A DNA stretch of 64,000 nt from Bradyrhizobium sp. NFR13 (GTDB lineage: Bacteria > Pseudomonadota > Alphaproteobacteria > Rhizobiales > Xanthobacteraceae): the NCBI RefSeq assembly GCF_900114605.1, contig NZ_FOTP01000004.1:372001-436000 (forward strand), in the 5' to 3' direction. The position numbers and the translations under genes are program-made. Numbering within the stretch: the stretch's first letter is position 1; each line of letters begins with the position of its first letter. The notes beneath the pieces were generated by a model. It had not been told where the DNA came from. It searched no databases and saw nothing but the letters and a program-made list of their open reading frames with translations. Shown in pieces: positions 1 to 64,000 of this stretch.

Positions 1-893
1 CGGCCAATGGGTAGGCGGCGCAGGCGGATGGTGACCCAGTTGGTGAGCAGTGCGAGGGCGAGGATCAGATAAAATAGAAAGACGATACGGTGGGTCGGCG
101 AGAACTCGATGCGAAGGAGGGTAGCGAGGCCGTCATCGCCGGGCGTCAGCGGAATGCCGAACATGGTTGGGCGCGGAATGCCGGAGATGCCGTTGGGGCC
201 GCCGGTGAGCGTCTGCCAGTTGATGATGACGAGGCGGATGATCTCGCCAAAGGCCAGCGTAACGATGGCGAGATAGTCACCGCGCAGCCGCAGGACCGGA
301 AAGCCGAGCAGCACGCCGAAGAACGCGGCGAGGATACCCGCGAGTGGTAGGCAGATCCAGAACGACAGGCCGAAATTGGTGGCCAGCAGCGCGTAGGAAT
401 AGGCGCCGACGGCATAGAAAGCGACATAGCCGAGATCGAGAAGACCGGCGAGGCCGACAACCACATTGAGGCCCCAGCCGAGCATCACGTAAGTCAGCAC
501 GAGAATGCCGAGATCTAGGATGTAACGCTCGTCGTAGAAGATCACCGGGACGAGGAAGGTGAAGATCAACAGCGCCGGCACCAGTGCACGGCCGGCGAAG
601 GAAAATACCTTCTGCGCCGATGGCGGCACGACGCGCACGGTGTCCACTGGGCCCCACCAGCGGCGCAGCAACTCCATCGCGATACTGCCGCCGAACACCA
701 CGGCGACCATGGCGGCGAGATCGCCGAAGCGGGTCCACCAGGTCAGTTGCCCGTCGGAGCCGGCCTCGGTGCGGATGCCGATCATCAGCGAGAACAGCAC
801 CAGCGCCACCAGCGCGGAGATCACGGCCTTCTTCAGGATGAATGCGGCGTCCGGGCCGCGGGCAGTCTTTGCTTGTGATGCGTTTGCTGCCAC
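1..893 (-). CDS. livM: Branched-chain amino-acid ABC transporter permease LivM (3' part outside window)
   Basis: Inner-membrane permease that pairs with LivH for high-affinity uptake of branched-chain or related amino acids. The frame is open without a stop from a GTG at 893 down to base 1, giving about 297 residues. The C-terminus and presumably livG/livF lie beyond the window start. An N-terminal helix (about residues 20-40) is followed by several helices and the LivM-type stretch GWGLNVVVGLAGLLDLGYVA, then GGPNGISGIPRP, a typical LivM signature. GTG 893 sits 10 bases after the livH stop, so the two are co-transcribed. An ATG further in is possible but would cut into the first helix. Family call is secure; substrate is not. 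Confidence 0.9.
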   Translation of the reverse strand, partial: MAANASQAKTARGPDAAFILKKAVISALVALVLFSLMIGIRTEAGSDGQLTWWTRFGDLAAMVAVVFGGSIAMELLRRWWGPVDTVRVVPPSAQKVFSFAGRALVPALLIFTFLVPVIFYDERYILDLGILVLTYVMLGWGLNVVVGLAGLLDLGYVAFYAVGAYSYALLATNFGLSFWICLPLAGILAAFFGVLLGFPVLRLRGDYLAIVTLAFGEIIRLVIINWQTLTGGPNGISGIPRPTMFGIPLTPGDDGLATLLRIEFSPTHRIVFLFYLILALALLTNWVTIRLRRLPIG

Positions 894-903
894 TTGGATC
901 CCG

Positions 904-1821
904 TCAGACTTTTTCGACTTCGGGACGGCCGAGCAGGCCGGTCGGCAGGAAGATCAGCACCACGATCAGAATCGAAAAGGCGGCGACGTCTTTGTATTCG
1001 GTGGAGAAGTAGGCGGCCCACAATGTCTCGATCAGGCCGATCAGCAAGCCGCCGAGCATGGCGCCAGGCAGCGAGCCGATGCCGCCGAGCACGGCGGCGG
1101 TGAAGGCCTTGATGCCGGCGACGAAGCCCATGAAGAAATCCACGAGGCCGTAATAGAGCAGGTACATCATCCCCGCGACGGCGGCGAGTGCCGCGCCGAT
1201 CACGAAGGTCATGGAGATGGTGCGATCGACGTCGACGCCGAGCAGTGACGCCATGGTCTGATCCTGCTCGCAGGCGCGCATGTCGCGGCCGAGGCGCGTG
1301 CGCGCCACCAGCCAGGTGAACAGCGCCAGCAGCACGATGGTGGTGATGACCACGATGATCTGGATGTTGGAGAGGCGCACCACAAAACCGTCGGCGCCTT
1401 CATGCAGCGTGTAGCCGCCGGTGATGATGGGCGGCACGGGTTTGACGCGGGCGCCCTGCGCGACCTGCGAGAAATTGGTCAGCACGAAGGACATGCCGAT
1501 CGCTGACAGCATCGGCGCGAGACGGAAGGAATGGCGCAAGGGACGATAGGCGATGCGCTCGATCGTCCAGCCATAGAGCGAGGTGATGGCCATCGAGACC
1601 AGAAGCACCAGCAGCAGGATCACCGGTACCGCGGTGAGGCCGATCGAGACGAGAATGAGAAAGGTGATCAGCGCGATGAAGCCGCCGATCATGAAGATGT
1701 CGCCATGGGCGAAATTGATCATGCCGACGATGCCGTAGACCATCGTATAGCCGATCGCGATCAGGCCATAGATGGAGCCGAGCACGAGTCCGTTGATCAG
1801 TTGCTGGGCGAAATAATCCAT
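904..1821 (-). CDS. livH: Branched-chain amino-acid ABC transporter permease LivH
   Basis: Second permease of the Liv/HAAT importer, 305 residues, the normal length. The N-terminal signature with NFAHGD at residues 36-41 is diagnostic for the LivH branch. About eight hydrophobic helices follow, and an EAA-like cytoplasmic loop (EQDQTMASLLGV) contacts the ATPases. It is first in the visible operon, followed by livM after 10 bases. The ATG at 1821 has only a weak purine-rich leader and no strong Shine-Dalgarno. A 21-base palindrome sits 30-50 bases upstream and may control it. No periplasmic binding-protein gene is visible here, so the ligand (Leu/Ile/Val, an amide or urea) cannot be deduced. 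Confidence 0.92.
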   Translation of the reverse strand: MDYFAQQLINGLVLGSIYGLIAIGYTMVYGIVGMINFAHGDIFMIGGFIALITFLILVSIGLTAVPVILLLVLLVSMAITSLYGWTIERIAYRPLRHSFRLAPMLSAIGMSFVLTNFSQVAQGARVKPVPPIITGGYTLHEGADGFVVRLSNIQIIVVITTIVLLALFTWLVARTRLGRDMRACEQDQTMASLLGVDVDRTISMTFVIGAALAAVAGMMYLLYYGLVDFFMGFVAGIKAFTAAVLGGIGSLPGAMLGGLLIGLIETLWAAYFSTEYKDVAAFSILIVVLIFLPTGLLGRPEVEKV

Positions 1822-2140
1822 GCGCTGCCGAATTCGAGTGAGGCGCCACCATGATCCGGCAGCCGGATCATTGCGTCGTTGTATCGTTTTCTAACAGCGG
1901 CCATTGGAGGCGGCAACAGGGGGCGGTGCGGCTAAAGTAGCCTGTACATGCTGTTTTTCGCGGCGATTTACATCCCTTCTATTGCGCCGCAGCGCACACA
2001 AGTCCGCACCTTATTTTGCGGCTGTTCCGGTGTCACAGTTGCGCCGTGCAACGGCCTTGCAATCATCACGCGGGAACCGAAACGAAGACCGGGGCTGCAC
2101 GTTGTCGGGCGTTGAATGGTTCAACAAAGGAGATTGAAGA
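1822..2140. other. Intergenic region between livH and the PGQQ peptide gene
   Basis: This 319-base gap holds the divergent upstream regions of livH (minus) and the small peptide gene (plus). Apart from the palindrome at 1851-1871 and the Shine-Dalgarno at 2126-2132, I see no conserved structure. An open frame at 1904-2137 has unconvincing composition and no ribosome-binding site, so I do not call it. Confidence 0.5.
1851..1871. promoter_or_regulatory. Perfect palindrome upstream of livH
   Basis: Arms ATGATCCGGC and GCCGGATCAT are perfect reverse complements separated by one A. The site lies 30-50 bases upstream of the livH start, where a repressor could occlude the promoter or leader. There is no T-run, so it does not look like an intrinsic terminator. 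The cognate regulator is unknown. Confidence 0.5.
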
Positions 2141-2296
2141 ATGTCCAATCAGAACCAGCAAAAGCCCGGTCAGCAGAAGCCGGGCCAGCAGAGCCAGAAC
2201 CCGGGGCAGCAGGGCCAGAAGCCCGGCCAGCAGCAGGGCGGTGGAATGAAACCCGGCCATGAGCAGGACCCGGACCACCGGCAGGGCCAGAGATAG
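2141..2296 (+). CDS. 51-residue Pro/Gly/Gln-rich low-complexity protein
   Basis: This tiny gene was found by eye. ATG 2141 is preceded by AAAGGAG at 2126-2132 (8-base spacing), and an intrinsic terminator begins about 50 bases after the stop, so it is a complete expression unit. The product is built from irregular copies of K-P-G-Q-Q, with a charged C-terminus (HEQDPDHRQGQR) and no hydrophobic core, signal peptide or Cys. It is probably intrinsically disordered and very hydrophilic, a composition seen in hydrophilin-like stress proteins. The function is unknown and that comparison is inference. The strong SD and terminator make it likely to be expressed. Confidence 0.75.
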   Translation: MSNQNQQKPGQQKPGQQSQNPGQQGQKPGQQQGGGMKPGHEQDPDHRQGQR

Positions 2297-2347
2297 GCCG
2301 TCAGACGGACGTCAATCGAGATTTGGGTCATTCAGCGACCCATATGG

Positions 2348-2374
2348 AAGGCCCCGTCGAAAGGCGGGGCTTTT
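2348..2374 (+). terminator. Rho-independent terminator after the PGQQ gene
   Basis: GCCCCG (2351-2356) pairs with CGGGGC (2365-2370) around an 8-base loop and is followed by TTTT. Flanking A/T bases extend the stem. It is correctly placed to end the transcript of the small peptide gene. Confidence 0.85.
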
Positions 2375-2532
2375 CGTTTGGCAAGTCCTGAGCGTATCTC
2401 GCCCGCCGTTATCCCGGCATTTCTCGAATTAAGGTTACCAATTGGTTTACGTTGTCCGTCTGATTGAACGGGCGTTACGTCGGCGCAGGCGTGCGACTCC
2501 TGCGAGTCGCCGGCGGAGCGGTGGACGACGTC

Positions 2533-3144
2533 ATGGATCAGAGCAGCGCAGACCAGACCGGAGCCCATCCGGTTGGAACTCTCCAGGCTGGCACGTTTCA
2601 GACTGGTACGTTTCAGACCTGGCGGATCAGCACGTTCACGGGCGCGCTGATCGCCTGCTATTTCATCCCGACCTGGACGATCTCTGCGTTCCGCATCATG
2701 GTCTCGCCGATCCAGGGCTTCTATGAGCGCCCCAATATTTCGCTGGCGCTGTTTCTCAGCGACTACATGCAATTTTCCAGCATGGGTACGGTGCGCTATG
2801 CGTGGCTGCTCGCCGTCGGCAAGCTGACGGTGGTCGCTTTCTTCACGGTATTCCTGGTGTTCATCACACGGCCGAAAATCCGCAAGACGGGCGGCTGCGA
2901 CGAAGCGTTGATGATGGCGCTTGGCATCGGCGGCGCAATCTCGTTCGCCAGCATGGTGATGGCATCGAAGGTCGGCGAGATCGCCGCGATGCGGTTGCAC
3001 ATCACCGAACTGCTGTTGATGCTCGGCGCTGCAGTGCTGCTGGCGATCGAGCCGCCACTACGCCGTGCGGCGGCGCATGAGCTGGACCCCGGGCAGCCGG
3101 GCAAGGCAGCCAACGACGCGCAACCTTTGCGAAAGGTCGCGTAA
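2533..3144 (+). CDS. Uncharacterised four-helix integral membrane protein
   Basis: I do not recognise this 203-residue protein. A polar N-terminus contains a short internal repeat (AGTFQTGTFQT). Four hydrophobic segments follow, at about residues 33-60, 90-115, 125-147 and 160-175, then a polar tail of about 30 residues. The pattern resembles small inner-membrane proteins of unknown function. ATG 2533 was chosen because the in-frame extension to 2464 is Arg-rich and has no ribosome-binding site; GTG 2521 is also possible. It converges with pcaC (13 bases between the two stops). No motif indicates a substrate or enzymatic role. Confidence 0.65.
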   Translation: MDQSSADQTGAHPVGTLQAGTFQTGTFQTWRISTFTGALIACYFIPTWTISAFRIMVSPIQGFYERPNISLALFLSDYMQFSSMGTVRYAWLLAVGKLTVVAFFTVFLVFITRPKIRKTGGCDEALMMALGIGGAISFASMVMASKVGEIAAMRLHITELLLMLGAAVLLAIEPPLRRAAAHELDPGQPGKAANDAQPLRKVA

Positions 3145-3157
3145 ACAGCGCGGCGGG

Positions 3158-3547
3158 CTAGATAGGGAGCCCGAGCTCCTTGATAATCGCGCCGGCTTCC
3201 CTGGTGGCGTGATTGGCTGCCGGCACGCCGCAATAGATTGCCTGCTGCAACAGGATTTCCTTGATGTCGTCCGGTGTGAAGCCGCCTTCGGTGAGGGCAG
3301 CACGCACATGCATGCGGAATTCGTCCCACTGGCCGAGCGCGAGCATCGTTCCGATCACCAGCACCCGTCGTGTGCGATCGTCGAAATGCGGCCGCGTCCA
3401 GATCTCTCCCCAGGCATAGCGGCTGATCAGATCCAGAAAATCGGCGTTAAATGAATTCTTGCCGGCGGCCGATTTGTCGACCCAGGCATTGCCGAGAACC
3501 TTGCGGCGTTTCGCGGTGCCTTTTTCGGCGCGCTGTTGCTCGTCCAT
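3158..3547 (-). CDS. pcaC: 4-carboxymuconolactone decarboxylase
   Basis: Converts 4-carboxymuconolactone to 3-oxoadipate enol-lactone in the protocatechuate branch of the beta-ketoadipate pathway; cytoplasmic. At 129 residues it has the standard PcaC length. The CMD core runs from about residue 35 to 120 and includes RPHFDDRTRRVLVIG and the helix around HVRAALTEGGFTPDDIKEIL, which are typical of PcaC rather than of AhpD, and the CxxC pair of AhpD is absent. It is last in pcaB-pcaD-pcaC, 13 bases after pcaD. The substrate is inferred from the operon and is well supported. Confidence 0.92.
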   Translation of the reverse strand: MDEQQRAEKGTAKRRKVLGNAWVDKSAAGKNSFNADFLDLISRYAWGEIWTRPHFDDRTRRVLVIGTMLALGQWDEFRMHVRAALTEGGFTPDDIKEILLQQAIYCGVPAANHATREAGAIIKELGLPI

Positions 3548-3560
3548 CTCAAGTCTCCCT

Positions 3561-4340
3561 TCAGCGCTGCGTCAGGAAGCCAACGAGGGCCTCGGTGAAG
3601 GCATGCGGCTGCTCGACATTGGAGATGTGGGCGGCATCCAGCAGCGTCATGCTGGCGCCGGGGATGCCGCTGCGGATGAGTTCGCCAGCGGAAACCGGTG
3701 TGGCGTTGTCCTGGCGGCCGGCGATCACCAGTACCGGGCTCTGGATCTTGGGCAGCAGGGCGCGCTGGTCGAGCGTGCTCAGCGCCTCGCAGGCGGCGAG
3801 ATAGCCCTCGACCGGGGACGCCAGCAGCATGGCCTTCATCTTCGCCGCGGTCTCGGGCTCGCGCTCGCGGAAGTCGGCGGTCAGCCAGCCACCGATGACG
3901 GCATCGGCGACAGCCCTGAGACCGCCTTCACGCACCGCCTTGATACGATTGTGCCAGTTGGTTGGGTCCGGATAATAGCAACTGGTATTAGCGAGAACGA
4001 TCTTGTTAAAACGCTCCGGCGCATTGGCGCCGAGCCACTGGCCGACCATGCCGCCCATCGACAGTCCGCACCAATGCACCTTGTCGATGTTGAGGTCGTC
4101 GAGGACCGCCAGCACGTCCTTGCCATAGCGCTCCATCGAGGTCGGGCCGTTCATGCCGGACTTGCCGTGGCCGCGGCGATCGTAGCGGATCACGCGAAAC
4201 AGCTTTGTCAGCGCCGGCATCTGCGGCTCCCACATCGCCATGGTGCAGCCAAGCGAATTCGACATCATCAGCGTCGGCCCGCTGTCGCGGCCCTCCACGG
4301 AGACATTCAGCAGGCAGCCGTCGGCGTCGATCATGGGCAT
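3561..4340 (-). CDS. pcaD: 3-oxoadipate enol-lactonase
   Basis: Alpha/beta hydrolase that opens 3-oxoadipate enol-lactone to 3-oxoadipate, the step after PcaC. The nucleophile is Ser94 in GLSMGG. The acid lies in the AGRQDNATPV segment, and His238 in DAAHISNV completes the triad. An RYDRRGHGKS stretch near residue 52 is also typical. At 259 residues it matches stand-alone PcaD rather than the PcaDC fusion. It sits between pcaB (22-base gap) and pcaC, so the three are one transcript. Confidence 0.93.
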   Translation of the reverse strand: MPMIDADGCLLNVSVEGRDSGPTLMMSNSLGCTMAMWEPQMPALTKLFRVIRYDRRGHGKSGMNGPTSMERYGKDVLAVLDDLNIDKVHWCGLSMGGMVGQWLGANAPERFNKIVLANTSCYYPDPTNWHNRIKAVREGGLRAVADAVIGGWLTADFREREPETAAKMKAMLLASPVEGYLAACEALSTLDQRALLPKIQSPVLVIAGRQDNATPVSAGELIRSGIPGASMTLLDAAHISNVEQPHAFTEALVGFLTQR

Positions 4341-4362
4341 GGTGTGTCTCCCGAGTTTCTTC

Positions 4363-5712
4363 TTAAGCGAGTGAGGCGAGCAGGCGGTCGATCAGGGTCT
4401 GCGAGACGCCCTGATAATCCATCGGTTCGAACAGTTTGGCGATGGCGTCAGCGCTCAGTTGCGTGCTGACCTTGGGATCGGCGGTGAGCACGCCGCGCAG
4501 ATGCTTCTTCTCGGCGACGGCGCGCTTGGTGGCGGCCTCGACCAGATGATGGGCGTCGCTCTTGCCGAGCTTTTCCGCCAGCGCAAAAGTCACGGCTTCC
4601 GCCATGATGAGGCCGTGCGTGGTGTCGAGATTGGCGCGCATCCTGACGGCATCGACCTCGAGCCCTTCGGCAATATCGACGATTGCGGCCAGCGCGCCCG
4701 ATGTCACCAGCAGCAGCATCGGCAGGGTCGGCCATTCCGCGTGCCATGGACCGGCGCTCCGTTCGTGATCCTGGATCTGCGCGGCAAAGATGGTGGCGGC
4801 GAGATTGGGGGCCATGGTTGCGGCGCCAAGCGCCGAGGCCGATGCCACGGGGTTGCGCTTGTGCGGCATGGTGGACGAACCGCCGCGGCCTTCACCGGAT
4901 GGTTCGAACGCTTCGCCGACATCGGTCTGCATCATCAGCGAGACATCGCGGGCGATCTTGCCGCAACTACCGGACAGGATCGCCAGCACTGAGGCCACTT
5001 CGGCGATACGATCGCGATGGGTATGCCATGGCGCATCGGGCAGCGGCAGCTGCAATTCCTTGGCGAGTTGCTCGGCAACCACGAGCCCCTTGTCACCGAG
5101 CGCAGCCAGCGTGCCGGCGGCGCCTCCGAATTGCAGTGCAAGGCCTTCGGCGCGCAATCGTTTCAGCCGCAAACGCGAACGGTGCAGCGCCGACGCATAT
5201 TCGGCGAGCTTCAGCCCAAATGGCATTGGCAGCGCATGCTGCAGCCATGTGCGGGCGACCACGGCGGTGTTGCGGTGCTTGACCGCAAGGGCTGCGAAGC
5301 CGGCGACGGCGCGATCGAGATCTGCAAGCAGGGCGTCGATGGCGGCGCGCAGGCCGAGCATCGTCGCGCTATCGATGACATCCTGGCTGGTGGCGCCCCA
5401 ATGCACGTAGCGCGCGGCCTCGGCATCGGCCTTCGCCACTTTGGCAGTGAGCGCCCTGACCAGCGGGATGGCGAGGTTGCCGGAACGCGTGGCGGCATCG
5501 GCCAGGGCGGCCATATCGAACTGATCGGCTTTACAGGCGGCCTCGATGGCCGCCACTGCGCTGGCAGGAATCACCCCGGCTGACGCCTCGGCGCGCGCCA
5601 GTGCGGCTTCGAAGTCCAGCATATGCTGCAAATGGGCGGTATCATCGCAGACCGCGCGCATCGCGGGGCTCGACAGCAGGGGCGCCAGCAGAGGGGATAG
5701 GGATGTGCTCAT
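4363..5712 (-). CDS. pcaB: 3-carboxy-cis,cis-muconate cycloisomerase
   Basis: Member of the fumarase/aspartase superfamily that cyclises beta-carboxymuconate, the product of protocatechuate 3,4-dioxygenase, to 4-carboxymuconolactone. At 449 residues it has the usual PcaB length. The superfamily signature GSSTMPHKRNP lies around residues 280-290 and carries the catalytic loop Ser. WGATSQDVIDSA, near residue 104, is the conserved substrate-binding stretch. First gene of the pcaBDC operon. The dioxygenase genes pcaHG and a pcaQ regulator are not in the window and must be elsewhere. Confidence 0.94.
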   Translation of the reverse strand: MSTSLSPLLAPLLSSPAMRAVCDDTAHLQHMLDFEAALARAEASAGVIPASAVAAIEAACKADQFDMAALADAATRSGNLAIPLVRALTAKVAKADAEAARYVHWGATSQDVIDSATMLGLRAAIDALLADLDRAVAGFAALAVKHRNTAVVARTWLQHALPMPFGLKLAEYASALHRSRLRLKRLRAEGLALQFGGAAGTLAALGDKGLVVAEQLAKELQLPLPDAPWHTHRDRIAEVASVLAILSGSCGKIARDVSLMMQTDVGEAFEPSGEGRGGSSTMPHKRNPVASASALGAATMAPNLAATIFAAQIQDHERSAGPWHAEWPTLPMLLLVTSGALAAIVDIAEGLEVDAVRMRANLDTTHGLIMAEAVTFALAEKLGKSDAHHLVEAATKRAVAEKKHLRGVLTADPKVSTQLSADAIAKLFEPMDYQGVSQTLIDRLLASLA

Positions 5713-5925
5713 TTGTGCGGGACCCTAACCATTCCGTGCAGAGTCTGCCAATCCCCTGCAAACAGCCTACCGCTATCGCTTGTTGCATTGCGAATAGGCA
5801 GTGCATCCATTCCGCTGGCCGGTCTTTCCTTTGTGCCGTCTGTGCATTACTTGGGATCGACGGTCTATTCCCCTCGGGGATCACAGCCTTAATTTCGGAC
5901 GGCGACAAATTCAGGAGACAGACCC

Positions 5926-6372
5926 ATGGCCATGACGATGAGCGGTGAAGTCCAGCTTGCCGCGCCCCGCGAAGTGGTGTGGGGAAAGCTCAACGACCCC
6001 GCAGTGCTGAAGGCCTGCATCCCGGGTTGCGAAGAGCTCGAGACCACGGAGGAAGGCGGCTTTCGTGCCACCGCCAAGATCAAGGTCGGCCCGGTTTCCG
6101 CCCGCTTCAAGGGTAAGGTCACGCTGAGCGATCTCGATCCGCCGAACGGCTACAAGATCACTGGTGAAGGCGAGGGCGGCGTGGCCGGCTTTGCCAAGGG
6201 CGGCGCCGTCGTCGGCCTGACCGACAAGGATGGTGGCACGCTCCTGACCTACAATGTGGAAGCCCAGATCGGCGGCAAGCTGGCCCAGCTCGGTCAGCGC
6301 CTCATCAACGGTTCGGCCAAGAAGATCGCCGACGAGTTCTTCGCGAACTTCGCCAAGGCCGTTCAGGGTTAA
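5926..6372 (+). CDS. coxG: CoxG-like SRPBCC protein of the CO-dehydrogenase family
   Basis: START/Bet v1-like carbon-monoxide dehydrogenase subunit G family protein, 148 residues. CoxG-type proteins help recruit or assemble the molybdenum hydroxylase at the membrane. The domain fills the whole protein, from AAPREVVWGKLNDP near residue 11 to the C-terminal helix. The longer C-terminal linker and membrane anchor found in some CoxG proteins are missing. It precedes coxS by 171 bases and is first in a co-directional run to coxE and beyond. ATG 5926 has an AGGAGACAGACCC leader (spacing within normal range). The family is clear; the exact role is inferred. Confidence 0.85.
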   Translation: MAMTMSGEVQLAAPREVVWGKLNDPAVLKACIPGCEELETTEEGGFRATAKIKVGPVSARFKGKVTLSDLDPPNGYKITGEGEGGVAGFAKGGAVVGLTDKDGGTLLTYNVEAQIGGKLAQLGQRLINGSAKKIADEFFANFAKAVQG

Positions 6373-6543
6373 GGCCCGCAGCGTCTGATAGCGGCGATCA
6401 AGTATGTTTGATACCGCAGAAAAACACACAAGAGACCGTCCCGACTTGAGGTTGCTCATTGCCGGGATGGGCCATATTATGCATTTGGAATGATTTTAAT
6501 GACCGTGTTGCCACGCAATGGGGCGCGGACCAAGAGAGTGCAT

Positions 6544-7029
6544 ATGGCCAAAATCTCGATGATCGTGAACGGCAATCCCGTCACCGGCAATATCGATCCG
6601 CGCACATTGCTGGTGCAGTTTCTGCGTGAGAATCTGCGGCTCACCGGCACCCATGTGGGTTGCGACACGTCGCAATGCGGCGCCTGTGTTGTGCATCTCG
6701 ACGGCAAGGCCGTGAAGTCCTGCACCACGCTCGCCGTGATGGCTGATGGCCACGAGGTGAAGACCATTGAAGGTCTTGCAGCCGATGGCGCGCCGCTGCA
6801 TCCCATGCAGGAAGCGTTTCGCGAGCATCACGGCCTGCAGTGCGGCTTTTGCACCCCGGGCATGATCATGACCGCGGTCGACCTCGTGCATCGCAAGGGG
6901 CATGATCTCAGCGATCACCTGATCCGCGAAGAACTCGAAGGCAATCTCTGTCGCTGCACCGGTTATCAGAACATCGTGGCGTCGATCGCAGCCGGCGCCA
7001 AAGCGATGGCGAAGTCCGATCTCGCATAA
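6544..7029 (+). CDS. coxS: Molybdenum hydroxylase iron-sulfur subunit (CoxS type)
   Basis: Carries the two [2Fe-2S] clusters that shuttle electrons between the molybdenum centre and FAD. From ATG 6544 it is 161 residues. Cys40, 45, 48 and 60 form the plant-ferredoxin cluster. Cys100, 103, 136 and 138 form the helical second cluster (CGFC and CRC motifs), so both are intact. ATG 6544 was chosen because [12 protein letters not shown] is the standard family N-terminus, whereas an earlier in-frame ATG at 6490 adds 18 atypical residues. coxM follows after 46 bases. A large subunit normally encoded next to it is missing here. Confidence 0.92.
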
Positions 7030-7075
7030 CGACGCACAACGATAATCGCGCACCGCGAATCAGGGATCCCCACCC

Positions 7076-7882
7076 ATGTACGAATTCAAATATCATCGTC
7101 CGTCGACCGTGCGGCAGGCCGCCAATCTCCTCATCAAGAACGAAGACGCCAAGCTGATCGCCGGCGGTCACACGCTGGTGCCGGTCATGAAGCAGCGTCT
7201 GGCGGCACCACCGCATATCATCGATCTCTCGCATATCGAGGGCGTCGACGGCATCGAGATGAAGGGCCGCTCCCTGGTGATCGGCGCGCTGGCCAAGCAT
7301 GCCAATGTCGCGGCGTCGCCGATCGTCGGCGAAGCGATCCCCGCGCTGGCCGAACTCGCCGGCCTGATCGGCGATCCCGCCGTGCGCCACAAGGGCACCA
7401 TCGGCGGTTCGCTCGCCAATAACGATCCGACCGCGGACTATCCCGCAGCCGTGATGGCGCTCGGCGCCACCATCGTTACCAACAAGCGCAAGCTGAAGCC
7501 GGAAGAATTCTTCCAGGGTCTGTTCACGACCGCGCTGGAGAGCGACGAGATCATCACCAAGGTCTCGTTCCCGGTGCCGAAGAAGGCAGCCTATATCAAG
7601 TTCCGCAACCAGGCCTCGCGCTATGCGCTGGTCGGTGTGTTCGTGGCGCGGCTGCCGTCAGGCGTGCGCGTTACCGTCACGGGCGCGGGCTCGGATGGCG
7701 TGTTCCGCGTCGAGGCGTTCGAGGCCGCCCTGCAGAAGCGGTTCTCGCCAAAGGCGCTGGACGGGCTTACGGTGCCGGCCGAAGGCCTCAACAGCGATCT
7801 CCATGGCAGCGCCGAATATCGCGCGCATCTGATCGGCGTGCTGGCCAAGCGTGCGGTCGAAGCCGCTAACAACCGGGCCTGA
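7076..7882 (+). CDS. coxM: Molybdenum hydroxylase FAD-binding subunit (CoxM type)
   Basis: Medium subunit binding FAD and passing electrons to the respiratory quinone pool, 268 residues, close to the usual 270-290. FAD-binding motifs are visible: AGGHTLVPVMKQRL near residue 30 and the TIGGSLANNDPTADYPA loop near residue 107. The C-terminal CO-dehydrogenase flavoprotein domain spans about residues 170-265. It starts 46 bases after coxS with nothing between them, so the S-L-M order of form II clusters is broken by absence of L. The neighbouring coxD/coxE maturation genes favour the CODH family over xanthine or nicotinate oxidoreductases, but the substrate is not proven. Confidence 0.9.
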   Translation: MYEFKYHRPSTVRQAANLLIKNEDAKLIAGGHTLVPVMKQRLAAPPHIIDLSHIEGVDGIEMKGRSLVIGALAKHANVAASPIVGEAIPALAELAGLIGDPAVRHKGTIGGSLANNDPTADYPAAVMALGATIVTNKRKLKPEEFFQGLFTTALESDEIITKVSFPVPKKAAYIKFRNQASRYALVGVFVARLPSGVRVTVTGAGSDGVFRVEAFEAALQKRFSPKALDGLTVPAEGLNSDLHGSAEYRAHLIGVLAKRAVEAANNRA

Positions 7883-7920
7883 TATTTGTCAGGCTCGCAG
7901 TTCCTCGGATCGGTTCTCTC

Positions 7921-8829
7921 ATGACCAAGCCATCGGCGCTCCCCACTTCCGTCGATGGCATGCTGGAATTGCTGACATCGCGCGGCTATCTCGCCGAGCG
8001 GTCTTTGGCGACGGTGGCTTACCTGTCGCTGAAAATGGGGCGACCGCTGTTTCTCGAAGGCGAGGCTGGCGTCGGCAAGACCGAGATCGCGAAGGTGTTA
8101 TCAGCAGCGCTCGGCCGCAAGCTGATCCGGCTGCAATGCTATGAAGGCCTCGACGTTTCTTCTGCAGTCTATGAGTGGAACAGCGCCTCGCAGATGATCG
8201 CGATCCGGTTGGCGGAAGCCGCCGGCGATACCGACCGCGATCAGCTCTCCAGCGACATCTTCGCCGAGCGTTACCTGATCAAGCGTCCGCTGCTGCAGGC
8301 GCTGGAGCCGGACGTGAATGGCGCGCCGGTCTTGTTGATCGACGAACTTGACCGCGCAGATGAGGCGTTCGAGGCGTATCTCCTCGAAATTCTCAGCGAC
8401 TTTCAGGTGACCATTCCCGAACTCGGCACGGTGAAGGCGCCATCGCCGCCGATTGTCATCGTCACGTCGAACCGCACCCGCGAAATCCACGACGCGTTGA
8501 AGCGGCGCTGTCTGTATCACTGGGTCGACTATCCCGCCGCCGAGCGCGAACTCGCCATCGTCAAGTCGCGCGTGCCGGGCATCTCCGCAAAGCTCTCGCA
8601 GCAGGTGGTGAAGTTCGTGCAGGCGCTGCGCGACCAGGATTTCTACAAGTCGCCGGGCGTCGCCGAAACACTGGACTGGGCGACCGCGCTGACCGAACTC
8701 GACGCCCGCTCGCTGACGCCGCAGGTGGTGGGCGATACGCTGGGCGCACTGTTGAAGTATCAGGACGACATCCAGCGCATGCAGGGCGATGCGCTGGCGA
8801 AGGTGATTAAGGAAGCGACGAGCGATTAG
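7921..8829 (+). CDS. coxD: MoxR-family AAA+ ATPase (CoxD type)
   Basis: AAA+ chaperone of the MoxR family. CoxD is needed for the Cu-S-Mo active site of CO dehydrogenase in Afipia carboxidovorans. At 302 residues it has Walker A GEAGVGKT at 47-54, Walker B LLIDELDRAD around 139-148, and an arginine-finger region VIVTSNRTREIHDALKRRC. ATG 7921 lies 39 bases after coxM. The partner VWA protein CoxE is encoded next, matching the known CoxD-CoxE ATPase/VWA pairing. Confidence in the family is high; the client enzyme is inferred from context. Confidence 0.9.
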   Translation: MTKPSALPTSVDGMLELLTSRGYLAERSLATVAYLSLKMGRPLFLEGEAGVGKTEIAKVLSAALGRKLIRLQCYEGLDVSSAVYEWNSASQMIAIRLAEAAGDTDRDQLSSDIFAERYLIKRPLLQALEPDVNGAPVLLIDELDRADEAFEAYLLEILSDFQVTIPELGTVKAPSPPIVIVTSNRTREIHDALKRRCLYHWVDYPAAERELAIVKSRVPGISAKLSQQVVKFVQALRDQDFYKSPGVAETLDWATALTELDARSLTPQVVGDTLGALLKYQDDIQRMQGDALAKVIKEATSD

Positions 8830-8851
8830 CTGAAGCGCGGGGCCACAAACT

Positions 8852-9010
8852 CGTCGTTCCGGGGCGCCGCACTTGCGTCGAACCCGGAACCTCGATGTGT
8901 TGATCGCGCCAAACACGGCGGGATTCCGGGGTCGAACGCGAAGACGCGCTCGCCCCGGAATGACAGTGGCAGTTCGGTCGCGCAAATGGCGCGCCCGCCC
9001 CGGAACGACG
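8852..9010. repeat. REP-like palindromic element with 15-base perfect terminal inverted repeat
   Basis: The ends, 8852-8866 and 8996-9010, are perfect 15-base reverse complements (CGTCGTTCCGGGGCG and CGCCCCGGAACGACG). Inside, further TTCCGGGG / CCCCGGAA pairs near 8932-8963 allow a second hairpin, so the 159 bases can fold into a branched structure. The same TTCCGGG core recurs at 56464-56596. This matches a family of extragenic palindromes that I know from Bradyrhizobium and Rhodopseudomonas. It separates coxD from coxE and ends at the coxE ribosome-binding site. Confidence 0.85.
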
Positions 9011-9019
9011 GAGTTAGGT

Positions 9020-10222
9020 TTGCCCATCGACCATCTCAACCCACCGACCGGCCAGATGGCAGACAATGTCATCGGCTTTGCGCGTGCGCTCCGCGCCGCC
9101 GGCCTGCCGGTTGGGCCGGGTGCGGTGATCGATGCGCTGAATGCCTTGCAGATGATCGAGATCGGCAAGCGCGCCGACGTATTCACGACGTTGGAAGCAA
9201 TCTTCGTCAAACGCCACGAGCACGCGTTGGTGTTTGCCCAGGCCTTTGATCTGTTCTTCCGTGCGGCCGACGAATGGAAGCAGATGCTGGATTCGGTGCC
9301 GCTGCCCGACGATGCCAAGCGCAAGCCGCCGCCGGCCTCGCGCCGCGTGCAGGAGGCGATGGCGCAACCGGCACAGGGCGCAGAACGCGAGGCACCGCAG
9401 GAGCAGGAGATCAGGCTGTCGGTCTCCGACCGTGAGGTTTTGCAGAAGAAAGATTTTGCGCAGATGAGCGCAGCGGAGATCGCCGAGGTCACGCGCGCCA
9501 TCGCCAATATGCGGCTGCCGCAAGCTGAACTGCGCACGCGCCGCACCCAGCCGGACAAGCACGGCGCGCGGCTCGATCTGCGGCGCACGCTGCGCGGCAG
9601 CCTGCGCACGGGCGGCGACATCATCGACATCCGCAGGCTAGGCCTGATCGATAAGCCGGCGCCGATTGTCGCGCTGCTCGATATCTCCGGCTCGATGAGT
9701 GAATATACTCGACTGTTTCTGCACTTCCTTCATGCGATTACGGACGCCCGCAAGCGCGTCTCGGTCTTCCTGTTCGGCACAAGGCTGACCAATGTGACGC
9801 GGGCGCTGCGCTCGCGCGATCCCGACGAGGCGCTGGCCTCGTGCTCGGCCTCGGTGGAAGACTGGGCCGGCGGTACGCGCATTTCCGCGTCGCTGCACAA
9901 CTTCAACAAGCTCTGGGGACGCCGCGTGCTCGGCCAAGGGGCGATCGTGCTGCTGATCTCGGACGGGCTGGAGCGCGAAGCGGATTCCCAACTGGCCTTC
10001 GAGATGGACCGGTTGCATCGCTCCTGCCGGCGGCTGATCTGGCTCAACCCGCTATTGCGCTTCGACGGCTTCGAGCCGAAAGCGCAGGGCATCAAAATGA
10101 TGCTCCCGCACGTTGACGAATTCCGCCCGGTGCATAATTTGAGTTCGATCGACGGACTGATCAAGGCGCTGTCATCGGCGCCTCCGGTCCATCACCGCAG
10201 CCTGATCCGGCCCGCAGCTTAA
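9020..10222 (+). CDS. coxE: VWA-domain protein of the CoxE family
   Basis: CoxE proteins carry a von Willebrand A domain and work with the CoxD ATPase in maturing the molybdenum-copper site. The C-terminal half holds an intact MIDAS motif, LLDISGSMSEY (DxSxS), at about residue 218. The N-terminal part is the CoxE-specific helical region starting NVIGFARALRAAGLPVGPG. TTG 9020 was chosen because a GGAG lies 6 bases upstream. The in-frame extension to 8873 translates the palindromic repeat and is Arg-rich nonsense. ATG 9056 is an alternative. About 400 residues, a normal length. Confidence 0.85.
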   Translation: MPIDHLNPPTGQMADNVIGFARALRAAGLPVGPGAVIDALNALQMIEIGKRADVFTTLEAIFVKRHEHALVFAQAFDLFFRAADEWKQMLDSVPLPDDAKRKPPPASRRVQEAMAQPAQGAEREAPQEQEIRLSVSDREVLQKKDFAQMSAAEIAEVTRAIANMRLPQAELRTRRTQPDKHGARLDLRRTLRGSLRTGGDIIDIRRLGLIDKPAPIVALLDISGSMSEYTRLFLHFLHAITDARKRVSVFLFGTRLTNVTRALRSRDPDEALASCSASVEDWAGGTRISASLHNFNKLWGRRVLGQGAIVLLISDGLEREADSQLAFEMDRLHRSCRRLIWLNPLLRFDGFEPKAQGIKMMLPHVDEFRPVHNLSSIDGLIKALSSAPPVHHRSLIRPAA

Positions 10223-10233
10223 GAGAGGCTTCC

Positions 10234-10563
10234 ATGCTCAATCGCGATGAAGACATCCTGCAGGCCGCGGAAGCGTGGCAGAAGGCCGGACACGGCGTGG
10301 CGCTGGCCACCGTGGTTGAGACCTGGGGTTCGGCGCCGCGTCCCGCAGGCTCGAATCTCGTCATCAATGACGACGGCACCTTCTTGGGCTCGGTCTCCGG
10401 CGGTTGCGTCGAAGGCGCCGTGGTCACCGAGGCGCTCGATGTGATTGCGAGTGGCGAGCCCAAATTGCTCGAATTCGGCGTGGCTGACGAGACCGCGTGG
10501 AATGTCGGCCTGTCCTGCGGCGGCACCATCCGCGTGTTCGTCGAGAAGGTGGGCCAGTCGTGA
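10234..10563 (+). CDS. XdhC/CoxI N-terminal domain protein
   Basis: A 109-residue protein consisting only of the XdhC_CoxI domain, which in XdhC binds molybdenum cofactor and delivers the sulfurated form to the apo-hydroxylase. Conserved motifs TWGSAPRPAGSNL (about residues 30-42) and SVSGGCVEGAV (53-63) are present. A Cys in LSCGGTIRVF near the end is the conserved second Cys. The start ATG 10234 follows a GAGAGG leader. Its stop overlaps the GTG of the next gene by 4 bases, so the two halves of what is one XdhC chain elsewhere are translationally coupled. Confidence 0.88.
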   Translation: MLNRDEDILQAAEAWQKAGHGVALATVVETWGSAPRPAGSNLVINDDGTFLGSVSGGCVEGAVVTEALDVIASGEPKLLEFGVADETAWNVGLSCGGTIRVFVEKVGQS

Positions 10564-11261
10564 AAGCCGAGACACTTGCCACTCTGAACGCCGAGCGCGC
10601 CGCCCGGCGTCCTGTCATTTTGATCACCGATATATCCGATGGAACACAACGCCTGGTGAAGGCCGCCGATTTCGGCGCCGATCCGCTGCATGCCGAGCTC
10701 GAGAAGCAGCTCCGCATGGGCAAGAGCGCGATGGTCGAGGCGGACGGCAAGAAGCTGTTTCTCAACGTCTACGCGCCGACCGCGCGGCTAGTGATCATCG
10801 GTGCCGTCCATATCAGCCAGGCGCTAGCGCCGCTGGCGCGGTCGCTGGATTACGATGTGACGGTGGTCGATCCGCGCACAGCTTTTGCCAGTCCCGAGCG
10901 TTTCCCGGACGTGAAACTGATCGCCGAATGGCCGGAAGAGGCGTTGCCGGGCCTCGACATCGATCACTACACGGCCTTCGTCGCCGTGACCCACGATCCG
11001 AAGATCGACGATCCCGCGCTGCTACATGCCTTCGAGAAGAATTGCTTCTATATCGGTGCGCTAGGCTCGCGAAAGACCCACGCCAAGCGCGGCGACCGGC
11101 TGAAGGCGCAGGGCGTCAGCGAGGCTGATTTCGCGCGGATCAAGGCGCCGATCGGCTTGAATATTGGTGCCGTGTCGCCGTCGGAAATTGCTGTGTCGAT
11201 CATGGCGGAGATTACGGCCGAGCTGCGTATGCCCAGGGATGCGAAGGCGGCTGGGGCATGA
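10560..11261 (+). CDS. XdhC Rossmann (C-terminal) domain protein
   Basis: The second half of XdhC as a separate 233-residue protein. An N-terminal region of about 75 residues precedes the Rossmann-like XdhC_C domain, with VIIGAVHISQALAPLA near residue 79 and the conserved GALGSRKTHAKRGDRL near 165. It acts with the preceding XdhC_CoxI protein in sulfurated Moco delivery. GTG 10560 overlaps the upstream stop as GTGA, so I prefer it over an in-frame start at 10497 that would lie inside the previous gene. The next gene starts at 11258, again a 4-base overlap. Confidence 0.88.
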   Translation: MKAETLATLNAERAARRPVILITDISDGTQRLVKAADFGADPLHAELEKQLRMGKSAMVEADGKKLFLNVYAPTARLVIIGAVHISQALAPLARSLDYDVTVVDPRTAFASPERFPDVKLIAEWPEEALPGLDIDHYTAFVAVTHDPKIDDPALLHAFEKNCFYIGALGSRKTHAKRGDRLKAQGVSEADFARIKAPIGLNIGAVSPSEIAVSIMAEITAELRMPRDAKAAGA

Positions 11262-12862
11262 AGTTCGGTCCCGCCAGTCCGGCGGATGCACTCGGCGGCG
11301 TGACCGTCCATACGCTGCGTCAGGGTTCGCTCGTTCTCAAGAAAGGCACCACCATCGGTCCCGATGAAGTCGCAGCGCTGACGAGCGCCGGCGTCAAGGA
11401 CGTCGTTGTCGTGCGCCTCGAAGACGGTGACGTCTCTGAGGACGTCGCAGCTGCGAGTATCGCGCAGGCCGTGGCGGGCGAGGGCGTCAATGTTGAGCGC
11501 GCCTTCACGGGCCGCGCCAATCTATTTGCGGGGACGCCGGGCGTGCTGGTCGTCGATCGCGCCATCGTCGATCGCATCAATGCCGTCGACGAAGCGATCA
11601 CCTTTGCAACGCTGGCGGCCTACAAGCCGGTGGTCGAAGGTGAGATGATCGCGACCGTCAAGCTGATCCCGTTCGGCGTCGCCGGCACGCTGCGCGACGC
11701 GGCCGTCCAGGCTGCCTCGGGCGGCGCAATGCGGATCGCGCCTTACACGGTCAGGAAAGTCGGCATCGTCTCGACACTGTTGCCGGGGCTGTCGCCGAAG
11801 GTGATCGACAAGACGCTGCGTGTGACCGAAGAGCGCCTCGCGCCTGCCGGTGCGAAGATCATCGCCGAGCGCCGCGTGCCGCATGACGAGAAAGTGCTGG
11901 CAAAGACAATCAAGGAACTGCTCGGGCTCGGCGCCGAGCTGGTGATCGTGTTCGGAGCCTCGGCCATTGCCGACCGCCGTGACGTGATTCCGTCGGCCAT
12001 CGAACACATCGGCGGCGCCATTGAACATTTCGGCATGCCGGTCGATCCCGGCAATCTGCTTCTGATCGGCCGGGCCGGCGACGTGCCGGTGCTCGGCGCG
12101 CCCGGCTGCGCGCGTTCGCCGGTGGAAAACGGTTTCGACTGGGTGTTGATGCGGCTGCTGGCTGGCCTCAAGGTGACCCGCGCCGATCTCACCGGCATGG
12201 GTGTCGGCGGTTTGCTGATGGAAATCGTGACCCGGCCGCAACCACGCGTGCCCGTCGGCAGCGATAGCAACAGCAATGTCGCCGCCGTTATTCTGGCCGC
12301 CGGCCGTTCGACCCGGATGGGCGGGCCGAACAAGCTGCTCGCCGAACTCAACGGCAAGGCATTGGTCCGGATCGTCGCCGAACAAGCGATCGCATCGAAA
12401 GCGTCGAGCGTAACGGTGGTGACAGGTCATCAGGCGCCGGAGGTCGAGAAGGCGCTGGCCGGACTCAAAGTCACCTTTGTCTACAACCCTGATTTTGCCG
12501 ATGGCCTTGCCAGTTCGGTGAAAGCCGGCATCGCGGCAGTCCCGGCGGATGCCAATGGAGCCGTGGTCTGTCTCGGCGACATGCCGCTGATCGATGCCCA
12601 GTTGATAGATCATCTGATAGAGACCTTCGCGCCGGATCGCGGCAACCTCATCGTCGTCCCTGTGAGTGAGGGCCGTCGCGGTAATCCCGTGTTGTGGTCT
12701 CGGCGCTTCTTCAATGAGTTGATGACGCTGGACGGCGATATCGGCGCCCGGCACCTGATCATGAAGCACGCCGAAGCCGTTGCCGATGTGGCGGTGGAAG
12801 GCCACGGCGCCTTCCTCGATATCGATACGCCGCAGGCGCTGGAAGACGCGCGGAGCGGGTGA
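11258..12862 (+). CDS. Molybdopterin-binding domain / MobA-like nucleotidyltransferase fusion
   Basis: A 534-residue fusion. Residues 1 to about 335 are a MoeA/CinA-type molybdopterin-binding region (HTLRQGSLVLKKGTTI near 20, GASAIADRRDVIP near 233). Residues about 345-534 are an NTP-transferase of the MobA/MocA type with the nucleotide loop ILAAGRSTRMGGPNK and a CLGDMPLID metal-site motif. It most likely makes the cytosine- or guanine-dinucleotide form of Moco needed by the hydroxylase; CODH uses MCD, so a MocA role is the better guess. It is overlapped by the upstream XdhC gene and ends the cox/Moco operon. Confidence 0.87.
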   Translation: MKFGPASPADALGGVTVHTLRQGSLVLKKGTTIGPDEVAALTSAGVKDVVVVRLEDGDVSEDVAAASIAQAVAGEGVNVERAFTGRANLFAGTPGVLVVDRAIVDRINAVDEAITFATLAAYKPVVEGEMIATVKLIPFGVAGTLRDAAVQAASGGAMRIAPYTVRKVGIVSTLLPGLSPKVIDKTLRVTEERLAPAGAKIIAERRVPHDEKVLAKTIKELLGLGAELVIVFGASAIADRRDVIPSAIEHIGGAIEHFGMPVDPGNLLLIGRAGDVPVLGAPGCARSPVENGFDWVLMRLLAGLKVTRADLTGMGVGGLLMEIVTRPQPRVPVGSDSNSNVAAVILAAGRSTRMGGPNKLLAELNGKALVRIVAEQAIASKASSVTVVTGHQAPEVEKALAGLKVTFVYNPDFADGLASSVKAGIAAVPADANGAVVCLGDMPLIDAQLIDHLIETFAPDRGNLIVVPVSEGRRGNPVLWSRRFFNELMTLDGDIGARHLIMKHAEAVADVAVEGHGAFLDIDTPQALEDARSG

Positions 12863-12963
12863 GCATCCCGGATGCGGCGGGCCGTCGCATTTCACTTTCG
12901 TTCACCAAGTTGAAACGCCCTTCCCTGTAGCGTCTGCCTCGATCGGCCTCGGGGGAGGGGAAA

Positions 12964-13344
12964 TTGTCGCTGTTTGTTGCCGCGCGTCGTCGCGCGATTC
13001 TCGCCGTTGCCTTGTTGATGAGCTTGGGCGCCATGGATGTGGCCTCAGCCGCTGGTGCCCTCGCCGTAGGCAAGTGTGGTGCCTATGGCCAGGCATTCGA
13101 CTATTCGGCGCAGGCGGCGGCGGTGGCGGCCGCTAAAAAGCAGTGCAAGGGCGAGTGCACGACGGTAACGATGAAGCGCGCCTGCGCCGCCTTCGCCGTG
13201 GATATGAAGAATCCCTGCGGCGCGCATGGCTATGCGGTGGCGCCGCGCATTTCCAGCTCGCTGAATCAGGCGACCAAGAAATGCTATGACTACGGCGGTA
13301 AGGAATGCGTCATCCGCGCCTGGGCCTGCGACGCCAAGGGCTAG
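12964..13344 (+). CDS. Secreted DUF4189-type small protein
   Basis: A 126-residue exported protein: a signal peptide (about residues 8-30, cleavage near ASA-AG) then a Cys-rich DUF4189 domain of about 90 residues with repeated AAA/KKQC and Cys pairs that probably form disulfides in the periplasm. The role of DUF4189 is not known to me. TTG 12964 was chosen because GGGGAGGGG lies just upstream and it gives a complete signal peptide. The first in-frame ATG (13018) would remove most of it. It is followed by the cyclase gene after 53 bases. Confidence 0.78.
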   Translation: MSLFVAARRRAILAVALLMSLGAMDVASAAGALAVGKCGAYGQAFDYSAQAAAVAAAKKQCKGECTTVTMKRACAAFAVDMKNPCGAHGYAVAPRISSSLNQATKKCYDYGGKECVIRAWACDAKG

Positions 13345-13397
13345 AGCTCCCCGACAAATATCTCGTTCAACGCGCCTGCGGCGGCTAGACTGCTGCA

Positions 13398-14720
13398 ATG
13401 ATTCAATTTTTCCGGACACTTTTGAAGCCCGCCGCCGACGCCGATCCGTCCGTTCGGGAGTTTCGGAAGGCGCTGAGCCGCGAGATGCTGTTGACCGAGC
13501 GGTTGCGGGTCAAGACGGTGATCGGCACCGTGGTGATCGTGACGCTGTCACTGTCCATCAGCTATTTGCTGGCGCCGTCGAGTTTCGCGCGCATATCCAA
13601 TGGCAAGTTCGATCTCGCATCGTCTTTTATGATCACGGGCCCGCTGCTGCTGTTCGAGTTCTTCGTTCTTTACAAAGTCAATCAGCGCATCGCTGCAGGG
13701 CAAGATATTGCGCATGGGCGGCGCTATCTGAGTGCGCTCATCGAGACCAGCATTCCGACGGCCGCACTGCATCTCCATATGGGCTGGATGGGGCCGGCGG
13801 GGGCGTTGGCATTTGCGGCACCGTTGTCCTATTTCATCTTCATCATTCTATCCACGCTTCGGCTCGATTTCTGGCTGTCGACGTTTACCGGTTTTGTCGC
13901 GGCTGCCCAGATGCTCGCGATGGCCATGCTGTATCATCCGGCGCAATTCGCTTCGGAACCCGCACCGGATTTTGCGTTTCAGCTTATCCGTAGCGCCATG
14001 GTCCTGCTCTGCGGTATTCTCGCAGGCGCGGTCGGTTTGCAACTTCGTCGCCAGTTCGAGGCGAGCATCGCGGCAACTTCGGCGCGCGATCGTGTCACCA
14101 ATCTGTTCGGTCAGCATGTCTCGCCGCAGGTGGTGGAACAGTTGCTGGCGTCGGGAACGAGCTCCACGACCGAAATACGTCAGGTCGCGGTGATGTTCGT
14201 CGATATCCGTAACTTTACCGCGGCAACCCGTGTGCATTCGCCGCGCGAGGTGGTGGAGCGGCTCGACGAGACGTTTGCATTGCTGGTCGATGTGCTGGAT
14301 CGACATTCCGGGATCGTGAACAAATTTCTCGGTGACGGCTTTCTCGCGCTGTTCGGAGCGCCCATTGAGGACCCGAATGCGGCGCATTGCGCCGTGCAGG
14401 CAGCACGCGAGATGCTCATAGCTGTCGAGAAAAGCAATCAGGACAGTGAATGGCCCCTGCGCATTGGCATCGGGCTTCATATCGGGACCGTGATTGCCGG
14501 CAATGTTGGCTCCCCGCGCCGCAAGGAGTATACGGTCATCGGCGATACCGTGAATTTCGCAGCCCGGCTTGAGGCGCTCAACAAACAGTTCGACTCGCAA
14601 TTGCTGATCTCCGCCTCCATACGCGATGCCTTGGGCGACACCTGCAGCGATGCGGAGTTGCTCGGCGATGTGCCGATCCGCGGCTATGATCTGCCGCAGG
14701 CGATCTGGCGGCTCGGCTGA
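13398..14720 (+). CDS. Membrane-bound class III adenylate/guanylate cyclase
   Basis: A 440-residue cyclase producing a cyclic nucleotide from ATP (or GTP). An N-terminal membrane domain of about six helices (residues 40-225) is followed by the class III catalytic domain (about 250-440). Metal-binding Asp residues are in VMFVDIRNFT and KFLGDGFLALFG. The substrate-specifying Lys/Asp pair appears in KEYTVIGDTVNFAARL, and GLHIGTVIAGNVG is the dimer-arm region. All catalytic residues look intact. The Lys-Asp combination favours adenylate cyclase. Alphaproteobacteria of this group carry many such genes, so the signal sensed is unknown. Confidence 0.9.
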   Translation: MIQFFRTLLKPAADADPSVREFRKALSREMLLTERLRVKTVIGTVVIVTLSLSISYLLAPSSFARISNGKFDLASSFMITGPLLLFEFFVLYKVNQRIAAGQDIAHGRRYLSALIETSIPTAALHLHMGWMGPAGALAFAAPLSYFIFIILSTLRLDFWLSTFTGFVAAAQMLAMAMLYHPAQFASEPAPDFAFQLIRSAMVLLCGILAGAVGLQLRRQFEASIAATSARDRVTNLFGQHVSPQVVEQLLASGTSSTTEIRQVAVMFVDIRNFTAATRVHSPREVVERLDETFALLVDVLDRHSGIVNKFLGDGFLALFGAPIEDPNAAHCAVQAAREMLIAVEKSNQDSEWPLRIGIGLHIGTVIAGNVGSPRRKEYTVIGDTVNFAARLEALNKQFDSQLLISASIRDALGDTCSDAELLGDVPIRGYDLPQAIWRLG

Positions 14721-14802
14721 GCAGATTCCCGATCAGTTTTCATGTCCGGCACGCTCATGTAGCCACCAAGTGTGCGGTTGCTGAAATCGTTCGAAAGGCC
14801 TT

Positions 14803-14830
14803 GAATATGACTGACTGGTCAGTCATATTC
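14803..14830. promoter_or_regulatory. Probable TetR operator (13-base inverted repeat)
   Basis: GAATATGACTGAC (14803-14815) and GTCAGTCATATTC (14818-14830) are perfect reverse complements around TG. The core TGACTGAC-TG-GTCAGTCA has the usual TetR/AcrR operator form. It ends 5 bases before the GTG start of the TetR gene that heads the export operon, so autorepression of the whole operon is the natural reading. Confidence 0.85.
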
Positions 14831-14835
14831 AGCCC

Positions 14836-15570
14836 GTGAGCGCATCCGAAGCGAAATCGAAGGCGGTGCGATTAGCCCGTGCGGCCACTGGTCGAGGCGG
14901 TGCGAAGAAGGCTGTCGCCAAGCCTGCCAGAACGGCAATACCGAAACTTGCCACGTCGAAGCCGCCATCGAAACGCGAAGCCAAAGCCGAGGAGCGGCGG
15001 GCGGCGATTATCGCTGCCGGGCTCGACGAATTCGTTGCCCGTGGCTTTGCCGGTACCCGGCTCGACGACGTGGCGAAACGCGCCGGCGTCGCCAAGGGCA
15101 CGATCTATCTCTACTTCACCGACAAGGAGGCGCTGTTCCAGGAACTGGTGCGTAGCGCGCTCGGCCCGCTGATCAGCCGGATGAGCGAGCCGCCGGTCGC
15201 GGGTGGCTCGGCCCGCGCCATGATGGAAGGCTTCGCCGAAAGCTTTGTGCGCGACGTCGTGCAAACCCGGCGCGGCGACATTTTGCGCCTGATCATAGCG
15301 GAGGGCGCGCGCTTCCCATCATTGTCGGAATTCTACTACCGCGAAGTGGTGGAACGGGGGATGGCTGGCATGCGGCAAATGATCGAATACGGCATCGCAC
15401 GCGGCGAGATTCGCAATCCCGCGCTGCTAAAGTTCCCGCAGCTTCTCGTGGCTCCGGCCATGGTCGCGGTGATCTGGCAAGGGTTGTTTGCCCGGCTGGC
15501 GCCGCTCGACGCCATGGCGATGTTGCAGGCTCATATCGACCTGATCTTTGGCGAGCGGAGAACGGTATGA
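14836..15570 (+). CDS. TetR/AcrR-family regulator of the export operon
   Basis: A 244-residue repressor. The N-terminal HTH (about residues 52-98) includes FAGTRLDDVAKRAGVAKGTIYLYFTDKEALF, split across helices 2-4 as in TetR. The C-terminal ligand domain ends in a CecR/YbiH-like WQGLFARLAPLDAM region. The first 50 residues are an unusual Lys/Ala-rich extension. GTG 14836 lies only 5 bases after the operator, leaving no room for a ribosome-binding site. Either the transcript is leaderless or the real start is further in. It overlaps the HlyD gene (ATGA at 15567), placing regulator and pump in one operon. Confidence 0.88.
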   Translation: MSASEAKSKAVRLARAATGRGGAKKAVAKPARTAIPKLATSKPPSKREAKAEERRAAIIAAGLDEFVARGFAGTRLDDVAKRAGVAKGTIYLYFTDKEALFQELVRSALGPLISRMSEPPVAGGSARAMMEGFAESFVRDVVQTRRGDILRLIIAEGARFPSLSEFYYREVVERGMAGMRQMIEYGIARGEIRNPALLKFPQLLVAPAMVAVIWQGLFARLAPLDAMAMLQAHIDLIFGERRTV

Positions 15571-16355
15571 TGTCGTCGCACAAGACCTGCCGTTTGTTCA
15601 CCATACTGGCGTTGATGCTGGCTCTTGCCGGTTGCAACGAACGCAGGGACCCCGGCTATCAGGGCTGGGTCGAGGCCGACATGATCTTTGTTAGCCCCGA
15701 CGAATCCGGGCGCATCACCAAACTCGACATTCGCGAAGGCGACGAAGTGCAGATCGGCGCTCCGCTCTATGCGGTCGACGACGATCTGCAGCAGGCCGAT
15801 CTCAACCAGAACAACGCCACGCTGGCCAACGCAAAACAGACCTTTGATCGCGCCCAGTCGCTCAGCAAGACCGGCTCCGGCACCCAGGCCAATCTGGACG
15901 CGGCAGTGTCGGCGCTGCGCGTCGCCGAGGCACGGGTAAACACCTCGCAAACGCGGTTGATGCGGCGCAAGGCCTTCGCGCCGATCAGCGGCACCATCCA
16001 GCAGATCTATTTCCGAGAGGGCGAGATGGTGCCGGCGCAGCGGCCCGTGCTGTCGATCCTGCCGCCGGGCAATATGAAGATACGCTTTTATGTTCCGGAG
16101 ACCGACTTGGCCAAGCTCGCCGTCGGCGACGTGGTCCGCGTCGCCTGTGACAATTGCGCGGCCGATCTGACGGCCAAGATCTACTACATCGCGACCACGG
16201 CGGAATATACGCCGCCGGTGATCTACAGTCTCGATGAACGCAACAAGCTGGTCTATCTCGTGCAGGCACGGCCCAACAAGCCGGCCAGCGTCCGTGTTGG
16301 CCAGCCGGTCAGCGTGTTCGCCCATCCGACCATTCCCGTGGCGACGACGCGATGA
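15567..16355 (+). CDS. HlyD-family periplasmic adaptor lipoprotein (YbhG-like)
   Basis: Membrane-fusion subunit linking the ABC exporter to an outer-membrane channel. A lipobox LAGC with Cys23 marks it as a lipoprotein. The biotinyl-lipoyl-like half (GRITKLDIREGDEVQIG near residue 50) precedes a coiled-coil hairpin (about 75-130), and the barrel domain has PGNMKIRFYVPETDLAKLAVGD near 165. At 262 residues it is short, as in YbhG-like proteins. Overlap of 4 bases with both the TetR gene upstream and the ATPase gene downstream shows a tightly coupled operon. Confidence 0.88.
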   Translation: MMSSHKTCRLFTILALMLALAGCNERRDPGYQGWVEADMIFVSPDESGRITKLDIREGDEVQIGAPLYAVDDDLQQADLNQNNATLANAKQTFDRAQSLSKTGSGTQANLDAAVSALRVAEARVNTSQTRLMRRKAFAPISGTIQQIYFREGEMVPAQRPVLSILPPGNMKIRFYVPETDLAKLAVGDVVRVACDNCAADLTAKIYYIATTAEYTPPVIYSLDERNKLVYLVQARPNKPASVRVGQPVSVFAHPTIPVATTR

Positions 16356-17296
16356 CCGCGGCCTCCATCGCCACGTCCGACGTCGCTATCGAGGTGACCG
16401 GCCTGTCGAAGTCCTTCAACGGCCGCGAGGTGGTGCATGATCTGTCGATGCAGGTGAAGCGCGGTACCATCTACGGCTTCCTCGGTCCCAACGGCTCCGG
16501 CAAGACCACCACGATCCGTATGCTGTGCGGCCTGCTGACGCCGGACAGCGGGACGGGCACGTGCCTTGGCTTCGATATCCTGCGGGATGCCGACAAGATC
16601 AAACGCCGGGTCGGCTACATGACCCAGCGCTTCAGTCTGTATCAGGATTTGTCGGTGCGCGAAAATCTGGAATTCGTCGCCAGGCTGTATGGCGTGCGCG
16701 ATCCGCGCAAGGCGGCGCGCGACATGATCGAGCGGCTCGGACTCAATGGCCGCGAAGAGCAACTGGCTGGGGAATTATCCGGCGGCTGGAAGCAGCGACT
16801 CGCGCTGGGTGCCTGCACGCTGCCGAATCCGCAAGTGCTGCTGCTCGACGAGCCCACGGCGGGTGTCGATCCGAAAGCGCGGCGCGACTTCTGGAACGAA
16901 ATTCACGCGCTGGCCGCGCAGGGGCTGACTGTGCTGGTCTCGACCCATTACATGGATGAGGCCGAGCGCTGCCATGAGATTGCTTACATCGCCTATGGAC
17001 ATTTGCTGGCGCACGGCACGGTCGAGCAGGTGATTGCGGCATCGTCGCTGGCGACCTGGACTGTCACCGGCGCGGATCTCAATGGGCTTGCTGCCGACCT
17101 TGCCGACAAGCCCGGCGTCGACATGGTGGCGCCGTTCGGCACCAGCCTACACGTCTCCGGGCGCGATCATGCTGCCCTTGAAGTTACCGTTTCGTCGTAT
17201 CGCGATCGGCCGGGACAGCACTGGCAGCACGGCGCGCCGTCGCTCGAGGACGTGTTCATCGATCTGATGACGCGCGCCAAGGACAACTTCCAGTGA
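16352..17296 (+). CDS. ABC-2 type transporter ATP-binding protein
   Basis: A single nucleotide-binding subunit of 314 residues. Walker A GPNGSGKT is near residue 46, the ABC signature LSGGW near 142 (Trp replaces the usual Q), and Walker B VLLLDEPTAGVD near 162, followed by the switch His in VLVSTHYMDEAE. A C-terminal 70-residue extension is typical of drug-type ABC-2 ATPases. In E. coli the related YbhF carries two such domains; here only one is present, so a homodimer is expected. ATG 16352 overlaps the HlyD stop. Confidence 0.92.
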   Translation: MTAASIATSDVAIEVTGLSKSFNGREVVHDLSMQVKRGTIYGFLGPNGSGKTTTIRMLCGLLTPDSGTGTCLGFDILRDADKIKRRVGYMTQRFSLYQDLSVRENLEFVARLYGVRDPRKAARDMIERLGLNGREEQLAGELSGGWKQRLALGACTLPNPQVLLLDEPTAGVDPKARRDFWNEIHALAAQGLTVLVSTHYMDEAERCHEIAYIAYGHLLAHGTVEQVIAASSLATWTVTGADLNGLAADLADKPGVDMVAPFGTSLHVSGRDHAALEVTVSSYRDRPGQHWQHGAPSLEDVFIDLMTRAKDNFQ

Positions 17297-18453
17297 GTGT
17301 CGTGGAGGGACCGGACCGGGAGGTCAAAGAGCCGCCGTTCGGTTTCTGGCGGCGCTGCTACGCCATGCTGGTGAAAGAGTTCATCCAGCTACGCCGCGAC
17401 CGGGTCTCGTTCGCCATGATCGTGATGCTCCCGGTGATGCAGCTCTTGCTGTTCGGCTATGCCATCAATACCACGCCGCGCCACCTTCCGACCGCGGTGC
17501 TGTTGCAGGAGGATAGCGATCTCGGCCGCTCGATTCTCAAGGCGCTGGAAAACACCTCGTATTTTCAGTTTACCCACGAGGTACATTCGGTGGCCGAGTT
17601 CGACGGCCTGTTGCTGTCGGGTAAAGTGCTGTTTGGCGTGGAGATCCCGCGCGGCTTCGAGCGATCGGTGCGGCGTGGCGACCGTCCGGCTTTGCTGGTC
17701 GCCGCCGATGCCACCGATCCGGTGGCGGCGGGCTCGGCACTCGGCGCGCTCGGCACCCTCATGCAGACGGCGTTGCAGCACGACCTGTTCGTCGGCGATC
17801 CTCCATCGCTGCCTTTCGAGATCCGGGCGCATGCGCGCTACAATCCTGCTGCATCATCGCGGCTCAATATTGTGCCTGGGTTGGTGGGCACCATTCTGAC
17901 CATGACAATGCTGATTTTCACCGCACTGTCGGTAACCCGCGAGATCGAGCGCGGCACCATGGAAAACCTGCTGTCGATGCCGATCACCCCGGTAGAGGTG
18001 ATGCTAGGCAAGATCGTGCCCTACGTGCTGGTGGGATTCATCCAGGCGACGCTGATCATCGGCATCGGTGTCCTGCTGTTCGGCGTGCCGGTGCAGGGAA
18101 GCCTGCTGCTGCTGGCGCTGCTGAGCACGCTGTTTATCACCACCAACTTGTCGATAGGCTACACGTTCTCCACCATCGTGCAGAACCAGTTGCAGGCCAT
18201 GCAGCTGTCGATGATGTTCTTCCTGCCCAGCATCCTTTTGTCCGGCTTCATGTTTCCGTTCGCCGGCATGCCGGTATGGGCGCAGTATATCGGTGAGGGC
18301 CTGCCGCTGACGCATTATATACGGATCGTCCGCGCCATCATGCTGAAGGGGGCGGCGCTGGAAAATCTGCGCTACGACGCAATCGCGCTGGTTGCGCTGA
18401 TGCTGCTAGCAATGACCATCGCAGTGAGCCGTTTCCGCCGCACGCTGGATTGA
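17293..18453 (+). CDS. ABC-2 type transporter permease (YbhS/YhhJ-like)
   Basis: A 386-residue permease of the YbhS/YhhJ type. One N-terminal helix (about residues 35-55) is followed by a large periplasmic region (60-190) and five more helices. MLVKEFIQLRRDRVSFAMI near residue 18 and MENLLSMPITPVEVMLGK near 217 are typical. GTG 17293 overlaps the ATPase stop by 4 bases. Only one permease gene follows, where E. coli has YbhS and YbhR, so it probably forms a homodimer. The substrate cannot be inferred; drug or solvent efflux is a common role. Confidence 0.9.
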   Translation: MSVVEGPDREVKEPPFGFWRRCYAMLVKEFIQLRRDRVSFAMIVMLPVMQLLLFGYAINTTPRHLPTAVLLQEDSDLGRSILKALENTSYFQFTHEVHSVAEFDGLLLSGKVLFGVEIPRGFERSVRRGDRPALLVAADATDPVAAGSALGALGTLMQTALQHDLFVGDPPSLPFEIRAHARYNPAASSRLNIVPGLVGTILTMTMLIFTALSVTREIERGTMENLLSMPITPVEVMLGKIVPYVLVGFIQATLIIGIGVLLFGVPVQGSLLLLALLSTLFITTNLSIGYTFSTIVQNQLQAMQLSMMFFLPSILLSGFMFPFAGMPVWAQYIGEGLPLTHYIRIVRAIMLKGAALENLRYDAIALVALMLLAMTIAVSRFRRTLD

Positions 18454-18505
18454 ACGGTTAAGATAAAATGTAGGAGATTCGATATCCTGGGTGATTCAGT
18501 CGATA

Positions 18506-19348
18506 TCAGTTCTCGAAGAATGGCGCGCGGGGCGGTCGCATGACCATGCCGAAGCGCGCATAGACTCCCTGGCGCTCGAAATTGTCCCGCACATGTCCCG
18601 CGGCGAATGACCATTCGTAGGGACCGGTGCGCAAGCCGGTCAGATGGCCGCCGATCCGGGTCTGTTGGCTGAAATAATCGTTTGACAGTGCGGCCTCCGG
18701 GCCGATCCAGAACAAATCGAACAGGCGCCAGCCGGCCGCAATGCGCGTGGTATAGCCGGTGTCGATGGTCGTGCCTGAGAGGGCATATTGCAGCATCAGC
18801 TCGCGTGTCGGCTCCCACCAGACATCCATCGTACCCCGCGCGCCGAGCATCGCGCGAAGCCGGGAGCGGTGCTGATCGTGGTAGAAATAGTCGGCTTCCA
18901 TATCGAGGCCAGCCAATAGCTGAACTTCCAGATTGCCGCTTCGGATGAGGTAGCCCGGCAGGATCGCTGCGCGGCTGATCTGGGTGTAGTCGGAGCGCGT
19001 GCTTGTCGTATAGCGCTCGAGGTTTTCCGACAGAAAGAAACGCAGGATGAAGCCATCCTTGTTCAGGCCGGCGGGGGCCCATTGCAGGCCACCATAGGCA
19101 CCGAGGCTCCAATGCGACGCGTCGACACCGCCGAAATACATCAGACGGTCCGGCATGCCTCCGGACAGAAAATCGAAGGCGCGCCGTTTTTTGATACGCG
19201 TGTCGAACAGAGGCGACCAGAAGCTGGATGAGCCGGATGCCGGCTCGATCGTTGCATCGATCTCGCCGATATCCTGAGCCGAGGCCGTGCTGCAGGCGTA
19301 TGCGGCCACTGCAACGCATAATGCGTGTAACGCCAGTCTCCAACGCAT
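18506..19348 (-). CDS. BcsS-type outer-surface protein (cellulose biosynthesis-associated family)
   Basis: A 280-residue exported protein of the BcsS family, associated in Rhizobiales with cellulose synthase loci. It has a signal peptide (about residues 5-25, cut near ASAQ). A beta-rich domain follows, with alternating aromatic strands (GGLQWAPAGLNKDGFILRFF) and a C-terminal Phe/Asn-rich end, suggesting an outer-membrane barrel. ATG 19348 has GGTGGGGGC upstream; an in-frame TTG at 19363 is unnecessary. No bcsA, bcsB or bcsZ gene is in the window, so the link to cellulose rests on the family name only. Confidence 0.7.
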   Translation of the reverse strand: MRWRLALHALCVAVAAYACSTASAQDIGEIDATIEPASGSSSFWSPLFDTRIKKRRAFDFLSGGMPDRLMYFGGVDASHWSLGAYGGLQWAPAGLNKDGFILRFFLSENLERYTTSTRSDYTQISRAAILPGYLIRSGNLEVQLLAGLDMEADYFYHDQHRSRLRAMLGARGTMDVWWEPTRELMLQYALSGTTIDTGYTTRIAAGWRLFDLFWIGPEAALSNDYFSQQTRIGGHLTGLRTGPYEWSFAAGHVRDNFERQGVYARFGMVMRPPRAPFFEN

Positions 19349-19479
19349 CGAGCCCCCACCCAACGCAACAGAAACACAATCGTAAAATACAACTTAAGGT
19401 AGATTATTCTGTGGATAGGCTGATGTCCAGTGTGGATAACCCGGTGAGGGAGAAATTTTGCTGATGAGCCGCCGCGGCT

Positions 19480-19944
19480 TCAAAGCTGCGACGGCAGCAG
19501 GTTCTGAACCTTGGCGCCTTCGCGCTCCTCGATGATCTCCGCGATCCAGCGCCGATGACAGTGTTCGTGGTCGCGCTCGTAGCAAAGGATGCAGACCGGT
19601 CCGGACTTCGTCACCAGCGCCGCCAGCTCATCCATCTCCTCCCGTGCCTGCGGTGTCTTGAGATGAGCCATATAGATCTTCTCAAGCGCCGCGATCTTGC
19701 CGCTGCGTGCGGCTTCGCGGCCGTCCTTAGGCGTGCCCAGTCCGCGCAGATGGATGTAGCCGATGCCGCGCTCGTCGAGGCCAGCAGCGAGTTGGTTCTT
19801 GGAGAAGCCCGGCCGCCGCGATGCCGCGACGGCACGCACATCGACCAGCAGCTTGACGCCGGCATTTTGCAATTCGTCGAGAACGGCCTTCGCTGGCGCC
19901 TGCTCGTAACCGACGGTGAAGAGGCGGGGTATCTTGCGGGCCAT
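19480..19944 (-). CDS. DUF488 domain protein
   Basis: A 154-residue DUF488 protein of unknown function. Conserved motifs are TVGYEQAP near residue 10, the LLVDVRAVAASRRPGFSK stretch near 32, and the C-terminal CYERDHEHCHRRWIAEII, whose Cys/His spacing suggests metal or nucleotide binding. ATG 19944 was chosen because the domain starts right there (MARKIPRLFTVGYE). An earlier start at 20091 would add 49 residues unlike the family and would overlap the divergent binding-protein gene. It is transcribed away from the tctC-like gene at 20081. Confidence 0.82.
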   Translation of the reverse strand: MARKIPRLFTVGYEQAPAKAVLDELQNAGVKLLVDVRAVAASRRPGFSKNQLAAGLDERGIGYIHLRGLGTPKDGREAARSGKIAALEKIYMAHLKTPQAREEMDELAALVTKSGPVCILCYERDHEHCHRRWIAEIIEEREGAKVQNLLPSQL

Positions 19945-20080
19945 GTGAGCATCCAGGTGATCGGCAAATGATTGGCACAATGTCGCGGGCAGCCGCGAGA
20001 CGTTGCTCCGATCTGCAACATGACACATAGTCAACTCAACAAACTCTGCCAGTTCAATGGCTGATATCACCGGGGGAACA

Positions 20081-21052
20081 ATGGTTCGCATGGTTGGTGC
20101 TCTGAGTGCGGTTGCACTCGCGCTTGTATCCCTTCATTCTGCGGTATTGGCGCAAGGCGCATATCCGGATCGTCCGGTCAGGATCATCGTGCCGATCGCC
20201 CCCGGCGGGAGCTACGATCTGGTCGGACGGCATCTCGCCGACGCGCTGGCAAAGCGAACGGGGCAGGCGTTCTTCGTCGAGAACAAGCCCGGGGCAGGCA
20301 CCGTCGTGGGTACGCAGGCTGCGGCCCAGAGCGACGCCGACGGCTATACGCTGATGGTTGGCGGCCTTTCGAACATGGCCTTCAACTCCGCGCTTTACGC
20401 CAAGCTTGCCTATGATCCACTCAAGGATTTCGTGCCGGTCGCTCTGGTCTACAAATTTGGCTACGTCATGGTTGGCCGCAAGGATCTGCCGCAGCAGTCG
20501 CCGAAGGAGATCGTTGCTGCCGCATTGGACAAGCCGGGATCGATCACCGTGGCGACCGCTGGCGTCGGAACCGGCCAGCAACTTGTAGCCGCGGCCTTCA
20601 TGAGGTCCGCTGGCGTCAAGCTGCAGGAGGTGCCCTACAGAGGGTCTCCGCCTGCTTTTGCCGATCTGCTGGCAGGTCGTATCGACCTGTTCTTCGACTC
20701 GATCGCCGCTGGGCTGCCTTATGTGCAGACGGGGCAGGTGAGGGGCATCGCGGTGCTGTCGTCGAAGCGCAGCCCGCTTGCGCCTGACGTGCCGACCATG
20801 GCGGAAGCGGGTGTGCCCGGCCTCGATGTGGATTCATGGCTCGGCATTTTCGTGCCGGCCAAGACGCCACCTGCGGTGATCGCAAAACTGCGTCAGGATA
20901 TCCGGGCTGTGTTGCCCGATCTGAAGGAGCGCTTCGAGAAGAGCGGCGGCGAGCCCTGGGATATGCCCGACGACAAGCTCGACGGCTTCATCGCATCAGA
21001 ACACGCGACCTGGACAAAGCTGATCCGCGAGGCCGGCATCAAGCTCGATTGA
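20081..21052 (+). CDS. Tripartite tricarboxylate-type (Bug) solute-binding protein
   Basis: Periplasmic binding protein of the TctC/Bug family, 323 residues from ATG 20081, with a signal peptide ending near VLAQ. Typical motifs are YPDRPVRIIVPIAPGGSYD near residue 29, ENKPGAGTVVGT near 69, and the late VPTMAEAGVPGLDV near 239. These proteins bind carboxylates or aromatic acids. No tctA or tctB membrane genes are nearby, so it is one of the orphan Bug proteins common in this group. The start was chosen because CGGGGGAAC precedes it and the signal peptide begins MVRMVGAL. Confidence 0.88.
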   Translation: MVRMVGALSAVALALVSLHSAVLAQGAYPDRPVRIIVPIAPGGSYDLVGRHLADALAKRTGQAFFVENKPGAGTVVGTQAAAQSDADGYTLMVGGLSNMAFNSALYAKLAYDPLKDFVPVALVYKFGYVMVGRKDLPQQSPKEIVAAALDKPGSITVATAGVGTGQQLVAAAFMRSAGVKLQEVPYRGSPPAFADLLAGRIDLFFDSIAAGLPYVQTGQVRGIAVLSSKRSPLAPDVPTMAEAGVPGLDVDSWLGIFVPAKTPPAVIAKLRQDIRAVLPDLKERFEKSGGEPWDMPDDKLDGFIASEHATWTKLIREAGIKLD

Positions 21053-21068
21053 GTAACGCCGGTGTGCG

Positions 21069-21872
21069 CTACGTCACCCGCTCGATCAGCGCCATCGCGC
21101 CATGCGGCGCGCGCACCTTGGCCTCGTGGATCACATAGGCGAACACGTCGCGTGGCTGCTTCTTGATCTTGGCGTCATCGACGCGCGGCAGGTCTGTCGG
21201 CTCGCCGCCGCCAGCCCAGGTCTCGAAGCGTTTGGCCCAGGCATCCAGCGCCTTCGGGGGATAGGCAGTCTTGATGCTGTCCTCGCCCTTCTGCAAACGC
21301 AAATAGACGAAGTCGCCGGTGACATCGGCGATGGCCGGGTAGGTCGCGTGTTCGGAGAACACCACGGGGGTCTTGAACTGACGCAGCAGCGCGATGAAAG
21401 CCGGCACGCAGAAACTGTCGTGACGGACCTCGACCACATGCCGCAGCTTGCGGCCACCAAGTTCGGCCGGCAGCAATTCGAGAAATTTTCCGAAATCGGC
21501 TTCGTCGAATTTCTTGGTCGGCGCGAATTGCCACAGCACGGGTCCGAGCTTGTCGCCGAGTTCGAGGACGCCGGAATCGTAGAAGCGCTTCACACTGTCG
21601 CCCGCTTCCGCCAGGACGCGACGATTGGTGGTGAAGCGAGGGCCTTTGAGCGAGAACACGAAATCCTCTGGCACCTCGCGCGCCCATTTGCGAAAGCTCT
21701 CCGGTTTCTGCGAGCCGTAATAGGTCCCGTTGATCTCGATCGAGGTCAGCTTGGACGCGGCATAGCTGAGCTCCTTGGCCTGCGTCAGCTTCTCTGGATA
21801 GAAGGTCCCGCGCCACGGCTCGAAGGTCCAGCCGCCGATGCCGATACGGATTTGTCCGGATTTCGCAGCCAT
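21069..21872 (-). CDS. DUF72 domain protein
   Basis: A 267-residue DUF72 protein, a TIM-barrel-like family related to YecE of unknown biochemical role. Conserved are [16 protein letters not shown] near residue 10, the [18 protein letters not shown] stretch near 43, and VVEVRHDSF near 140. ATG 21872 is the natural start ([15 protein letters not shown]). A start at 22019 would add 49 unrelated residues overlapping the 3' end of the peptidase gene. It converges with the binding-protein gene at 20081 (16-base gap). Confidence 0.85.
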
Positions 21873-21907
21873 TGTGAGTCCGATCCTTTCAGTATTCGCC
21901 GTATCAC

Positions 21908-23215
21908 TCAGTGCCGCGCCGGCAGCACTGGCTTGGTCACGCCCTCCACGCCGGTCAGTACCAGCATGGTCAGCAGTGCATTTTGCGGCCCGATATACGC
22001 ATCCACGGGCTTGTACCATTCATTGCGCGAATGCCAGTTGCCGCCCTGGCCGCCGCCGCCGATGGTCACCGCAGGAATGCCGAGCGACATCGCGAGATTG
22101 GAGTCCGTGCTGGAGCCGGCAAAGGTGACATGGGGTGCGCGGGTCAGCGCGGTCACAGCGCGCGCGGTCGCCTGCACGAGGGGAGAGTCTTCCGTGACAA
22201 TGCCCGCCGGACGGTCGCCAATCAGTTTGATCTCGACAGTGATCTTGTCCGATCCCCAGCGTTTGTTTTCTTCACCAACTGCGTCCTTCACCTGATCGAG
22301 AAGCCTCGCTTCGAGTTTCAACAGTTCTTCGGTCGAGTTCGATCGCATGTCGATCGTCATGCGTGCTTCGGCAGCGATGGCGTTGACGGATGTTCCGCCA
22401 CTCACCGTTCCGACCGTGAAGGTGGTTTTCGGATCCGCTGGTGTCTGCAGCTCCGAGATTTTTGCGACCGCGCGACCCAGCGCGTGGGTCGCGCTCGGCA
22501 AGCCGAATTCCTGAAAACTGTGACCGCCCGGACCCTTGAAGATCATCTCGTAGCGATGGCTTCCCGTTCCCTGGTTGACGATCCGCGTGACGCCGAGCCC
22601 GTCGATCGAGATGAAGCCGTCGATGTCCTTGTTGTCGCGAAACAGGGCTTTGACGCCGCGCAGATTGCCGAGCTCCTCTTCGCCGACGCTGGCGACGAAC
22701 ATGATGTCCCCGACTGTCGCTATCTGCTGGGTGTTGAGGGTCTGCATCAAGGACAACAGAGCCGCGAGCCCACGGGCATCGTCACCGATCCCCGGCGCCA
22801 GATAGACGCCGTCCTTTTCCCTCACCGTGACGTCGGTTCCTTCGGGAAAGACTGTGTCCTGATGTGCTGAGATGACCAGCTTCGGCGTTCCCCCGCTGCC
22901 CCTGCGCCGGGCGATCACATTGCCTTCGGCGTCGATCACGGCGTCCTTGAAGCCCAGTTCCTGAAATCGTGACAGAATGTAGTTGCCGCGCACGTTCTCC
23001 TTGAACGGAGGCGCGGGAATTTCGGTGATCCGGATCTGCTCTTTCAGGGTGCGGGCATCGTCGGCCTTGATGGCGTCGAGCGCAGCCGTGACGCGCGAAT
23101 CGGACAGCAGCGTCGTCGTGACAGCATCGATTGTCTGCGCGGCGACATGGCTGCCGCCGAAGGACGCCAGCGTCAGCGATGCAGCGAATAGGCATGGTCC
23201 GAGGGAGCGTCGCAT
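21908..23215 (-). CDS. M20-family metallopeptidase, exported
   Basis: A 435-residue zinc aminopeptidase/carboxypeptidase of the M20 family with a signal peptide ([19 protein letters not shown], cleaved near HVAAQ), so probably periplasmic. Zinc ligands are in [11 protein letters not shown], the bridging Asp in [11 protein letters not shown], and the catalytic EE in [12 protein letters not shown]; a lid domain ([18 protein letters not shown]) is present. ATG 23215 was chosen for a GGAGATGCC leader and the signal peptide; a longer in-frame start at 23329 is unlikely. Nearest similarity is to PepT/ACY1-like tripeptidases; the substrate is unknown. Confidence 0.88.
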
Positions 23216-23676
23216 GGCATCTCCGGTTATCACGTGCGGAGACGATTGTGGTCGCGGTTCAGGCGAAGCTTCAGCCTCGAGAAAACCGCGCGAACGCGCC
23301 GCTGTTGATCGGAGCAAGGTAACGGGCACCCGCAGGACTGGCTATAGCTCGCCAGCAACAGAATGGTGCCGGGATGGGGTGTTCGCGGCCGGAATGTGGC
23401 GTTGAAAGCAGTCCCGGGACACCCCTTGCGGAATGTCTCCAGCGTTCCTATCTTGTTTTCAACGGCGACGTTGATGCTTCATAGCTCCGGCGCTGGAACG
23501 ACCTTGAATAACGCGGTGCGCCGGATGTACGTGCGCCTGTTGTTCGGGGTCGTTGGCATTTTGGGGCCACTTTTGGCCGTTTTCCCCCTCTGATGGCTTG
23601 TTCCGGCGCCTGTTAAGGCCTCGCTGTTCCTTGTCTGCCTTGGCATGGTCCGGCGCGGCAGATATATGCTGGCGCC
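23216..23676. other. 461-base intergenic region
   Basis: Divergent upstream region of the M20 peptidase (minus) and the glycosyltransferase gene (plus). A frame at 23363-23593 could encode 76 residues ending in a hydrophobic stretch, MYVRLLFGVVGILGPLLAVF. It lacks a ribosome-binding site, and I do not accept it as a gene. I see no repeat or terminator-like hairpin. Confidence 0.5.
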
Positions 23677-24810
23677 ATGAACGAAGCCATCAGACCGGGG
23701 CCCGGACAGATATTGCAGGCGGGCGCTCCGCTGCAGCTGTCCGTCGTTGTCCCCACTTTCAACGAGCGCGGCAATGTCGCCACCCTGGTGCAGCGGCTGG
23801 ACGCGGCGCTGGTCGGCATTTCCTGGGAAGTCATTTTTGTCGACGACAATTCGCCGGACGGCACGGCCGACGCGGTACGTGAGCTGGCGCGCGCCGACTC
23901 GCGCGTCCGCTGTATCCGGCGCATCGGCCGGCGCGGCCTGTCCGGCGCCTGCATCGAGGGCATGCTCGCCTCCAGCGCGCCCTGCGCGGCGGTGATCGAC
24001 GGAGACTTGCAGCACGATGAGACCCAGCTCGCGAAGATGCTCGGTCTGATCGAAAGCGGCGCCGCCGAACTGGTGATCGGCAGCCGCTATATCGAGGGCG
24101 GTAGCGCCGACAGTTTCAACCAGCAGCGCCTTGGCGCCAGCAAGTTCGCGACTGCTGTGGCGCAGCGGGTGCTGAAGGTCGAGATCGCCGATCCGATGAG
24201 CGGCTTCTTCATGATCCGCCGCGATCGCTTTGAACAACTGGCACCGAGACTGTCCACTCAGGGCTTCAAAATTCTGCTTGATGTCGTGGCGACAGCCGGG
24301 GGCGACCTGCGCGTCATCGAAGTGCCTTACACGTTCGGCTCGCGCCTGCATGGCGAGAGCAAGCTCGACTCCATGGTGGCGTTGGATTTTCTGGGCCTCG
24401 TGCTGGCGAAGCTGACCAACGACACCGTGTCGCTGCGCTTCCTGCTGTTCGCACTGGTTGGCTCGATCGGCCTGTTCGTGCATTTCGCCGTGCTGTTTGT
24501 CACGCTGGAAGCGTTCGATCTGCCATTCGCGGAGGCGCAGGCCATCGCGGCGCTCTGCGCCATGACGAGCAACTTCCTGCTCAACAATTTCCTCACCTAT
24601 CGCGACCAGCGCTTGAAAGGTCTCGGCATCCTCCGCGGTCTGTTGATCTTCTACGTGGTCTGCAGCGTGGGACTGCTCGCCAATGTCGGCGTAGCTTGGT
24701 CGGTGTTCGATCAGGAGCCGATCTGGTGGCTGGCGGGCGCTGCCGGCGCGCTGATGGGCGTGGTCTGGAACTACGCAATGTCTGGCCTGTTCGTCTGGCG
24801 GAAACGGTAA
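23677..24810 (+). CDS. GT2 polyprenyl-phosphate glycosyltransferase with GtrA membrane domain
   Basis: A 377-residue fusion. The first about 235 residues are a dolichol-phosphate-mannose-synthase-like GT2 domain with VVVPTFNERGNV near 23, DDNSPDGTADAV near 53, and DGDLQHDE near 108. The C-terminal 125 residues form the four-helix GtrA domain (starting SLRFLLFALVGSIGLFVHF). Such enzymes load a sugar on undecaprenyl phosphate and may flip it. Seven bases later an ArnT-like transferase starts that could use this donor to modify a lipid A, hopanoid or glycan target at the periplasmic face. Confidence 0.9.
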   Translation: MNEAIRPGPGQILQAGAPLQLSVVVPTFNERGNVATLVQRLDAALVGISWEVIFVDDNSPDGTADAVRELARADSRVRCIRRIGRRGLSGACIEGMLASSAPCAAVIDGDLQHDETQLAKMLGLIESGAAELVIGSRYIEGGSADSFNQQRLGASKFATAVAQRVLKVEIADPMSGFFMIRRDRFEQLAPRLSTQGFKILLDVVATAGGDLRVIEVPYTFGSRLHGESKLDSMVALDFLGLVLAKLTNDTVSLRFLLFALVGSIGLFVHFAVLFVTLEAFDLPFAEAQAIAALCAMTSNFLLNNFLTYRDQRLKGLGILRGLLIFYVVCSVGLLANVGVAWSVFDQEPIWWLAGAAGALMGVVWNYAMSGLFVWRKR

Positions 24811-24817
24811 CCGCGAG

Positions 24818-26326
24818 ATGACCGCGCAGGAACTGCGGCTGGTTCGCGGCACCGCGGCTGTCATCATCGGTCTGGTGCTACTGCGGCTCGCGGCGGCTGC
24901 CTGGACGCCGCTGACCTTCGACGAAGCCTATTACTGGATGTGGTCGAAACATCTGGCGGGCGGCTATTACGACCATCCGCCGATGGTTGCGGTGGTGATC
25001 CGGCTCGGCACGATGATCGGGGGCGATACCGAATTCGGTGTACGCGTGTTTTCAGTGCTGCTGGCGCTGCCGATGAGTTGGGCGGTGTATCGCACGGCCG
25101 AACTGCTGTTCGGCGGTCAGCGGATCGCGACGACGGCGGTGATCCTGCTCAACGCGACCATGATCACGTCGGTCGGGTTGATGATCGTCACGCCGGATGC
25201 GCCGGTGCTGGTCGCGTCAAGCTTCGTATTGCTGGCGCTCGCGCAGGTGCTGGCCACGGGGCGGGGCGTCTGGTGGATCGCGGTCGGCGTCGCGGTCGGC
25301 GTCGCGCTGCTGTCGAAATATACCGCGCTGTTTTTCGGACCGGCGATCCTGATCTGGCTGGTTGTCGTGCCGAAGATGCGGCGCTGGCTGGTCTCGCCAT
25401 GGCCCTATCTCGGTGGTCTCGTCGCGCTCGCGGTATTCTCGCCGGTGCTGTTCTGGAATGCCGAACACAGCTGGGTGTCTTTCATCAAGCAACTCGGACG
25501 CGCCCGGATCGATCACTTCAATCCGGCCTTCGTCGCTGAACTGATTCCGACGCAATTCGCCTTCGCGACACCGCTGGTGTTCATTCTCGGCATGATGGGG
25601 CTCTATGCTCTGGCCGTCCGTAGGCCCGGAGCGTGGCCGGCGCGGGTGCTGCTGAATGCGATGTTCTGGGTCATCGTGCTGTATTTCGGCTGGCATGCGC
25701 TGCACAGCCGCGTTGAGGCCAACTGGTTTGCGCCGGTCTATCCGACGCTGGCCATCATTGCTGCCGTCGCGGCAACCATCGTGCAATGGAAGCCGCGCGA
25801 GCAGCGTATGGTGGATTTCTGCCTGCGCTGGGCGGGGCCGACCGGCGTCGTCATGTTCACGGCACTGGTGGTGCAGGCCAATACGGGTCTGCTATCAGGC
25901 TACAAGCGTGACGCGACAGTACGCAGCATCGGCGTGGGCTTCGTCGAACTGGCGGCCGAGATCGAAGCCATTCGCTCTCGTGTCGGGGCGACATGCGTGG
26001 TGGCTCCCGATTACGGCACCACAGGCTGGCTGACCTTCTATCTGCCGAAGGGGACCTGTGTCTTCCAGCGCACCCAGCGCATTCGCTGGGTGAACATGCC
26101 GGAGCCGAGTGCAGAGCAGCTGTCCGGCAAGCTTTTGCTGGTTGGTGAGCAAAATGCTGCAGCCAATCCGGAATGGCGGACGGCTTTCGCGAATATCGAG
26201 AAAGTGGCTGACCTCAAACGCAAACGCGGCCCGCTGGTCGTGGAAAATGTCGAGCTGAACCTGCTGGAAGGCGCGAAAGGCGACGTGCTTGATCGGTCGC
26301 CGCCACCCGAGATGTTGCCGCGCTAG
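24818..26326 (+). CDS. ArnT/PMT_2-like membrane glycosyltransferase
   Basis: A 502-residue integral membrane GT-C enzyme, using a polyprenyl-phosphate sugar to glycosylate a periplasmic acceptor. The acidic catalytic motif of the PMT/ArnT fold is visible in LTFDEAYYWMWSKHL near residue 32, followed by GGYYDHPPM near 48. About 11-12 helices cover residues 10-360, then a soluble C-terminal domain. It shares the operon with the GT2/GtrA gene (gap 7 bases). Acceptor and sugar are unknown; lipid A, hopanoid or protein O-glycosylation are all possible. Confidence 0.86.
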   Translation: MTAQELRLVRGTAAVIIGLVLLRLAAAAWTPLTFDEAYYWMWSKHLAGGYYDHPPMVAVVIRLGTMIGGDTEFGVRVFSVLLALPMSWAVYRTAELLFGGQRIATTAVILLNATMITSVGLMIVTPDAPVLVASSFVLLALAQVLATGRGVWWIAVGVAVGVALLSKYTALFFGPAILIWLVVVPKMRRWLVSPWPYLGGLVALAVFSPVLFWNAEHSWVSFIKQLGRARIDHFNPAFVAELIPTQFAFATPLVFILGMMGLYALAVRRPGAWPARVLLNAMFWVIVLYFGWHALHSRVEANWFAPVYPTLAIIAAVAATIVQWKPREQRMVDFCLRWAGPTGVVMFTALVVQANTGLLSGYKRDATVRSIGVGFVELAAEIEAIRSRVGATCVVAPDYGTTGWLTFYLPKGTCVFQRTQRIRWVNMPEPSAEQLSGKLLLVGEQNAAANPEWRTAFANIEKVADLKRKRGPLVVENVELNLLEGAKGDVLDRSPPPEMLPR

Positions 26327-26332
26327 GAGACG

Positions 26333-26367
26333 CGACCACCATGCGCTTGATAGCGCGATGGTGGTCG
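26333..26367. terminator. Hairpin between convergent genes
   Basis: CGACCACCATGCGCT pairs with AGCGCGATGGTGGTCG (one bulged G) around TGAT. It lies 6 bases after the ArnT-like stop and 11 bases before the stop of the minus-strand barrel gene. There is no T-run on either strand, so it is a terminator-like or 3'-protecting hairpin rather than a textbook terminator. Confidence 0.55.
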
Positions 26368-26377
26368 GTCGTCGCGT

Positions 26378-27754
26378 TTATGGCGCAAAGTGATAGTTCA
26401 CGCCGATCTTGCCGAGCTGCATGGTCTGGGCAATATCGGCATTCAGATAATAAGGGCCGACCAGCGGAGGGGCATTGATCACGCCTTCGAGGCTCGCTTT
26501 GTCATGACCAAAGCCGATGTAGTTGTACTCCGCCTTGACGGACCAGTTTGGTGCGAAGGCGTATTCCACGCCGGCACCGACCACGTAACCGGTGTGAATG
26601 CGGGATCCGTCGAGATTTGCATATTGTGGACCCGACGACAGTGATATGGCGTGATGATCCCCGGCGACGGCGACACCGCCCTTGAGATAGGTCAGCCAGC
26701 GCTCGTTGGTCACCGTGCCGATACGTGCGGTGGCCATTGCGAGCCATTCGGTGCGCGAGCGCATCTCGAGATTGTTATCAAAGTTGGTGTGGGCACCGCC
26801 GCCGATATTGCCGCCAACCAGTTCACCTTCGACACCCATGACGATCACGCCGAGTTGCACATTGGCGCCAATCTGGCCGCCGCCGAAACCACCGGTCATC
26901 GAGAACTTCCCATCGGGCGTGTAGTCGCGCCAGTCGCCGCGTCCCGATCCGTAGCCGGCCTGGGCACCGAGATAGAGCCCGGTCCAGTTGAAGCCCGTCT
27001 GTGCGTATTGCAGCGGCGGGATCGGCTTGGCCTCATTCGGAGCACCGAACTGGTAGTTCGCGCCGAGCTTGATGAGATGCAGCGTCTGCTTGGTCGACGC
27101 CGTGGAGACGATCGGCCCGGTGGAGGCCCGCGTGCCGTTAAAGTCGAAGTCGTGGTCGGGGAAGCTGATGAAATTATACTCGCCGCGCAGCGACCAGCTG
27201 TTGGCGAGGGCGTATTCCATGCCGGCGCCGACGACCCAACCCCGACGCGTCTCACTGCCGGACAGTGTGATTCTGTCCGGCCCCGGCACCGAAACCAGGA
27301 CGTCGTAGCCGTGATCTTCATTGGCCCAGGCGAAGCCGCCCTTGGCGTAAGTGAGCCAGCGGCCATTGGCGAAGCCAATGCGTCCGGTCACGGTCGATAG
27401 CCAATTGATTTGCGACGTCTGGGTCAGGGTGGCCTGGTTCAGGACGCTCACCGTGCGATTGCCGTTGATGCCGCTGAAGCTGATGTCGGCCTCGATGCCG
27501 AGCAGCAGGTTGCCGATCTGCTGATTGTAACCGGCCTGCACGCCGCCCAGCGCGCCGTCGGTCCGGATATTCAGGATCTGCAATTCGGTCGCGCCGAGAC
27601 CGTAACCGGCATGAAAGCCGGCGTAAAAGCCGGTCCAGTTATAGGCAGGATCGATCACGGGGGCCTTGGTATAGGCGCGGGCCGGCACGTCTGCGGCGAT
27701 GGCGGCATTGCCGAGGCTGAGGAGGCCGATGGTGCCGAGGAGAAGCTGTTTCAT
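26378..27754 (-). CDS. Tandem two-domain outer-membrane beta-barrel protein (Omp25/31-like)
   Basis: A 458-residue exported protein. The signal peptide (MKQLLLGTIGLLSLGNAAIAA) is followed by two homologous barrels of about 210 residues. The first starts YNWTGFYAGFHAGYGLG and ends LIKLGANYQFG. The second starts FNWTGLYLGAQAGYGSG and ends LGKIGVNYHFAP. Within each, RIGF/RIGT..ANGRWLTYAKGGFAWA and NERWLTYLKGGVAVA occur. Single-barrel members are about 220-280 residues, so this is an internal duplication. ATG 27754 was chosen for the signal peptide; an extension to 27829 is less likely. Confidence 0.9.
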   Translation of the reverse strand: MKQLLLGTIGLLSLGNAAIAADVPARAYTKAPVIDPAYNWTGFYAGFHAGYGLGATELQILNIRTDGALGGVQAGYNQQIGNLLLGIEADISFSGINGNRTVSVLNQATLTQTSQINWLSTVTGRIGFANGRWLTYAKGGFAWANEDHGYDVLVSVPGPDRITLSGSETRRGWVVGAGMEYALANSWSLRGEYNFISFPDHDFDFNGTRASTGPIVSTASTKQTLHLIKLGANYQFGAPNEAKPIPPLQYAQTGFNWTGLYLGAQAGYGSGRGDWRDYTPDGKFSMTGGFGGGQIGANVQLGVIVMGVEGELVGGNIGGGAHTNFDNNLEMRSRTEWLAMATARIGTVTNERWLTYLKGGVAVAGDHHAISLSSGPQYANLDGSRIHTGYVVGAGVEYAFAPNWSVKAEYNYIGFGHDKASLEGVINAPPLVGPYYLNADIAQTMQLGKIGVNYHFAP

Positions 27755-28123
27755 GTCGTTTCCTTGCAGGTGCGCTGGCAGCCTTCGAGGAATCGGGGCT
27801 GCTTCGCGCGTCATTTCGGCAGCGACCATGTATAAAAATACCGCCCACGTCGTGGTCCTACGCGCTTCCTTCGTGCAGGATCGCGCGCTCGGCGTCGTAT
27901 TGTGAGCGAATGTCGCCGCTCGGTCTCACCTGGAAGTACTACTGGGGAGCGCGATCGTGGGACCACACGACGACCACCGGTCAACGACTCGGGTCACCCA
28001 TCGGGGCGCAGTGCGCAGCTATGGTTTCAAAAGATGATAAATTATCGTCTTTGGCGTTGAACCAAAGTCAGGGGTCCGGACGACCTATCTCCGCACACAT
28101 TGAAATGGGCGGTGATTGGGAAC
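27755..28123. other. 369-base intergenic region with an AraC-proximal dyad
   Basis: This divergent region separates the barrel gene (minus) from the AraC-type regulator (plus). It contains the strong dyad at 28022-28064. No small gene stands out: an open frame starting near 27910 has a composition and reading unlike its neighbours. Confidence 0.5.
28022..28064. promoter_or_regulatory. Two-layer dyad upstream of the AraC gene
   Basis: Inner arms AAGATGATAA (28031-28040) and TTATCGTCTT (28042-28051) match at 9 of 10 positions around a single A. Outer arms TGGTTTCAA (28022-28030) and TTGAACCA (28057-28064) match except for one inserted T. It lies 60-100 bases upstream of the AraC start, a suitable operator position. 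The cognate regulator is not identified. Confidence 0.55.
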
Positions 28124-28573
28124 ATGGAAAACACAAATCTCGCATTCAGCAGCCACTCCGACTTCGGATCCGATCGTGCCAAGGTGCACAGCATCGAAAA
28201 GCCGGACCCCGTGAACCTCACGGAGGTAGGCGGCCTGCGCGGAGCGCGGATCGCCAGCGTGATCAGTCAGATCAATGAGAGCTTCGCTGACCAGCAGTTC
28301 TCGACCCGGGTGGTCGCTGAGAAGCTCGGCCTGTCTGTCCGCTATGTTCAGGACCTGCTGCAGGGCTCCGGCCTCAGCATCACCGATCGCATCATGGAGC
28401 TACGGCTTGAAAAGGCCCGCAGCATGCTCACGGGCGACCGGCAGTGCAGCCTGAAGATCAGCGAAGTCGCGGCCGCCTGCGGCTTCAACGAACTATCCTA
28501 TTTCCACCGCAGCTTCCGCCGCCGCTTCGGCGCGTCGCCGGCTAAATTCCGCATCCAGTCAATGAATGGCTGA
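28124..28573 (+). CDS. AraC-type transcriptional regulator, HTH domain only
   Basis: A 149-residue protein containing essentially only the double HTH of AraC/XylS regulators. The first HTH begins near residue 45 (QFSTRVVAEKLGLSVRYVQDLL). The second is near 104-125 (KISEVAAACGFNELSYFHRSFRRRFG), close to consensus. There is no ligand-binding cupin domain, so any effector must act differently. The start at ATG 28124 is preferred; TTG 28100 is possible. The stop overlaps the convergent phhA 3' end by 15 bases, so transcription from both sides can interfere. Confidence 0.8.
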   Translation: MENTNLAFSSHSDFGSDRAKVHSIEKPDPVNLTEVGGLRGARIASVISQINESFADQQFSTRVVAEKLGLSVRYVQDLLQGSGLSITDRIMELRLEKARSMLTGDRQCSLKISEVAAACGFNELSYFHRSFRRRFGASPAKFRIQSMNG

Positions 28574-29446
28574 CGCGCGCTTGCGCTTGAAATAGTCCAG
28601 CGTCCCGCGGCTGATGACGTGATCCTCAGGGGTCACCTCGTCGGCCGCGATGTCGTCTGCCTTGGCCAGGCGGGCATAGAGTGCGCCGAAATCCTGATAG
28701 CTGTCCTGCAGCAGCTTCTCGAAGCTCTCGATGACAAAATAGCTCTGCTGGAAATCATCGATGATGTAGTTCGTCCGCATCACGCGTTCGAGGTCGAACG
28801 TGATCCGGTTCGGCGAGGCGTCTTCCAGCGCGAAGACCGACTCCGTTGCTGACGACAGAATGCCGGCGCCGAAGATGCGCAGCCCGTCCGCGCTGTTCAT
28901 CAGTCCGAACTCCACCGTGTACCAGTACAATCGCGCCAGGTTTTTCAACTGGCCGAGCGCCATCGCGCGCTGGCCGCCTTTTCCATAGGCCTCCATGAAG
29001 TCGGCATAGACCGGGTTGGCCAATAGCGGAACGTGCCCGAAGACGTCGTGGAAGATGTCGGGCTCCTGCAGGTAGTCCATTTCGTGTTCGGGGCGGATGA
29101 AGGCGCCCGCCGGGAAGCGGCGATTGGCAAGATGATCGAAGAAGATCTCGTCGGGCACCAGTTCGGCGACTGGCACGACCTGCCAGCCCGTCTGCGGCCT
29201 GAGACGTGCACTCAGTTTCTCCAGATCGGGAATGCCGGATTCGGACAGCTGCAGCGTGTTCAGCGCAGCGAGGTATTCGTTGCAAGCCCGGCCTTTCAGG
29301 ACGGTCTGCGCGCGGGCGAACAAGCGGTCCCAGCGATCATGCTCGGCGGCGGAATAGGAGCCCCAGTCCTGGTCCAGCGTGAAGTCCGGGCGTTTCGGGG
29401 CGCTGAGATAGCGGCTCTTTTCGGTCGAATGGTTCAGCTCGGTCAT
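28559..29446 (-). CDS. phhA: Phenylalanine 4-monooxygenase
   Basis: Iron- and tetrahydropterin-dependent hydroxylase turning phenylalanine into tyrosine. At 295 residues it lacks the eukaryotic regulatory domain, as bacterial PhhA does. The iron ligands are visible: His-x4-His in IFHDVFGHVPLL and the Glu in YWYTVEFGLM. ATG 29446 is chosen for the GGAGGGC just upstream; an in-frame extension to 29497 is not needed. The convergent AraC-type gene overlaps its 3' end, so they may be functionally linked, but no pterin recycling gene is adjacent. Confidence 0.94.
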   Translation of the reverse strand: MTELNHSTEKSRYLSAPKRPDFTLDQDWGSYSAAEHDRWDRLFARAQTVLKGRACNEYLAALNTLQLSESGIPDLEKLSARLRPQTGWQVVPVAELVPDEIFFDHLANRRFPAGAFIRPEHEMDYLQEPDIFHDVFGHVPLLANPVYADFMEAYGKGGQRAMALGQLKNLARLYWYTVEFGLMNSADGLRIFGAGILSSATESVFALEDASPNRITFDLERVMRTNYIIDDFQQSYFVIESFEKLLQDSYQDFGALYARLAKADDIAADEVTPEDHVISRGTLDYFKRKRASAIH

Positions 29447-29728
29447 GACGCCCTCCGACTTCGATGTTTCAATCAAAACATAAGGCACCGCCGTCAAATA
29501 GTTCAGTCAAGAGAAGCAACTTCTTACAAGGACTTGTTCGGCGACAGCAATCCACCACCCTCTGCATTGCATTTGCAAAGGCGTTTCCTTGTCGGAACCC
29601 CGTCTCGATGACATTTTCAGTGGCAACAAACGTGCTCCCACATCGCTGAAATGATTGCGAAATCTCGGCGAAACCTCGCGGGAGCCCCGGGCAGAACACT
29701 CTCATCATCGATCATAAGGAATACGACC

Positions 29729-30715
29729 GTGCGGTCCGTCATGTCTTCTCGCTTCCTCTCAGGCGCTTTCGCGGCAGTGCTGCTGGTCTCCGGTGCGACG
29801 GGAGCCCTCGCTGACAACTGGCCGAGCCGGACGATCAAGCTGATCGTTCCGTTCCCGCCGGGCGGCGCTGCGGACATCACGGCGCGGGTCTATGCCGACA
29901 AGCTCGGCGAAGCACTGAAGCAGACCATCGTGGTCGAGAACAAGCCCGGTGCCGGTACGGCCATTGCTGCCGACGCCGTCGCCAAGGCCGATCCGGATGG
30001 CTACACGCTGTCGCTGGCGCCCGCAGGGCAGCTCACGATCCTGCCGCATATCAACAAGACCATCTCTTACGACCCCTTCAAGAGCTTCACGCCGGTGGCC
30101 GTGCTGACGTCGGTGCCTTACGTGCTCGCGGCCAGCCCCGATACGCCGGTGTCGTCAGTGAAGGAGCTCGTCGCTGCGGCCAAACGTGAGCCCGGCAAAT
30201 TCACCTACTCGTCGTGCGGACCCGGTACGCTCTGCCATCTGAGCGGCGAGCTGTTCAAGAGCCTGACCGAGACCGATCTGCTGCATGTGCCGTTCAAGGG
30301 CAGCGCTCCCGCCGTCAATGCACTGCTCGGAAACCAGGTGAACCTGTCTTTCGACACGCTGACGGTGCTCGCGCCCCAGATCCGGGATGGCAAGGTCAAG
30401 GGTCTCGTGGTCACCAGCCGCGAGCGCTCGGCGCAGCTTCCCGATGTGCCGACGCCGGCGGAAGCAGGCGTGTCTGATTTCGTCGTCGACTCCTGGTTCG
30501 GCCTCGTTGTGCCTGCAGGGACGCCCGATGCCATCGTCGATCGCCTGAACGCCGAAGTGGTGCGCATTGGCGCTCTGCCGGATGTTCGCGAGCGTCTCGA
30601 AAAGCAGGGCCTCAGCATCACGACCTCGACGCCTCAGGCTTTCGCCAAGACGATCAAGGACGATTACGCCCGCTGGGGACGCGTCGTCGACGCGTCAGGC
30701 GCGAAACTTTTCTGA
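29729..30715 (+). CDS. Tripartite tricarboxylate-type (Bug) solute-binding protein
   Basis: A second orphan TctC/Bug protein, 328 residues from GTG 29729. It was chosen because AAGGA lies 8 bases upstream; ATG 29741 is the alternative. The signal peptide ends near GALADN. Motifs are WPSRTIKLIVPFPPGGAADIT near residue 28, ENKPGAGTAIAADAV near 71, and VPTPAEAGVSDFVVDSWFGL near 245. It is distinct from the gene at 20081, with different C-terminal sequence, so each may bind its own carboxylate. No TctA/B membrane partner is present. It is divergent from phhA and ends before a bidirectional terminator. Confidence 0.88.
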   Translation: MRSVMSSRFLSGAFAAVLLVSGATGALADNWPSRTIKLIVPFPPGGAADITARVYADKLGEALKQTIVVENKPGAGTAIAADAVAKADPDGYTLSLAPAGQLTILPHINKTISYDPFKSFTPVAVLTSVPYVLAASPDTPVSSVKELVAAAKREPGKFTYSSCGPGTLCHLSGELFKSLTETDLLHVPFKGSAPAVNALLGNQVNLSFDTLTVLAPQIRDGKVKGLVVTSRERSAQLPDVPTPAEAGVSDFVVDSWFGLVVPAGTPDAIVDRLNAEVVRIGALPDVRERLEKQGLSITTSTPQAFAKTIKDDYARWGRVVDASGAKLF

Positions 30716-30765
30716 CCACTAGCCATATTGCCTGACAAATCGGTCGGGCAAAGCAGAAGCGCAAG

Positions 30766-30797
30766 AAAGGCCGGGTTGATGTTTCAACCCGGCCTTT
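30766..30797. terminator. Bidirectional rho-independent terminator
   Basis: A perfect 14-base stem, AAAGGCCGGGTTGA (30766-30779) with TCAACCCGGCCTTT (30784-30797), has a four-base loop. T/A runs flank it on both strands. It sits between the convergent binding-protein gene and the AhpD-like gene. Confidence 0.92.
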
Positions 30798-30827
30798 TGC
30801 TTATCGATTATCTGCTGAAGCCTGCGC

Positions 30828-31292
30828 TCAGGCGGCGGCCTTCGGCTTGTCCACGGGATGCGGGAGCCGGAAGCCGACGGCAAGGCGATTCCAGACATTG
30901 ATGGCGCCGATCGCCACGGTGATCTTGAGGCATTCCTCTTCCGAGAAATGCGCGCGCAGCGCTTCATAATCGGCATCGGGGGCACGGGTCTGCGCGATCA
31001 GCGTGACGGCATCGACCCAGGCGAGGAGGGCGCGTTCGCGTGGCGTATAGACCGTGGCCTCGTGCCAGACCGACATCATGTTGATCCACTGCTCGCTGAG
31101 GCCGTCGTGGCGGGATTCCTTCACATGCATGTCTACGCAGAATGCGCAGCCATTGATGATCGATGAGCGGAGCTTGATGAGATGGACGATGGCCGGCTCG
31201 AGGCCGCTCTCCTTGACGACGTATTGATCGAGTGCGGCGACGGCTTTGTAGGCGTCCGGGGCCGCTTTGGCGATGTTGAGACGAGCTTGCAT
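30828..31292 (-). CDS. AhpD-like carboxymuconolactone decarboxylase family protein
   Basis: A 154-residue CMD-family protein with the AhpD-type redox pair in INGCAFCVDMHVKE (about residues 50-63), which makes a peroxidase or redox role likely and distinguishes it from PcaC at 3.2 kb. The conserved WHEATVYTPRERALLAWVDAVT follows near 80. The next gene upstream on this strand is an Rrf2-type regulator, 23 bases away and co-transcribed, suggesting control by an oxidant-sensing repressor. The exact substrate is unknown. Confidence 0.88.
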   Translation of the reverse strand: MQARLNIAKAAPDAYKAVAALDQYVVKESGLEPAIVHLIKLRSSIINGCAFCVDMHVKESRHDGLSEQWINMMSVWHEATVYTPRERALLAWVDAVTLIAQTRAPDADYEALRAHFSEEECLKITVAIGAINVWNRLAVGFRLPHPVDKPKAAA

Positions 31293-31315
31293 GGTCTTTC
31301 TCCTTGTGTGCGGTT

Positions 31316-31819
31316 TCAGTTGGCGTTACGGCGACGTTCGTTGAGTTCCAGAAAGGCGCAGCCGCGGGCGGCGATGGCGCCGTCAGTATCCTTGGCGCGG
31401 AGATCGCCGAGCACATCAGCGATACTCACCTTGGCCAGCTCATCCCGATAGACGCGCTCAGCACGCAACATCGCGGCGTTAATGCCGCAGGGCGCGGTGG
31501 GTTTGCCGGGCAGAGGATTGGGGCCGCGCTGGCGGATTTCGCTGCAGCGGAAGGCGGGCGCATCGCCTTCAACGGCAAGGACAACATCGAGCAGGGTGAT
31601 CTGGTCCGGCGTCCGGGCAAGGCGATAGCCGCCGGTCGGGCCGGGCTGTGCAATGAGCAGGCCGGCGCCGGAGAGCGCTTGCAGATGTTTCAGGAGATAG
31701 CTCGTGGACACGCCATGGAACTCGGCGAGGGCGCCGGCGGACAACACGCCGTTCGATTGCAGGCCGGCGAGCATCGCCACGCTGTGGATCGCCTGCTCAA
31801 CCCCGTCGCTCATCTTCAT
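31316..31819 (-). CDS. Rrf2-family transcriptional regulator
   Basis: A 167-residue Rrf2 regulator. The winged HTH (about residues 10-75) includes GALAEFHGVSTSYLLKHLQAL and PGPTGGYRLARTPDQITLLDV. The sensor region carries Cys in FRCSEI and APCGI, but the three-Cys Fe-S pattern of IscR/NsrR is incomplete, with a further Cys only near the C-terminus. It precedes the AhpD-like gene by 23 bases, a common redox-sensing regulator plus target arrangement. A dyad 24-38 bases upstream is a plausible autoregulatory site. Confidence 0.88.
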   Translation of the reverse strand: MKMSDGVEQAIHSVAMLAGLQSNGVLSAGALAEFHGVSTSYLLKHLQALSGAGLLIAQPGPTGGYRLARTPDQITLLDVVLAVEGDAPAFRCSEIRQRGPNPLPGKPTAPCGINAAMLRAERVYRDELAKVSIADVLGDLRAKDTDGAIAARGCAFLELNERRRNAN

Positions 31820-31842
31820 GGCTCTATTTCCATCTCTATCGT

Positions 31843-31857
31843 GGATATTTATTATCC
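31843..31857. promoter_or_regulatory. Candidate Rrf2 operator
   Basis: GGATA-TTTAT-TATCC is a perfect 5-base inverted repeat in an AT-rich patch, 24-38 bases upstream of the Rrf2-gene start. TCCGTGA occurs just beside it and TCCGTGAC again about 25 bases further. AT-rich dyads of this kind are typical Rrf2 sites. Confidence 0.5.
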
Positions 31858-31999
31858 GTGATTAAGGGTGTCGTCAAGTGTCCGTGACTGAGGTGGTTCG
31901 CAGGTGGCAGTGCAACAGAATCTAAATCCCGATACCGGTATGACGCCTTAAGGTACTTTGATCCGAAGCCGGGGGCCGGGTCAGTTCAGGGAACTCGAC

Positions 32000-34549
32000 A
32001 TGGCATTGCGTGACTTGCTGGCGCCGCAGGCGCGGCGGACGACTTTCGTTGCAGCAGCCATTCTCGGAGCCGGCCTCGCCGCGACATTCGCCATTCGCGA
32101 ATTTTCGGAACGTTTGATCGCGGCCGATATGCAGCGTCGCTTTGCTGCCGACGCCGTCGATATTTCCAGCGCGATCAGCGAGCGGCTGCGCACCCACGCC
32201 GAAGTACTGGTCAGCATGCAGGGATTGTATGCCTCGATCGGCCGTGTCGATCGCGCCCAGTTCCGTCGCTACATCGATGTGCTCGATCTCGGCCGCCGCT
32301 ATCCCGGCTTCCAGGCATTGCAGTCGCTGCGTCATGTGACGCCGGACCATCTCGATGCCTTCGTTGCCGAAGTTCGCGCCGACAAGAGTATCGAGCATTC
32401 GGGGCAGCCAGATTTCGCCGTGCGCCCGCCGGGGCCGAGATCAATCTACAACGTCGTCGAATTCGTCGAACCTATGCGCGGCAACGAAAGCGCGCTGGGC
32501 TTCGATGCCGGTGCCAATCCTGCGCAACTGGATTCGCTGCGACGTTCCGCAGAGACCGGCCGGATTGTCGCGACGCCGCCAGTCAAGCTGGTGCAGGACA
32601 CCTCGGGCGGACTTGGCTTCATCATCCGCGCGCCGATCTACCGGGCCGGCGAGCCCACGCAGACCGTCTCGCAGCGGAACGCGGCGCTCCACGGTTTCGT
32701 TGCATCGGTCTATCGTACCAATGACCTGATGCGCGGCATCCTCGATCCGCGCACGCTGCAGCAGATGCATATCCAGGTGGTTGATCGCGGTTATGCCAAG
32801 CCGACGCAGGAAGGCGTCATGACTGGCGAGCCGGAAGATGCGACCGTCACGCCGACCCTCATGTATGACAGCCTTGAGCCCAACCTCGGTCTCGTCACGC
32901 AGATGGTGATGTCGGCGGGGATCTCGGTGGATCGCTCACTGGTTGTCGGTGAGCGCGTCTGGCGCGTGTTGTTCACCGCCAATCCTGGCTCGATCTACGA
33001 GGTCAGCCATACGGTGCCGAACGTCGTGCTCGCCAGCGGTAGCGCCATCAGCCTCCTGATGATGCTGCTCGCCGTGATCACGATGCGATCGCGCCGGTTG
33101 TCCGGCAATCTCAGCACGCTCGATGCCGAGCAGCGCGCGCTGGTCGACAATCCGCTGGCAGGCATCCTGTTTACGGCCGGCCATCGCATTTTGCGCGGCA
33201 ATCGCCGGATCGCCGAACTCTGCGGCCGCAGCTCCGCTGCGCTTCCCGGCAACACGATCGACGAGCTGGTTGCGACGAAGGCGGACGGGGAGGCGTTCGA
33301 TGCGGCGTTGAATCGCATTCGTGACAGCGCCATGGCGACGGAAGTCGAACTGCATCTGCGCCGCAGCGACGGCTCCACGCTGCTGGTCGATGCCTATGGC
33401 AAGCCGCTGGCGACCGGCGATATCCTCTGGGTGATCCAGGACAAGACCGACGCGCTCGCTGTCGAAGCGGAGCGGCGCGCCCATGCGCAGGCCATGGAGG
33501 AGGCCAACGAACGGTTGACGACCTCGCTGCAGCTGGCGGAAATTCGCGCCAAGGAAATCGTCCTGCTCACGGAACTCTCGGGCGTGCTGCAGTCGTGTCA
33601 GTCGCGCGAAGAGATTTTTGCGGCGGTTCAGACCTATGCGGGCTACCTGTTCACGGAGGAGGCCGGCGCGCTGTACTATCTGAATAACGCACGCAATGCA
33701 GTTCAGCGCGGCGCCCATTGGGGCGCACTACAGGCTGATGCGGTGTCGTTTCCTGTCGATGACTGCTGGGCGCTGCGTCGTGGCACGACATTCCCGATTT
33801 CAGAGGCAAGCCAGGGACTGGTCTGCAATCATGCCGGTCCGTGCGGTGTCACCGGTACGGGGTTCATTTGTCAGCCGCTGATCGCGCAGAACAACCTGCT
33901 TGGTCTGCTGTACCGCGAGCACACGTCAGTGTTCGGTGAGGGAGCGGATCAGTTGGCGACGATGCTGGCCGAACAGGTATCGCTGGCGATGGCCAATCTC
34001 GAACTCCGCGAACTGCTGCGTCAGCAGGCGGTGCGCGATCCGCTGACGGATCTCCATAACCGCCGCTACCTCGAAGATGCCCTGGTGCGCGAGACCGCGC
34101 GCAGCCAACAGGACGGCAAGCCGCTGGCGCTGGCGATGCTCGACATCGATCACTTCAAGGGCATCAATGACAGCCACGGCCACGAGGCGGGTGATGCCGT
34201 GCTGCGCGGCCTCGGCAGGATATTGCGCGAGACGACACGCGCCTCGGATATCATCGGCCGTTTCGGCGGCGAGGAGTTCCTGATGCTGATGCCGGGCGTC
34301 ACGGCCGAGGTTGCAGCGCAGCGGGCGCAGCAGGTGCTCGATGCCGTGCATCGCATGCAGGTGACGTTGCCATCGGCTGTGCTCGATGGCGTCACCCTGT
34401 CGATCGGTCTCGCGGTGATGCCGGTGCACGTCGCTAATGGCGAAGACCTGCTCGCGGCCGCCGACGCTGCGCTTTACGAAGCCAAACGCGAGGGCCGCAA
34501 CCGCGTCGTGGTCAGTCATCGCCGTGCGAAAGCCGATACAGCGGCCTGA
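32000..34549 (+). CDS. CHASE-PAS-GAF-GGDEF diguanylate cyclase
   Basis: An 849-residue membrane sensor that makes cyclic-di-GMP. In order: TM helix (about 16-36), CHASE sensor domain (about 70-230, with YPGFQALQSLRHV), second TM (about 330-350), a PAS-like region (about 370-470), coiled coil, GAF-like region (about 510-650) with several Cys, and C-terminal GGDEF (about 680-845). The catalytic motif is intact as GGEEF, and RASD five residues before it is a complete inhibitory I-site. No EAL follows, so it is a cyclase, not a phosphodiesterase. ATG 32000 has an AGGGAA leader; an earlier in-frame start at 31958 adds 14 residues. Confidence 0.92.
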   Translation: MALRDLLAPQARRTTFVAAAILGAGLAATFAIREFSERLIAADMQRRFAADAVDISSAISERLRTHAEVLVSMQGLYASIGRVDRAQFRRYIDVLDLGRRYPGFQALQSLRHVTPDHLDAFVAEVRADKSIEHSGQPDFAVRPPGPRSIYNVVEFVEPMRGNESALGFDAGANPAQLDSLRRSAETGRIVATPPVKLVQDTSGGLGFIIRAPIYRAGEPTQTVSQRNAALHGFVASVYRTNDLMRGILDPRTLQQMHIQVVDRGYAKPTQEGVMTGEPEDATVTPTLMYDSLEPNLGLVTQMVMSAGISVDRSLVVGERVWRVLFTANPGSIYEVSHTVPNVVLASGSAISLLMMLLAVITMRSRRLSGNLSTLDAEQRALVDNPLAGILFTAGHRILRGNRRIAELCGRSSAALPGNTIDELVATKADGEAFDAALNRIRDSAMATEVELHLRRSDGSTLLVDAYGKPLATGDILWVIQDKTDALAVEAERRAHAQAMEEANERLTTSLQLAEIRAKEIVLLTELSGVLQSCQSREEIFAAVQTYAGYLFTEEAGALYYLNNARNAVQRGAHWGALQADAVSFPVDDCWALRRGTTFPISEASQGLVCNHAGPCGVTGTGFICQPLIAQNNLLGLLYREHTSVFGEGADQLATMLAEQVSLAMANLELRELLRQQAVRDPLTDLHNRRYLEDALVRETARSQQDGKPLALAMLDIDHFKGINDSHGHEAGDAVLRGLGRILRETTRASDIIGRFGGEEFLMLMPGVTAEVAAQRAQQVLDAVHRMQVTLPSAVLDGVTLSIGLAVMPVHVANGEDLLAAADAALYEAKREGRNRVVVSHRRAKADTAA

Positions 34550-34709
34550 GCTCGTGGGTCATTACGAGATGAGTAAAACGTCGGTGCTTCGCCGAGGCGA
34601 TATCCGTCAGTCATAGTGACAACAAGCGATGAAAGTCGCGAAGACGCTTTACAACGCTACTGCCCCTGAACGTCTAGGTATCCTTGTCGGTTTGAGGCAG
34701 CTTGATCGG

Positions 34710-35237
34710 TCAATCCAACACATCGCGAAGCCAAATGCTGCTGACGTGGAGCGAGGTGTCCCATAGGGGCGCCAGCGTCTTCAGAGACGGCAGGACGCGC
34801 AGCTCGACGCCAGCCTTCTCCAGTGCCTTTTCGATGTTGTCGATCCGCTCGACATTGAGCGGCATGGATGGTGCGCGCGACACCCACGCTCCTGCATCTC
34901 CGAGATCCTCGAAGCCGTCTGGTGAAAGTTCGTAACGATAGATCGTTGTCTGAGAAAGCCTGTCCAGCCAGCTGAGCTCGATATGCGCGACCATGCGGCA
35001 GGAGGTCATCTTCTTGTAGGCCGTGAGGTATTCCGGCGTCGTTGATGCTGTTGGCCAGACAAAAACGCGCGGACAGTCGCGCGGAAATAGATACATCGGC
35101 TGATGCCAGTCATCGATCGCCCAGACCAGCGGGCCGTTGAGCCACTCCTGACCAGGGGCACGAGATGACGCGACCTTCACCGGCCGCGGCATGAAGACGT
35201 CGATATTGTTCTCTTCGCTGAAATGAAACAGGCGCAT
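34710..35237 (-). CDS. Conserved protein of unknown function (MRLFHFSEE family)
   Basis: A 175-residue cytoplasmic protein. I do not know its function; the opening MRLFHFSEENNIDVFMPRP and DCPRVFVWPTASTTPEYL are shared by an uncharacterised family that I recall as DUF6886 (moderate confidence). It lacks helices or signal peptide and has several conserved aromatic and His residues, so an enzyme-like fold is possible. ATG 35237 is chosen because it begins the family consensus; a start at 35282 would add MTVIDAQCADAHECA. It is divergent from the DUF899 gene. Confidence 0.68.
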   Translation of the reverse strand: MRLFHFSEENNIDVFMPRPVKVASSRAPGQEWLNGPLVWAIDDWHQPMYLFPRDCPRVFVWPTASTTPEYLTAYKKMTSCRMVAHIELSWLDRLSQTTIYRYELSPDGFEDLGDAGAWVSRAPSMPLNVERIDNIEKALEKAGVELRVLPSLKTLAPLWDTSLHVSSIWLRDVLD

Positions 35238-35352
35238 GGCGCACTCATGGGCATCCGCGCACTGTGCGTCAATGACCGTCATGCGTGCTCTGGCCGTTCA
35301 CGAAGCTGTGCATGATGAACTTGCGGATCGTCATGTCGGATTGGCCCGTCCC

Positions 35353-35378
35353 GGAACGTCTTTCAGATGGAACACGTT
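35353..35378 (+). promoter_or_regulatory. EcfG-type (general stress) promoter for the DUF899 gene
   Basis: GGAAC at 35353-35357 and CGTT at 35375-35378 are separated by 17 bases, the EcfG consensus spacing. The predicted transcript starts about 20 bases before ATG 35405. GGGAGGA is at 35391-35397. This is a good match to the alphaproteobacterial general stress sigma factor promoter. Confidence 0.65.
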
Positions 35379-35404
35379 GAAATTCACCAAGGGAGGATCA
35401 TGTC

Positions 35405-36106
35405 ATGACCGGTTCCAGCCTGATACCTGCAGCCGAACTCGTGAAGAAAGCCGGCTTTCGCTATCCCAATGAGAGCCGTGAATACCGCGATGCGCGCAAT
35501 GCCTTGCTTGTCGAGGAGATCGAATTGAGGCGTCAGATCGAGCGCGTCGCTGAGCTGCGCCGTGCGCTGCCGGATGGCGGCGAGGTGACCAGGGACTACG
35601 ATTTCATCGGCGAGAAGGGCCCCGTGAATTTCGCGGGCCTGTTCGGCGATAAGCAGACGCTCGTCGTCTACTCCTACATGTATGGGCCCCAGCGCGAGAA
35701 GCCGTGCCCGATGTGCACGTCGCTGCTGTCGGCATGGGACGGCGAGGTGCCTGACATCACCCAGCGCGTGGCGCTGGCCGTTGTGGCGCGCTCGCCCATC
35801 GAGCGATTGGTCGCCTTCAAGAAGCAGCGTGGCTGGCATTATCTGCCGCTGTTCTCGGACACGTCGGGCGAATTCAGCCGCGACTATCACGGGCTGACCA
35901 AGGACGGCGGCGACGACGCGGCCTTCAACGTCTTTACCCGCCGCAGTGGCAAGATTCGCCATTTCTGGAGCGGCGAGATGGATGGATCTACGGCCGATCC
36001 CGGCCAGGACCCGCGCGGCGCACCGGACTTGATGCCGCTGTGGACGGTTCTGGACGTCACGCCGGAGGGGCGGGGCACCGACTGGTATCCGAAGCTGAAC
36101 TACTAA
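35405..36106 (+). CDS. DUF899 thioredoxin-like protein
   Basis: A 233-residue DUF899 family protein with thioredoxin-like fold. The active-site-like CxxC lies in KPCPMCTSLLSAWDG near residue 99. The family region FAGLFGDKQTLVVYSYMYGP near 77 and FTRRSGKIRHFWSGEM near 177 are typical. It may be a redox or peroxide-related oxidoreductase, but no substrate is known. ATG 35405 follows a strong GGGAGGA. An EcfG-type promoter upstream suggests general-stress induction, consistent with a protective role. Confidence 0.88.
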   Translation: MTGSSLIPAAELVKKAGFRYPNESREYRDARNALLVEEIELRRQIERVAELRRALPDGGEVTRDYDFIGEKGPVNFAGLFGDKQTLVVYSYMYGPQREKPCPMCTSLLSAWDGEVPDITQRVALAVVARSPIERLVAFKKQRGWHYLPLFSDTSGEFSRDYHGLTKDGGDDAAFNVFTRRSGKIRHFWSGEMDGSTADPGQDPRGAPDLMPLWTVLDVTPEGRGTDWYPKLNY

Positions 36107-36501
36107 GGTCACAGTTATTTGGCGGCTTACGCCGGCCCGAGTCGATGATTTGACTACCTAAATACCGTAAACCCGGTGTGGTTCCCGGCGCACCAGCCCC
36201 ACACTAGGCCAATGGCCTAATCACAGCGCGCCAATAGTTCGGGCCGGGCGTGACCCAAAACCCCAGCGCGCCTGAGACCGGCCTGCGAGAGCTGGAAGCT
36301 CTCGCAGGTTCCCCGAATTTGTCCTGTGACTTACTCAAAAAGGCCATGATTGGCAGGCCTTTAGGTAGGCATCGGTGGGGGACCTCCAATTAATCCGCAT
36401 TTAACTAAAACTCGCCTTAATGGCGTTTCGCATCCCTGCGCGGTGCTTTTCGAGACCTGTGTGTCTCGTCAGGCACAACGGGCAGGGAGCTTAGTAAATG
36501 T
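36107..36501. other. 395-base intergenic region with strong hairpins
   Basis: Contains the perfect hairpin at 36282-36308 and a smaller CGAGAC/GTCTCG hairpin at 36451-36468, then the DUF2778 leader. No gene is evident; a 61-codon minus-strand frame (36204-36389) has no support. The region could hold a structured RNA, but nothing recognisable was found. Confidence 0.5.
36282..36308. other. Perfect 12-base-pair hairpin in an intergenic region
   Basis: CCTGCGAGAGCT (36282-36293) and AGCTCTCGCAGG (36297-36308) pair perfectly around GGA. No T-run follows, so it is not a standard terminator. It lies 175 bases after the DUF899 stop and about 195 bases before the DUF2778 start. Confidence 0.6.
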
Positions 36502-37713
36502 GTGTCGGACGTCAGGCGTATGAGCAGCAGTAAACGTGCGTTGAACCATTCTGCATCCTCACGCCGAGGCCCGCACCAGGTGTCGAAATCCAGTTCACGC
36601 ATGTTCGTGACGGGCGCAGCTCTTGCCGCTGTCGCATTGACCGGTGGATGGACGCTCGCCGGCAAGCTTTTCCAGAACGGCGTGGAGCCTGCCATGGTCT
36701 CCGCCAATCTCGGCAATGACGCAGGCGTTAGCCAGTCGTCCTTCGCCGAACGCTTCGACAGCCGCTTTTCGCGCACCGAACAGCGCACATCCTTCTCCGA
36801 GCGTTTCGAGCCGGCCGTCAATGCGCCGCTCGCTGCGGCACAGCCCGAGCCGAAGCGCCAGGTCGCGTGGTTCGACCCGACCTATTCGATGGGCGCCGCG
36901 CCCGAGCGCTTCGTCAAGCGCACCCCGGCTTCTGAAGCTGTGGTCCCTGCACCGGCTGCGAAGCCGCAGGAGGTCGCGCTGATGCAGCCGGCGCCCACGG
37001 TGCGCCAGCTCGTCGACAGCATTCCGATGCCCGCCGCACGGCCCTCTGAAGCCCGTACGGCGTCCGCGCCGCAGGTGGCTGAAGCACCGCAACAGCCGGC
37101 CGCACAGGCGCGCGCAGCCAAGGGCGGCGCCTATGGCCACGACTCGCTGGTTCAGAAGGCGCGGTTGGCGCTGGCCGCGCAGCCCAAGTCCGGCAATTTC
37201 AACGTCTTCGAAAAACTGTTCGGCGGCAGTGCTCCGCAGTCCGGCCCCGTGCTCGCTTATGCCGGCTCCGATGGCGGCGTGCTGACCAACGGCACCGATG
37301 CGGCCGCCAGCAATGAGCCGACCGTGAGCGATCGCACCACCGCGGTCTATGACATCTCCGCGCGTAAAGTGTACATGCCCGACGGCACCAAGCTGGAAGC
37401 GCATTCCGGCCTCGGCAGCCGTCTCGACAATCCCGCTTATGCCCATGAGAAAATGCGCGGGGTGACGCCGCCGCACATCTATGACCTGAAGCCACGGGAA
37501 GCGCTGTTCCACGGCGTGGCCGCGCTGCGCCTGACACCGGTTGGCGGCGAGGGCGCGATCCATGGCCGCACGGGTCTGCTTGCGCATACCTACATGCTCG
37601 GCCCCAATGGCGATTCCAACGGCTGCGTCTCGTTCCGGGACTACAACAAGTTCCTGCAGGCCTATCGCAATGGCGAAGTGAAGCGCCTCATCGTGGTCGC
37701 CAAACTCGACTGA
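36502..37713 (+). CDS. DUF2778 (Tlde1-type) L,D-transpeptidase-like protein
   Basis: A 403-residue protein. The cytoplasmic N-terminus is basic, one TM helix lies at about residues 32-50, and a long Ala/Pro/Glu-rich linker (about 60-250) precedes the C-terminal catalytic domain. The YkuD-like signature with His and Cys is visible in LAHTYMLGPNGDSNGCVSF near residue 365. DUF2778 domains are found in the Tlde1 family of type VI L,D-carboxypeptidase/transpeptidases, which attack peptidoglycan stems. With no T6SS genes or immunity gene nearby, a housekeeping periplasmic role is more likely. GTG 36502 was taken; ATG 36520 is equally possible. Confidence 0.85.
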   Translation: MSDVRRMSSSKRALNHSASSRRGPHQVSKSSSRMFVTGAALAAVALTGGWTLAGKLFQNGVEPAMVSANLGNDAGVSQSSFAERFDSRFSRTEQRTSFSERFEPAVNAPLAAAQPEPKRQVAWFDPTYSMGAAPERFVKRTPASEAVVPAPAAKPQEVALMQPAPTVRQLVDSIPMPAARPSEARTASAPQVAEAPQQPAAQARAAKGGAYGHDSLVQKARLALAAQPKSGNFNVFEKLFGGSAPQSGPVLAYAGSDGGVLTNGTDAAASNEPTVSDRTTAVYDISARKVYMPDGTKLEAHSGLGSRLDNPAYAHEKMRGVTPPHIYDLKPREALFHGVAALRLTPVGGEGAIHGRTGLLAHTYMLGPNGDSNGCVSFRDYNKFLQAYRNGEVKRLIVVAKLD

Positions 37714-37760
37714 TCGATATGACTGACGTGCCGCCTACGAGGGCGATGCATGTTCAGTCA

Positions 37761-38675
37761 CTATGAGCCGACCTTCGGATCGATCTTCCGCGCACTCGCG
37801 ACATCTGCTGCGCCGCCGGCGTTGTCGCCCATTTCAAGCCGTGTCATGCCGCGCAGATAGAGCGCCTTGGCGTATTTCGGATTGATGCGCAGCGCCGCAT
37901 TGAAATCGGCCATCGCGCGGTCGTTGTCACCCTTGTCGGACCACACGCCGCCACGATTGGTCAGTGCCGCCACATAGGTAGGTGCGATGCGGATCGCCTC
38001 GCTATAGTCGGCGATGGCGCGATCGTTGTCCCCCTTCAGGCTGAAGGCGAAGCCGCGATTGAATACCGGACAGGGGTCGTTCGGATTGATCCGGATCGCT
38101 TCGCTGAAATCGGCGATGGCACGCGCATGATCGCCCTTCACCAGCCAGGCGCCGCCGCGATTGCTATAGGCGCCACCTTCCTGCGGATTGAGACGGATTG
38201 CCATGTCGTAGTCGACAATCGCCCGATCATTGTCATCCTTGGCGTACCAGGCGACACCGCGATTGACATAGGCATCGGTGTTGTTGGGATCGAGATTCAG
38301 CGCGACGCTGAAGTCGCTGATGGCGCGGTCATTATCGCCGCGGGCGAGCCAGAGATTGCCGCGCATGAAATAGGCGCGGGCATAATCCGGGTTCAGGCGG
38401 ATGGCTTCGTCGAAGGCGGCCATGGCTGGGCCGCTCTCGTGCCGCTCGTGATATTCGAAGGCGCGGTTGAAATGCAGCTCAGCAAGCTGGCGGCCGCGGT
38501 AGTTGCCTGACGCGATGGCGCGGTCGCAGGCTGCGATCGCGAGAACGCCGGAGGCATCGGTACATTGCTGTGCATCGTCGGCAGCAGCTTGCGCGATCGG
38601 CATTGCTGCGCTCGCCAGCATGGCAGCGAACAGGACGCGTATGGCGCAACGGTTCAGGCTTGGAAAGTGGCGCAT
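37761..38675 (-). CDS. Exported TPR-repeat protein
   Basis: A 304-residue protein with a signal peptide (MRHFPSLNRCAIRVLFAAML..., cut near AQA-AAD) followed by seven tetratricopeptide repeats of 34 residues, starting near residue 75 with YHERHESGPAMAAFDEAIRLNPD. Several repeats contain the same GDNDRAI..DF..AI/AL.I(N/D)P cassette. It is likely a periplasmic protein-binding scaffold; the partner is unknown. ATG 38675 is chosen because an extension to 38732 adds a second, unlikely leader. It is downstream of the DUF1488 cluster on the same strand with a 69-base gap. Confidence 0.85.
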   Translation of the reverse strand: MRHFPSLNRCAIRVLFAAMLASAAMPIAQAAADDAQQCTDASGVLAIAACDRAIASGNYRGRQLAELHFNRAFEYHERHESGPAMAAFDEAIRLNPDYARAYFMRGNLWLARGDNDRAISDFSVALNLDPNNTDAYVNRGVAWYAKDDNDRAIVDYDMAIRLNPQEGGAYSNRGGAWLVKGDHARAIADFSEAIRINPNDPCPVFNRGFAFSLKGDNDRAIADYSEAIRIAPTYVAALTNRGGVWSDKGDNDRAMADFNAALRINPKYAKALYLRGMTRLEMGDNAGGAADVASARKIDPKVGS

Positions 38676-38744
38676 GGCTCGACCTCTCGCGTGTGACAGG
38701 CGTTGGTCACACGGCGAGGAGGAAGGGTTCAATCGCGGAAGAGG

Positions 38745-39020
38745 CTACCGGAAATCGATGCTCCGGAGCACGATGCCCGGTGGTCTGCCCTCAAATTCGG
38801 AATTCGCGAATTTGCGTGCCGCGCAGGCCTCGATGCGATCGCGCAGCCGTGCGAACTGCTCCTCGCGCTGTTCGGGCTTGGTGCGTGTTGCTTTTTCAAG
38901 CTCGTCCATCGCGCTGGTGCTGATCGCGCAGGTCACTTCGGTCGCGTCGTTCATCATCGAGAACAGAACGACCATGCGATTATATTCGAAGCTTTGGAAA
39001 ACACCGTGTGTGAGCGCCAT
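38745..39020 (-). CDS. DUF1488 family protein
   Basis: A 91-residue cytoplasmic protein matching the DUF1488 family: FEYNRMVVLFSMMNDATEVTCAISTSAMDEL near the N-terminus, then a charged helical region and GIVLRSIDF at the C-terminus. DUF1488 has no known function. GGAGG lies 6 bases before the ATG at 39020. The upstream 59-residue gene ends 16 bases before, so they are likely one operon of small proteins. Confidence 0.78.
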   Translation of the reverse strand: MALTHGVFQSFEYNRMVVLFSMMNDATEVTCAISTSAMDELEKATRTKPEQREEQFARLRDRIEACAARKFANSEFEGRPPGIVLRSIDFR

Positions 39021-39035
39021 GATGGTCCTCCAGCG

Positions 39036-39215
39036 TCAGAGCTTGCGCTTCGGTACGACTGGCGTGAGTTCTGCGATCTTGCGCAGGCATTCGGCCTCGG
39101 TGTGATGTGGGCCTGCGACAAATGTACTGCTGATCTTGGTGCTGTACCAGCCGGACTCGACGCCAAAGCGGAGAGATTCTGCGACTTGAACGTGACGGTG
39201 TAAGAGGTTCCGCAT
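39036..39215 (-). CDS. 59-residue small protein
   Basis: A small gene found by eye: an ATG at 39215 (GAAGG 8 bases upstream) opens a frame of 59 codons ending at TGA 39036-39038. The protein starts MRNLLHRHVQVAESLRFG and ends PVVPKRKL, with several His residues, one Cys in AECLRKI, and a basic C-terminus. There is no signal peptide or helix. It sits 16 bases before the DUF1488 gene on the same strand. I know no family; the codon use and ribosome-binding site make it credible, but it is short. Confidence 0.68.
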   Translation of the reverse strand: MRNLLHRHVQVAESLRFGVESGWYSTKISSTFVAGPHHTEAECLRKIAELTPVVPKRKL

Positions 39216-39278
39216 GAGGATGCCTTCGGTTGAGCGCTGGCTGCTGCAGGATCGCTGCGACCTGTGTAATGATAAGGA

Positions 39279-39575
39279 TCAATCGTTGGCGGCGAGCCGC
39301 GTGAAGTCGTCCAGCACGATCGCGATCAGATCGCGGTGGCGGGCATCCTGCACACTCAGGGAAGCAGCGTAGAGATTGAGCACATAGCGTGCCTTGGCAG
39401 CGGCCTCCGGCCATGTTGCGGCAGGCGCGGTAAGGAGCTGCTCTTCAAGTTCCTGCTGCCGCTCCCGCAGTGCTGCGGCATTGGATTCGACTTCGGCAAG
39501 ACTACGCCGGAGGTCGGTGGCTTTCTGTGCCGCCAAGCCGCGGCGGCTGTCCAGCTCGACGGGAGTGTCGGTCAT
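39279..39575 (-). CDS. 98-residue coiled-coil protein
   Basis: A 98-residue cytoplasmic protein. Residues about 20-48 form a heptad-rich coiled coil (RRSLAEVESNAAALRERQQELEEQL, shown here only in part), and the C-terminal half has the conserved-looking YVLNLYAASLSVQDARHRDL. No known function. Its start overlaps the stop of the next upstream gene (ATGA at 39572-39575), so it is translationally coupled to the 87-residue protein. Likely forms dimers or a complex with its neighbours. Confidence 0.72.
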   Translation of the reverse strand: MTDTPVELDSRRGLAAQKATDLRRSLAEVESNAAALRERQQELEEQLLTAPAATWPEAAAKARYVLNLYAASLSVQDARHRDLIAIVLDDFTRLAAND

Positions 39576-39835
39576 GGCGCGCTCGCATCGATGCGCTGCG
39601 CATCTGCCAGCTCAAGCGAGCCAATGGAGATCATTTCCATGGATCTCGTATGGGGCGGTGCGCCTGGCACGATGATCATGGTTGCCGTGCGCCGATAGCT
39701 GGCGAAGGACAGTCCCTCGATCATCTCTTCATCGGTGATGACCTCATATGATCCCGCCGGGATCAATCGATCGAGGCCTTTCAACTGGAAAGGATGTTTG
39801 AAAGTAACGGTCTCGCGGCGCGATCTCGTCGTCAC
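39572..39835 (-). CDS. 87-residue conserved-type small protein
   Basis: First gene of the small-protein run. 87 residues; begins MTTRSRRETVTFKHPFQLKG, continues with SYEVITDEEMIEGLSFASYRRTATMIIVPG, and has no signal peptide or membrane helix. I do not recognise a known function, though the beta-strand-rich pattern suggests a small compact fold. The stop overlaps the start of the next gene by 4 bases. No regulator is adjacent. Confidence 0.75.
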   Translation of the reverse strand: MTTRSRRETVTFKHPFQLKGLDRLIPAGSYEVITDEEMIEGLSFASYRRTATMIIVPGAPPHTRSMEMISIGSLELADAQRIDASAP

Positions 39836-40107
39836 GCGCGTATGTCGCTGCTGAGATCTGGCATGAGGCCAGCGTGCGCTTATTCATGGGCATTAGCTAT
39901 CGATTTCTTTGCGCGATCCGGTATTTCGCCGAATATCGCTTCTGTTGTCTTGTTATCGGACGTTTCGTTGCCATTTTGAGGATGTATCCGACATTGACGA
40001 CGGTCTGGCCGAGGCTTGCGCTGAGTTTTCTCGCAAGATCGTCGCTTGGTGTGCGACGTTTGCGTTGCCTTTGAAATCGGAGATCTTACCAGGATGAGGT
40101 GTTTTGC

Positions 40108-40935
40108 ATGAAGATCCGCGTTGGCTACGAGATGATCTATGATTTCCCGCAGCCGACGCCTGTGATGATTGTGATGGGCACGCATTTCACGCGCGCCTCC
40201 GACGTGGTGGTACCCGACTATCTCACGATAGATCCCTCAGTTCCGATCACGCCGTATCGCGATGGCTTCGGCAACTGGTGCAGCCGCATTGTCGCGCCGC
40301 CGGGCCGCATCACGTTCAAAGCCGACGGGATCGTCAACGATAGCGGCAAGCCGGATATCATCGTGCCGTCCGCCGTGCAGCACGCAGTGGAGGATCTGCC
40401 GGCCGAGACGATCGTCTATCTGCTCGGCAGCCGTTACTGCGAGACGGATCGGCTATCGGACGTCGCCTGGAAGTTGTTCGAGAAGACTGCGCCAGGTTGG
40501 GCGCGCGTGCAGGCGATCTGCGATTTCGTGCATAACCATATCCAGTTCGGTTACGAGCATGCACGCGCCACGAAGACCGCCTGGGACGCCTACAACGAGG
40601 GTAAGGGCGTCTGCCGCGACTATGCGCATCTGGCCATTACCTTCTGCCGCTGCATGAATATTCCGGCGCGCTACTGCACCGGCTATCTCGGCGACATCGG
40701 CATGCCGAAGCCATGGGCCGACGGCGATTTCGCCGGCTGGTTTGAAGCTTATCTCGGTGGTCGTTGGTATACGTTTGACGCGCGCAACAACATTCCGCGC
40801 ATCGGCCGCGTGTTGATCGCACAGGGCCGTGATGCGGCGGATGTGCCGATCACGCAAACTTTTGGGCCGAACACGCTGGTGAGTTTCAAGGTGTGGACCG
40901 ACGAGATTGATGAAACCACGCAGGCCGCCCACTGA
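40108..40935 (+). CDS. Transglutaminase-like protein with altered catalytic triad
   Basis: A 275-residue protein of the transglutaminase-like superfamily, with an N-terminal beta-rich domain beginning MKIRVGYEMIYDFPQPTPVM and the core domain at about residues 145-240. The nucleophile Cys is present in GKGVCRDYAHLAI and an Asp in YTFDARNN. However, in DFAGWFEAY the position of the usual catalytic His (HAWxE) is Ala. Compare the paralogue at 50962, which has GHAWAEAY. It may be inactive, or use another residue. ATG 40108 has GAGG 8 bases upstream; GTG 40099 is an alternative. No partner gene is adjacent. Confidence 0.85.
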   Translation: MKIRVGYEMIYDFPQPTPVMIVMGTHFTRASDVVVPDYLTIDPSVPITPYRDGFGNWCSRIVAPPGRITFKADGIVNDSGKPDIIVPSAVQHAVEDLPAETIVYLLGSRYCETDRLSDVAWKLFEKTAPGWARVQAICDFVHNHIQFGYEHARATKTAWDAYNEGKGVCRDYAHLAITFCRCMNIPARYCTGYLGDIGMPKPWADGDFAGWFEAYLGGRWYTFDARNNIPRIGRVLIAQGRDAADVPITQTFGPNTLVSFKVWTDEIDETTQAAH

Positions 40936-41059
40936 TTTCCTTTGTCGGCTCTGTCGCACCTTCGCTTAAGCCTGCATTCAGCAGCATGTGAGCGGCCGGC
41001 AAGGAACCGAGTGCTCGGGCGAGAATTTCACCTGTCATCACTTCGTAAGGACAGGACCG

Positions 41060-41413
41060 ATGGCAAACACTCTGACAAGCCTGACGACCGCCGTGGCGTT
41101 GATTGCGGGTTCCAGCGCCGCGGCTTTGGGAAACGGCACGGACGCACAGCGCGAAGCCTGCACGCCCGATGCGTTTCGTCTCTGTACATCCGCGATGCCG
41201 GATGAGGGGCGCGTAGAAAACTGTCTGCGCAGCGCAGGACCGCGCTTGAGCCGCGCCTGTTACGATGTGTTCTTTCCGCAGTCGGCCAACAATCAGGCCC
41301 AGATGACGCGTGGCCAGGCGCCAATGCGCGAGCGTGCGCGACCTTCGGCTCCGGATCGCATGCAGACACCGTCGATGCCGCAGATGCCGCCGGCCGGCGG
41401 TGATGACGATTGA
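41060..41413 (+). CDS. Small secreted Cys-containing protein
   Basis: A 117-residue exported protein. The signal peptide (MANTLTSLTTAVALIAGSSAAALG) is cut near residue 24-26. The mature part starts with a Cys-bearing domain, ACTPDAFRLCTSAMPD...CLRSAGPRLSRACYDVF, four Cys in total, which should form disulfides in the periplasm. A Met/Pro/Gln-rich tail and an acidic DDD end follow. The pattern is common in Rhizobiales, but its function is unknown. ATG 41060 follows AGGA; a longer in-frame start at 40988 is rejected because it displaces the signal peptide. Confidence 0.7.
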   Translation: MANTLTSLTTAVALIAGSSAAALGNGTDAQREACTPDAFRLCTSAMPDEGRVENCLRSAGPRLSRACYDVFFPQSANNQAQMTRGQAPMRERARPSAPDRMQTPSMPQMPPAGGDDD

Positions 41414-41449
41414 GGCAAGGAGAGATCTGCTCTCGCGATAACAAGCAAA

Positions 41450-41470
41450 GGCGGTGCTGATCGCACCGCC
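41450..41470 (-). terminator. Hairpin after the SDR gene
   Basis: GGCGGTGC (41450-41457) pairs with GCACCGCC (41463-41470) around a 5-base loop. On the minus strand it is followed by TTTGCTTGTT, so it may terminate the SDR transcript, and it sits between two convergent genes. Confidence 0.6.
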
Positions 41471-41510
41471 CATGGCTATGTCGGATAGACTGTTGAGCAG
41501 AGCGCGTGGG

Positions 41511-42263
41511 TTACCTGAAGCCGCCGGTGGCGTGCAGTGTTTCGCCCGTCACGTAAGATGCAGCATCAGAGGCGAGGAATGCGACGACGGAAGCGATTTC
41601 CTCGACCTTGCCGATGCGGCCCATCGGCGTGGCGGATTCGATCCACTTGCGCATATCGCCTTCATGGAAGCCTGCTGACACCACGCCCTCGGTCGCGATC
41701 ATGCCGGGATTGACGGCGTTGACGCGGATCTTGCGCGGCGCAAGCTCCTTCGCCAGGACCGATGTGATCGCATCCACCGAGGCCTTGGTCGCGGTGTAGA
41801 CCGCCGAGCCCGGCGGGGTGATGGTCGAGACGCCCGATGAGATATTGATGATGCTGCCGCCATTGGCGCTGAAGTGTCTGGCCGCTTCCTGCGAGGCCAG
41901 CAGCAGCCCGAGCACGTTCAGATCGAAATGCCTGTGAAAGTGCTCCGGCGTGATGTTGTCGAGTGGTGCGAATTCGTAGACGCCCGCATTGTTGACGAGA
42001 ACATCGATCGGCCCGAACGCCTTGACGGTCTCGGCCACCACGGATTTGGCGCCGTCCGGCTCGGCGAGATTGCCGTGCACCGCGATCGCCTTGCCGCCCT
42101 TGGCTGTGATCTTCGCGACGACCTCGTCGGCGCCCTTCTTGCTCGATGCGTAATTGACGGCGACGGCAGCGCCCCCGGCGGCGAGCTGGATGGCGATTTC
42201 AGCGCCGATGCCCTTGGAGCCGCCGGTCACCAGCGCAACTTTGCCTTCGAATGTCTTGGTCAT
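41511..42263 (-). CDS. SDR-family oxidoreductase
   Basis: A 250-residue short-chain dehydrogenase/reductase with the NAD(P) motif TGGSKGIG near residue 14, NNAG at about 88, catalytic Ser in NISSGVS, and YTATK (Tyr-x3-Lys) near 153. It is classical SDR, probably 3-oxoacyl reductase or alcohol dehydrogenase-like; the substrate is unknown. ATG 42263 has AAGAGGG upstream; the in-frame extension to 42290 enters the operator. It is divergent from an ArsR-type regulator with an inverted repeat between them. Confidence 0.88.
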   Translation of the reverse strand: MTKTFEGKVALVTGGSKGIGAEIAIQLAAGGAAVAVNYASSKKGADEVVAKITAKGGKAIAVHGNLAEPDGAKSVVAETVKAFGPIDVLVNNAGVYEFAPLDNITPEHFHRHFDLNVLGLLLASQEAARHFSANGGSIINISSGVSTITPPGSAVYTATKASVDAITSVLAKELAPRKIRVNAVNPGMIATEGVVSAGFHEGDMRKWIESATPMGRIGKVEEIASVVAFLASDAASYVTGETLHATGGFR

Positions 42264-42285
42264 GGTCGTGATCCCTCTTGGATGC

Positions 42286-42316
42286 TTCAATAGTTCGGAA
42301 GTATGGGACTATTGAA
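42286..42316. promoter_or_regulatory. Operator-like inverted repeat between SDR and ArsR genes
   Basis: TTCAATAGT (42286-42294) and ACTATTGAA (42308-42316) are perfect 9-base reverse complements 13 bases apart. They lie between the divergent SDR and ArsR-type genes, 31 bases before the ArsR ATG and 23 bases before the SDR ATG, so one site can control both. Confidence 0.75.
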
Positions 42317-42346
42317 CCAGCGCAAGGGGGCGCCTATATCTTTTTT

Positions 42347-42673
42347 ATGGTTCAGTTCGTTCACCCCGCGACCAAGGACATCACGCTGGCCGGTGTGCTC
42401 TCGGCGCTGGCTGATCCCATTCGGCTGCAGATCGTCCGGGGCTTGCTGCAGGAGAGCGGTTGCCTGTCCTGCACGGCGGCGTCGCCATGTCCGACCATCG
42501 CCAAGTCCACTTTGTCGAACCATTTTCGCGTGTTGCGCGAGGCCGGCCTGATCCAGACCAGCAAAAAGGGCGTCGAGCATCAGAACGCCGTGCGGGCGGC
42601 CGATATCGAAGCGCGGTTTCCCGGGCTGTTGATGGCGATCTTGCAGTCGTCAGTGGCGGAGGCGGGGGCATAA
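42347..42673 (+). CDS. ArsR-family transcriptional regulator
   Basis: A 108-residue winged-helix repressor: LAGVLSALADPIRLQIVRGLL near residue 12 and the recognition helix KSTLSNHFRVLREAGLI at about 57. Two Cys lie in CLSCTAASPC, which might bind a metal or respond to redox, but the usual ELCVC motif is absent. ATG 42347 begins MVQFVHPATKDI. An upstream extension to 42278 reads into the operator. It is divergent from the SDR gene, suggesting that it represses it. Confidence 0.85.
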   Translation: MVQFVHPATKDITLAGVLSALADPIRLQIVRGLLQESGCLSCTAASPCPTIAKSTLSNHFRVLREAGLIQTSKKGVEHQNAVRAADIEARFPGLLMAILQSSVAEAGA

Positions 42674-42786
42674 GGTTGGCGGTAAAAAGCACAACCTATG
42701 TCAAAGAGTAGCCCGCATGAGCGAAGCGACATCCGGGACCAATTATAAGATCCTCTCCGGATAGCGCTTCGCTCAATGCAAACAAA

Positions 42787-42810
42787 AACCCCGGCATCGC
42801 TGCCGGGGTT
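42787..42810 (-). terminator. Rho-independent terminator of groESL
   Basis: AACCCCGGCA (42787-42796) pairs with TGCCGGGGTT (42801-42810) around TCGC. On the minus strand it is followed by a TTTTTG run. It lies 35 bases after the groEL stop. Confidence 0.92.
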
Positions 42811-42844
42811 CTGCATTTGATAGTTTGCTTGAACAGCTTTGGAC

Positions 42845-44503
<1,659 letters not shown>

Positions 44504-44525
44504 TCAGGATGGAGGGGAAAGGCGC

Positions 44526-44843
44526 TTAAGCGGCCTTCTTCTTGGCAGGAGCGGCACCTTCGAGGACGCCCATAATGTCGCTTTCCTTCATGATCAGCAG
44601 GTCCTGGCCGTCGATCTTGACCTCGGTTCCCGACCACTTGCCGAACAGGACGCGCTCGCCGACCTTGACGTCCAGCGGGACCAGCTTGCCGGCTTCGTCA
44701 CGGCCGCCGGGACCGACGGAGACGATCTCGCCCTGGGAGGGCTTCTCTTTGGCGCTGTCCGGAATGATGATGCCGCCAGCGGACTTCTCTTCGGCGTCGA
44801 TACGCTTGACCACGACGCGGTCGTGAAGCGGACGGAATTTCAT
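44526..44843 (-). CDS. groS: 10-kDa co-chaperonin GroES
   Basis: Lid of the GroEL chamber, 105 residues. Standard motifs [16 protein letters not shown] at the start, the mobile loop around [21 protein letters not shown] and [16 protein letters not shown] are present. A C-terminal KKKAA tail is a normal extension. ATG 44843 follows TTAGGAGGACTGC. It is the first gene of the groES-groEL operon. Confidence 0.98.
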
Positions 44844-44922
44844 GCAGTCCTCCTAAGTTTCTGTAGATGCTTGAGAAATTTAAATTGGCAGTCTGAGCCA
44901 GCAAGTGCCAGCGCAGATGGTC

Positions 44923-44954
44923 CGGACATAGGCCGAACGTTCCCCACCGGCAAG
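44923..44954 (-). promoter_or_regulatory. RpoH-type promoter for groESL
   Basis: On the minus strand, CTTG (44951-44954) and CCTATGTCCG (44923-44932) fit the alphaproteobacterial heat-shock consensus CTTG-N-CYTATNTNNG, here with 18 bases between them. The transcript would start about 75 bases before groES. The spacing is one base longer than the usual 17. Confidence 0.6.
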
Positions 44955-44971
44955 GGTCTGTACCAAATTTT

Positions 44972-44998
44972 TTGGCACTCAAATATGACGGGTGCCAG
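44972..44998. promoter_or_regulatory. Degenerate CIRCE-like repeat
   Basis: TTGGCACTC (44972-44980), 9 bases, GGGTGCCAG (44990-44998) resembles the CIRCE operator TTAGCACTC-N9-GAGTGCTAA of HrcA. It lies upstream of the RpoH-like promoter, so it may act on a second start further upstream. A 7-base inverted repeat, GTTAGCA-N15-TGCTAAC, follows at 45036-45064. Confidence 0.65.
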
Positions 44999-45262
44999 AA
45001 TTGGTTAAAGCCCTCCGACAGTGGCCCTCGCACGCGTTAGCATTCGCGGTAAGCTGCTGCTAACACTCGGTTTTCAACTCATTATTAAACTTTTAAGCTT
45101 GTGATGAAGGCGTTGCTTGCGTCACATTTCATGCATCGTGTTGTCATGGGCGAAGTGGAAGCCGGTTCGCTGCAGTCAGCGCGGTCAAAGGAGAGCAGAG
45201 CGAAGTTCGACGTCAAACCGGAATCCACTTAGCCGAATGCGCTCTGTCCATGGAGGTTGAAC

Positions 45263-45547
45263 ATGGTCTCGAGAAATGCAGCTTCTGACGATTTCAGAAA
45301 GCAGGTGCTTGGCTACGGACTGACGACGGCGCAGATCCTCTACCGCATGCCCGACCACCCCTCGCTGCTGCAAACATATGTCTGGCAGGACTACGATCTG
45401 TTTCCGAAGTTTCCCGCGCTAAAGGATTTCCTGGATTTCTGGCAGGAAAAGCTCGATGGCCCGCTGTTCGCGGTAACCGTCGTGCATTCGAAGCTGATCA
45501 AGCCGGCCGAACTGCGCGCGGTGGATGGCGTGTTTCGACTCCACTAA
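45263..45547 (+). CDS. usg: Usg-family protein
   Basis: A 94-residue Usg protein, a family of unknown biochemical function known from alphaproteobacteria. Conserved ILYRMPDHPSLLQTYVWQDYDLFPKFP lies at about residues 25-51 and FPALKDFLDFWQEKLDGPLF near 50-70. GGAGG 6 bases before ATG 45263 supports this start. It stands alone between groES and the dipeptidase gene, and no trp gene is nearby. Confidence in the family is high, in function none. Confidence 0.85.
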   Translation: MVSRNAASDDFRKQVLGYGLTTAQILYRMPDHPSLLQTYVWQDYDLFPKFPALKDFLDFWQEKLDGPLFAVTVVHSKLIKPAELRAVDGVFRLH

Positions 45548-45631
45548 CGGTCAATCGTCGAAACTGCTTGTTGCCCGTCACATGGTGGCTAGTATCGAAA
45601 CACCTCTGTTTCGGTTCTCAGCGAGAGTGCG

Positions 45632-46693
45632 ATGACGGCAGCGATCCCTGTTTTCGACGGCCACAACGACGTTCTGTTGCGTCTCTACAAATCGAAGTCG
45701 GCCGATCCCGTCGCCGATTTTCTGGCCGGAGAACAAGCCGGTCACCTCGATCTGCAGAAGGCGAAGGCCGGCTCGTTTGCGGGTGGCTTTTTCGCACTGT
45801 ACTCGCCGGCTGCCAGCAAGCCTGCTGCGTTTTTCGAGCAGATGACCGGCGGGCGCTACGCCCTGCCACTTCCGGATCCCTTGACGCTGGAAGAAGCGCG
45901 GACATCCGTCGTCGCCGAACTGGCAATCCTGCTGCAAATCGTGCGCGCGTCCCACGGAGCGGTCGCCATCTGCACGACGACGGCCGAGATCAGGTCGGCG
46001 ATGGCACGCGGGGCTTTGGCTGTGGTCATCCATCTCGAGGGCGCGGAAGCGATCGACGAGAAACTCCAATTCCTCGAAATCCTCTATGCAGCGGGCCTGC
46101 GGTCGATCGGACCGGTCTGGAGCCGCACCACCATTTTTGGCCATGGCGTACCGTTTCATTTCCCGGCCGGACCTGATCTGGGCGAAGGCCTCACCGCTGC
46201 CGGCGAGCGGCTGGTGGCAGCGTGCAATGACATGAAGATCATGATCGATCTGTCCCACATCACCGAGAAGGGGTTCTGGGATGTAGCGCGCCTGAGCAAG
46301 GCGCCGCTGGTCGCGACCCATTCCAACGCGCACGCGCTGTGTCCGTCACCGCGCAATCTGACCGATCGGCAACTCGCTGCGATCCGCGACACCGAAGGCA
46401 TGGTCGGTCTCAATTTTGCGACCTGCTTTCTTCGCCCTGACGGTGCCATGAGGCCGGATACCGACATAGACCTGATGGTGCAGCAGATCGATTACTTGCT
46501 CGAGAAAGTCGGAGAGGGCCATGTCGGCCTGGGATCGGATTTCGACGGCGCGACCGTGCCCGAAAAAATCGGCTCGGTCGCAGGCCTGCAAGTGCTGTTC
46601 TCGGCATTGCGGGATAAAGGATATTCCGAGTCCCTGCTGACCAAACTCGGTGCGACCAATTGGCTGGATCTTCTGCAGCGAACGATCTGCTGA
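45632..46693 (+). CDS. Membrane dipeptidase-like M19 family zinc peptidase
   Basis: A 353-residue M19 (renal dipeptidase-like) hydrolase that cleaves dipeptides, with a two-zinc site. Ligands are visible: HxD in FDGHNDVLL near residue 12, a bridging Glu in VVIHLEGAEA near 133, His residues in IMIDLSHITEKGF and PLVATHSNAHAL, and the final Asp in HVGLGSDFDGA near 300. It lacks a signal peptide, so it is cytoplasmic here. Substrate range is unknown; related enzymes cleave D-Ala- or proline-containing dipeptides. Confidence 0.9.
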   Translation: MTAAIPVFDGHNDVLLRLYKSKSADPVADFLAGEQAGHLDLQKAKAGSFAGGFFALYSPAASKPAAFFEQMTGGRYALPLPDPLTLEEARTSVVAELAILLQIVRASHGAVAICTTTAEIRSAMARGALAVVIHLEGAEAIDEKLQFLEILYAAGLRSIGPVWSRTTIFGHGVPFHFPAGPDLGEGLTAAGERLVAACNDMKIMIDLSHITEKGFWDVARLSKAPLVATHSNAHALCPSPRNLTDRQLAAIRDTEGMVGLNFATCFLRPDGAMRPDTDIDLMVQQIDYLLEKVGEGHVGLGSDFDGATVPEKIGSVAGLQVLFSALRDKGYSESLLTKLGATNWLDLLQRTIC

Positions 46694-46868
46694 TACGCAG
46701 GCGATCACGCGTTTCTTTCTCACCCCGCTTGGCAAAAGCGACGTCTCGCAAGTTGTACCAGCTCGGTGCGCTCAACGCGACGGATGAATTGCCGCTGCGC
46801 TGAACTACAGCTAGGTTCCCAAACGCGCTGGCCGCTTGTTTGGCATTGCGCCGGGTGGGAAACACGAC

Positions 46869-47420
46869 ATGGCGAAGCTGAAGCGAACGTCAAAGAGCGC
46901 GGTGAAAACTGCTGCGACGAAGAAGCCTGCGGCACAGGCGGTGGCGAATGCAGCGACGAAGCTCTCTGTTGGTAAGCCAGCCAAGGCGAGTACAAAAGCT
47001 GTCGCCAAAGCCGCCGTGAAACCCGGCCCGCGCCGCAAGCAGCGCGTCGCGATCAGTCACTATCAGGAAGAAGCATTTCTCGGCGACGGTCTGCGTGCCT
47101 ATGCGAAGTATCGCGATCTCGGCGTCGCCGCTGCGACCGGCGGTTTGGCGCAGGCGCATGTCATCCGGCTGATCGGACCTTGCGATCCGAAAGAGGTCTC
47201 GAAGCTGCACTATCACGACGCCGAATTTCAGCTGGTCTATGTGCTGAACGGCTGGGTGAAGACTTACATGGAGGGCGAGGGCGAGACATTGATGCGTCAG
47301 GGCTCGAGCTGGACCCAGCCGCCGCGCATCAGGCACCTGATCCGCGATTACTCCGACAATTGCGAATTGCTGGAAGTGATCCTTCCGGCGGAGTTCAGGA
47401 CCGTCGAGGTCAAGGGCTGA
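46869..47420 (+). CDS. Cupin-fold protein with Lys/Ala-rich N-terminal tail
   Basis: A 183-residue protein. The first about 57 residues are a low-complexity Lys/Ala/Thr tail (AKLKRTSKSAVKTAATKKPA start) similar in composition to histone H1 tails. The rest is a small cupin barrel with metal-type ligands in KLHYHDAEFQLVYVLNGW and a late RIRHLIRDYSD. ATG 46869 follows GGGTGGGA. It ends 3 bases before the convergent nupC stop. The cupin function is unknown; the basic tail may bind nucleic acid, which is inference. Confidence 0.82.
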   Translation: MAKLKRTSKSAVKTAATKKPAAQAVANAATKLSVGKPAKASTKAVAKAAVKPGPRRKQRVAISHYQEEAFLGDGLRAYAKYRDLGVAAATGGLAQAHVIRLIGPCDPKEVSKLHYHDAEFQLVYVLNGWVKTYMEGEGETLMRQGSSWTQPPRIRHLIRDYSDNCELLEVILPAEFRTVEVKG

Positions 47421-47423
47421 TCC

Positions 47424-48674
47424 TTATGTCAGGACACCCACGATCGCGCCCATCAGGCAGGTCGTCAGCGTCCCCGAGACGATCGACTTCACACCGAGCG
47501 CGTTGATTTCGTTGCGACGCTCCGGCGCCATGGTGCCCAGGCCTCCGATCATGATTCCGAGGCTGGCAAAATTTGCAAATCCGCACAGCGCATAAAGCAT
47601 GATGAGGCGCGAGCGCGCATCCAGCGCATCGGGACCGAGTTTCGCCAATTGAACATAGGCGATCAACTCGTTGAGGATCGTCTTGACGCCCATCAGCGAG
47701 CCCGCGGTCAACGCCTGGTCCCACGGCAGGCCCATCAGCCAGCATATCGGCGCCATCAGGTAACCCAGCATCCGCTGGACCGAGATCGGCGTTCCTCCGA
47801 TCGTCGGCATCATCATGAGGATGGCGTTCATCAGATACATCAGCGCCACGAAGACCAGCAGCAGGGCGATGATGTTGACGAGCAGTTCGATGCCTGCACT
47901 CGTGCCCTTGACGATTGCATCTATCGTGCTCGTGGCCGACGCGTCCGGATTGGCTAGCAATCCACCGGTGCGACGATCCTCCGTCTCAGGCACCATGATC
48001 AGGCTGACAAGGATGGCAGCCGGCGCTGAGAGCACAGAAGCAATCACGAAGTGAGCCGATGCATCGGGGATCAGCGGCGCCATGAAAGTGGCGTAGAGCA
48101 CCAGCACGGTACCGGCGATCCCCGCCATGCCGCCCGTCATCACCAGAAACAGTTCGCTGCGCGTGAGCTGTGCGAGGTACGGGCGGATGAACAACGGGGC
48201 CTCGACCATGCCCAGAAAGATGTTCGCGGCCGTTGACAGCCCGACTGCGCCACCGATGCCAAGTGTGCGTTCAAGCAGCCATGCCATGCCGCGCACGATC
48301 GGCGGCAGGACACGCCAGTAGAACAGCAGGCTGGTCAGCACGCTGATGATCAGCACCACGGGGAGCGCCTGCAGCGCCAGCACGAAATCCGCGCCGGGAT
48401 TCTTGAGATCGAACGGCAATGCGCCGCCGCCGAGATAACCGAACACGAAAGACGTGCCGGCGCGCGACGCCGCGGCGATGGTGCTGACAGCATCGTTGAT
48501 GCTGCTGAAGGCGCGGGTAACGACGGGAAGCTTCAGCAGGACCGCGGCAGTGACGATCGTCAATGCGAGACCGATCACGGCCTGTCTCAGCGATACCTTG
48601 CTGCGGTTTTCACCGAGCGCCCAGGCGATCCCCAAAAGCGCGATGACGCCGAACGCCGATTGTAGCTGCAGCAT
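47424..48674 (-). CDS. nupC: Concentrative nucleoside transporter NupC-type
   Basis: A 416-residue Na+- or H+-coupled nucleoside transporter of the CNT family. The N-terminal helices and the NTD-type GLSTAANIFLGMVEAPLFIRPYL near residue 150 are conserved; GLSTAAN..G and QSA-like substrate-binding motifs are typical. The C-terminal gating domain, with NELIAYVQLAKLGPDALDARSRLIMLYALCGFANFASLGI shortened in part here, completes the fold. It is downstream of the minus-strand SDR gene and convergent with the cupin. Substrate probably pyrimidine or purine nucleoside. Confidence 0.9.
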   Translation of the reverse strand: MLQLQSAFGVIALLGIAWALGENRSKVSLRQAVIGLALTIVTAAVLLKLPVVTRAFSSINDAVSTIAAASRAGTSFVFGYLGGGALPFDLKNPGADFVLALQALPVVLIISVLTSLLFYWRVLPPIVRGMAWLLERTLGIGGAVGLSTAANIFLGMVEAPLFIRPYLAQLTRSELFLVMTGGMAGIAGTVLVLYATFMAPLIPDASAHFVIASVLSAPAAILVSLIMVPETEDRRTGGLLANPDASATSTIDAIVKGTSAGIELLVNIIALLLVFVALMYLMNAILMMMPTIGGTPISVQRMLGYLMAPICWLMGLPWDQALTAGSLMGVKTILNELIAYVQLAKLGPDALDARSRLIMLYALCGFANFASLGIMIGGLGTMAPERRNEINALGVKSIVSGTLTTCLMGAIVGVLT

Positions 48675-48687
48675 GAATCCCCCGAAA

Positions 48688-48707
48688 CCGCGGCGATGAT
48701 GCCGCGG
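48688..48707. terminator. Hairpin between the SDR and nupC genes
   Basis: CCGCGGC (48688-48694) pairs with GCCGCGG (48701-48707) around GATGAT. Reading the minus strand, only a short T-run follows, so it is a weak terminator of the SDR operon or a structured nupC leader. Confidence 0.55.
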
Positions 48708-48752
48708 CTCCTTAATTCATGCAATCGCAATGCCGCTGAGGCGGGTTACGTT

Positions 48753-49511
48753 TTATCCGCGTCCGACGAACGGCATCTTCGTTGCCATGACCGTCATGGT
48801 CAGCACATTGGCGTCGAGCGGCAGGCCGGCCATATAGGCGACGGCATCGCCGACGGCCTTGGCGTCCATGCGCGGCTCCTGCTTCGAGGTGCCGTCGGGC
48901 TGTAGCACGCCGGGGCCGTTGACCATGCGGTCGGTCATGGGTGTGGCGGCGTTGCCGATATCGACCTGGCCGACGGCGATGTCATAGGCGCGGCCGTCGA
49001 GATTGCTGGCCTTGGTCAGGCCGGTGATGGCGTGTTTGGTCGACGTGTAGGCGGCCGAGAACGGGCGCGGTGCATGCGCCGAGATCGAGCCGTTATTGAT
49101 GATGCGGCCGCCGCGGGGCGTCTGATCCTTCATGATGCGGAAGGCATGCTGCGTGCACAGGAACGGCGCAGTGAGATTGGTGTTCACCACAGCCTGCCAC
49201 TGTTCGAGGCCGAGGTCTTCGAACGGGATTGCCGGCGCGCCCATGCCGGCATTGTTGAACAGCACGTCGAGCCGGCCGAATTCCTGCATGATCCTGGCGA
49301 ACAGCGCGGCGATGGAGGCCGGGTCTGCCATGTCGGCGCTCACGGGGAGGCTCTTGCCGCCATTGGCTGCGCCGAGCTTCTGGGTCTCTTGCAGCAGTTC
49401 GAGTCGGCGACCGGCGAGCACGACGGTGAAACCGGCATTCATCAGCGCGAGCGATGCGGCACGGCCGACGCCGGTGCCAGCTCCGGTCACGAGTGCGATC
49501 TTGTTGGTCAT
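48753..49511 (-). CDS. SDR-family oxidoreductase
   Basis: A 252-residue short-chain dehydrogenase: TGAGTGVG near residue 9, NNAG around 88, catalytic Ser in [10 protein letters not shown] and YTSTK near 157. It is close to classical SDRs; the substrate is unknown. ATG 49511 is the natural start, as a longer in-frame reading extends backwards over the neighbouring acetyltransferase gene. It follows the GNAT gene by 50 bases on the same strand and may be the last gene of the Anbu operon or a separate unit. Confidence 0.86.
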
Positions 49512-49561
49512 CTGTTTCGTCCCTGTGTTCTTTTTACGAGAGGTCTTTTTGAGCAAGGTCT

Positions 49562-50068
49562 TTATTTTGAGAGATCCCGGACCATGAAACGTGCGTTGTC
49601 GCCGTAGCTTTGCAGTTTCTGATCCAGTTCGGAATCGCGCAGGATGGTGAAATCGTGTCGTTGCCAAAAATGAACTGAATTGTTGACGGCAACAAGCGTC
49701 ATGTTGGGCAGTTGCATCAGCCTGGCGCGTGCCGCCATCATATCGACGGCCACAGTCGCCGCGCCGGATCTGCGGGTGTCGGGCAGCAATGCGAGATCGT
49801 GAATGTAGAAGGTCGAGGGCGCGGCGGGCATTGTGAGCAGGCTGTTCAGTGCCGGCGGTTCCTTGAATTGCCAGGGATGGCTGATGAGATAACCCTTGAT
49901 CCCGTCCTGGGCTTCGAGCACGGCGCAACCGCTTGGATTCAGCGCCATGCGGTTCGCGAACACGACCTCGTCTTCGGGAAAATCGGGATGAACGGCATCG
50001 GCGATGGCGAGGACGGACGGCAGGTCCGCCTCCGTCATGATGCGCCATTTCATCGGAACTGCGGTCAT
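49562..50068 (-). CDS. GNAT-family N-acetyltransferase
   Basis: A 168-residue acetyltransferase (acetyl-CoA to an amino group). Motif A is recognisable in [24 protein letters not shown] (shortened here) near residue 90, with the R-x-x-G/A pyrophosphate loop, and motif B in [15 protein letters not shown] near 132. The start is uncertain: ATG 50068 is used here, while TTG 50083 overlaps the Anbu stop as TTGA. Immediately downstream of Anbu, it may modify the same peptide or amino-acid product. Confidence 0.83.
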
Positions 50069-50079
50069 CGCGGCCGCGC

Positions 50080-50826
50080 TCAATTGTCTTTCTTGTAGGG
50101 CGGGCGCGGAATGTTTTGATGCGCCGCGCGCAGTGCTGCCGACCAGCGCGAGCGCAGGTCGTGGAAATAGGGCTCGCCGGCTTCAATACGGTGATTGAGA
50201 TCGGCGTCGCAGACGTCGGTGCGGACAACCAGCACGTCGATCGGCAGGCCGACGCCGATATTGGAGCGCATGGTCGAGTCCATCGAGATCAGCCCCGTCT
50301 TCAGCGCCTCATAGAGTTCGACGTCGTAATGCATCGCGCGGTCGAGCACCGGCTTGCCGTATTTGTGCTCGCCGATCTGCAGATAGGGCGTGTCCACCGT
50401 GCATTCGATGAAGTTGCCGGCCGGGTAGACCATGAACAGGCGCATCTTGGCGCCCTTGATCTGGCCACCGAACAAGAACGAGACGTCGAAATTGATATCC
50501 TCGGCTTCCAGCGCCTTGCCCTCGGTCGCGTTGACGTGCCGGATAGCGCGGCCGATGCGCTGCGCAGCCTGAAACATTGTCGGGGCGTTCAGCAGGGTTT
50601 CCAGCTCGCCAGTGGCCGGGTTCTCCAGCCCCTCGCTCAGGGTGGAGAGCACCGATTGGCTGATGGCGAGGTTGCCCGCCGAGGCCACCGCCATGATGCG
50701 GTCGCCGGGCTGGTTGAAGATGTGCAGCTTGCGGAAGGTCGAAATGTTGTCGAGCCCGGCATTGGTGCGCGTGTCCGCGATCATCACCAGCCCGTCCTTG
50801 ACGAGAATTCCGCAGCAATAGGTCAT
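50080..50826 (-). CDS. Anbu-type proteasome-homologous peptidase
   Basis: A 248-residue peptidase of the Anbu (ancestral beta subunit) family, related to the 20S proteasome and HslV. The protein begins [20 protein letters not shown], so Thr2 is the expected N-terminal nucleophile once Met is removed. Asp in ADTRT and Lys in RKLHIF complete the active site. Anbu forms a helical assembly rather than a closed ring. It is encoded in the classic neighbourhood with transglutaminase, alpha-E and circularly permuted ATP-grasp genes, separated from the transglutaminase gene by a 48-base palindromic repeat. Confidence 0.9.
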
Positions 50827-50840
50827 CTTTGGTCCCTTGC

Positions 50841-50888
50841 GAGCGCGATCAGCAAAAGTGGACCACGGTTTTGCGTCCGATCGCGCTC
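50841..50888. repeat. Rhizobiales-type palindromic repeat inside the Anbu operon
   Basis: Outer arms GAGCGCGATC (50841-50850) and GATCGCGCTC (50879-50888) are perfect reverse complements. Inner GCAAAA (50852-50857) and TTTTGC (50869-50874) pair as well around AGTGGACC. This matches the AAAAGTGG..CGGTTTTGC repeats known across Rhizobiales. It lies between the transglutaminase stop and the Anbu start. Confidence 0.8.
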
Positions 50889-50961
50889 CAGAATAATATA
50901 GGGAAGCGTCTTACGCGGTGGGTATCGCCCGGGCAACCTCGGAAAACCGATTTGAGGTTGT

Positions 50962-51804
50962 TCAGGACTGGCTCTGCGATTGCGACTGGCCGCGGCCATT
51001 GGCCTGATCGACCTTGACGGCCACGGTCAGGGTTTCCGTGCCGCCGCCATAGCGGGTGCCGCGGACCGGGGCTGCCCCGAGGTAATCCAGGCCGATGGCA
51101 ACGCGGGCATGGGCGTCGGTGGTGCAGATGGCATTGGCGGGGTCGAAGCCGACCCAGCCGAGATCCGGCACATAGGCCTCGGCCCAAGCATGCCCGGCGA
51201 GCTGGTTGACCTCGCCATCGGCACGCCAGAAATGGCCGGAGACGAAGCGGGCGGGCACGCCGGCCGAGCGGGCGCAGGCGATGAAGATATGCGCGTAATC
51301 CTGGCAGACACCGCGCTTGCCGATGAAGGCCTCGCTGGCCGACGTGCCGGTGCTGGTCGGATCGGTGTCGAAGGTCATGTGCTCGTTGATGGCCATCATC
51401 AGCGCGTGCAGGAAGCCGAGCACGTCGGTGTCCGCGCCCGGCACAAGGTCCTTCGTAAAGACCTGCATCGCCGGACTGACGTCGGTCAGGTCGGTCTGGC
51501 GCAGGAACAGGCTTGGCGGAAACCGCTCGTCCGTGCCCTTCAGCACGCCGCCGGTGTCCTGGGTGTCGATCAGCCCCTCGACACTGACGGTCAGGTCCGA
51601 AATCGGTCCATGCGTCAGCACATGGGTGATATTGCCGAATGCATCTTCATGCAGATCAAGGCGGGAATCGGTGGAGACGTCGATCTGCCACTCGGCGACA
51701 TACTGGCCGTCATGGCTGCCCGGGGTCATGCGCAGAATCTGGATCACGCCCGAAGCCGGTGGCTCGTAGCGATAGGTCGTCGAATGGGCGATACGCAGGC
51801 GCAT
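50962..51804 (-). CDS. Transglutaminase-like cysteine protease family protein of the Anbu operon
   Basis: A 280-residue transglutaminase-like protein. An N-terminal beta domain (MRLRIAHSTTYRYEPPASGV start) precedes the core. The complete triad is visible: Cys in GKRGVCQDYAHIF near residue 158, His in LAGHAWAEAYVPD near 200, and Asp in VGFDPANA. A short QSQSQSQS tail ends the protein. It is the standard partner of alpha-E and ATP-grasp proteins in this operon. ATG 51804 is preferred; TTG 51849 overlaps the alpha-E stop and is less likely. Confidence 0.9.
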   Translation of the reverse strand: MRLRIAHSTTYRYEPPASGVIQILRMTPGSHDGQYVAEWQIDVSTDSRLDLHEDAFGNITHVLTHGPISDLTVSVEGLIDTQDTGGVLKGTDERFPPSLFLRQTDLTDVSPAMQVFTKDLVPGADTDVLGFLHALMMAINEHMTFDTDPTSTGTSASEAFIGKRGVCQDYAHIFIACARSAGVPARFVSGHFWRADGEVNQLAGHAWAEAYVPDLGWVGFDPANAICTTDAHARVAIGLDYLGAAPVRGTRYGGGTETLTVAVKVDQANGRGQSQSQSQS

Positions 51805-51845
51805 GGAAACGTGTCCGAATCTGCCGAAAGAGCCGTGAGGCTGGC

Positions 51846-52790
51846 TCAAATCAGATATTGCTTGGAGATGATGTCGCCAAGGCGGCTATTGTCCGCAATG
51901 AATTCCTGAATGAATTCATGCAGGCCGTGCTGGAAGATATCCTGCATATTGCTGTGTTCAAGCCTGTTGCGGACACCGCGGGCATGGCGCTGCGCGGCGC
52001 CCTGGCGGCCATAGGACACGCCGATCTGGTCGAGGTTCCGCACCAGATTGCCGTAGCAGCTCGCCAGCGAGCGCGGCAGCGTGTCGTTGAGGATCAAAAG
52101 GTCCGCGATCAGCCAGGGCTTCAGCGTCTCGCGATAGACCCAGTGATAGGCCGTGAGCGCCGACACCGATCGCAGGATCGACGTCCACTGATAGTAATCG
52201 AGTGGACCGCCGACATGCTCGTCTTCGGGCAGCAGCAGATGATATTTCACATCGAGAATGCGCGCGGTGTTGTCGGCGCGTTCCAGATGCAGGCCGAGCC
52301 GCGAGAACCAGTAGGCATCGTTGCGCAGCATGGTGCGGTAGGCTGAGCCGTCGAAGCGCAGCGATGTCTCCTGCACGAAGCGCAAGAAGTTTGCCAGCTG
52401 CTCGCGTGTCTTGGCGCCGCCGCTCCAGACCGATTGCAGCTCCAGCCACGCACTGTTGATGGTGTCCCACATCTCGCCGGTCAGCGCAGTGCGGACCGAA
52501 CGCGAATTCAGCCGCGCCGCCTCGATGCAGTTGCGGATCGAGGAGGGATTGGCGGTCGAGAACGAGAGATATTCGACGACATTGGTCTCGTTGGCTTCCT
52601 CGTACAGTTCATAGAAGGACGCGCTGACGCCTGCGGTGAGCAGCGCCGAGTCCCACTCATTGGTCTGGCCGATATACGTATTCGGCAGCGCGGTGACACG
52701 CAGCGTCGCCTCGATCGTGCGCGCGAGATATTCAGCGCGTTCGACATAGCGGGCTAGCCAGTACAGGTTTTCGGCGGTGCGCGAGAGCAT
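51846..52790 (-). CDS. Alpha-E domain protein
   Basis: A 314-residue alpha-helical (alpha-E) protein. The start MLSRTAENLYWLARYVERAEYLARTIE is the family signature; the rest is almost entirely helical and conserved (ERADNTARILDVKYHLLLPE near 190). The biochemical role is unproven; by gene association it is proposed to act with circularly permuted ATP-grasp enzymes in peptide or amino-acid ligation. It lies 62 bases after the ATP-grasp gene and is followed directly by the transglutaminase gene. Confidence 0.9.
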   Translation of the reverse strand: MLSRTAENLYWLARYVERAEYLARTIEATLRVTALPNTYIGQTNEWDSALLTAGVSASFYELYEEANETNVVEYLSFSTANPSSIRNCIEAARLNSRSVRTALTGEMWDTINSAWLELQSVWSGGAKTREQLANFLRFVQETSLRFDGSAYRTMLRNDAYWFSRLGLHLERADNTARILDVKYHLLLPEDEHVGGPLDYYQWTSILRSVSALTAYHWVYRETLKPWLIADLLILNDTLPRSLASCYGNLVRNLDQIGVSYGRQGAAQRHARGVRNRLEHSNMQDIFQHGLHEFIQEFIADNSRLGDIISKQYLI

Positions 52791-52852
52791 GCGGGAATGT
52801 TACTCTTTGAAAATTGGGTCGTCGGTCGAAGTCCGGTTGCCTATATCGAGAG

Positions 52853-54271
52853 TTATTCGTCCAGTATCCATGTGTCCTTGGTGCCGCCGCCCTGGCTGGA
52901 ATTCACCACCAGCGAGCCTTCCTTCAGCGCCACGCGGGTCAGGCCGCCTGCAACGATGGACACGCTCTTGCTGCCCGTGAGCACGAAGGGGCGCAGATCG
53001 ACGTGACGCGGTGCGAGGCCCGACTCGGTGCAGGTCGGGCAGGTCGACAGCGCCAGCGTCGGCTGGGCGATGAAGCCTTCGGGCTCGCGCTTGAGCTTGT
53101 CGCGGAAGGCTTCGATGGTCGCCTTGGTGGCGGCCGGACCGATCAGCATGCCGTAGCCGCCGGAGCCATGGACTTCCTTGACGACGAGTTCGCTTAAGTG
53201 ATCGAGTACATAAGCGAGATCGCCGGCCTCACGGCAGCGCCAGGTCGGCACATTCTTCAGGATCGGCTCTTCGCCGAGATAGAACTTCACCACTTCCGGC
53301 ATGTAGCTGTAGATCGCCTTGTCGTCGGCGATGCCGGTGCCGACCGCGTTGGCCAGCGTGACGTTGCCGGCCATATAGGCGGACATCAGGCCGGGGACGC
53401 CGAGTGCTGAATCCGGACGGAAGGTGAGGGGATCGAGGAAATCGTCATCGACGCGGCGATAGATCACGTCGACGCGTTTGAGCCCTTCGGTGGTGCGCAT
53501 GAAGACTTCATCGTTCTTGACGATGAGGTCGCGGCCCTCGACCAGTTCGACGCCGAGCTTGTCGGCCAGGAATGAGTGTTCGTAGTAAGCCGAATTGTAG
53601 ACGCCGGGTGTCATCAGCGCGACGGTCGGCTCCGTCGAGGCGCTGCGTGGTGCCACGGAGCGCAGGCAGGACAACAGCTCGTCCGGATATTTCTCGACCG
53701 GCGCGACGCGATGCCGCGCGAACAGGTCGGGAAAAAGCCGCATCATGATCTCGCGGTTCTCCAGCATATAGGAGACGCCGGAGGGGGTGCGGGCATTGTC
53801 CTCGAGGACGAAGAATTCATCCGGATTGGTGCGGACGATATCGATGCCGGCGATATGCACATAGACATCGTGGGGGACGTCCTGGCCGTTCATCTCCGGA
53901 CGGAAGACCGGGTTCTGGAAGATCAGGTCATCCGGGATCAGGCCGGCGCGGAGGATTTCGCGACCGTGATAGATGTCCTTGAGGAACATGTTGATGGCGC
54001 GGGTGCGCTGCTTCAGGCCCTTTTCCAGCAGGGTCCATTCCTTGCCGGAAATGATCCGCGGAATGACGTCGAAGGGGATCAGCCGCTCGGTGGATTCGGA
54101 GTCGCCGTAAACCGCGAAGGTGATGCCGATCCGGCGGAACAGCAGCTCCGCTTCCTGGCGGCGATGTTCCAAAGCGTCCGGAGGCGTCTCCTTGAGCCAG
54201 CGGGAGAGTTCTTCATAGGCCGGGCGGAGTTCGCCTTGGGGCCCGTTCATTTCGTCGAACGCGACTGCCAT
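52853..54271 (-). CDS. Circularly permuted ATP-grasp protein
   Basis: A 472-residue circularly permuted ATP-grasp family protein, first gene of the Anbu-type operon. Key motifs: VYVHIAGIDIVRTNPDEFFVLEDN near 155-180, TPSGVSYMLENREIM after it, and the late VKEVHGSGGYGMLIG near 345. These enzymes are predicted amidoligases, joining amino acids or peptides using ATP; no reaction has been firmly assigned here. ATG 54271 is chosen because the long in-frame leader to 54433 is Cys/Arg-rich and unconvincing. No signal peptide, so cytoplasmic. Confidence 0.9.
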   Translation of the reverse strand: MAVAFDEMNGPQGELRPAYEELSRWLKETPPDALEHRRQEAELLFRRIGITFAVYGDSESTERLIPFDVIPRIISGKEWTLLEKGLKQRTRAINMFLKDIYHGREILRAGLIPDDLIFQNPVFRPEMNGQDVPHDVYVHIAGIDIVRTNPDEFFVLEDNARTPSGVSYMLENREIMMRLFPDLFARHRVAPVEKYPDELLSCLRSVAPRSASTEPTVALMTPGVYNSAYYEHSFLADKLGVELVEGRDLIVKNDEVFMRTTEGLKRVDVIYRRVDDDFLDPLTFRPDSALGVPGLMSAYMAGNVTLANAVGTGIADDKAIYSYMPEVVKFYLGEEPILKNVPTWRCREAGDLAYVLDHLSELVVKEVHGSGGYGMLIGPAATKATIEAFRDKLKREPEGFIAQPTLALSTCPTCTESGLAPRHVDLRPFVLTGSKSVSIVAGGLTRVALKEGSLVVNSSQGGGTKDTWILDE

Positions 54272-54492
54272 GTACCCTGACTGTTGTTTCGAGGCCGTAC
54301 GGAGATTGCACGACTGAAAGGGATGGTAGCAAGGGGCGGGCCAGCACGATATGCATTCAACAAGAGCAATTCGTATGAGATGCGTGTAAAGCTGCCTGAA
54401 AAAACGGCTGGACGCTGCTCGTTTCGGCAGCAAAACCCCGTGACATCAGGACTTTGCCTGCGCATGGTCCCGGGAATGGTGAGGAACGACGA

Positions 54493-55227
54493 ATGACCGA
54501 GATTGTGACCGCGGGCATCCTGGTGATCGGCGACGAGATTCTGTCAGGTCGGACCAAGGACAAGAACATCGGCTTCATTGCCGAGTATCTCACTAATATC
54601 GGCATCGACCTCAAGGAAGTCCGCGTCGTCTCCGACGATGAGCCGGATATTGTCGCGGCACTCAATGCGCTGCGTAAACGTTACACCTACGTTTTTACCA
54701 CTGGCGGCATCGGACCCACCCATGACGACATCACGGCGGATGCGGTTGCCAAGGCGTTCGGCGTCAAGATCGATCATCATCCCGAAGTGGTCGCGCGCTT
54801 TCAGGAGCGTTTCGGCGCTGACCTCAACGAAGCCCGGCTGCGGATGGCCCGCATTCCCGACGGCGCCGACCTGATCCAGAGCGCAACGATTTTGGCGCCC
54901 GGCTTCAAGATCGACAATGTGATCGTGATGGCCGGCGTGCCGTCGATCATGCAGGCGATGATGGATATCGTTGCGCCAAAGCTGAAGTCCGGCGTACGCA
55001 TGCTGTCCGACACGGTGAAGGCCAATGCGCGTGAAGGCGATGTCGGCGGTCCGCTACGCGATATCGCGAAGGCGCATCCGGATACGATCATTGGCAGCTA
55101 TCCGTTTATGGACGAACAGGGCAAGCCGAACACCAATCTGGTGGTGCGTTCGCGCGACCAGGATAAGCTCAATGCGGCAATGGAGGCCGTCAAGGCGATG
55201 TTGGCGACAATCAACGCGCCCAAGTGA
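54493..55227 (+). CDS. CinA/MoaB-type molybdopterin-binding protein
   Basis: A 244-residue protein containing the CinA N-terminal (COG1058) MoCF_biosynth fold: AGILVIGDEILSGRTKDKN near residue 6, TTGGIGPTHDDITADAVAKAFG near 73, and MAGVPSIMQAMMD near 147. It lacks the C-terminal NMN amidohydrolase domain of full-length CinA. Function may be in competence-like DNA metabolism, nicotinamide or molybdopterin chemistry; unresolved. ATG 54493 follows GGAACGACG and begins MTEIVTAGIL. It is divergent from the ATP-grasp gene. Confidence 0.86.
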   Translation: MTEIVTAGILVIGDEILSGRTKDKNIGFIAEYLTNIGIDLKEVRVVSDDEPDIVAALNALRKRYTYVFTTGGIGPTHDDITADAVAKAFGVKIDHHPEVVARFQERFGADLNEARLRMARIPDGADLIQSATILAPGFKIDNVIVMAGVPSIMQAMMDIVAPKLKSGVRMLSDTVKANAREGDVGGPLRDIAKAHPDTIIGSYPFMDEQGKPNTNLVVRSRDQDKLNAAMEAVKAMLATINAPK

Positions 55228-55290
55228 AATTAAACGAGCAGATCAACATAAGTCCGGCCGCCCGAGGGCGACCGATGTGAGGAGACGAAT

Positions 55291-55815
55291 ATGGCCGATC
55301 ATCCGGAATTGAGTGCTGAGGAGCGCGCCGGGAAGGCATTCCCGGTGTCTTGGGATCAATTCCATCGCGATTGCCGCGCGCTGACCTGGCGGCTGAGCAG
55401 CGCCGGTCCATTTCATGCGATCATCGCCATCACACGCGGCGGGCTTGTCCCAGCGGCGATCGTGGCGCGCGAACTCGGCGTCCGCGTCATCGATACGGTG
55501 TGCATCGCGAGCTATGAGCACAATAAGCGCGGCGAGTTGCAGGTGCTGAAGGGGCTTTCGGCCGATGCGTTGAAACTCGGTGGCGGCGACGGCAAGGGCC
55601 TCCTGATCATCGACGACCTCGTCGATACCGGCAAGACGGCACGCATCGTCCGCGACATGCTGCCCAAAGCGCACTTTGCGACGGTCTATGCCAAGCCGAT
55701 GGGGCGCCCTCTGGTCGACACCTTCATCACCGAAGTCTCGCAGGATACTTGGATCTTCTTCCCGTGGGATCTCGGCCTGTCGTTCCAGCCGCCGATGCGC
55801 GAAGGCGCAGGCTAG
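55291..55815 (+). CDS. gpt: Xanthine phosphoribosyltransferase
   Basis: A 174-residue purine phosphoribosyltransferase salvaging xanthine or guanine to its nucleotide. The PRPP-binding signature [14 protein letters not shown] near residue 103 is intact, and the [23 protein letters not shown] block near 40 is typical of Gpt. The C-terminal [13 protein letters not shown] is a Gpt marker. ATG 55291 follows AGGAGACGAAT. It may share a transcript with the CinA-like gene 63 bases upstream. Confidence 0.92.
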
Positions 55816-55838
55816 GCTTTCGTTGCGAGGAGACGCGA

Positions 55839-56456
55839 TTGCCACTGCAAAATCGTGTCACGCCGACAGGCGATATCGTTGCGACGCCGGAGCGCGGAAC
55901 GTTCACCGGCAATCGCGGCATCATCCATGATCCGTCGACTAAGACACTCCTGAAAAGGCGCTGGTCCAATCCTGCCTGGATCACCTGTGTCTGCGAATTT
56001 CGCGGGCGTCGCCGCGATGTCATGGCGACACGCAGCTGGACCGAGCTGTTCTTCCTCGACGAGGCCACATCCTTCGCGGCCGGTCACCGCCCATGCTTCT
56101 ACTGCCGCCGCGACGACGCGAACCGCTTTCGCGCAGCGTGGGAGGAGGGCAACGACGTCATGCGTGTGCGGGCGACGGAGATCGATGCGGTGCTGCATCG
56201 GGAGCGGCTGGATAACAGGAAGAAGCGATTGCATCTGCTGGATGGACCTGTTGAGGCATTGCCGGATGGGGCGATGGTGCAGGCGGGTGACGAAAGCTAT
56301 CTGATCGCGCAGGGGCGGGCGTTGCGATGGTCGTTTGCGGGCTATCGCGCGGCGGATGTCGAACTCGTCGATGCGCACCTGCTGACGCCGCCAGCTACGT
56401 TGAATGCATTTCGCGCCGGCTATCGTCCGCTGCTGCACAAGAGTGCCGGTCTGTAG
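55839..56456 (+). CDS. Conserved hypothetical protein (MPLQNRVTP family)
   Basis: A 205-residue protein that I recognise only as conserved in Bradyrhizobium-like genomes. It begins with PLQNRVTPTGDIVATPERG, has a central CFYCRRDDANRF (CxxC) near residue 88, and a helical C-terminal part (AADVELVDAHLLTPPATLNAFRAG). The CxxC may bind zinc. TTG 55839 was chosen because GGAG is 8 bases upstream and it starts the family consensus; the in-frame extension to 55749 overlaps gpt. Function unknown. Confidence 0.7.
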   Translation: MPLQNRVTPTGDIVATPERGTFTGNRGIIHDPSTKTLLKRRWSNPAWITCVCEFRGRRRDVMATRSWTELFFLDEATSFAAGHRPCFYCRRDDANRFRAAWEEGNDVMRVRATEIDAVLHRERLDNRKKRLHLLDGPVEALPDGAMVQAGDESYLIAQGRALRWSFAGYRAADVELVDAHLLTPPATLNAFRAGYRPLLHKSAGL

Positions 56457-56463
56457 TCAAATT

Positions 56464-56596
56464 CGTCATTCCGGGATGCACGTAAGTCGGCATAGCCGAC
56501 TGGAGTGCAGGCCCGGAATCCTGAGATGTTCAGCGCCTAACCGCACGGGATTCCGGGTTCGCGTGCAGCTGGCGCTGCCCGCGCCCCGGAATGACG
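56464..56596. repeat. REP-like palindromic element with 12-base terminal inverted repeat
   Basis: CGTCATTCCGGG (56464-56475) and CCCGGAATGACG (56585-56596) are perfect reverse complements. Inside are the AGTCGGC/GCCGACT hairpin (56485-56501) and further TTCCGGG/CCCGGAA pairs, giving two tandem hairpins. Same core as the element at 8852-9010. It lies between convergent genes. Confidence 0.85.
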
Positions 56597-56618
56597 GCTG
56601 AGGCACTAAGCGTACGTC

Positions 56619-57641
56619 TTATCCCAGCTTCTGCCGCGCCAACTTCGCACCCGCACCCAGGGCCCGCAGCTTCGCTTCGGCGATATCCCGCTGCATCGGC
56701 GCCATGCCGCAATTGGTCGTCGGCACGATCTTGTCCTTCGGTACGTGTTTCATCACGGCCTCGATGGTGGCGACCACATCCTCCGGCGTCTCGACCGTAT
56801 CGCTGGCGACATCGATCACGCCGGCCTGCACGACCTTGTTTTTCAGCAGCCCCAGCAATTCCAGCGGCACGCGCGAATTGCGGCATTCGATGGCGACTTG
56901 CTGGATCGGGCTGGCGTCGATGGCCGGGAAGATCTCCTCATATTGCCGCCACTCGCTGCCGAGGGTTTCCTTCCAGTCAGTATTGGCCTTGATGCCGTAG
57001 CCGTAGCAGATGTGAACGGCTGTCGCGCAAGTGAGGCCCTGCGCGGCGCGCTCCAGCGCCTTGACGCCCCAGTCGGCAGCTTCGTCCATGAAGACGTTGA
57101 AGGCCGGCTCGTCGAACTGGATCATGTCGACGCCGTCGGCCTGCAGGGCGAGCGCTTCCTGATTGAGAAGCTCCGCAAAGGCGAAGGCCATCTTGACGCG
57201 GTCGCCGTAATAGCTGTCGGACAGGGTGTCGATGATGGTCATCGGGCCGGGCAGGGTGAACTTGAACTTGTTCTTTGTGTGTGCGCGGGCAGCCTGCGCC
57301 TCGAAGGCGTGAACGCGGCCCTTGAGCTGCAATGGTGCGATCACCTGCGGCACCATCGCTTTGTAGCGATCCTTGCGGATGCCCATCTCGACCTTGTGGG
57401 CGAAGTCGATGCCGTCGACCTTTTCCAGAAAGCCATGGACAAAATGCTGCCGCGCCTGTTCGCCCTCGGTGACGATGTCGACGCCGGCGTCTTCCTGCAC
57501 CTTCACCGCCAGCAGCGTCGCATCGCGCTTCGCGCGGGCCAGTTCGTCGCCAGAGGAGCGCCAGGTCGGCCACAGCTTGTTGGGCTCGGCGAGCCATTCG
57601 GGTTTCGGCAGCGAGCCGGCGATGGTGGTTGGAAACAGCAT
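56619..57641 (-). CDS. MetE-like cobalamin-independent methionine synthase, core domain
   Basis: A 340-residue protein equivalent to the C-terminal catalytic domain of MetE; homocysteine methyltransferases of this short type occur as stand-alone core enzymes. The zinc ligands are present: His and Cys in AVHICYGYG near residue 217, Glu in AIECRNSRV near 258, and the final Cys in TTNCGMAPM near 319. FDEPAFNV near 176 is also conserved. It lacks the N-terminal half, so folate use differs from full MetE. ATG 57641 is chosen, since the extension to 57767 is not family-like. Confidence 0.85.
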   Translation of the reverse strand: MLFPTTIAGSLPKPEWLAEPNKLWPTWRSSGDELARAKRDATLLAVKVQEDAGVDIVTEGEQARQHFVHGFLEKVDGIDFAHKVEMGIRKDRYKAMVPQVIAPLQLKGRVHAFEAQAARAHTKNKFKFTLPGPMTIIDTLSDSYYGDRVKMAFAFAELLNQEALALQADGVDMIQFDEPAFNVFMDEAADWGVKALERAAQGLTCATAVHICYGYGIKANTDWKETLGSEWRQYEEIFPAIDASPIQQVAIECRNSRVPLELLGLLKNKVVQAGVIDVASDTVETPEDVVATIEAVMKHVPKDKIVPTTNCGMAPMQRDIAEAKLRALGAGAKLARQKLG

Positions 57642-57765
57642 TTGTTCGCTCCCCGGAAATTGTGTTTTGCGGAGGCCTATCTGCCACGTTCCTGACCCTC
57701 CGTATATGGGATTGGCGCACCCATAAGGGAGGGCTAGGATCGACCAAAACGCCTCGAGGGACACC

Positions 57766-58473
57766 ATGATCGACCTGCATTACGCACCGACGCCGAATGG
57801 CTGGAAAATCTCGATCATGCTGGAGGAATGCGGGCTGCCTTATACAGTCGTCCCCATGCAGCTCGGCCGCGGCGACCAGCACAAGCCGGATTTCCTCAAG
57901 CTCAGCCCCAATGGCCGGATGCCGGCCATTGTCGATCATGCGCCCGCTGATGGCGGCGATCCGGTGTCGATCTTCGAGAGCGGCGCGATCCTGATCTATC
58001 TCGCGGAGAAGTGCGGCCGGTTCATGCCGACCGAGATGCGCAAGCGTTTCGACGTCATGCAGTGGCTGATGTGGCAGATGGGCGGGCTCGGTCCGATGCT
58101 CGGCCAGAACGGACATTTCCTGCTCTATGCGCCCGAGAAGATTCCCTATGCGATGGATCGCTATACCCGCGAGGCGAAGCGTCTGTATGGCGTGCTCGAC
58201 GCGCATCTCGGCGAGGGCTGCGATTACATCGCCGGTGACTACTCCATCGCCGATATGGCGTGCTTTCCCTGGATCATGACCCATAAGGCGCAGGGCCTCA
58301 CGCTGGATGATTTCCCGCATGTGAAGCGCTGGTTTGCGCTGGTCCGCGCTCGGCCGCAGGTGCAGGCCGGCCTTGCTGTCGGCAAGCAGGAGAAGAAGCC
58401 GATGGATGAGCAGGCGCGGAAGATCATGTTCGGCGTCGATGCGCCGGCGCATGCGCAGGCACAGCAGCAGTAA
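57766..58473 (+). CDS. Glutathione S-transferase family protein (YfcG-like)
   Basis: A 235-residue GST. The N-terminal thioredoxin-like domain has YAPTPNGWKISIMLEECGLPYTVVP near residue 4 (shown in part), NGRMPAIVDH near 46, and the glutathione-binding ESGAILIYLAEKCG near 67. The C-terminal helical domain runs from about 90 to 215. It resembles disulfide-bond-type GSTs such as YfcG and YghU. The tail (KKPMDEQARKIMFGVD) is unremarkable. It is transcribed divergently from the MetE-like gene. Confidence 0.9.
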   Translation: MIDLHYAPTPNGWKISIMLEECGLPYTVVPMQLGRGDQHKPDFLKLSPNGRMPAIVDHAPADGGDPVSIFESGAILIYLAEKCGRFMPTEMRKRFDVMQWLMWQMGGLGPMLGQNGHFLLYAPEKIPYAMDRYTREAKRLYGVLDAHLGEGCDYIAGDYSIADMACFPWIMTHKAQGLTLDDFPHVKRWFALVRARPQVQAGLAVGKQEKKPMDEQARKIMFGVDAPAHAQAQQQ

Positions 58474-58486
58474 TATTAACTCCACT

Positions 58487-58568
58487 GTCGTCACCCGGCT
58501 TGACCGGGTGACCCAGTAGACACCGGCAGCAGTGTTTACTGGATTACCCGCTTTCGCGGGTGATGACA
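58487..58568. repeat. Cloverleaf-like intergenic repeat with three hairpins
   Basis: Arm 1: TCACCCGG (58491-58498) with CCGGGTGA (58504-58511). Arm 2: CCAGTAGACAC with GTGTTTACTGG, one G-T pair. Arm 3: ACCCGC (58546-58551) with GCGGGT (58556-58561). Outer ends GTCGTCACCC and GGGTGATGAC pair imperfectly. Related repeats are frequent in Bradyrhizobiaceae. It lies between the GST and isomerase genes. Confidence 0.75.
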
Positions 58569-58609
58569 AAAGGAGCGAAACAACAAAGAAACAAAACGAG
58601 GAAACACCC

Positions 58610-59239
58610 ATGATCGAATTCTTCTTCGACTGTTCCAGCCCCTGGACCTATCTCGCCTTCCACAACATCCAGCCGCTCGCGAAGGAGTTTGGTGAGGAGA
58701 TCTCGTGGCGGCCCATTCTGGTTGGCGGCATTTTCAATTCGATCAATCCCAGCGTCTATGCCTCGCGCGAAACCCCGGTGCCGGCAAAGGCGCGCTATAT
58801 GAAGAAGGATCTCGGTGATTGGGCGCGCTCGGCGGGCCTTGCCATCAAGATGCCACCGACGGTGTTTCCGGTGAACAGCGTCAAGGCGATGCGCGGCTGC
58901 ATCTGGCTTGGAAACGATGCGATGGTGCCATTTGCGCGCGCGGTGTTCGAAGCCTATTGGGGCGAGGACAGGGATATCTCGAAAGATGATGTTCTCGCGG
59001 AGATCTGTACGCGCACCGGCATCGATCCTGCGAAATTCTTCGCGGGTATTGGCGATCAGGCGATCAAGGATCAGCTCAAGGCGAACACCGACGACGTGAT
59101 CGCACGGGGTGGCTTCGGCTCGCCGACCATCTATCTCGGCAAGACCGACATGTATTTCGGCAATGATCGCCTGCCGCTGATCCGCGAGGCGCTGCAGCGT
59201 CGCAAGGCTGGCGCTGCAAGCGCCGAGAGTGCCGCCTGA
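58610..59239 (+). CDS. DsbA-family 2-hydroxychromene-2-carboxylate isomerase-like protein
   Basis: A 209-residue thioredoxin-fold protein of the HCCA isomerase/DsbA family. FFFDCSSPWTYLAFHNIQPL near residue 4 carries the Ser-Pro-Trp active-site motif, and the late GGFGSPTIYLGKTDMYFGNDRL near 170 is the typical C-terminal strand. HCCA isomerases act in naphthalene and related aromatic degradation and may use glutathione. ATG 58610 is preferred; a longer in-frame start at 58532 would read the repeat. It overlaps the quinone oxidoreductase gene by 1 base. Confidence 0.88.
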   Translation: MIEFFFDCSSPWTYLAFHNIQPLAKEFGEEISWRPILVGGIFNSINPSVYASRETPVPAKARYMKKDLGDWARSAGLAIKMPPTVFPVNSVKAMRGCIWLGNDAMVPFARAVFEAYWGEDRDISKDDVLAEICTRTGIDPAKFFAGIGDQAIKDQLKANTDDVIARGGFGSPTIYLGKTDMYFGNDRLPLIREALQRRKAGAASAESAA

Positions 59240-60216
59240 TGCCGAGAGCAATCGTTTGCCGTGAGCTCGGGTCGCCTGAAAGCCTGCGCCTCGAACAATT
59301 TGCATCGGTGCCGCTGACCCCCGGGCAGGTCCGCGTTGCCGTGCGCGCCGCGGGCATCAACTTCCCGGATATTTTGATGGCGGCCGGCGAATATCAGCTC
59401 AAGCCCGAACTGCCGTTCACGCCGGGCATGGAAGCGGCGGGCGACGTCAGCGAAGTCGCCGGCGATGTGCCGGGCCTCGCGGTCGGGGATCGCGTTATCG
59501 TCAAGCTTCGTCATGGCGGTTATGCCGACGAGGTCGTGGTGACGCCGGCACAACTCACTCCGCTGCCGTCGACATTCGACTACGCGGAGGGGGCGACGTT
59601 CCTTGCGGCGCATGGCACCGCGCATCACGCGCTGGTCGACCGTGGCCAGATCAAGCCGGGTGAAGTGCTGCTGGTGCATGGCGGCGGTGGCGGCGTCGGT
59701 CTGGCGGCGGTGGAGATCGGAAAGCTGTTGGGCGCCACGGTCATCGCGGCTGCATCCTCGGAAGAGAAGCTTGCAGTCGCCAAAGCGCGCGGTGCGGATC
59801 ATGGTATGCTGTATGGCTCCGAACCGTTCCGTGACGCGGTAAAGCGCATCACCGAGGGGCGCGGTGTCGATGTGGTCTTCGATCCGGTCGGTGGCGAGAT
59901 CTTCGAGCAAAGCCTGCGCTGCATCAATTGGGGAGCCCGCCTGCTGGTGATCGGCTTCACCGGTGGTATCGGTGTGGCGAAAACCAATCTCGTGCTCATC
60001 AAAGGTGCCAGCGTGCTCGGCGTTCGGGCAGGCGAGGCGGCGCGGCGCGATCCCGCAATCGGCGAGGCGCGTTTGAAGTCGCTATTCGAATGGGCCGAGG
60101 CCGGAAAAGTCCGGCCAAATATCTCTCATCGATTGCCGCTAGCTGACGTTGCGCAGGCCATGCGACTCCTCACCGAACGCAAGGCCATCGGTCGCGTCGC
60201 GCTCATGATGGACTGA
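59239..60216 (+). CDS. NADPH:quinone oxidoreductase / zinc-independent MDR protein
   Basis: A 325-residue medium-chain dehydrogenase/reductase of the quinone-oxidoreductase branch. There are no zinc ligands. Rossmann motif VHGGGGGVGLAAVEIGKLLGA near residue 145 and GMEAAGDVSEVAGDVPGLAVGDRV earlier (near 65) are conserved. ATG 59239 overlaps the previous stop (ATGA), so it is coupled to the DsbA-like isomerase. Together they may form a small aromatic or glutathione detoxification unit. Confidence 0.9.
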   Translation: MPRAIVCRELGSPESLRLEQFASVPLTPGQVRVAVRAAGINFPDILMAAGEYQLKPELPFTPGMEAAGDVSEVAGDVPGLAVGDRVIVKLRHGGYADEVVVTPAQLTPLPSTFDYAEGATFLAAHGTAHHALVDRGQIKPGEVLLVHGGGGGVGLAAVEIGKLLGATVIAAASSEEKLAVAKARGADHGMLYGSEPFRDAVKRITEGRGVDVVFDPVGGEIFEQSLRCINWGARLLVIGFTGGIGVAKTNLVLIKGASVLGVRAGEAARRDPAIGEARLKSLFEWAEAGKVRPNISHRLPLADVAQAMRLLTERKAIGRVALMMD

Positions 60217-60272
60217 CTAATTTTTAGTCAAGGTAGAACGAGGGTTCCTTTACGAATTGCACGTAAAACGAG

Positions 60273-60307
60273 TGTTGTTGCACGAGCATGACATGTTGTT
60301 GAACGAG
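60273..60307. promoter_or_regulatory. Direct repeats upstream of the chemoreceptor
   Basis: TGTTGTTGCACGAG (60273-60286) and TGTTGTTGAACGAG (60294-60307) share 13 of 14 bases and start 21 bases apart, two helical turns. AACGAG recurs at 60237-60242 and 60267-60272. All lie just before the receptor start at 60315. A binding site for a dimeric activator is possible. Confidence 0.5.
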
Positions 60308-60314
60308 AGTGATC

Positions 60315-62360
60315 ATGTTGAAGCATACCAAAATACTCTACCGCATCGCTCTTTCCGCAATTCTGCCTCTGATCATTCTGGCCGTATTGGCTGCCTATGA
60401 GATTTCCACCAAGGCCGCCGTGCATAGTGAAATGTCGCGGCTCGAACCGGTCGCGGCAGGTGTTACCAGACTCAGTCGTCTCGTTCACGAATTGCAGAAG
60501 GAACGGGGCATGACCACGGCCTTCCTGAGCAGCAAGGGCGCGCAGATGCGCAGCGAGCTGGCGGAGCAGCGCAAGCGTAGCGATGCCGAGCGGGCGATGG
60601 CTCTGGGTGCGCTCAGGGAGCTCAAACGCTCGACGCTGACCGATCTTGCGCAGGCTGCGGAAGCAAGCGACGAAAGTCTCGGCAAGCTCGATGCCCTGCG
60701 CGGCGAGATCGACGCACAAACAGTGGCCGCGCCGGTAGCCTTCGGTCGTCTGACGGAAACAATTGCACGTCAGATTTCGGTGATCACCGGCATCTCCAAT
60801 CTCAGCACCGATGACGACATCTCCAAGGCGATAGCAGCCTATGCGAATGTGATCGAAGGCAAGGAGCGCGCAGGCCAGGAGCGTGCGCTGAATGCGGGCG
60901 GCATTGCAGCCGGCAAATTTGAACTGCCGGTTTTCTCCCGCGGCATCGGCCTCGCCGCCGCTCAGGACGGTTTCTTCGCAGCGTTCCGTGCCACCGCGTC
61001 GCCACAAGCGATTGCATTGTTCGGGCGCAACATGTCGGGTCCGGCGATCGATCGCGTTCATACGATGCGCAAGACGATCGAGCAGGGCGGTCTCACCGGT
61101 GACTTCAAGTCGCTCGACAGCAAGAGCTGGTTCGACGCGAGCACCGTGCGGATCGATCTCCTGAAGTCGGTCGAGGACGGTCTCGCCAACGATCTCGCCG
61201 CGCTGGTGACTGGCAAGAAGGCCGACGCCGCTCGCGCACTGACGATTGCCTCGGTGTTGATGCTTCTGGCGCTGCTTGCCAGCGGTGGTGCCGTGGTGGC
61301 AATGGCCCGGAGCATCACGCGCCCGATCGGCGAACTGTCGACCTCGATGACCGACCTTGCGAAGGGCGATGTCTCGACGCAGATAGGCGGCACGGATCGC
61401 GGCGACGAGATCGGCGGCATGGCGCGCGCTGTCGCTTTCTTCAAGGAGAATATGATCAAGACCAACGAGCTGAGCGCCCGCGAAGCGGAGGAGATCAACC
61501 GGCGTAACCTCCGCACGGCGCGGGTGACCGAGCTGACCAACGAATTCGACAGCGAGATCGGCACGCTGCTCTCATTGCTGACCACCGCGTCGTCGCAGTT
61601 GCACGGGACGGCGGAATCGCTGACGTCCACGGCGGGGGAGACCATTCGTCAGGCAACCGTCGTGACGGCCGCTTCGACCGAAACTTCGACCAATGTGCAG
61701 ACCGTTGCGGCTGCGGCCGAGGAATTGTCGAGCTCGGTGGTGGAGATCGGCCGGCAGGTCTCGCATTCGTCGGCCATTGCGCAGAAGGCAGTGGAAGAAG
61801 CCAGCCGCACCAATGAGACGGTGATAGCTCTGTCATCGGCCGCCGAAAAGATCGGCGATGTCGTCAATCTGATTACAGAGATTGCCAGCCAGACCAATCT
61901 GCTCGCGCTGAACGCCACCATCGAGGCTGCGCGTGCGGGTGAGGCCGGCCGTGGTTTCTCGGTCGTCGCCTCCGAGGTGAAGAGCCTTGCCGGCCAGACG
62001 GCGAAGGCGACTGAAGAGATCCGCACGCAGATCGCGGCGATCCAGTCCTCGTCGGGCAATGCGGTCGTCGCCATCCGTGCGATTTCCGGCACTATCGGCA
62101 CCATCAACGAGATAGCCGCGTCGATTGCCAGCGCGGTGGAGGAGCAGAGCGCCGCGACTCAGGAGATCGCGCGCAATGTCCAGCACGCGGCCCAGGGCGC
62201 CAACGAGATATCGCGTACCATCAGCGGCGTCAGCGACATGGCTGGCGACACCGGTTCATCAGCCAGCCAGGTGCTGAGCGCGTCAGACGACCTCGCGCGG
62301 CAGTCGGCCCGGATGCGCAATCAGGTCGAGGGCTTTCTGGCGGCGATCAAGTCGGCCTGA
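60315..62360 (+). CDS. Methyl-accepting chemotaxis protein with NIT sensor domain
   Basis: A 681-residue chemoreceptor. In order: TM1 (about 11-31), periplasmic NIT domain (about 50-290, with LQKERGMTTAFLSSKG near 57, as in nitrate/nitrite sensors), TM2 (about 310-328), HAMP (330-385), and the MA signalling domain with the conserved hairpin tip ITEIASQTNLLALNATIEAARAG near 520. Methylation-region residues are visible. It lacks a nearby che cluster. ATG 60315 is preferred over GTG 60309 (MLKHTKILYR start). Confidence 0.92.
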   Translation: MLKHTKILYRIALSAILPLIILAVLAAYEISTKAAVHSEMSRLEPVAAGVTRLSRLVHELQKERGMTTAFLSSKGAQMRSELAEQRKRSDAERAMALGALRELKRSTLTDLAQAAEASDESLGKLDALRGEIDAQTVAAPVAFGRLTETIARQISVITGISNLSTDDDISKAIAAYANVIEGKERAGQERALNAGGIAAGKFELPVFSRGIGLAAAQDGFFAAFRATASPQAIALFGRNMSGPAIDRVHTMRKTIEQGGLTGDFKSLDSKSWFDASTVRIDLLKSVEDGLANDLAALVTGKKADAARALTIASVLMLLALLASGGAVVAMARSITRPIGELSTSMTDLAKGDVSTQIGGTDRGDEIGGMARAVAFFKENMIKTNELSAREAEEINRRNLRTARVTELTNEFDSEIGTLLSLLTTASSQLHGTAESLTSTAGETIRQATVVTAASTETSTNVQTVAAAAEELSSSVVEIGRQVSHSSAIAQKAVEEASRTNETVIALSSAAEKIGDVVNLITEIASQTNLLALNATIEAARAGEAGRGFSVVASEVKSLAGQTAKATEEIRTQIAAIQSSSGNAVVAIRAISGTIGTINEIAASIASAVEEQSAATQEIARNVQHAAQGANEISRTISGVSDMAGDTGSSASQVLSASDDLARQSARMRNQVEGFLAAIKSA

Positions 62361-62450
62361 GAAGCTGCGAGGCGCTCGCAGCCGGCCCTTGCTGGGGGTG
62401 GATGAACCGCATGTGGCGCTTATGCGCTTACGTCGGAATGTGATTGCTCG

Positions 62451-63122
62451 TCACACGTCGAACCGCCCATGTTTCAGGAAGGCGATGGTCTGCATGATCG
62501 CTTCCCTGTTCCGAATCATCATCGCATGCGAGGCGTGGATGACGAGGTGGTCGGTCATGCCTTCAAGCTTCGTGCGCGCGACGGTGACACGGCCATCATT
62601 CGGGCCACGCAACATCAAGCGCGAAGCGATCGGATCGAGCGTACGATCGCCGGCGATGATGCCGACCGGATAGTCGACTGGGGGAAGCATCGCCTCAGTT
62701 AAGTCATCCCGCACCGTAACGAGCTGTTGCCCCGCCGGGCCGAAATACAGGCGATAGGCCCGCCAGTTCTTGAGACGGTCCGCAATCTCGCTTCCGCCGT
62801 TCGGCGTGCCCAGCATCACCACGCGGCCCAGACGCGGCGGGCGATGGCGTGCCAGATAGACCCGTGCCAGCAGGCCTCCCATCGAATGGCAGACAAAATG
62901 CGTGCAGCCTTCGTTGGCCTCGGCGAATGGCGCGATGGCAGGGTGAATGTCATCGGCCAGTGCAGACAGCGTCTTGCCCCGGCTGGGATAACCGATATTC
63001 CGCGTCGCGAAGCCTGCGGCTTCGACCGCCTGCTGCATCTTGATGAAGGATCGGAACGACCGGCTGATGCCGTGCAGGAAAATGACGCCCTCAGCCGGAC
63101 GATGAGAGGGCGCCGGTTTCAT
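62451..63122 (-). CDS. Alpha/beta hydrolase, lipase-like
   Basis: A 223-residue alpha/beta hydrolase. The oxyanion-type GVIFLHGISRSFRSF lies near residue 11, and the nucleophile Ser in VCHSMGGLLARVYLARH near 76 (GxSxG variant HSMGG). The late HAS(H)AM region supplies the His. ATG 63122 lies 8 bases after the enoyl-CoA hydratase stop, so the two are co-transcribed. An in-frame extension to 63329 is Arg/Gln-rich and overlaps the previous gene. Substrate unknown; carboxylesterase or lipase-like. Confidence 0.85.
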   Translation of the reverse strand: MKPAPSHRPAEGVIFLHGISRSFRSFIKMQQAVEAAGFATRNIGYPSRGKTLSALADDIHPAIAPFAEANEGCTHFVCHSMGGLLARVYLARHRPPRLGRVVMLGTPNGGSEIADRLKNWRAYRLYFGPAGQQLVTVRDDLTEAMLPPVDYPVGIIAGDRTLDPIASRLMLRGPNDGRVTVARTKLEGMTDHLVIHASHAMMIRNREAIMQTIAFLKHGRFDV

Positions 63123-63130
63123 TGACGGTC

Positions 63131-64000
63131 CTATTTGTAGTCGCGCTCGTCCCACCACGGGAAATAGCTCGGCATGTCCGTGCTGACCTTGTTCTTGAAT
63201 TCGGCCGGGCGCTTTTCGAGAAAGGCCACGACGCCTTCCTTGACGTCTTCCGAGCGACCGCGGGTATAGATACCGCGGCTGTCGATCTTGTGCGCTTCCA
63301 TCGGATCGTCGGCGCCCGTCATGCGCCACATCATCTGGCGGATCAGCGCCACAGACACCGGCGCCGTCTTGTCGATGAAGGTCTTGGCCAGCGCGCGTGC
63401 GGTTGGCAGCAATTCATCAGGCGGCACAACCTTGCTGACAAGGCGGCCGGCGAGGGCCTCCTGTGCCGGGAAGACGCGGCCGGAAAAACACCATTCCAGC
63501 GCCTGCGAGATGCCGACGAGGCGCGGCAGGAACCAGCTCGACGCGGCTTCCGGCACGATACCGCGCTGGGAGAACACAAAGCCGAAGCGCGCGGCTTCCG
63601 AGGCGATGCGGATGTCCATCGCGAGCTGCATGGTGGCGCCGATGCCAACGGCCGGGCCATTCACCGCAGCGATGACCGGCTTGAGGCATTTGAAGATGCG
63701 CAGGGTCACTTGACCGCCGCCGTCGCGCACCATCGGATCGCTGTAATCGACATCGCCGCTGGGAAGACGCTTCACCGGGCCACGCTTCGCGTCGCGATCG
63801 AAAGTGTCGGCGCCCGAGGAGAGATCTGCACCCGCGCAGAAACCACGTCCGGCGCCGGTCACGATGATCGCGCGCACATTGTCGTCCGCATCTGCCTTGT
63901 CGAAAGCGTCGATCAGCTCGGCCTGCATGGTGGCGTTATAGGCATTGAGCTTTTCAGGGCGGTTCAGCGTGATGGTGAGGATCTGCTCGTCGACGCTGTA
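63131..64000 (-). CDS. Enoyl-CoA hydratase/isomerase family protein (5' end outside window)
   Basis: Crotonase-fold protein; the frame is open to the window end, so the N-terminus is missing. Visible part about 289 residues. Starting YSVDEQILTITLNRPEKLNAYN, it includes the oxyanion-hole stretch VTGAGRGFCAGADLS near residue 45 and the second NGPAVGIGATMQLAMDIRIASE near 115. It acts on acyl-CoA in fatty or aromatic acid degradation; the specific reaction is unknown. The catalytic Glu of FSQRGIVPEAASSWFLPRL is visible. It leads a two-gene operon with the downstream hydrolase. Confidence 0.92.
   Translation of the reverse strand, partial: YSVDEQILTITLNRPEKLNAYNATMQAELIDAFDKADADDNVRAIIVTGAGRGFCAGADLSSGADTFDRDAKRGPVKRLPSGDVDYSDPMVRDGGGQVTLRIFKCLKPVIAAVNGPAVGIGATMQLAMDIRIASEAARFGFVFSQRGIVPEAASSWFLPRLVGISQALEWCFSGRVFPAQEALAGRLVSKVVPPDELLPTARALAKTFIDKTAPVSVALIRQMMWRMTGADDPMEAHKIDSRGIYTRGRSEDVKEGVVAFLEKRPAEFKNKVSTDMPSYFPWWDERDYK

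Follow-up and report, generated by a model that had tools for sequence, protein, structure and literature searches.

In Oligotropha/Afipia carboxidovorans, the form I CO dehydrogenase is encoded by coxMSL together with coxDEFG. The structural genes are arranged in the order M-S-L, and the large subunit (L) carries the motif AYXCSFR with the Cu-binding cysteine. Tested roles of CoxD, CoxE and CoxG in maturation and growth of this organism are described in PMC4240915. The form II 'CO dehydrogenase' operons (coxSLM) encode large subunits with the motif AYRGAGR, whose function, including CO oxidation, is not settled according to PMC13240472, PMC13203968 and PMC4053681. Judged by their description, the Mo-CODH-like clusters of Nitrobacter hamburgensis, with japonicum USDA110, may match the arrangement reported here; subunit sharing is not proposed in the available part of that source (PMC3091675).

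Our literature search returned no statement of small (S) and medium (M) subunits common to several L. To our knowledge, S and M are dedicated to each L in the xanthine oxidase family. One electron outlet for several catalytic proteins is provided by ETF, which serves many acyl-CoA dehydrogenases; the proteins differ, and ETF is a works-like analogy for the S–M module discussed below.

The window, a stretch of 64,000 nucleotides from Bradyrhizobium sp. NFR13, contains an operon that resembles the form II coxSLM operons in the types of S and M, in the S-(L)-M order and in its accessory genes, and that has CoxD, CoxE and CoxG homologues in common with the form I system. It differs from both in that S and M are adjacent without an L between or beside them. 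The likely clients of this S–M pair are solitary L genes located elsewhere in the genome.

Organization of the cox operon

All genes of the operon are located on the + strand. A coxG-like gene (5926..6372, 148 aa; PF06240, 126 bits) is followed by the coxS-like gene for a small subunit with two [2Fe-2S] clusters (6544..7029, 161 aa from the ATG at 6544; PF01799 and PF00111). A further in-frame ATG of coxS is found at position 6490. The coxM-like gene encodes the FAD-binding medium subunit (7076..7882, 268 aa; PF00941, 169.5 bits). Downstream are two maturation genes, one for a coxD-like AAA ATPase (7921..8829, 302 aa; PF07728) and one for a coxE-like VWA protein of the VWA_CoxE type (9020..10222, 400 aa from the TTG at 9020; PF05762, 268 bits). 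Translation of coxE probably starts at this TTG and not at position 8873, because the region 8852-9010 is filled by repeats. The coxD-like protein reached 266 bits with the MadB-type model NF047784, which is below the cut-off of 475. In a search of the whole genome, PF05762 matched the window gene, C17:94256 and, weakly, C9:120813.

The gene order given in the preliminary description (CoxG, S, M, an AAA ATPase in the CoxD position, VWA_CoxE, XdhC_CoxI, XdhC_C and a MobA/MocA-like protein) was confirmed by Pfam. The operon extends beyond the range of 5926-10222 given there, and its genes continue to position 12862. The two genes described as XdhC genes are both present, but they encode the N-terminal half (XdhC_CoxI; 10234..10563, 109 aa; PF02625, 97 bits) and the C-terminal half (XdhC_C, Rossmann domain; 10560..11261, 233 aa from the GTG at 10560; PF13478, 152.5 bits) of one XdhC. 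The last gene encodes a MobA/MocA-type Moco nucleotidyltransferase with a weakly MoeA-like part (11258..12862, 534 aa; PF12804, 142 bits). Its N-terminal part gave a weak MoCF_biosynth/MoeA match (PF00994, 24.5 bits, below the cut-off), and the score with TIGR03310 was 162.7 bits, below the cut-off of 186.45. The divergently transcribed neighbour pcaB (4363..5712, - strand), encoding 3-carboxy-cis,cis-muconate cycloisomerase (NF006554, 672 bits, cut-off 595), lies outside the module.

By sequence, the S–M pair has the traits of the xanthine oxidase family, that is, an S with eight cysteines for two [2Fe-2S] clusters and an M with a FAD domain. Among the NCBIfam models, S and M scored best with NF041020 and NF041019, which describe archaeal glyceraldehyde dehydrogenase-type enzymes; the scores of 212.5 and 206.7 lie under the curated cut-offs (290 and 350, respectively), and assignment to these families is thus tentative. 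Among solved structures, the best match of S was chain C of 4zoh, and the nearest relatives of M were the CO dehydrogenase M subunits 1ffv, 1ffu and 1n5w.

As noted previously, coxL is missing: S ends at 7029, M starts at 7076, and the spacer of 46 nt (7030..7075) takes the position that is occupied by coxL in other genera. A tblastn search with the 16 L proteins of the genome against positions 1-20000 of the window found no L remnant; the sole strong match was between coxS and the S domain of an S-L fusion.

Large subunit genes elsewhere in the genome

The genome was found to contain 16 genes for L, 13 for S and 9 for M. Exactly one S–M pair is without an L, namely that of the window, and three L genes are without an S or M of their own (C7:900825-903197, C11:20966-23293 and C13:188297-190594). 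The motif AYRGAGR occurs only in these three solitary L and in the L of a complete S-L-M set on contig C6. AYXCSFR, the other coxL-type motif, was detected in none, as AY.CSFR was absent from the long ORFs searched and the string 'CSF' from all 16 L proteins. A form I CO dehydrogenase was rejected for this genome because its motif is absent. The designation of the cluster as CO dehydrogenase-type is accordingly weak, the relevant L proteins carrying AYRGAGR.

All three solitary L contain the catalytic-Glu motif GxGExG, and the match between the C13 protein and CoxL (8uem) extends over residues 12-757 of 765. The window S reached 62% with the S of the C6 set (next best, 50%) and the window M 60% with the M of this set (next best, 35%).

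Co-occurrence of solitary L genes and form II S–M pairs

In 61 genomes we obtained 174 motif matches, compared with 5 for a reversed control pattern. Four matches outside any L gene were dropped (G006:3782, G011:4442, G012:C113 and G015:C1c) and 170 motif-bearing L genes were classed. Of these, 121 appear solitary, many of the calls being based on ±6 kb or on contigs that end early. The group of 46 L with S and M includes four (L216, L238, L303 and L311) that have other motif types or lie beside S/M of another type, and the weaker form II M genes G019:C66, G038:C9, G049:C20 and G049:C10 were left out of the survey of L adjacency. GxGExG was present in 115 of the 121 solitary L; four were too short and two were without the motif. 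Up to seven or eight solitary L were found per genome.

Solitary L and form II M occurred together in 45 of the 61 genomes and were both absent from 14. The two exceptions are G014, which lacks a form II M but has three solitary L (contamination, 6%), and G018, with an S-L-M set and no solitary L. All 12 genomes of the same genus, that of strain NFR13 included, possess the same three solitary L, a C6-type set and the L-less S–M, and at least one solitary L occurs in each of the 23 genomes whose form II S–M pair is without an L. Among 24 order-level genomes from 24 families, both elements were found in 11, neither in 13 and one alone in none. In a sample of the phylum (160 genomes), the L motif was detected in 29/29 genomes with form II M and in 4/131 without it, three of which look like chance. 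By counts alone, L motif matches outnumbered M matches in 21 of these 29 genomes. A further exception is G176, in which the L motif was present and no M match was found.

The whole genome of the relative G028 contains only two L and two S genes, arranged as one complete set and one solitary L with a window-type S–M. This S–M pair is the sole plausible partner for the solitary L of G028. Genomes with a second complete S-L-M set, including that of strain NFR13, would offer more than one candidate S–M pair per solitary L. Co-occurrence could stem from common maturation genes instead of S–M pairing.

Proposed mechanism

We consider it likely that the window operon represents one electron-transfer and maturation module which serves several solitary catalytic L. 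The three AYRGAGR-type solitary L of the genome are the likely clients of the window S–M. From the genomes we infer a physical pairing of L with S–M, an electron route, maturation in trans and a range of substrates. Each solitary L (C7, C11 and C13) would bind the common S–M pair, and electrons would leave Mo, pass through both [2Fe-2S] clusters of S and the FAD of M, and finally reach the quinone pool, with CoxG helping. A likely function of CoxG in membrane recruitment or quinone hand-over emerges from PMC4240915, PMC13240472 and PMC11962113. Insertion of the cofactor into the solitary L, and its sulfuration, would be the task of CoxD, CoxE, the two halves of XdhC and the Moco transferase. 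The same maturation genes probably also serve the C6 S-L-M set, in whose flanking stretches homologues of D, XdhC and the transferase were not detected. Different L would act on different substrates, probably aldehydes or N-heterocycles; CO is an unlikely substrate because the candidate clients carry AYRGAGR.

According to the preliminary description, either the large subunit is encoded at another place or the other proteins of the cluster work for a different Mo hydroxylase. The two proposals both fit, but not as a simple either/or: the operon has lost its own L, and three solitary L are the likely clients.

Conservation and origin of the L-less operon

The S, M and D genes are under purifying selection, with dN/dS values of 0.027-0.085 for coxS and 0.058-0.199 for coxM (10 comparisons each) and of 0.016-0.136 for coxD. 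The eight [2Fe-2S] cysteines of S are all conserved in 59/59 aligned S proteins. Thus, S–M pairs keep all cofactor cysteines at dN/dS values of 0.027-0.199, which argues that they are not passengers. Passengers they would be if the solitary L worked without S–M or with other acceptors and the operon were kept for its maturation genes. Such acceptors might be encoded next to the C13 L, which is followed by genes for cytochrome c' and for a c-type cytochrome, and the maturation genes are indeed part of the window operon, no D, XdhC or transferase homologue being found inside the flanking stretches examined around the other L genes of the genome. However, the ORF list revealed no cytochrome adjoining the C7 and C11 L, and we know of no redox centre besides Moco in an L of the xanthine oxidase family. 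Together with the conservation of S–M, this makes such an arrangement unlikely.

Even less probable, in our view, is that the solitary L use the S–M of the C6 set and that the window S–M is a decaying or otherwise-used leftover. By sequence, the solitary L group has its nearest paralogue within the genome in the C6 L (41-44% identity), a relationship that would suit such a partnership. On the other hand, no complete AYRGAGR S-L-M set was found in G017, G020, G023, G026 and G028, which all have solitary L and an L-less S–M, and purifying selection acts on window-type S and M. Furthermore, both S and M are kept in 80/80 homologous loci of other genomes (the 80 best among 535 matches that were confirmed; locus lengths, 4.5-20.8 kb).

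Within these best 80 of 535 matches, the S–M gap of the L-less loci is 9-85 nt, a coxE-like gene is present in 78 loci, the N- and the C-terminal half of XdhC in 73 each and the Moco transferase in 71, and pcaB adjoins the operon in 64. The result named earlier as one that would overturn the L-less reading was a complete coxL next to S and M once the assembly is corrected; as L was found in 0/80 of these loci and the same layout exists in the single-contig relatives G003, G005, G006, G008, G011 and G032, a neighbouring coxL dropped during assembly or annotation, for which no evidence turned up, is so improbable that we rejected it.

Homologous operons of sister genera (L282, L271, L288, L312, L195, L318, L233, L230, L246 and L326), which are form II coxSLM operons, hold an L between S and M, and therefore the own L of the window operon was lost. 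By synteny with these L-containing operons and by the S–M trees, the window operon is a descendant of a form II coxG-S-L-M-D-E-xdhC-moc operon minus its own L. In the trees, the window S–M is nested among L-keeping S–M pairs and the C6 S-L-M set falls into another clade. On this basis, we rejected the idea that the C6 L is the operon's own large subunit after relocation. One S–M tree was calculated from 44 of 66 pairs, with near-identical rows of the same genus, L238 and rows with an S of less than 100 aa omitted. G039 and G053 were placed differently in the S–M and L trees. A single clade of L-less S–M narrowly escaped rejection in the AU test (p 0.0504), and therefore the number of L losses is uncertain.

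Implications

For many families of the Hyphomicrobiales, the genomes tip the balance somewhat towards a plug-in architecture, in which a single S–M pair with its maturation genes would serve a radiation of interchangeable solitary L with differing substrates. Repeated loss of the own L would then have made the operon a dedicated hub, and most 'form II CO dehydrogenases' would be satellites of such hubs and not CO dehydrogenases. If one S–M pair serves many L, counts of 'form II coxL' would be no measure of CO oxidation. The role of form II enzymes would be approachable through deletion of the single coxSM locus if the hub exists, and genomes of the G028 type, in which a single solitary L is accompanied by a single L-less S–M, present a clean two-locus case. 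New substrates would then be reachable by evolution of L alone.

Conservation of the L-less operon

In the window, coxG (5926–6372), coxS (6544–7029), coxM (7076–7882), coxD (7921–8829), coxE (about 9020–10222), the N-half (10234–10563) and C-half (10560–11261) of XdhC and a MoeA-like/MocA-like transferase gene (11258–12862) are closely packed on the + strand, with the divergent pcaB upstream. The preliminary description had noted that no coxL lies in this cluster and that 46 bases separate coxS from coxM. Indeed, the spacing is 46 nt, and a large subunit (L) gene was found in 0/80 homologous loci (the best 80 of 535, flanks up to 10 kb). These loci come from a search of public genomes with the window M, which gave 535 confirmed relatives, the best 80 belonging to Tardiphaga, Bradyrhizobium, Rhodopseudomonas, Afipia and MAGs. 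Among these 80, some shortened by contig ends, S, M and D are never absent; the counts for the other genes are 78 (E), 77 (G), 73 (both halves of XdhC), 71 (transferase) and 64 (pcaB). The S–M spacing ranges from 9 to 85 nt. S, M and D are under purifying selection (dN/dS 0.027–0.085, 0.058–0.199 and 0.016–0.136, respectively, each from 10 comparisons drawing on 10 loci of the 80), and the eight cysteines of S are retained in 59/59 aligned proteins. The absence of L from the operon is genuine and old. For both S and M of the window, the top NCBIfam models describe glyceraldehyde dehydrogenase subunits, with scores under the cut-offs.

A repeat element occupies 8852–9010, between coxD and coxE. 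Its inverted arms are 15 nt long, and it includes a direct repeat of 20 nt; the core recurs in a related form at 56583–56597.

Loss of the operon's own L gene

In other genera, homologous operons carry L between S and M, for example in the order pcaB-G-S-L-M-D-E-XdhC-XdhC-transferase at L282 (genome G019) and L318 (G047) and G-S-L-M-D-E-XdhC at L271, L312, L195 and L246. In S–M trees the window pair falls within this L-containing syntenic group, while the complete S-L-M set on contig C6 of the same genome forms a separate clade (13 rows, 95/93); in the L tree, C6-type L genes likewise group together in a clade of their own (0.999), away from the L of the syntenic operons. The C6 L as the moved L of the window operon is ruled out by its separate clade in both trees. 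G039 and G053 are placed differently in the S–M and L trees. The comparison with syntenic strains, suggested earlier to tell loss from relocation, thus speaks for loss. Of the two original alternatives, an L encoded elsewhere or remaining proteins serving another Mo hydroxylase, each was partly right, the operon's own L having been lost. To account for the L-less S–M pairs, the tree needs four changes, of which well-supported branches force at least two; placing all these pairs in one clade narrowly escapes rejection (p 0.0504).

A divergent protocatechuate-type set at 3158–5712 (pcaB and genes for a carboxymuconolactone decarboxylase-family protein and an alpha/beta hydrolase, the latter named by eye) is kept next to the cox operon in most of the best 80 of 535 loci. 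These neighbours possibly point to aromatic substrates of the lost L.

L, S and M genes of the genome

The proposed whole-genome search for coxL-type genes yielded 16 L genes (from 21 PF20256 matches) in the 6.2-Mb genome (17 contigs), along with 13 S and 9 M. By position, the window S is the only S without an adjoining L. Conversely, three L genes have neither S nor M nearby (solitary L): C7:900825–903197, flanked by ppx-like and hppA-like genes (named by eye); C11:20966–23293; and C13:188297–190594, preceded by a murJ-like gene (named by eye) and followed by genes for cytochrome c' and a c-type cytochrome. The AYRGAGR motif (form II) occurs in four of the 16, namely the solitary L and the C6-set L (C6:992922–995276), which share 41–44% mutual identity and at most 35% with the remaining L. 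In sequence identity, the S and M of the C6 set come closest to their window counterparts (62% and 60%); other S reach at most 50%, other M 35%. No homologues of D, XdhC or the transferase were found around the other L genes (14–20 kb stretches), and the other CoxE matches, on C17 and C9, lie away from these genes.

Near the C11 solitary L (locus L028, C11:12000–31900) lie genes for a deaminase, an alcohol dehydrogenase, an M20 amidohydrolase and a DHDPS-family protein, a setting suggestive of a purine/pyrimidine or hydantoin-like substrate. An M-L-S-L operon at C10:156915–162920 (L029), with two different L, one S and one M, is a possible second instance of subunit sharing, in cis. At C11:6609–9215 (L036), L and an S domain are fused in one 868-aa ORF adjoining a separate M.

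Solitary L genes in related genomes

Searching 61 relatives with a DNA pattern for YRGAGRxE yielded 174 matches (5 for the reversed control). Inspection of all neighbourhoods identified 170 as L genes; of these, 121 had neither S nor M within the fetched stretch (solitary), 46 had both and three had S only. The stretches covered ±6 kb in most cases, and contig ends shortened some of them. The solitary state is the rule among L genes of this type. All 12 genomes of the genus, ours included, carry counterparts of all three solitary L, together with a C6-type set and the L-less S–M pair, and at least one solitary L occurs in 23/23 genomes with an L-less form II pair. A complete AYRGAGR S-L-M set was not found in G017, G020, G023, G026 and G028. 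The simplest case is G028, with two L and two S: one complete set, plus a solitary L (C77) and an L-less S–M (C45).

With form II M scored as present at E ≤ 1e-80, 45 of the 61 genomes have both M and solitary L, one M only (G018), one solitary L only (G014) and 14 neither. In the order-level sample (24 genomes, each from a different family), the two occur together in 11, are both absent from 13 and never occur singly (Fisher p 4e-7, ignoring kinship within the order). In a phylum sample of 160 genomes, form II M occurs in 29, all with the L motif; by counts only, L matches exceed M matches in 21 and equal them in eight. Four further genomes have the motif without form II M: the match in G176 is plausible, and those in G195, G120 and G159 are probably chance. 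The exception G014 (loci L211–L213 and L253; contamination 6%) has three solitary L and an M-S-L-D set of another type.

Proposed role and substrates

In this enzyme family the cofactors are divided among the subunits, with Moco in L, two [2Fe-2S] clusters in S and FAD in M. The roles of M, S and L are also given in PMC11771112. GxGExG with the catalytic Glu is present in 115 of the 121 solitary L (four too short, two without), and the C13 L aligns along its full length to the solved CoxL 8uem. Since such proteins would hold Moco only, these sequence features indicate that solitary L most likely need an S–M pair, for which the window pair is, by elimination, the best candidate.

CO is an unlikely substrate of the AYRGAGR proteins, because glycine replaces the Cu-binding cysteine and strains with form II alone were inactive (PMC4053681), although CO oxidation is reported for B. 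japonicum (PMC3091675). In Oligotropha, CoxD, CoxE and CoxG are maturation and membrane-recruitment factors (PMC4240915), and CoxG is reported to pass electrons to quinone (PMC13240472). Our literature search, outside which most subscription papers fell, found no paper proposing one S–M pair for several L. We consider it quite probable that the L-less operon is best read as a hub, whose electron-transfer and maturation proteins would be common to the solitary L.
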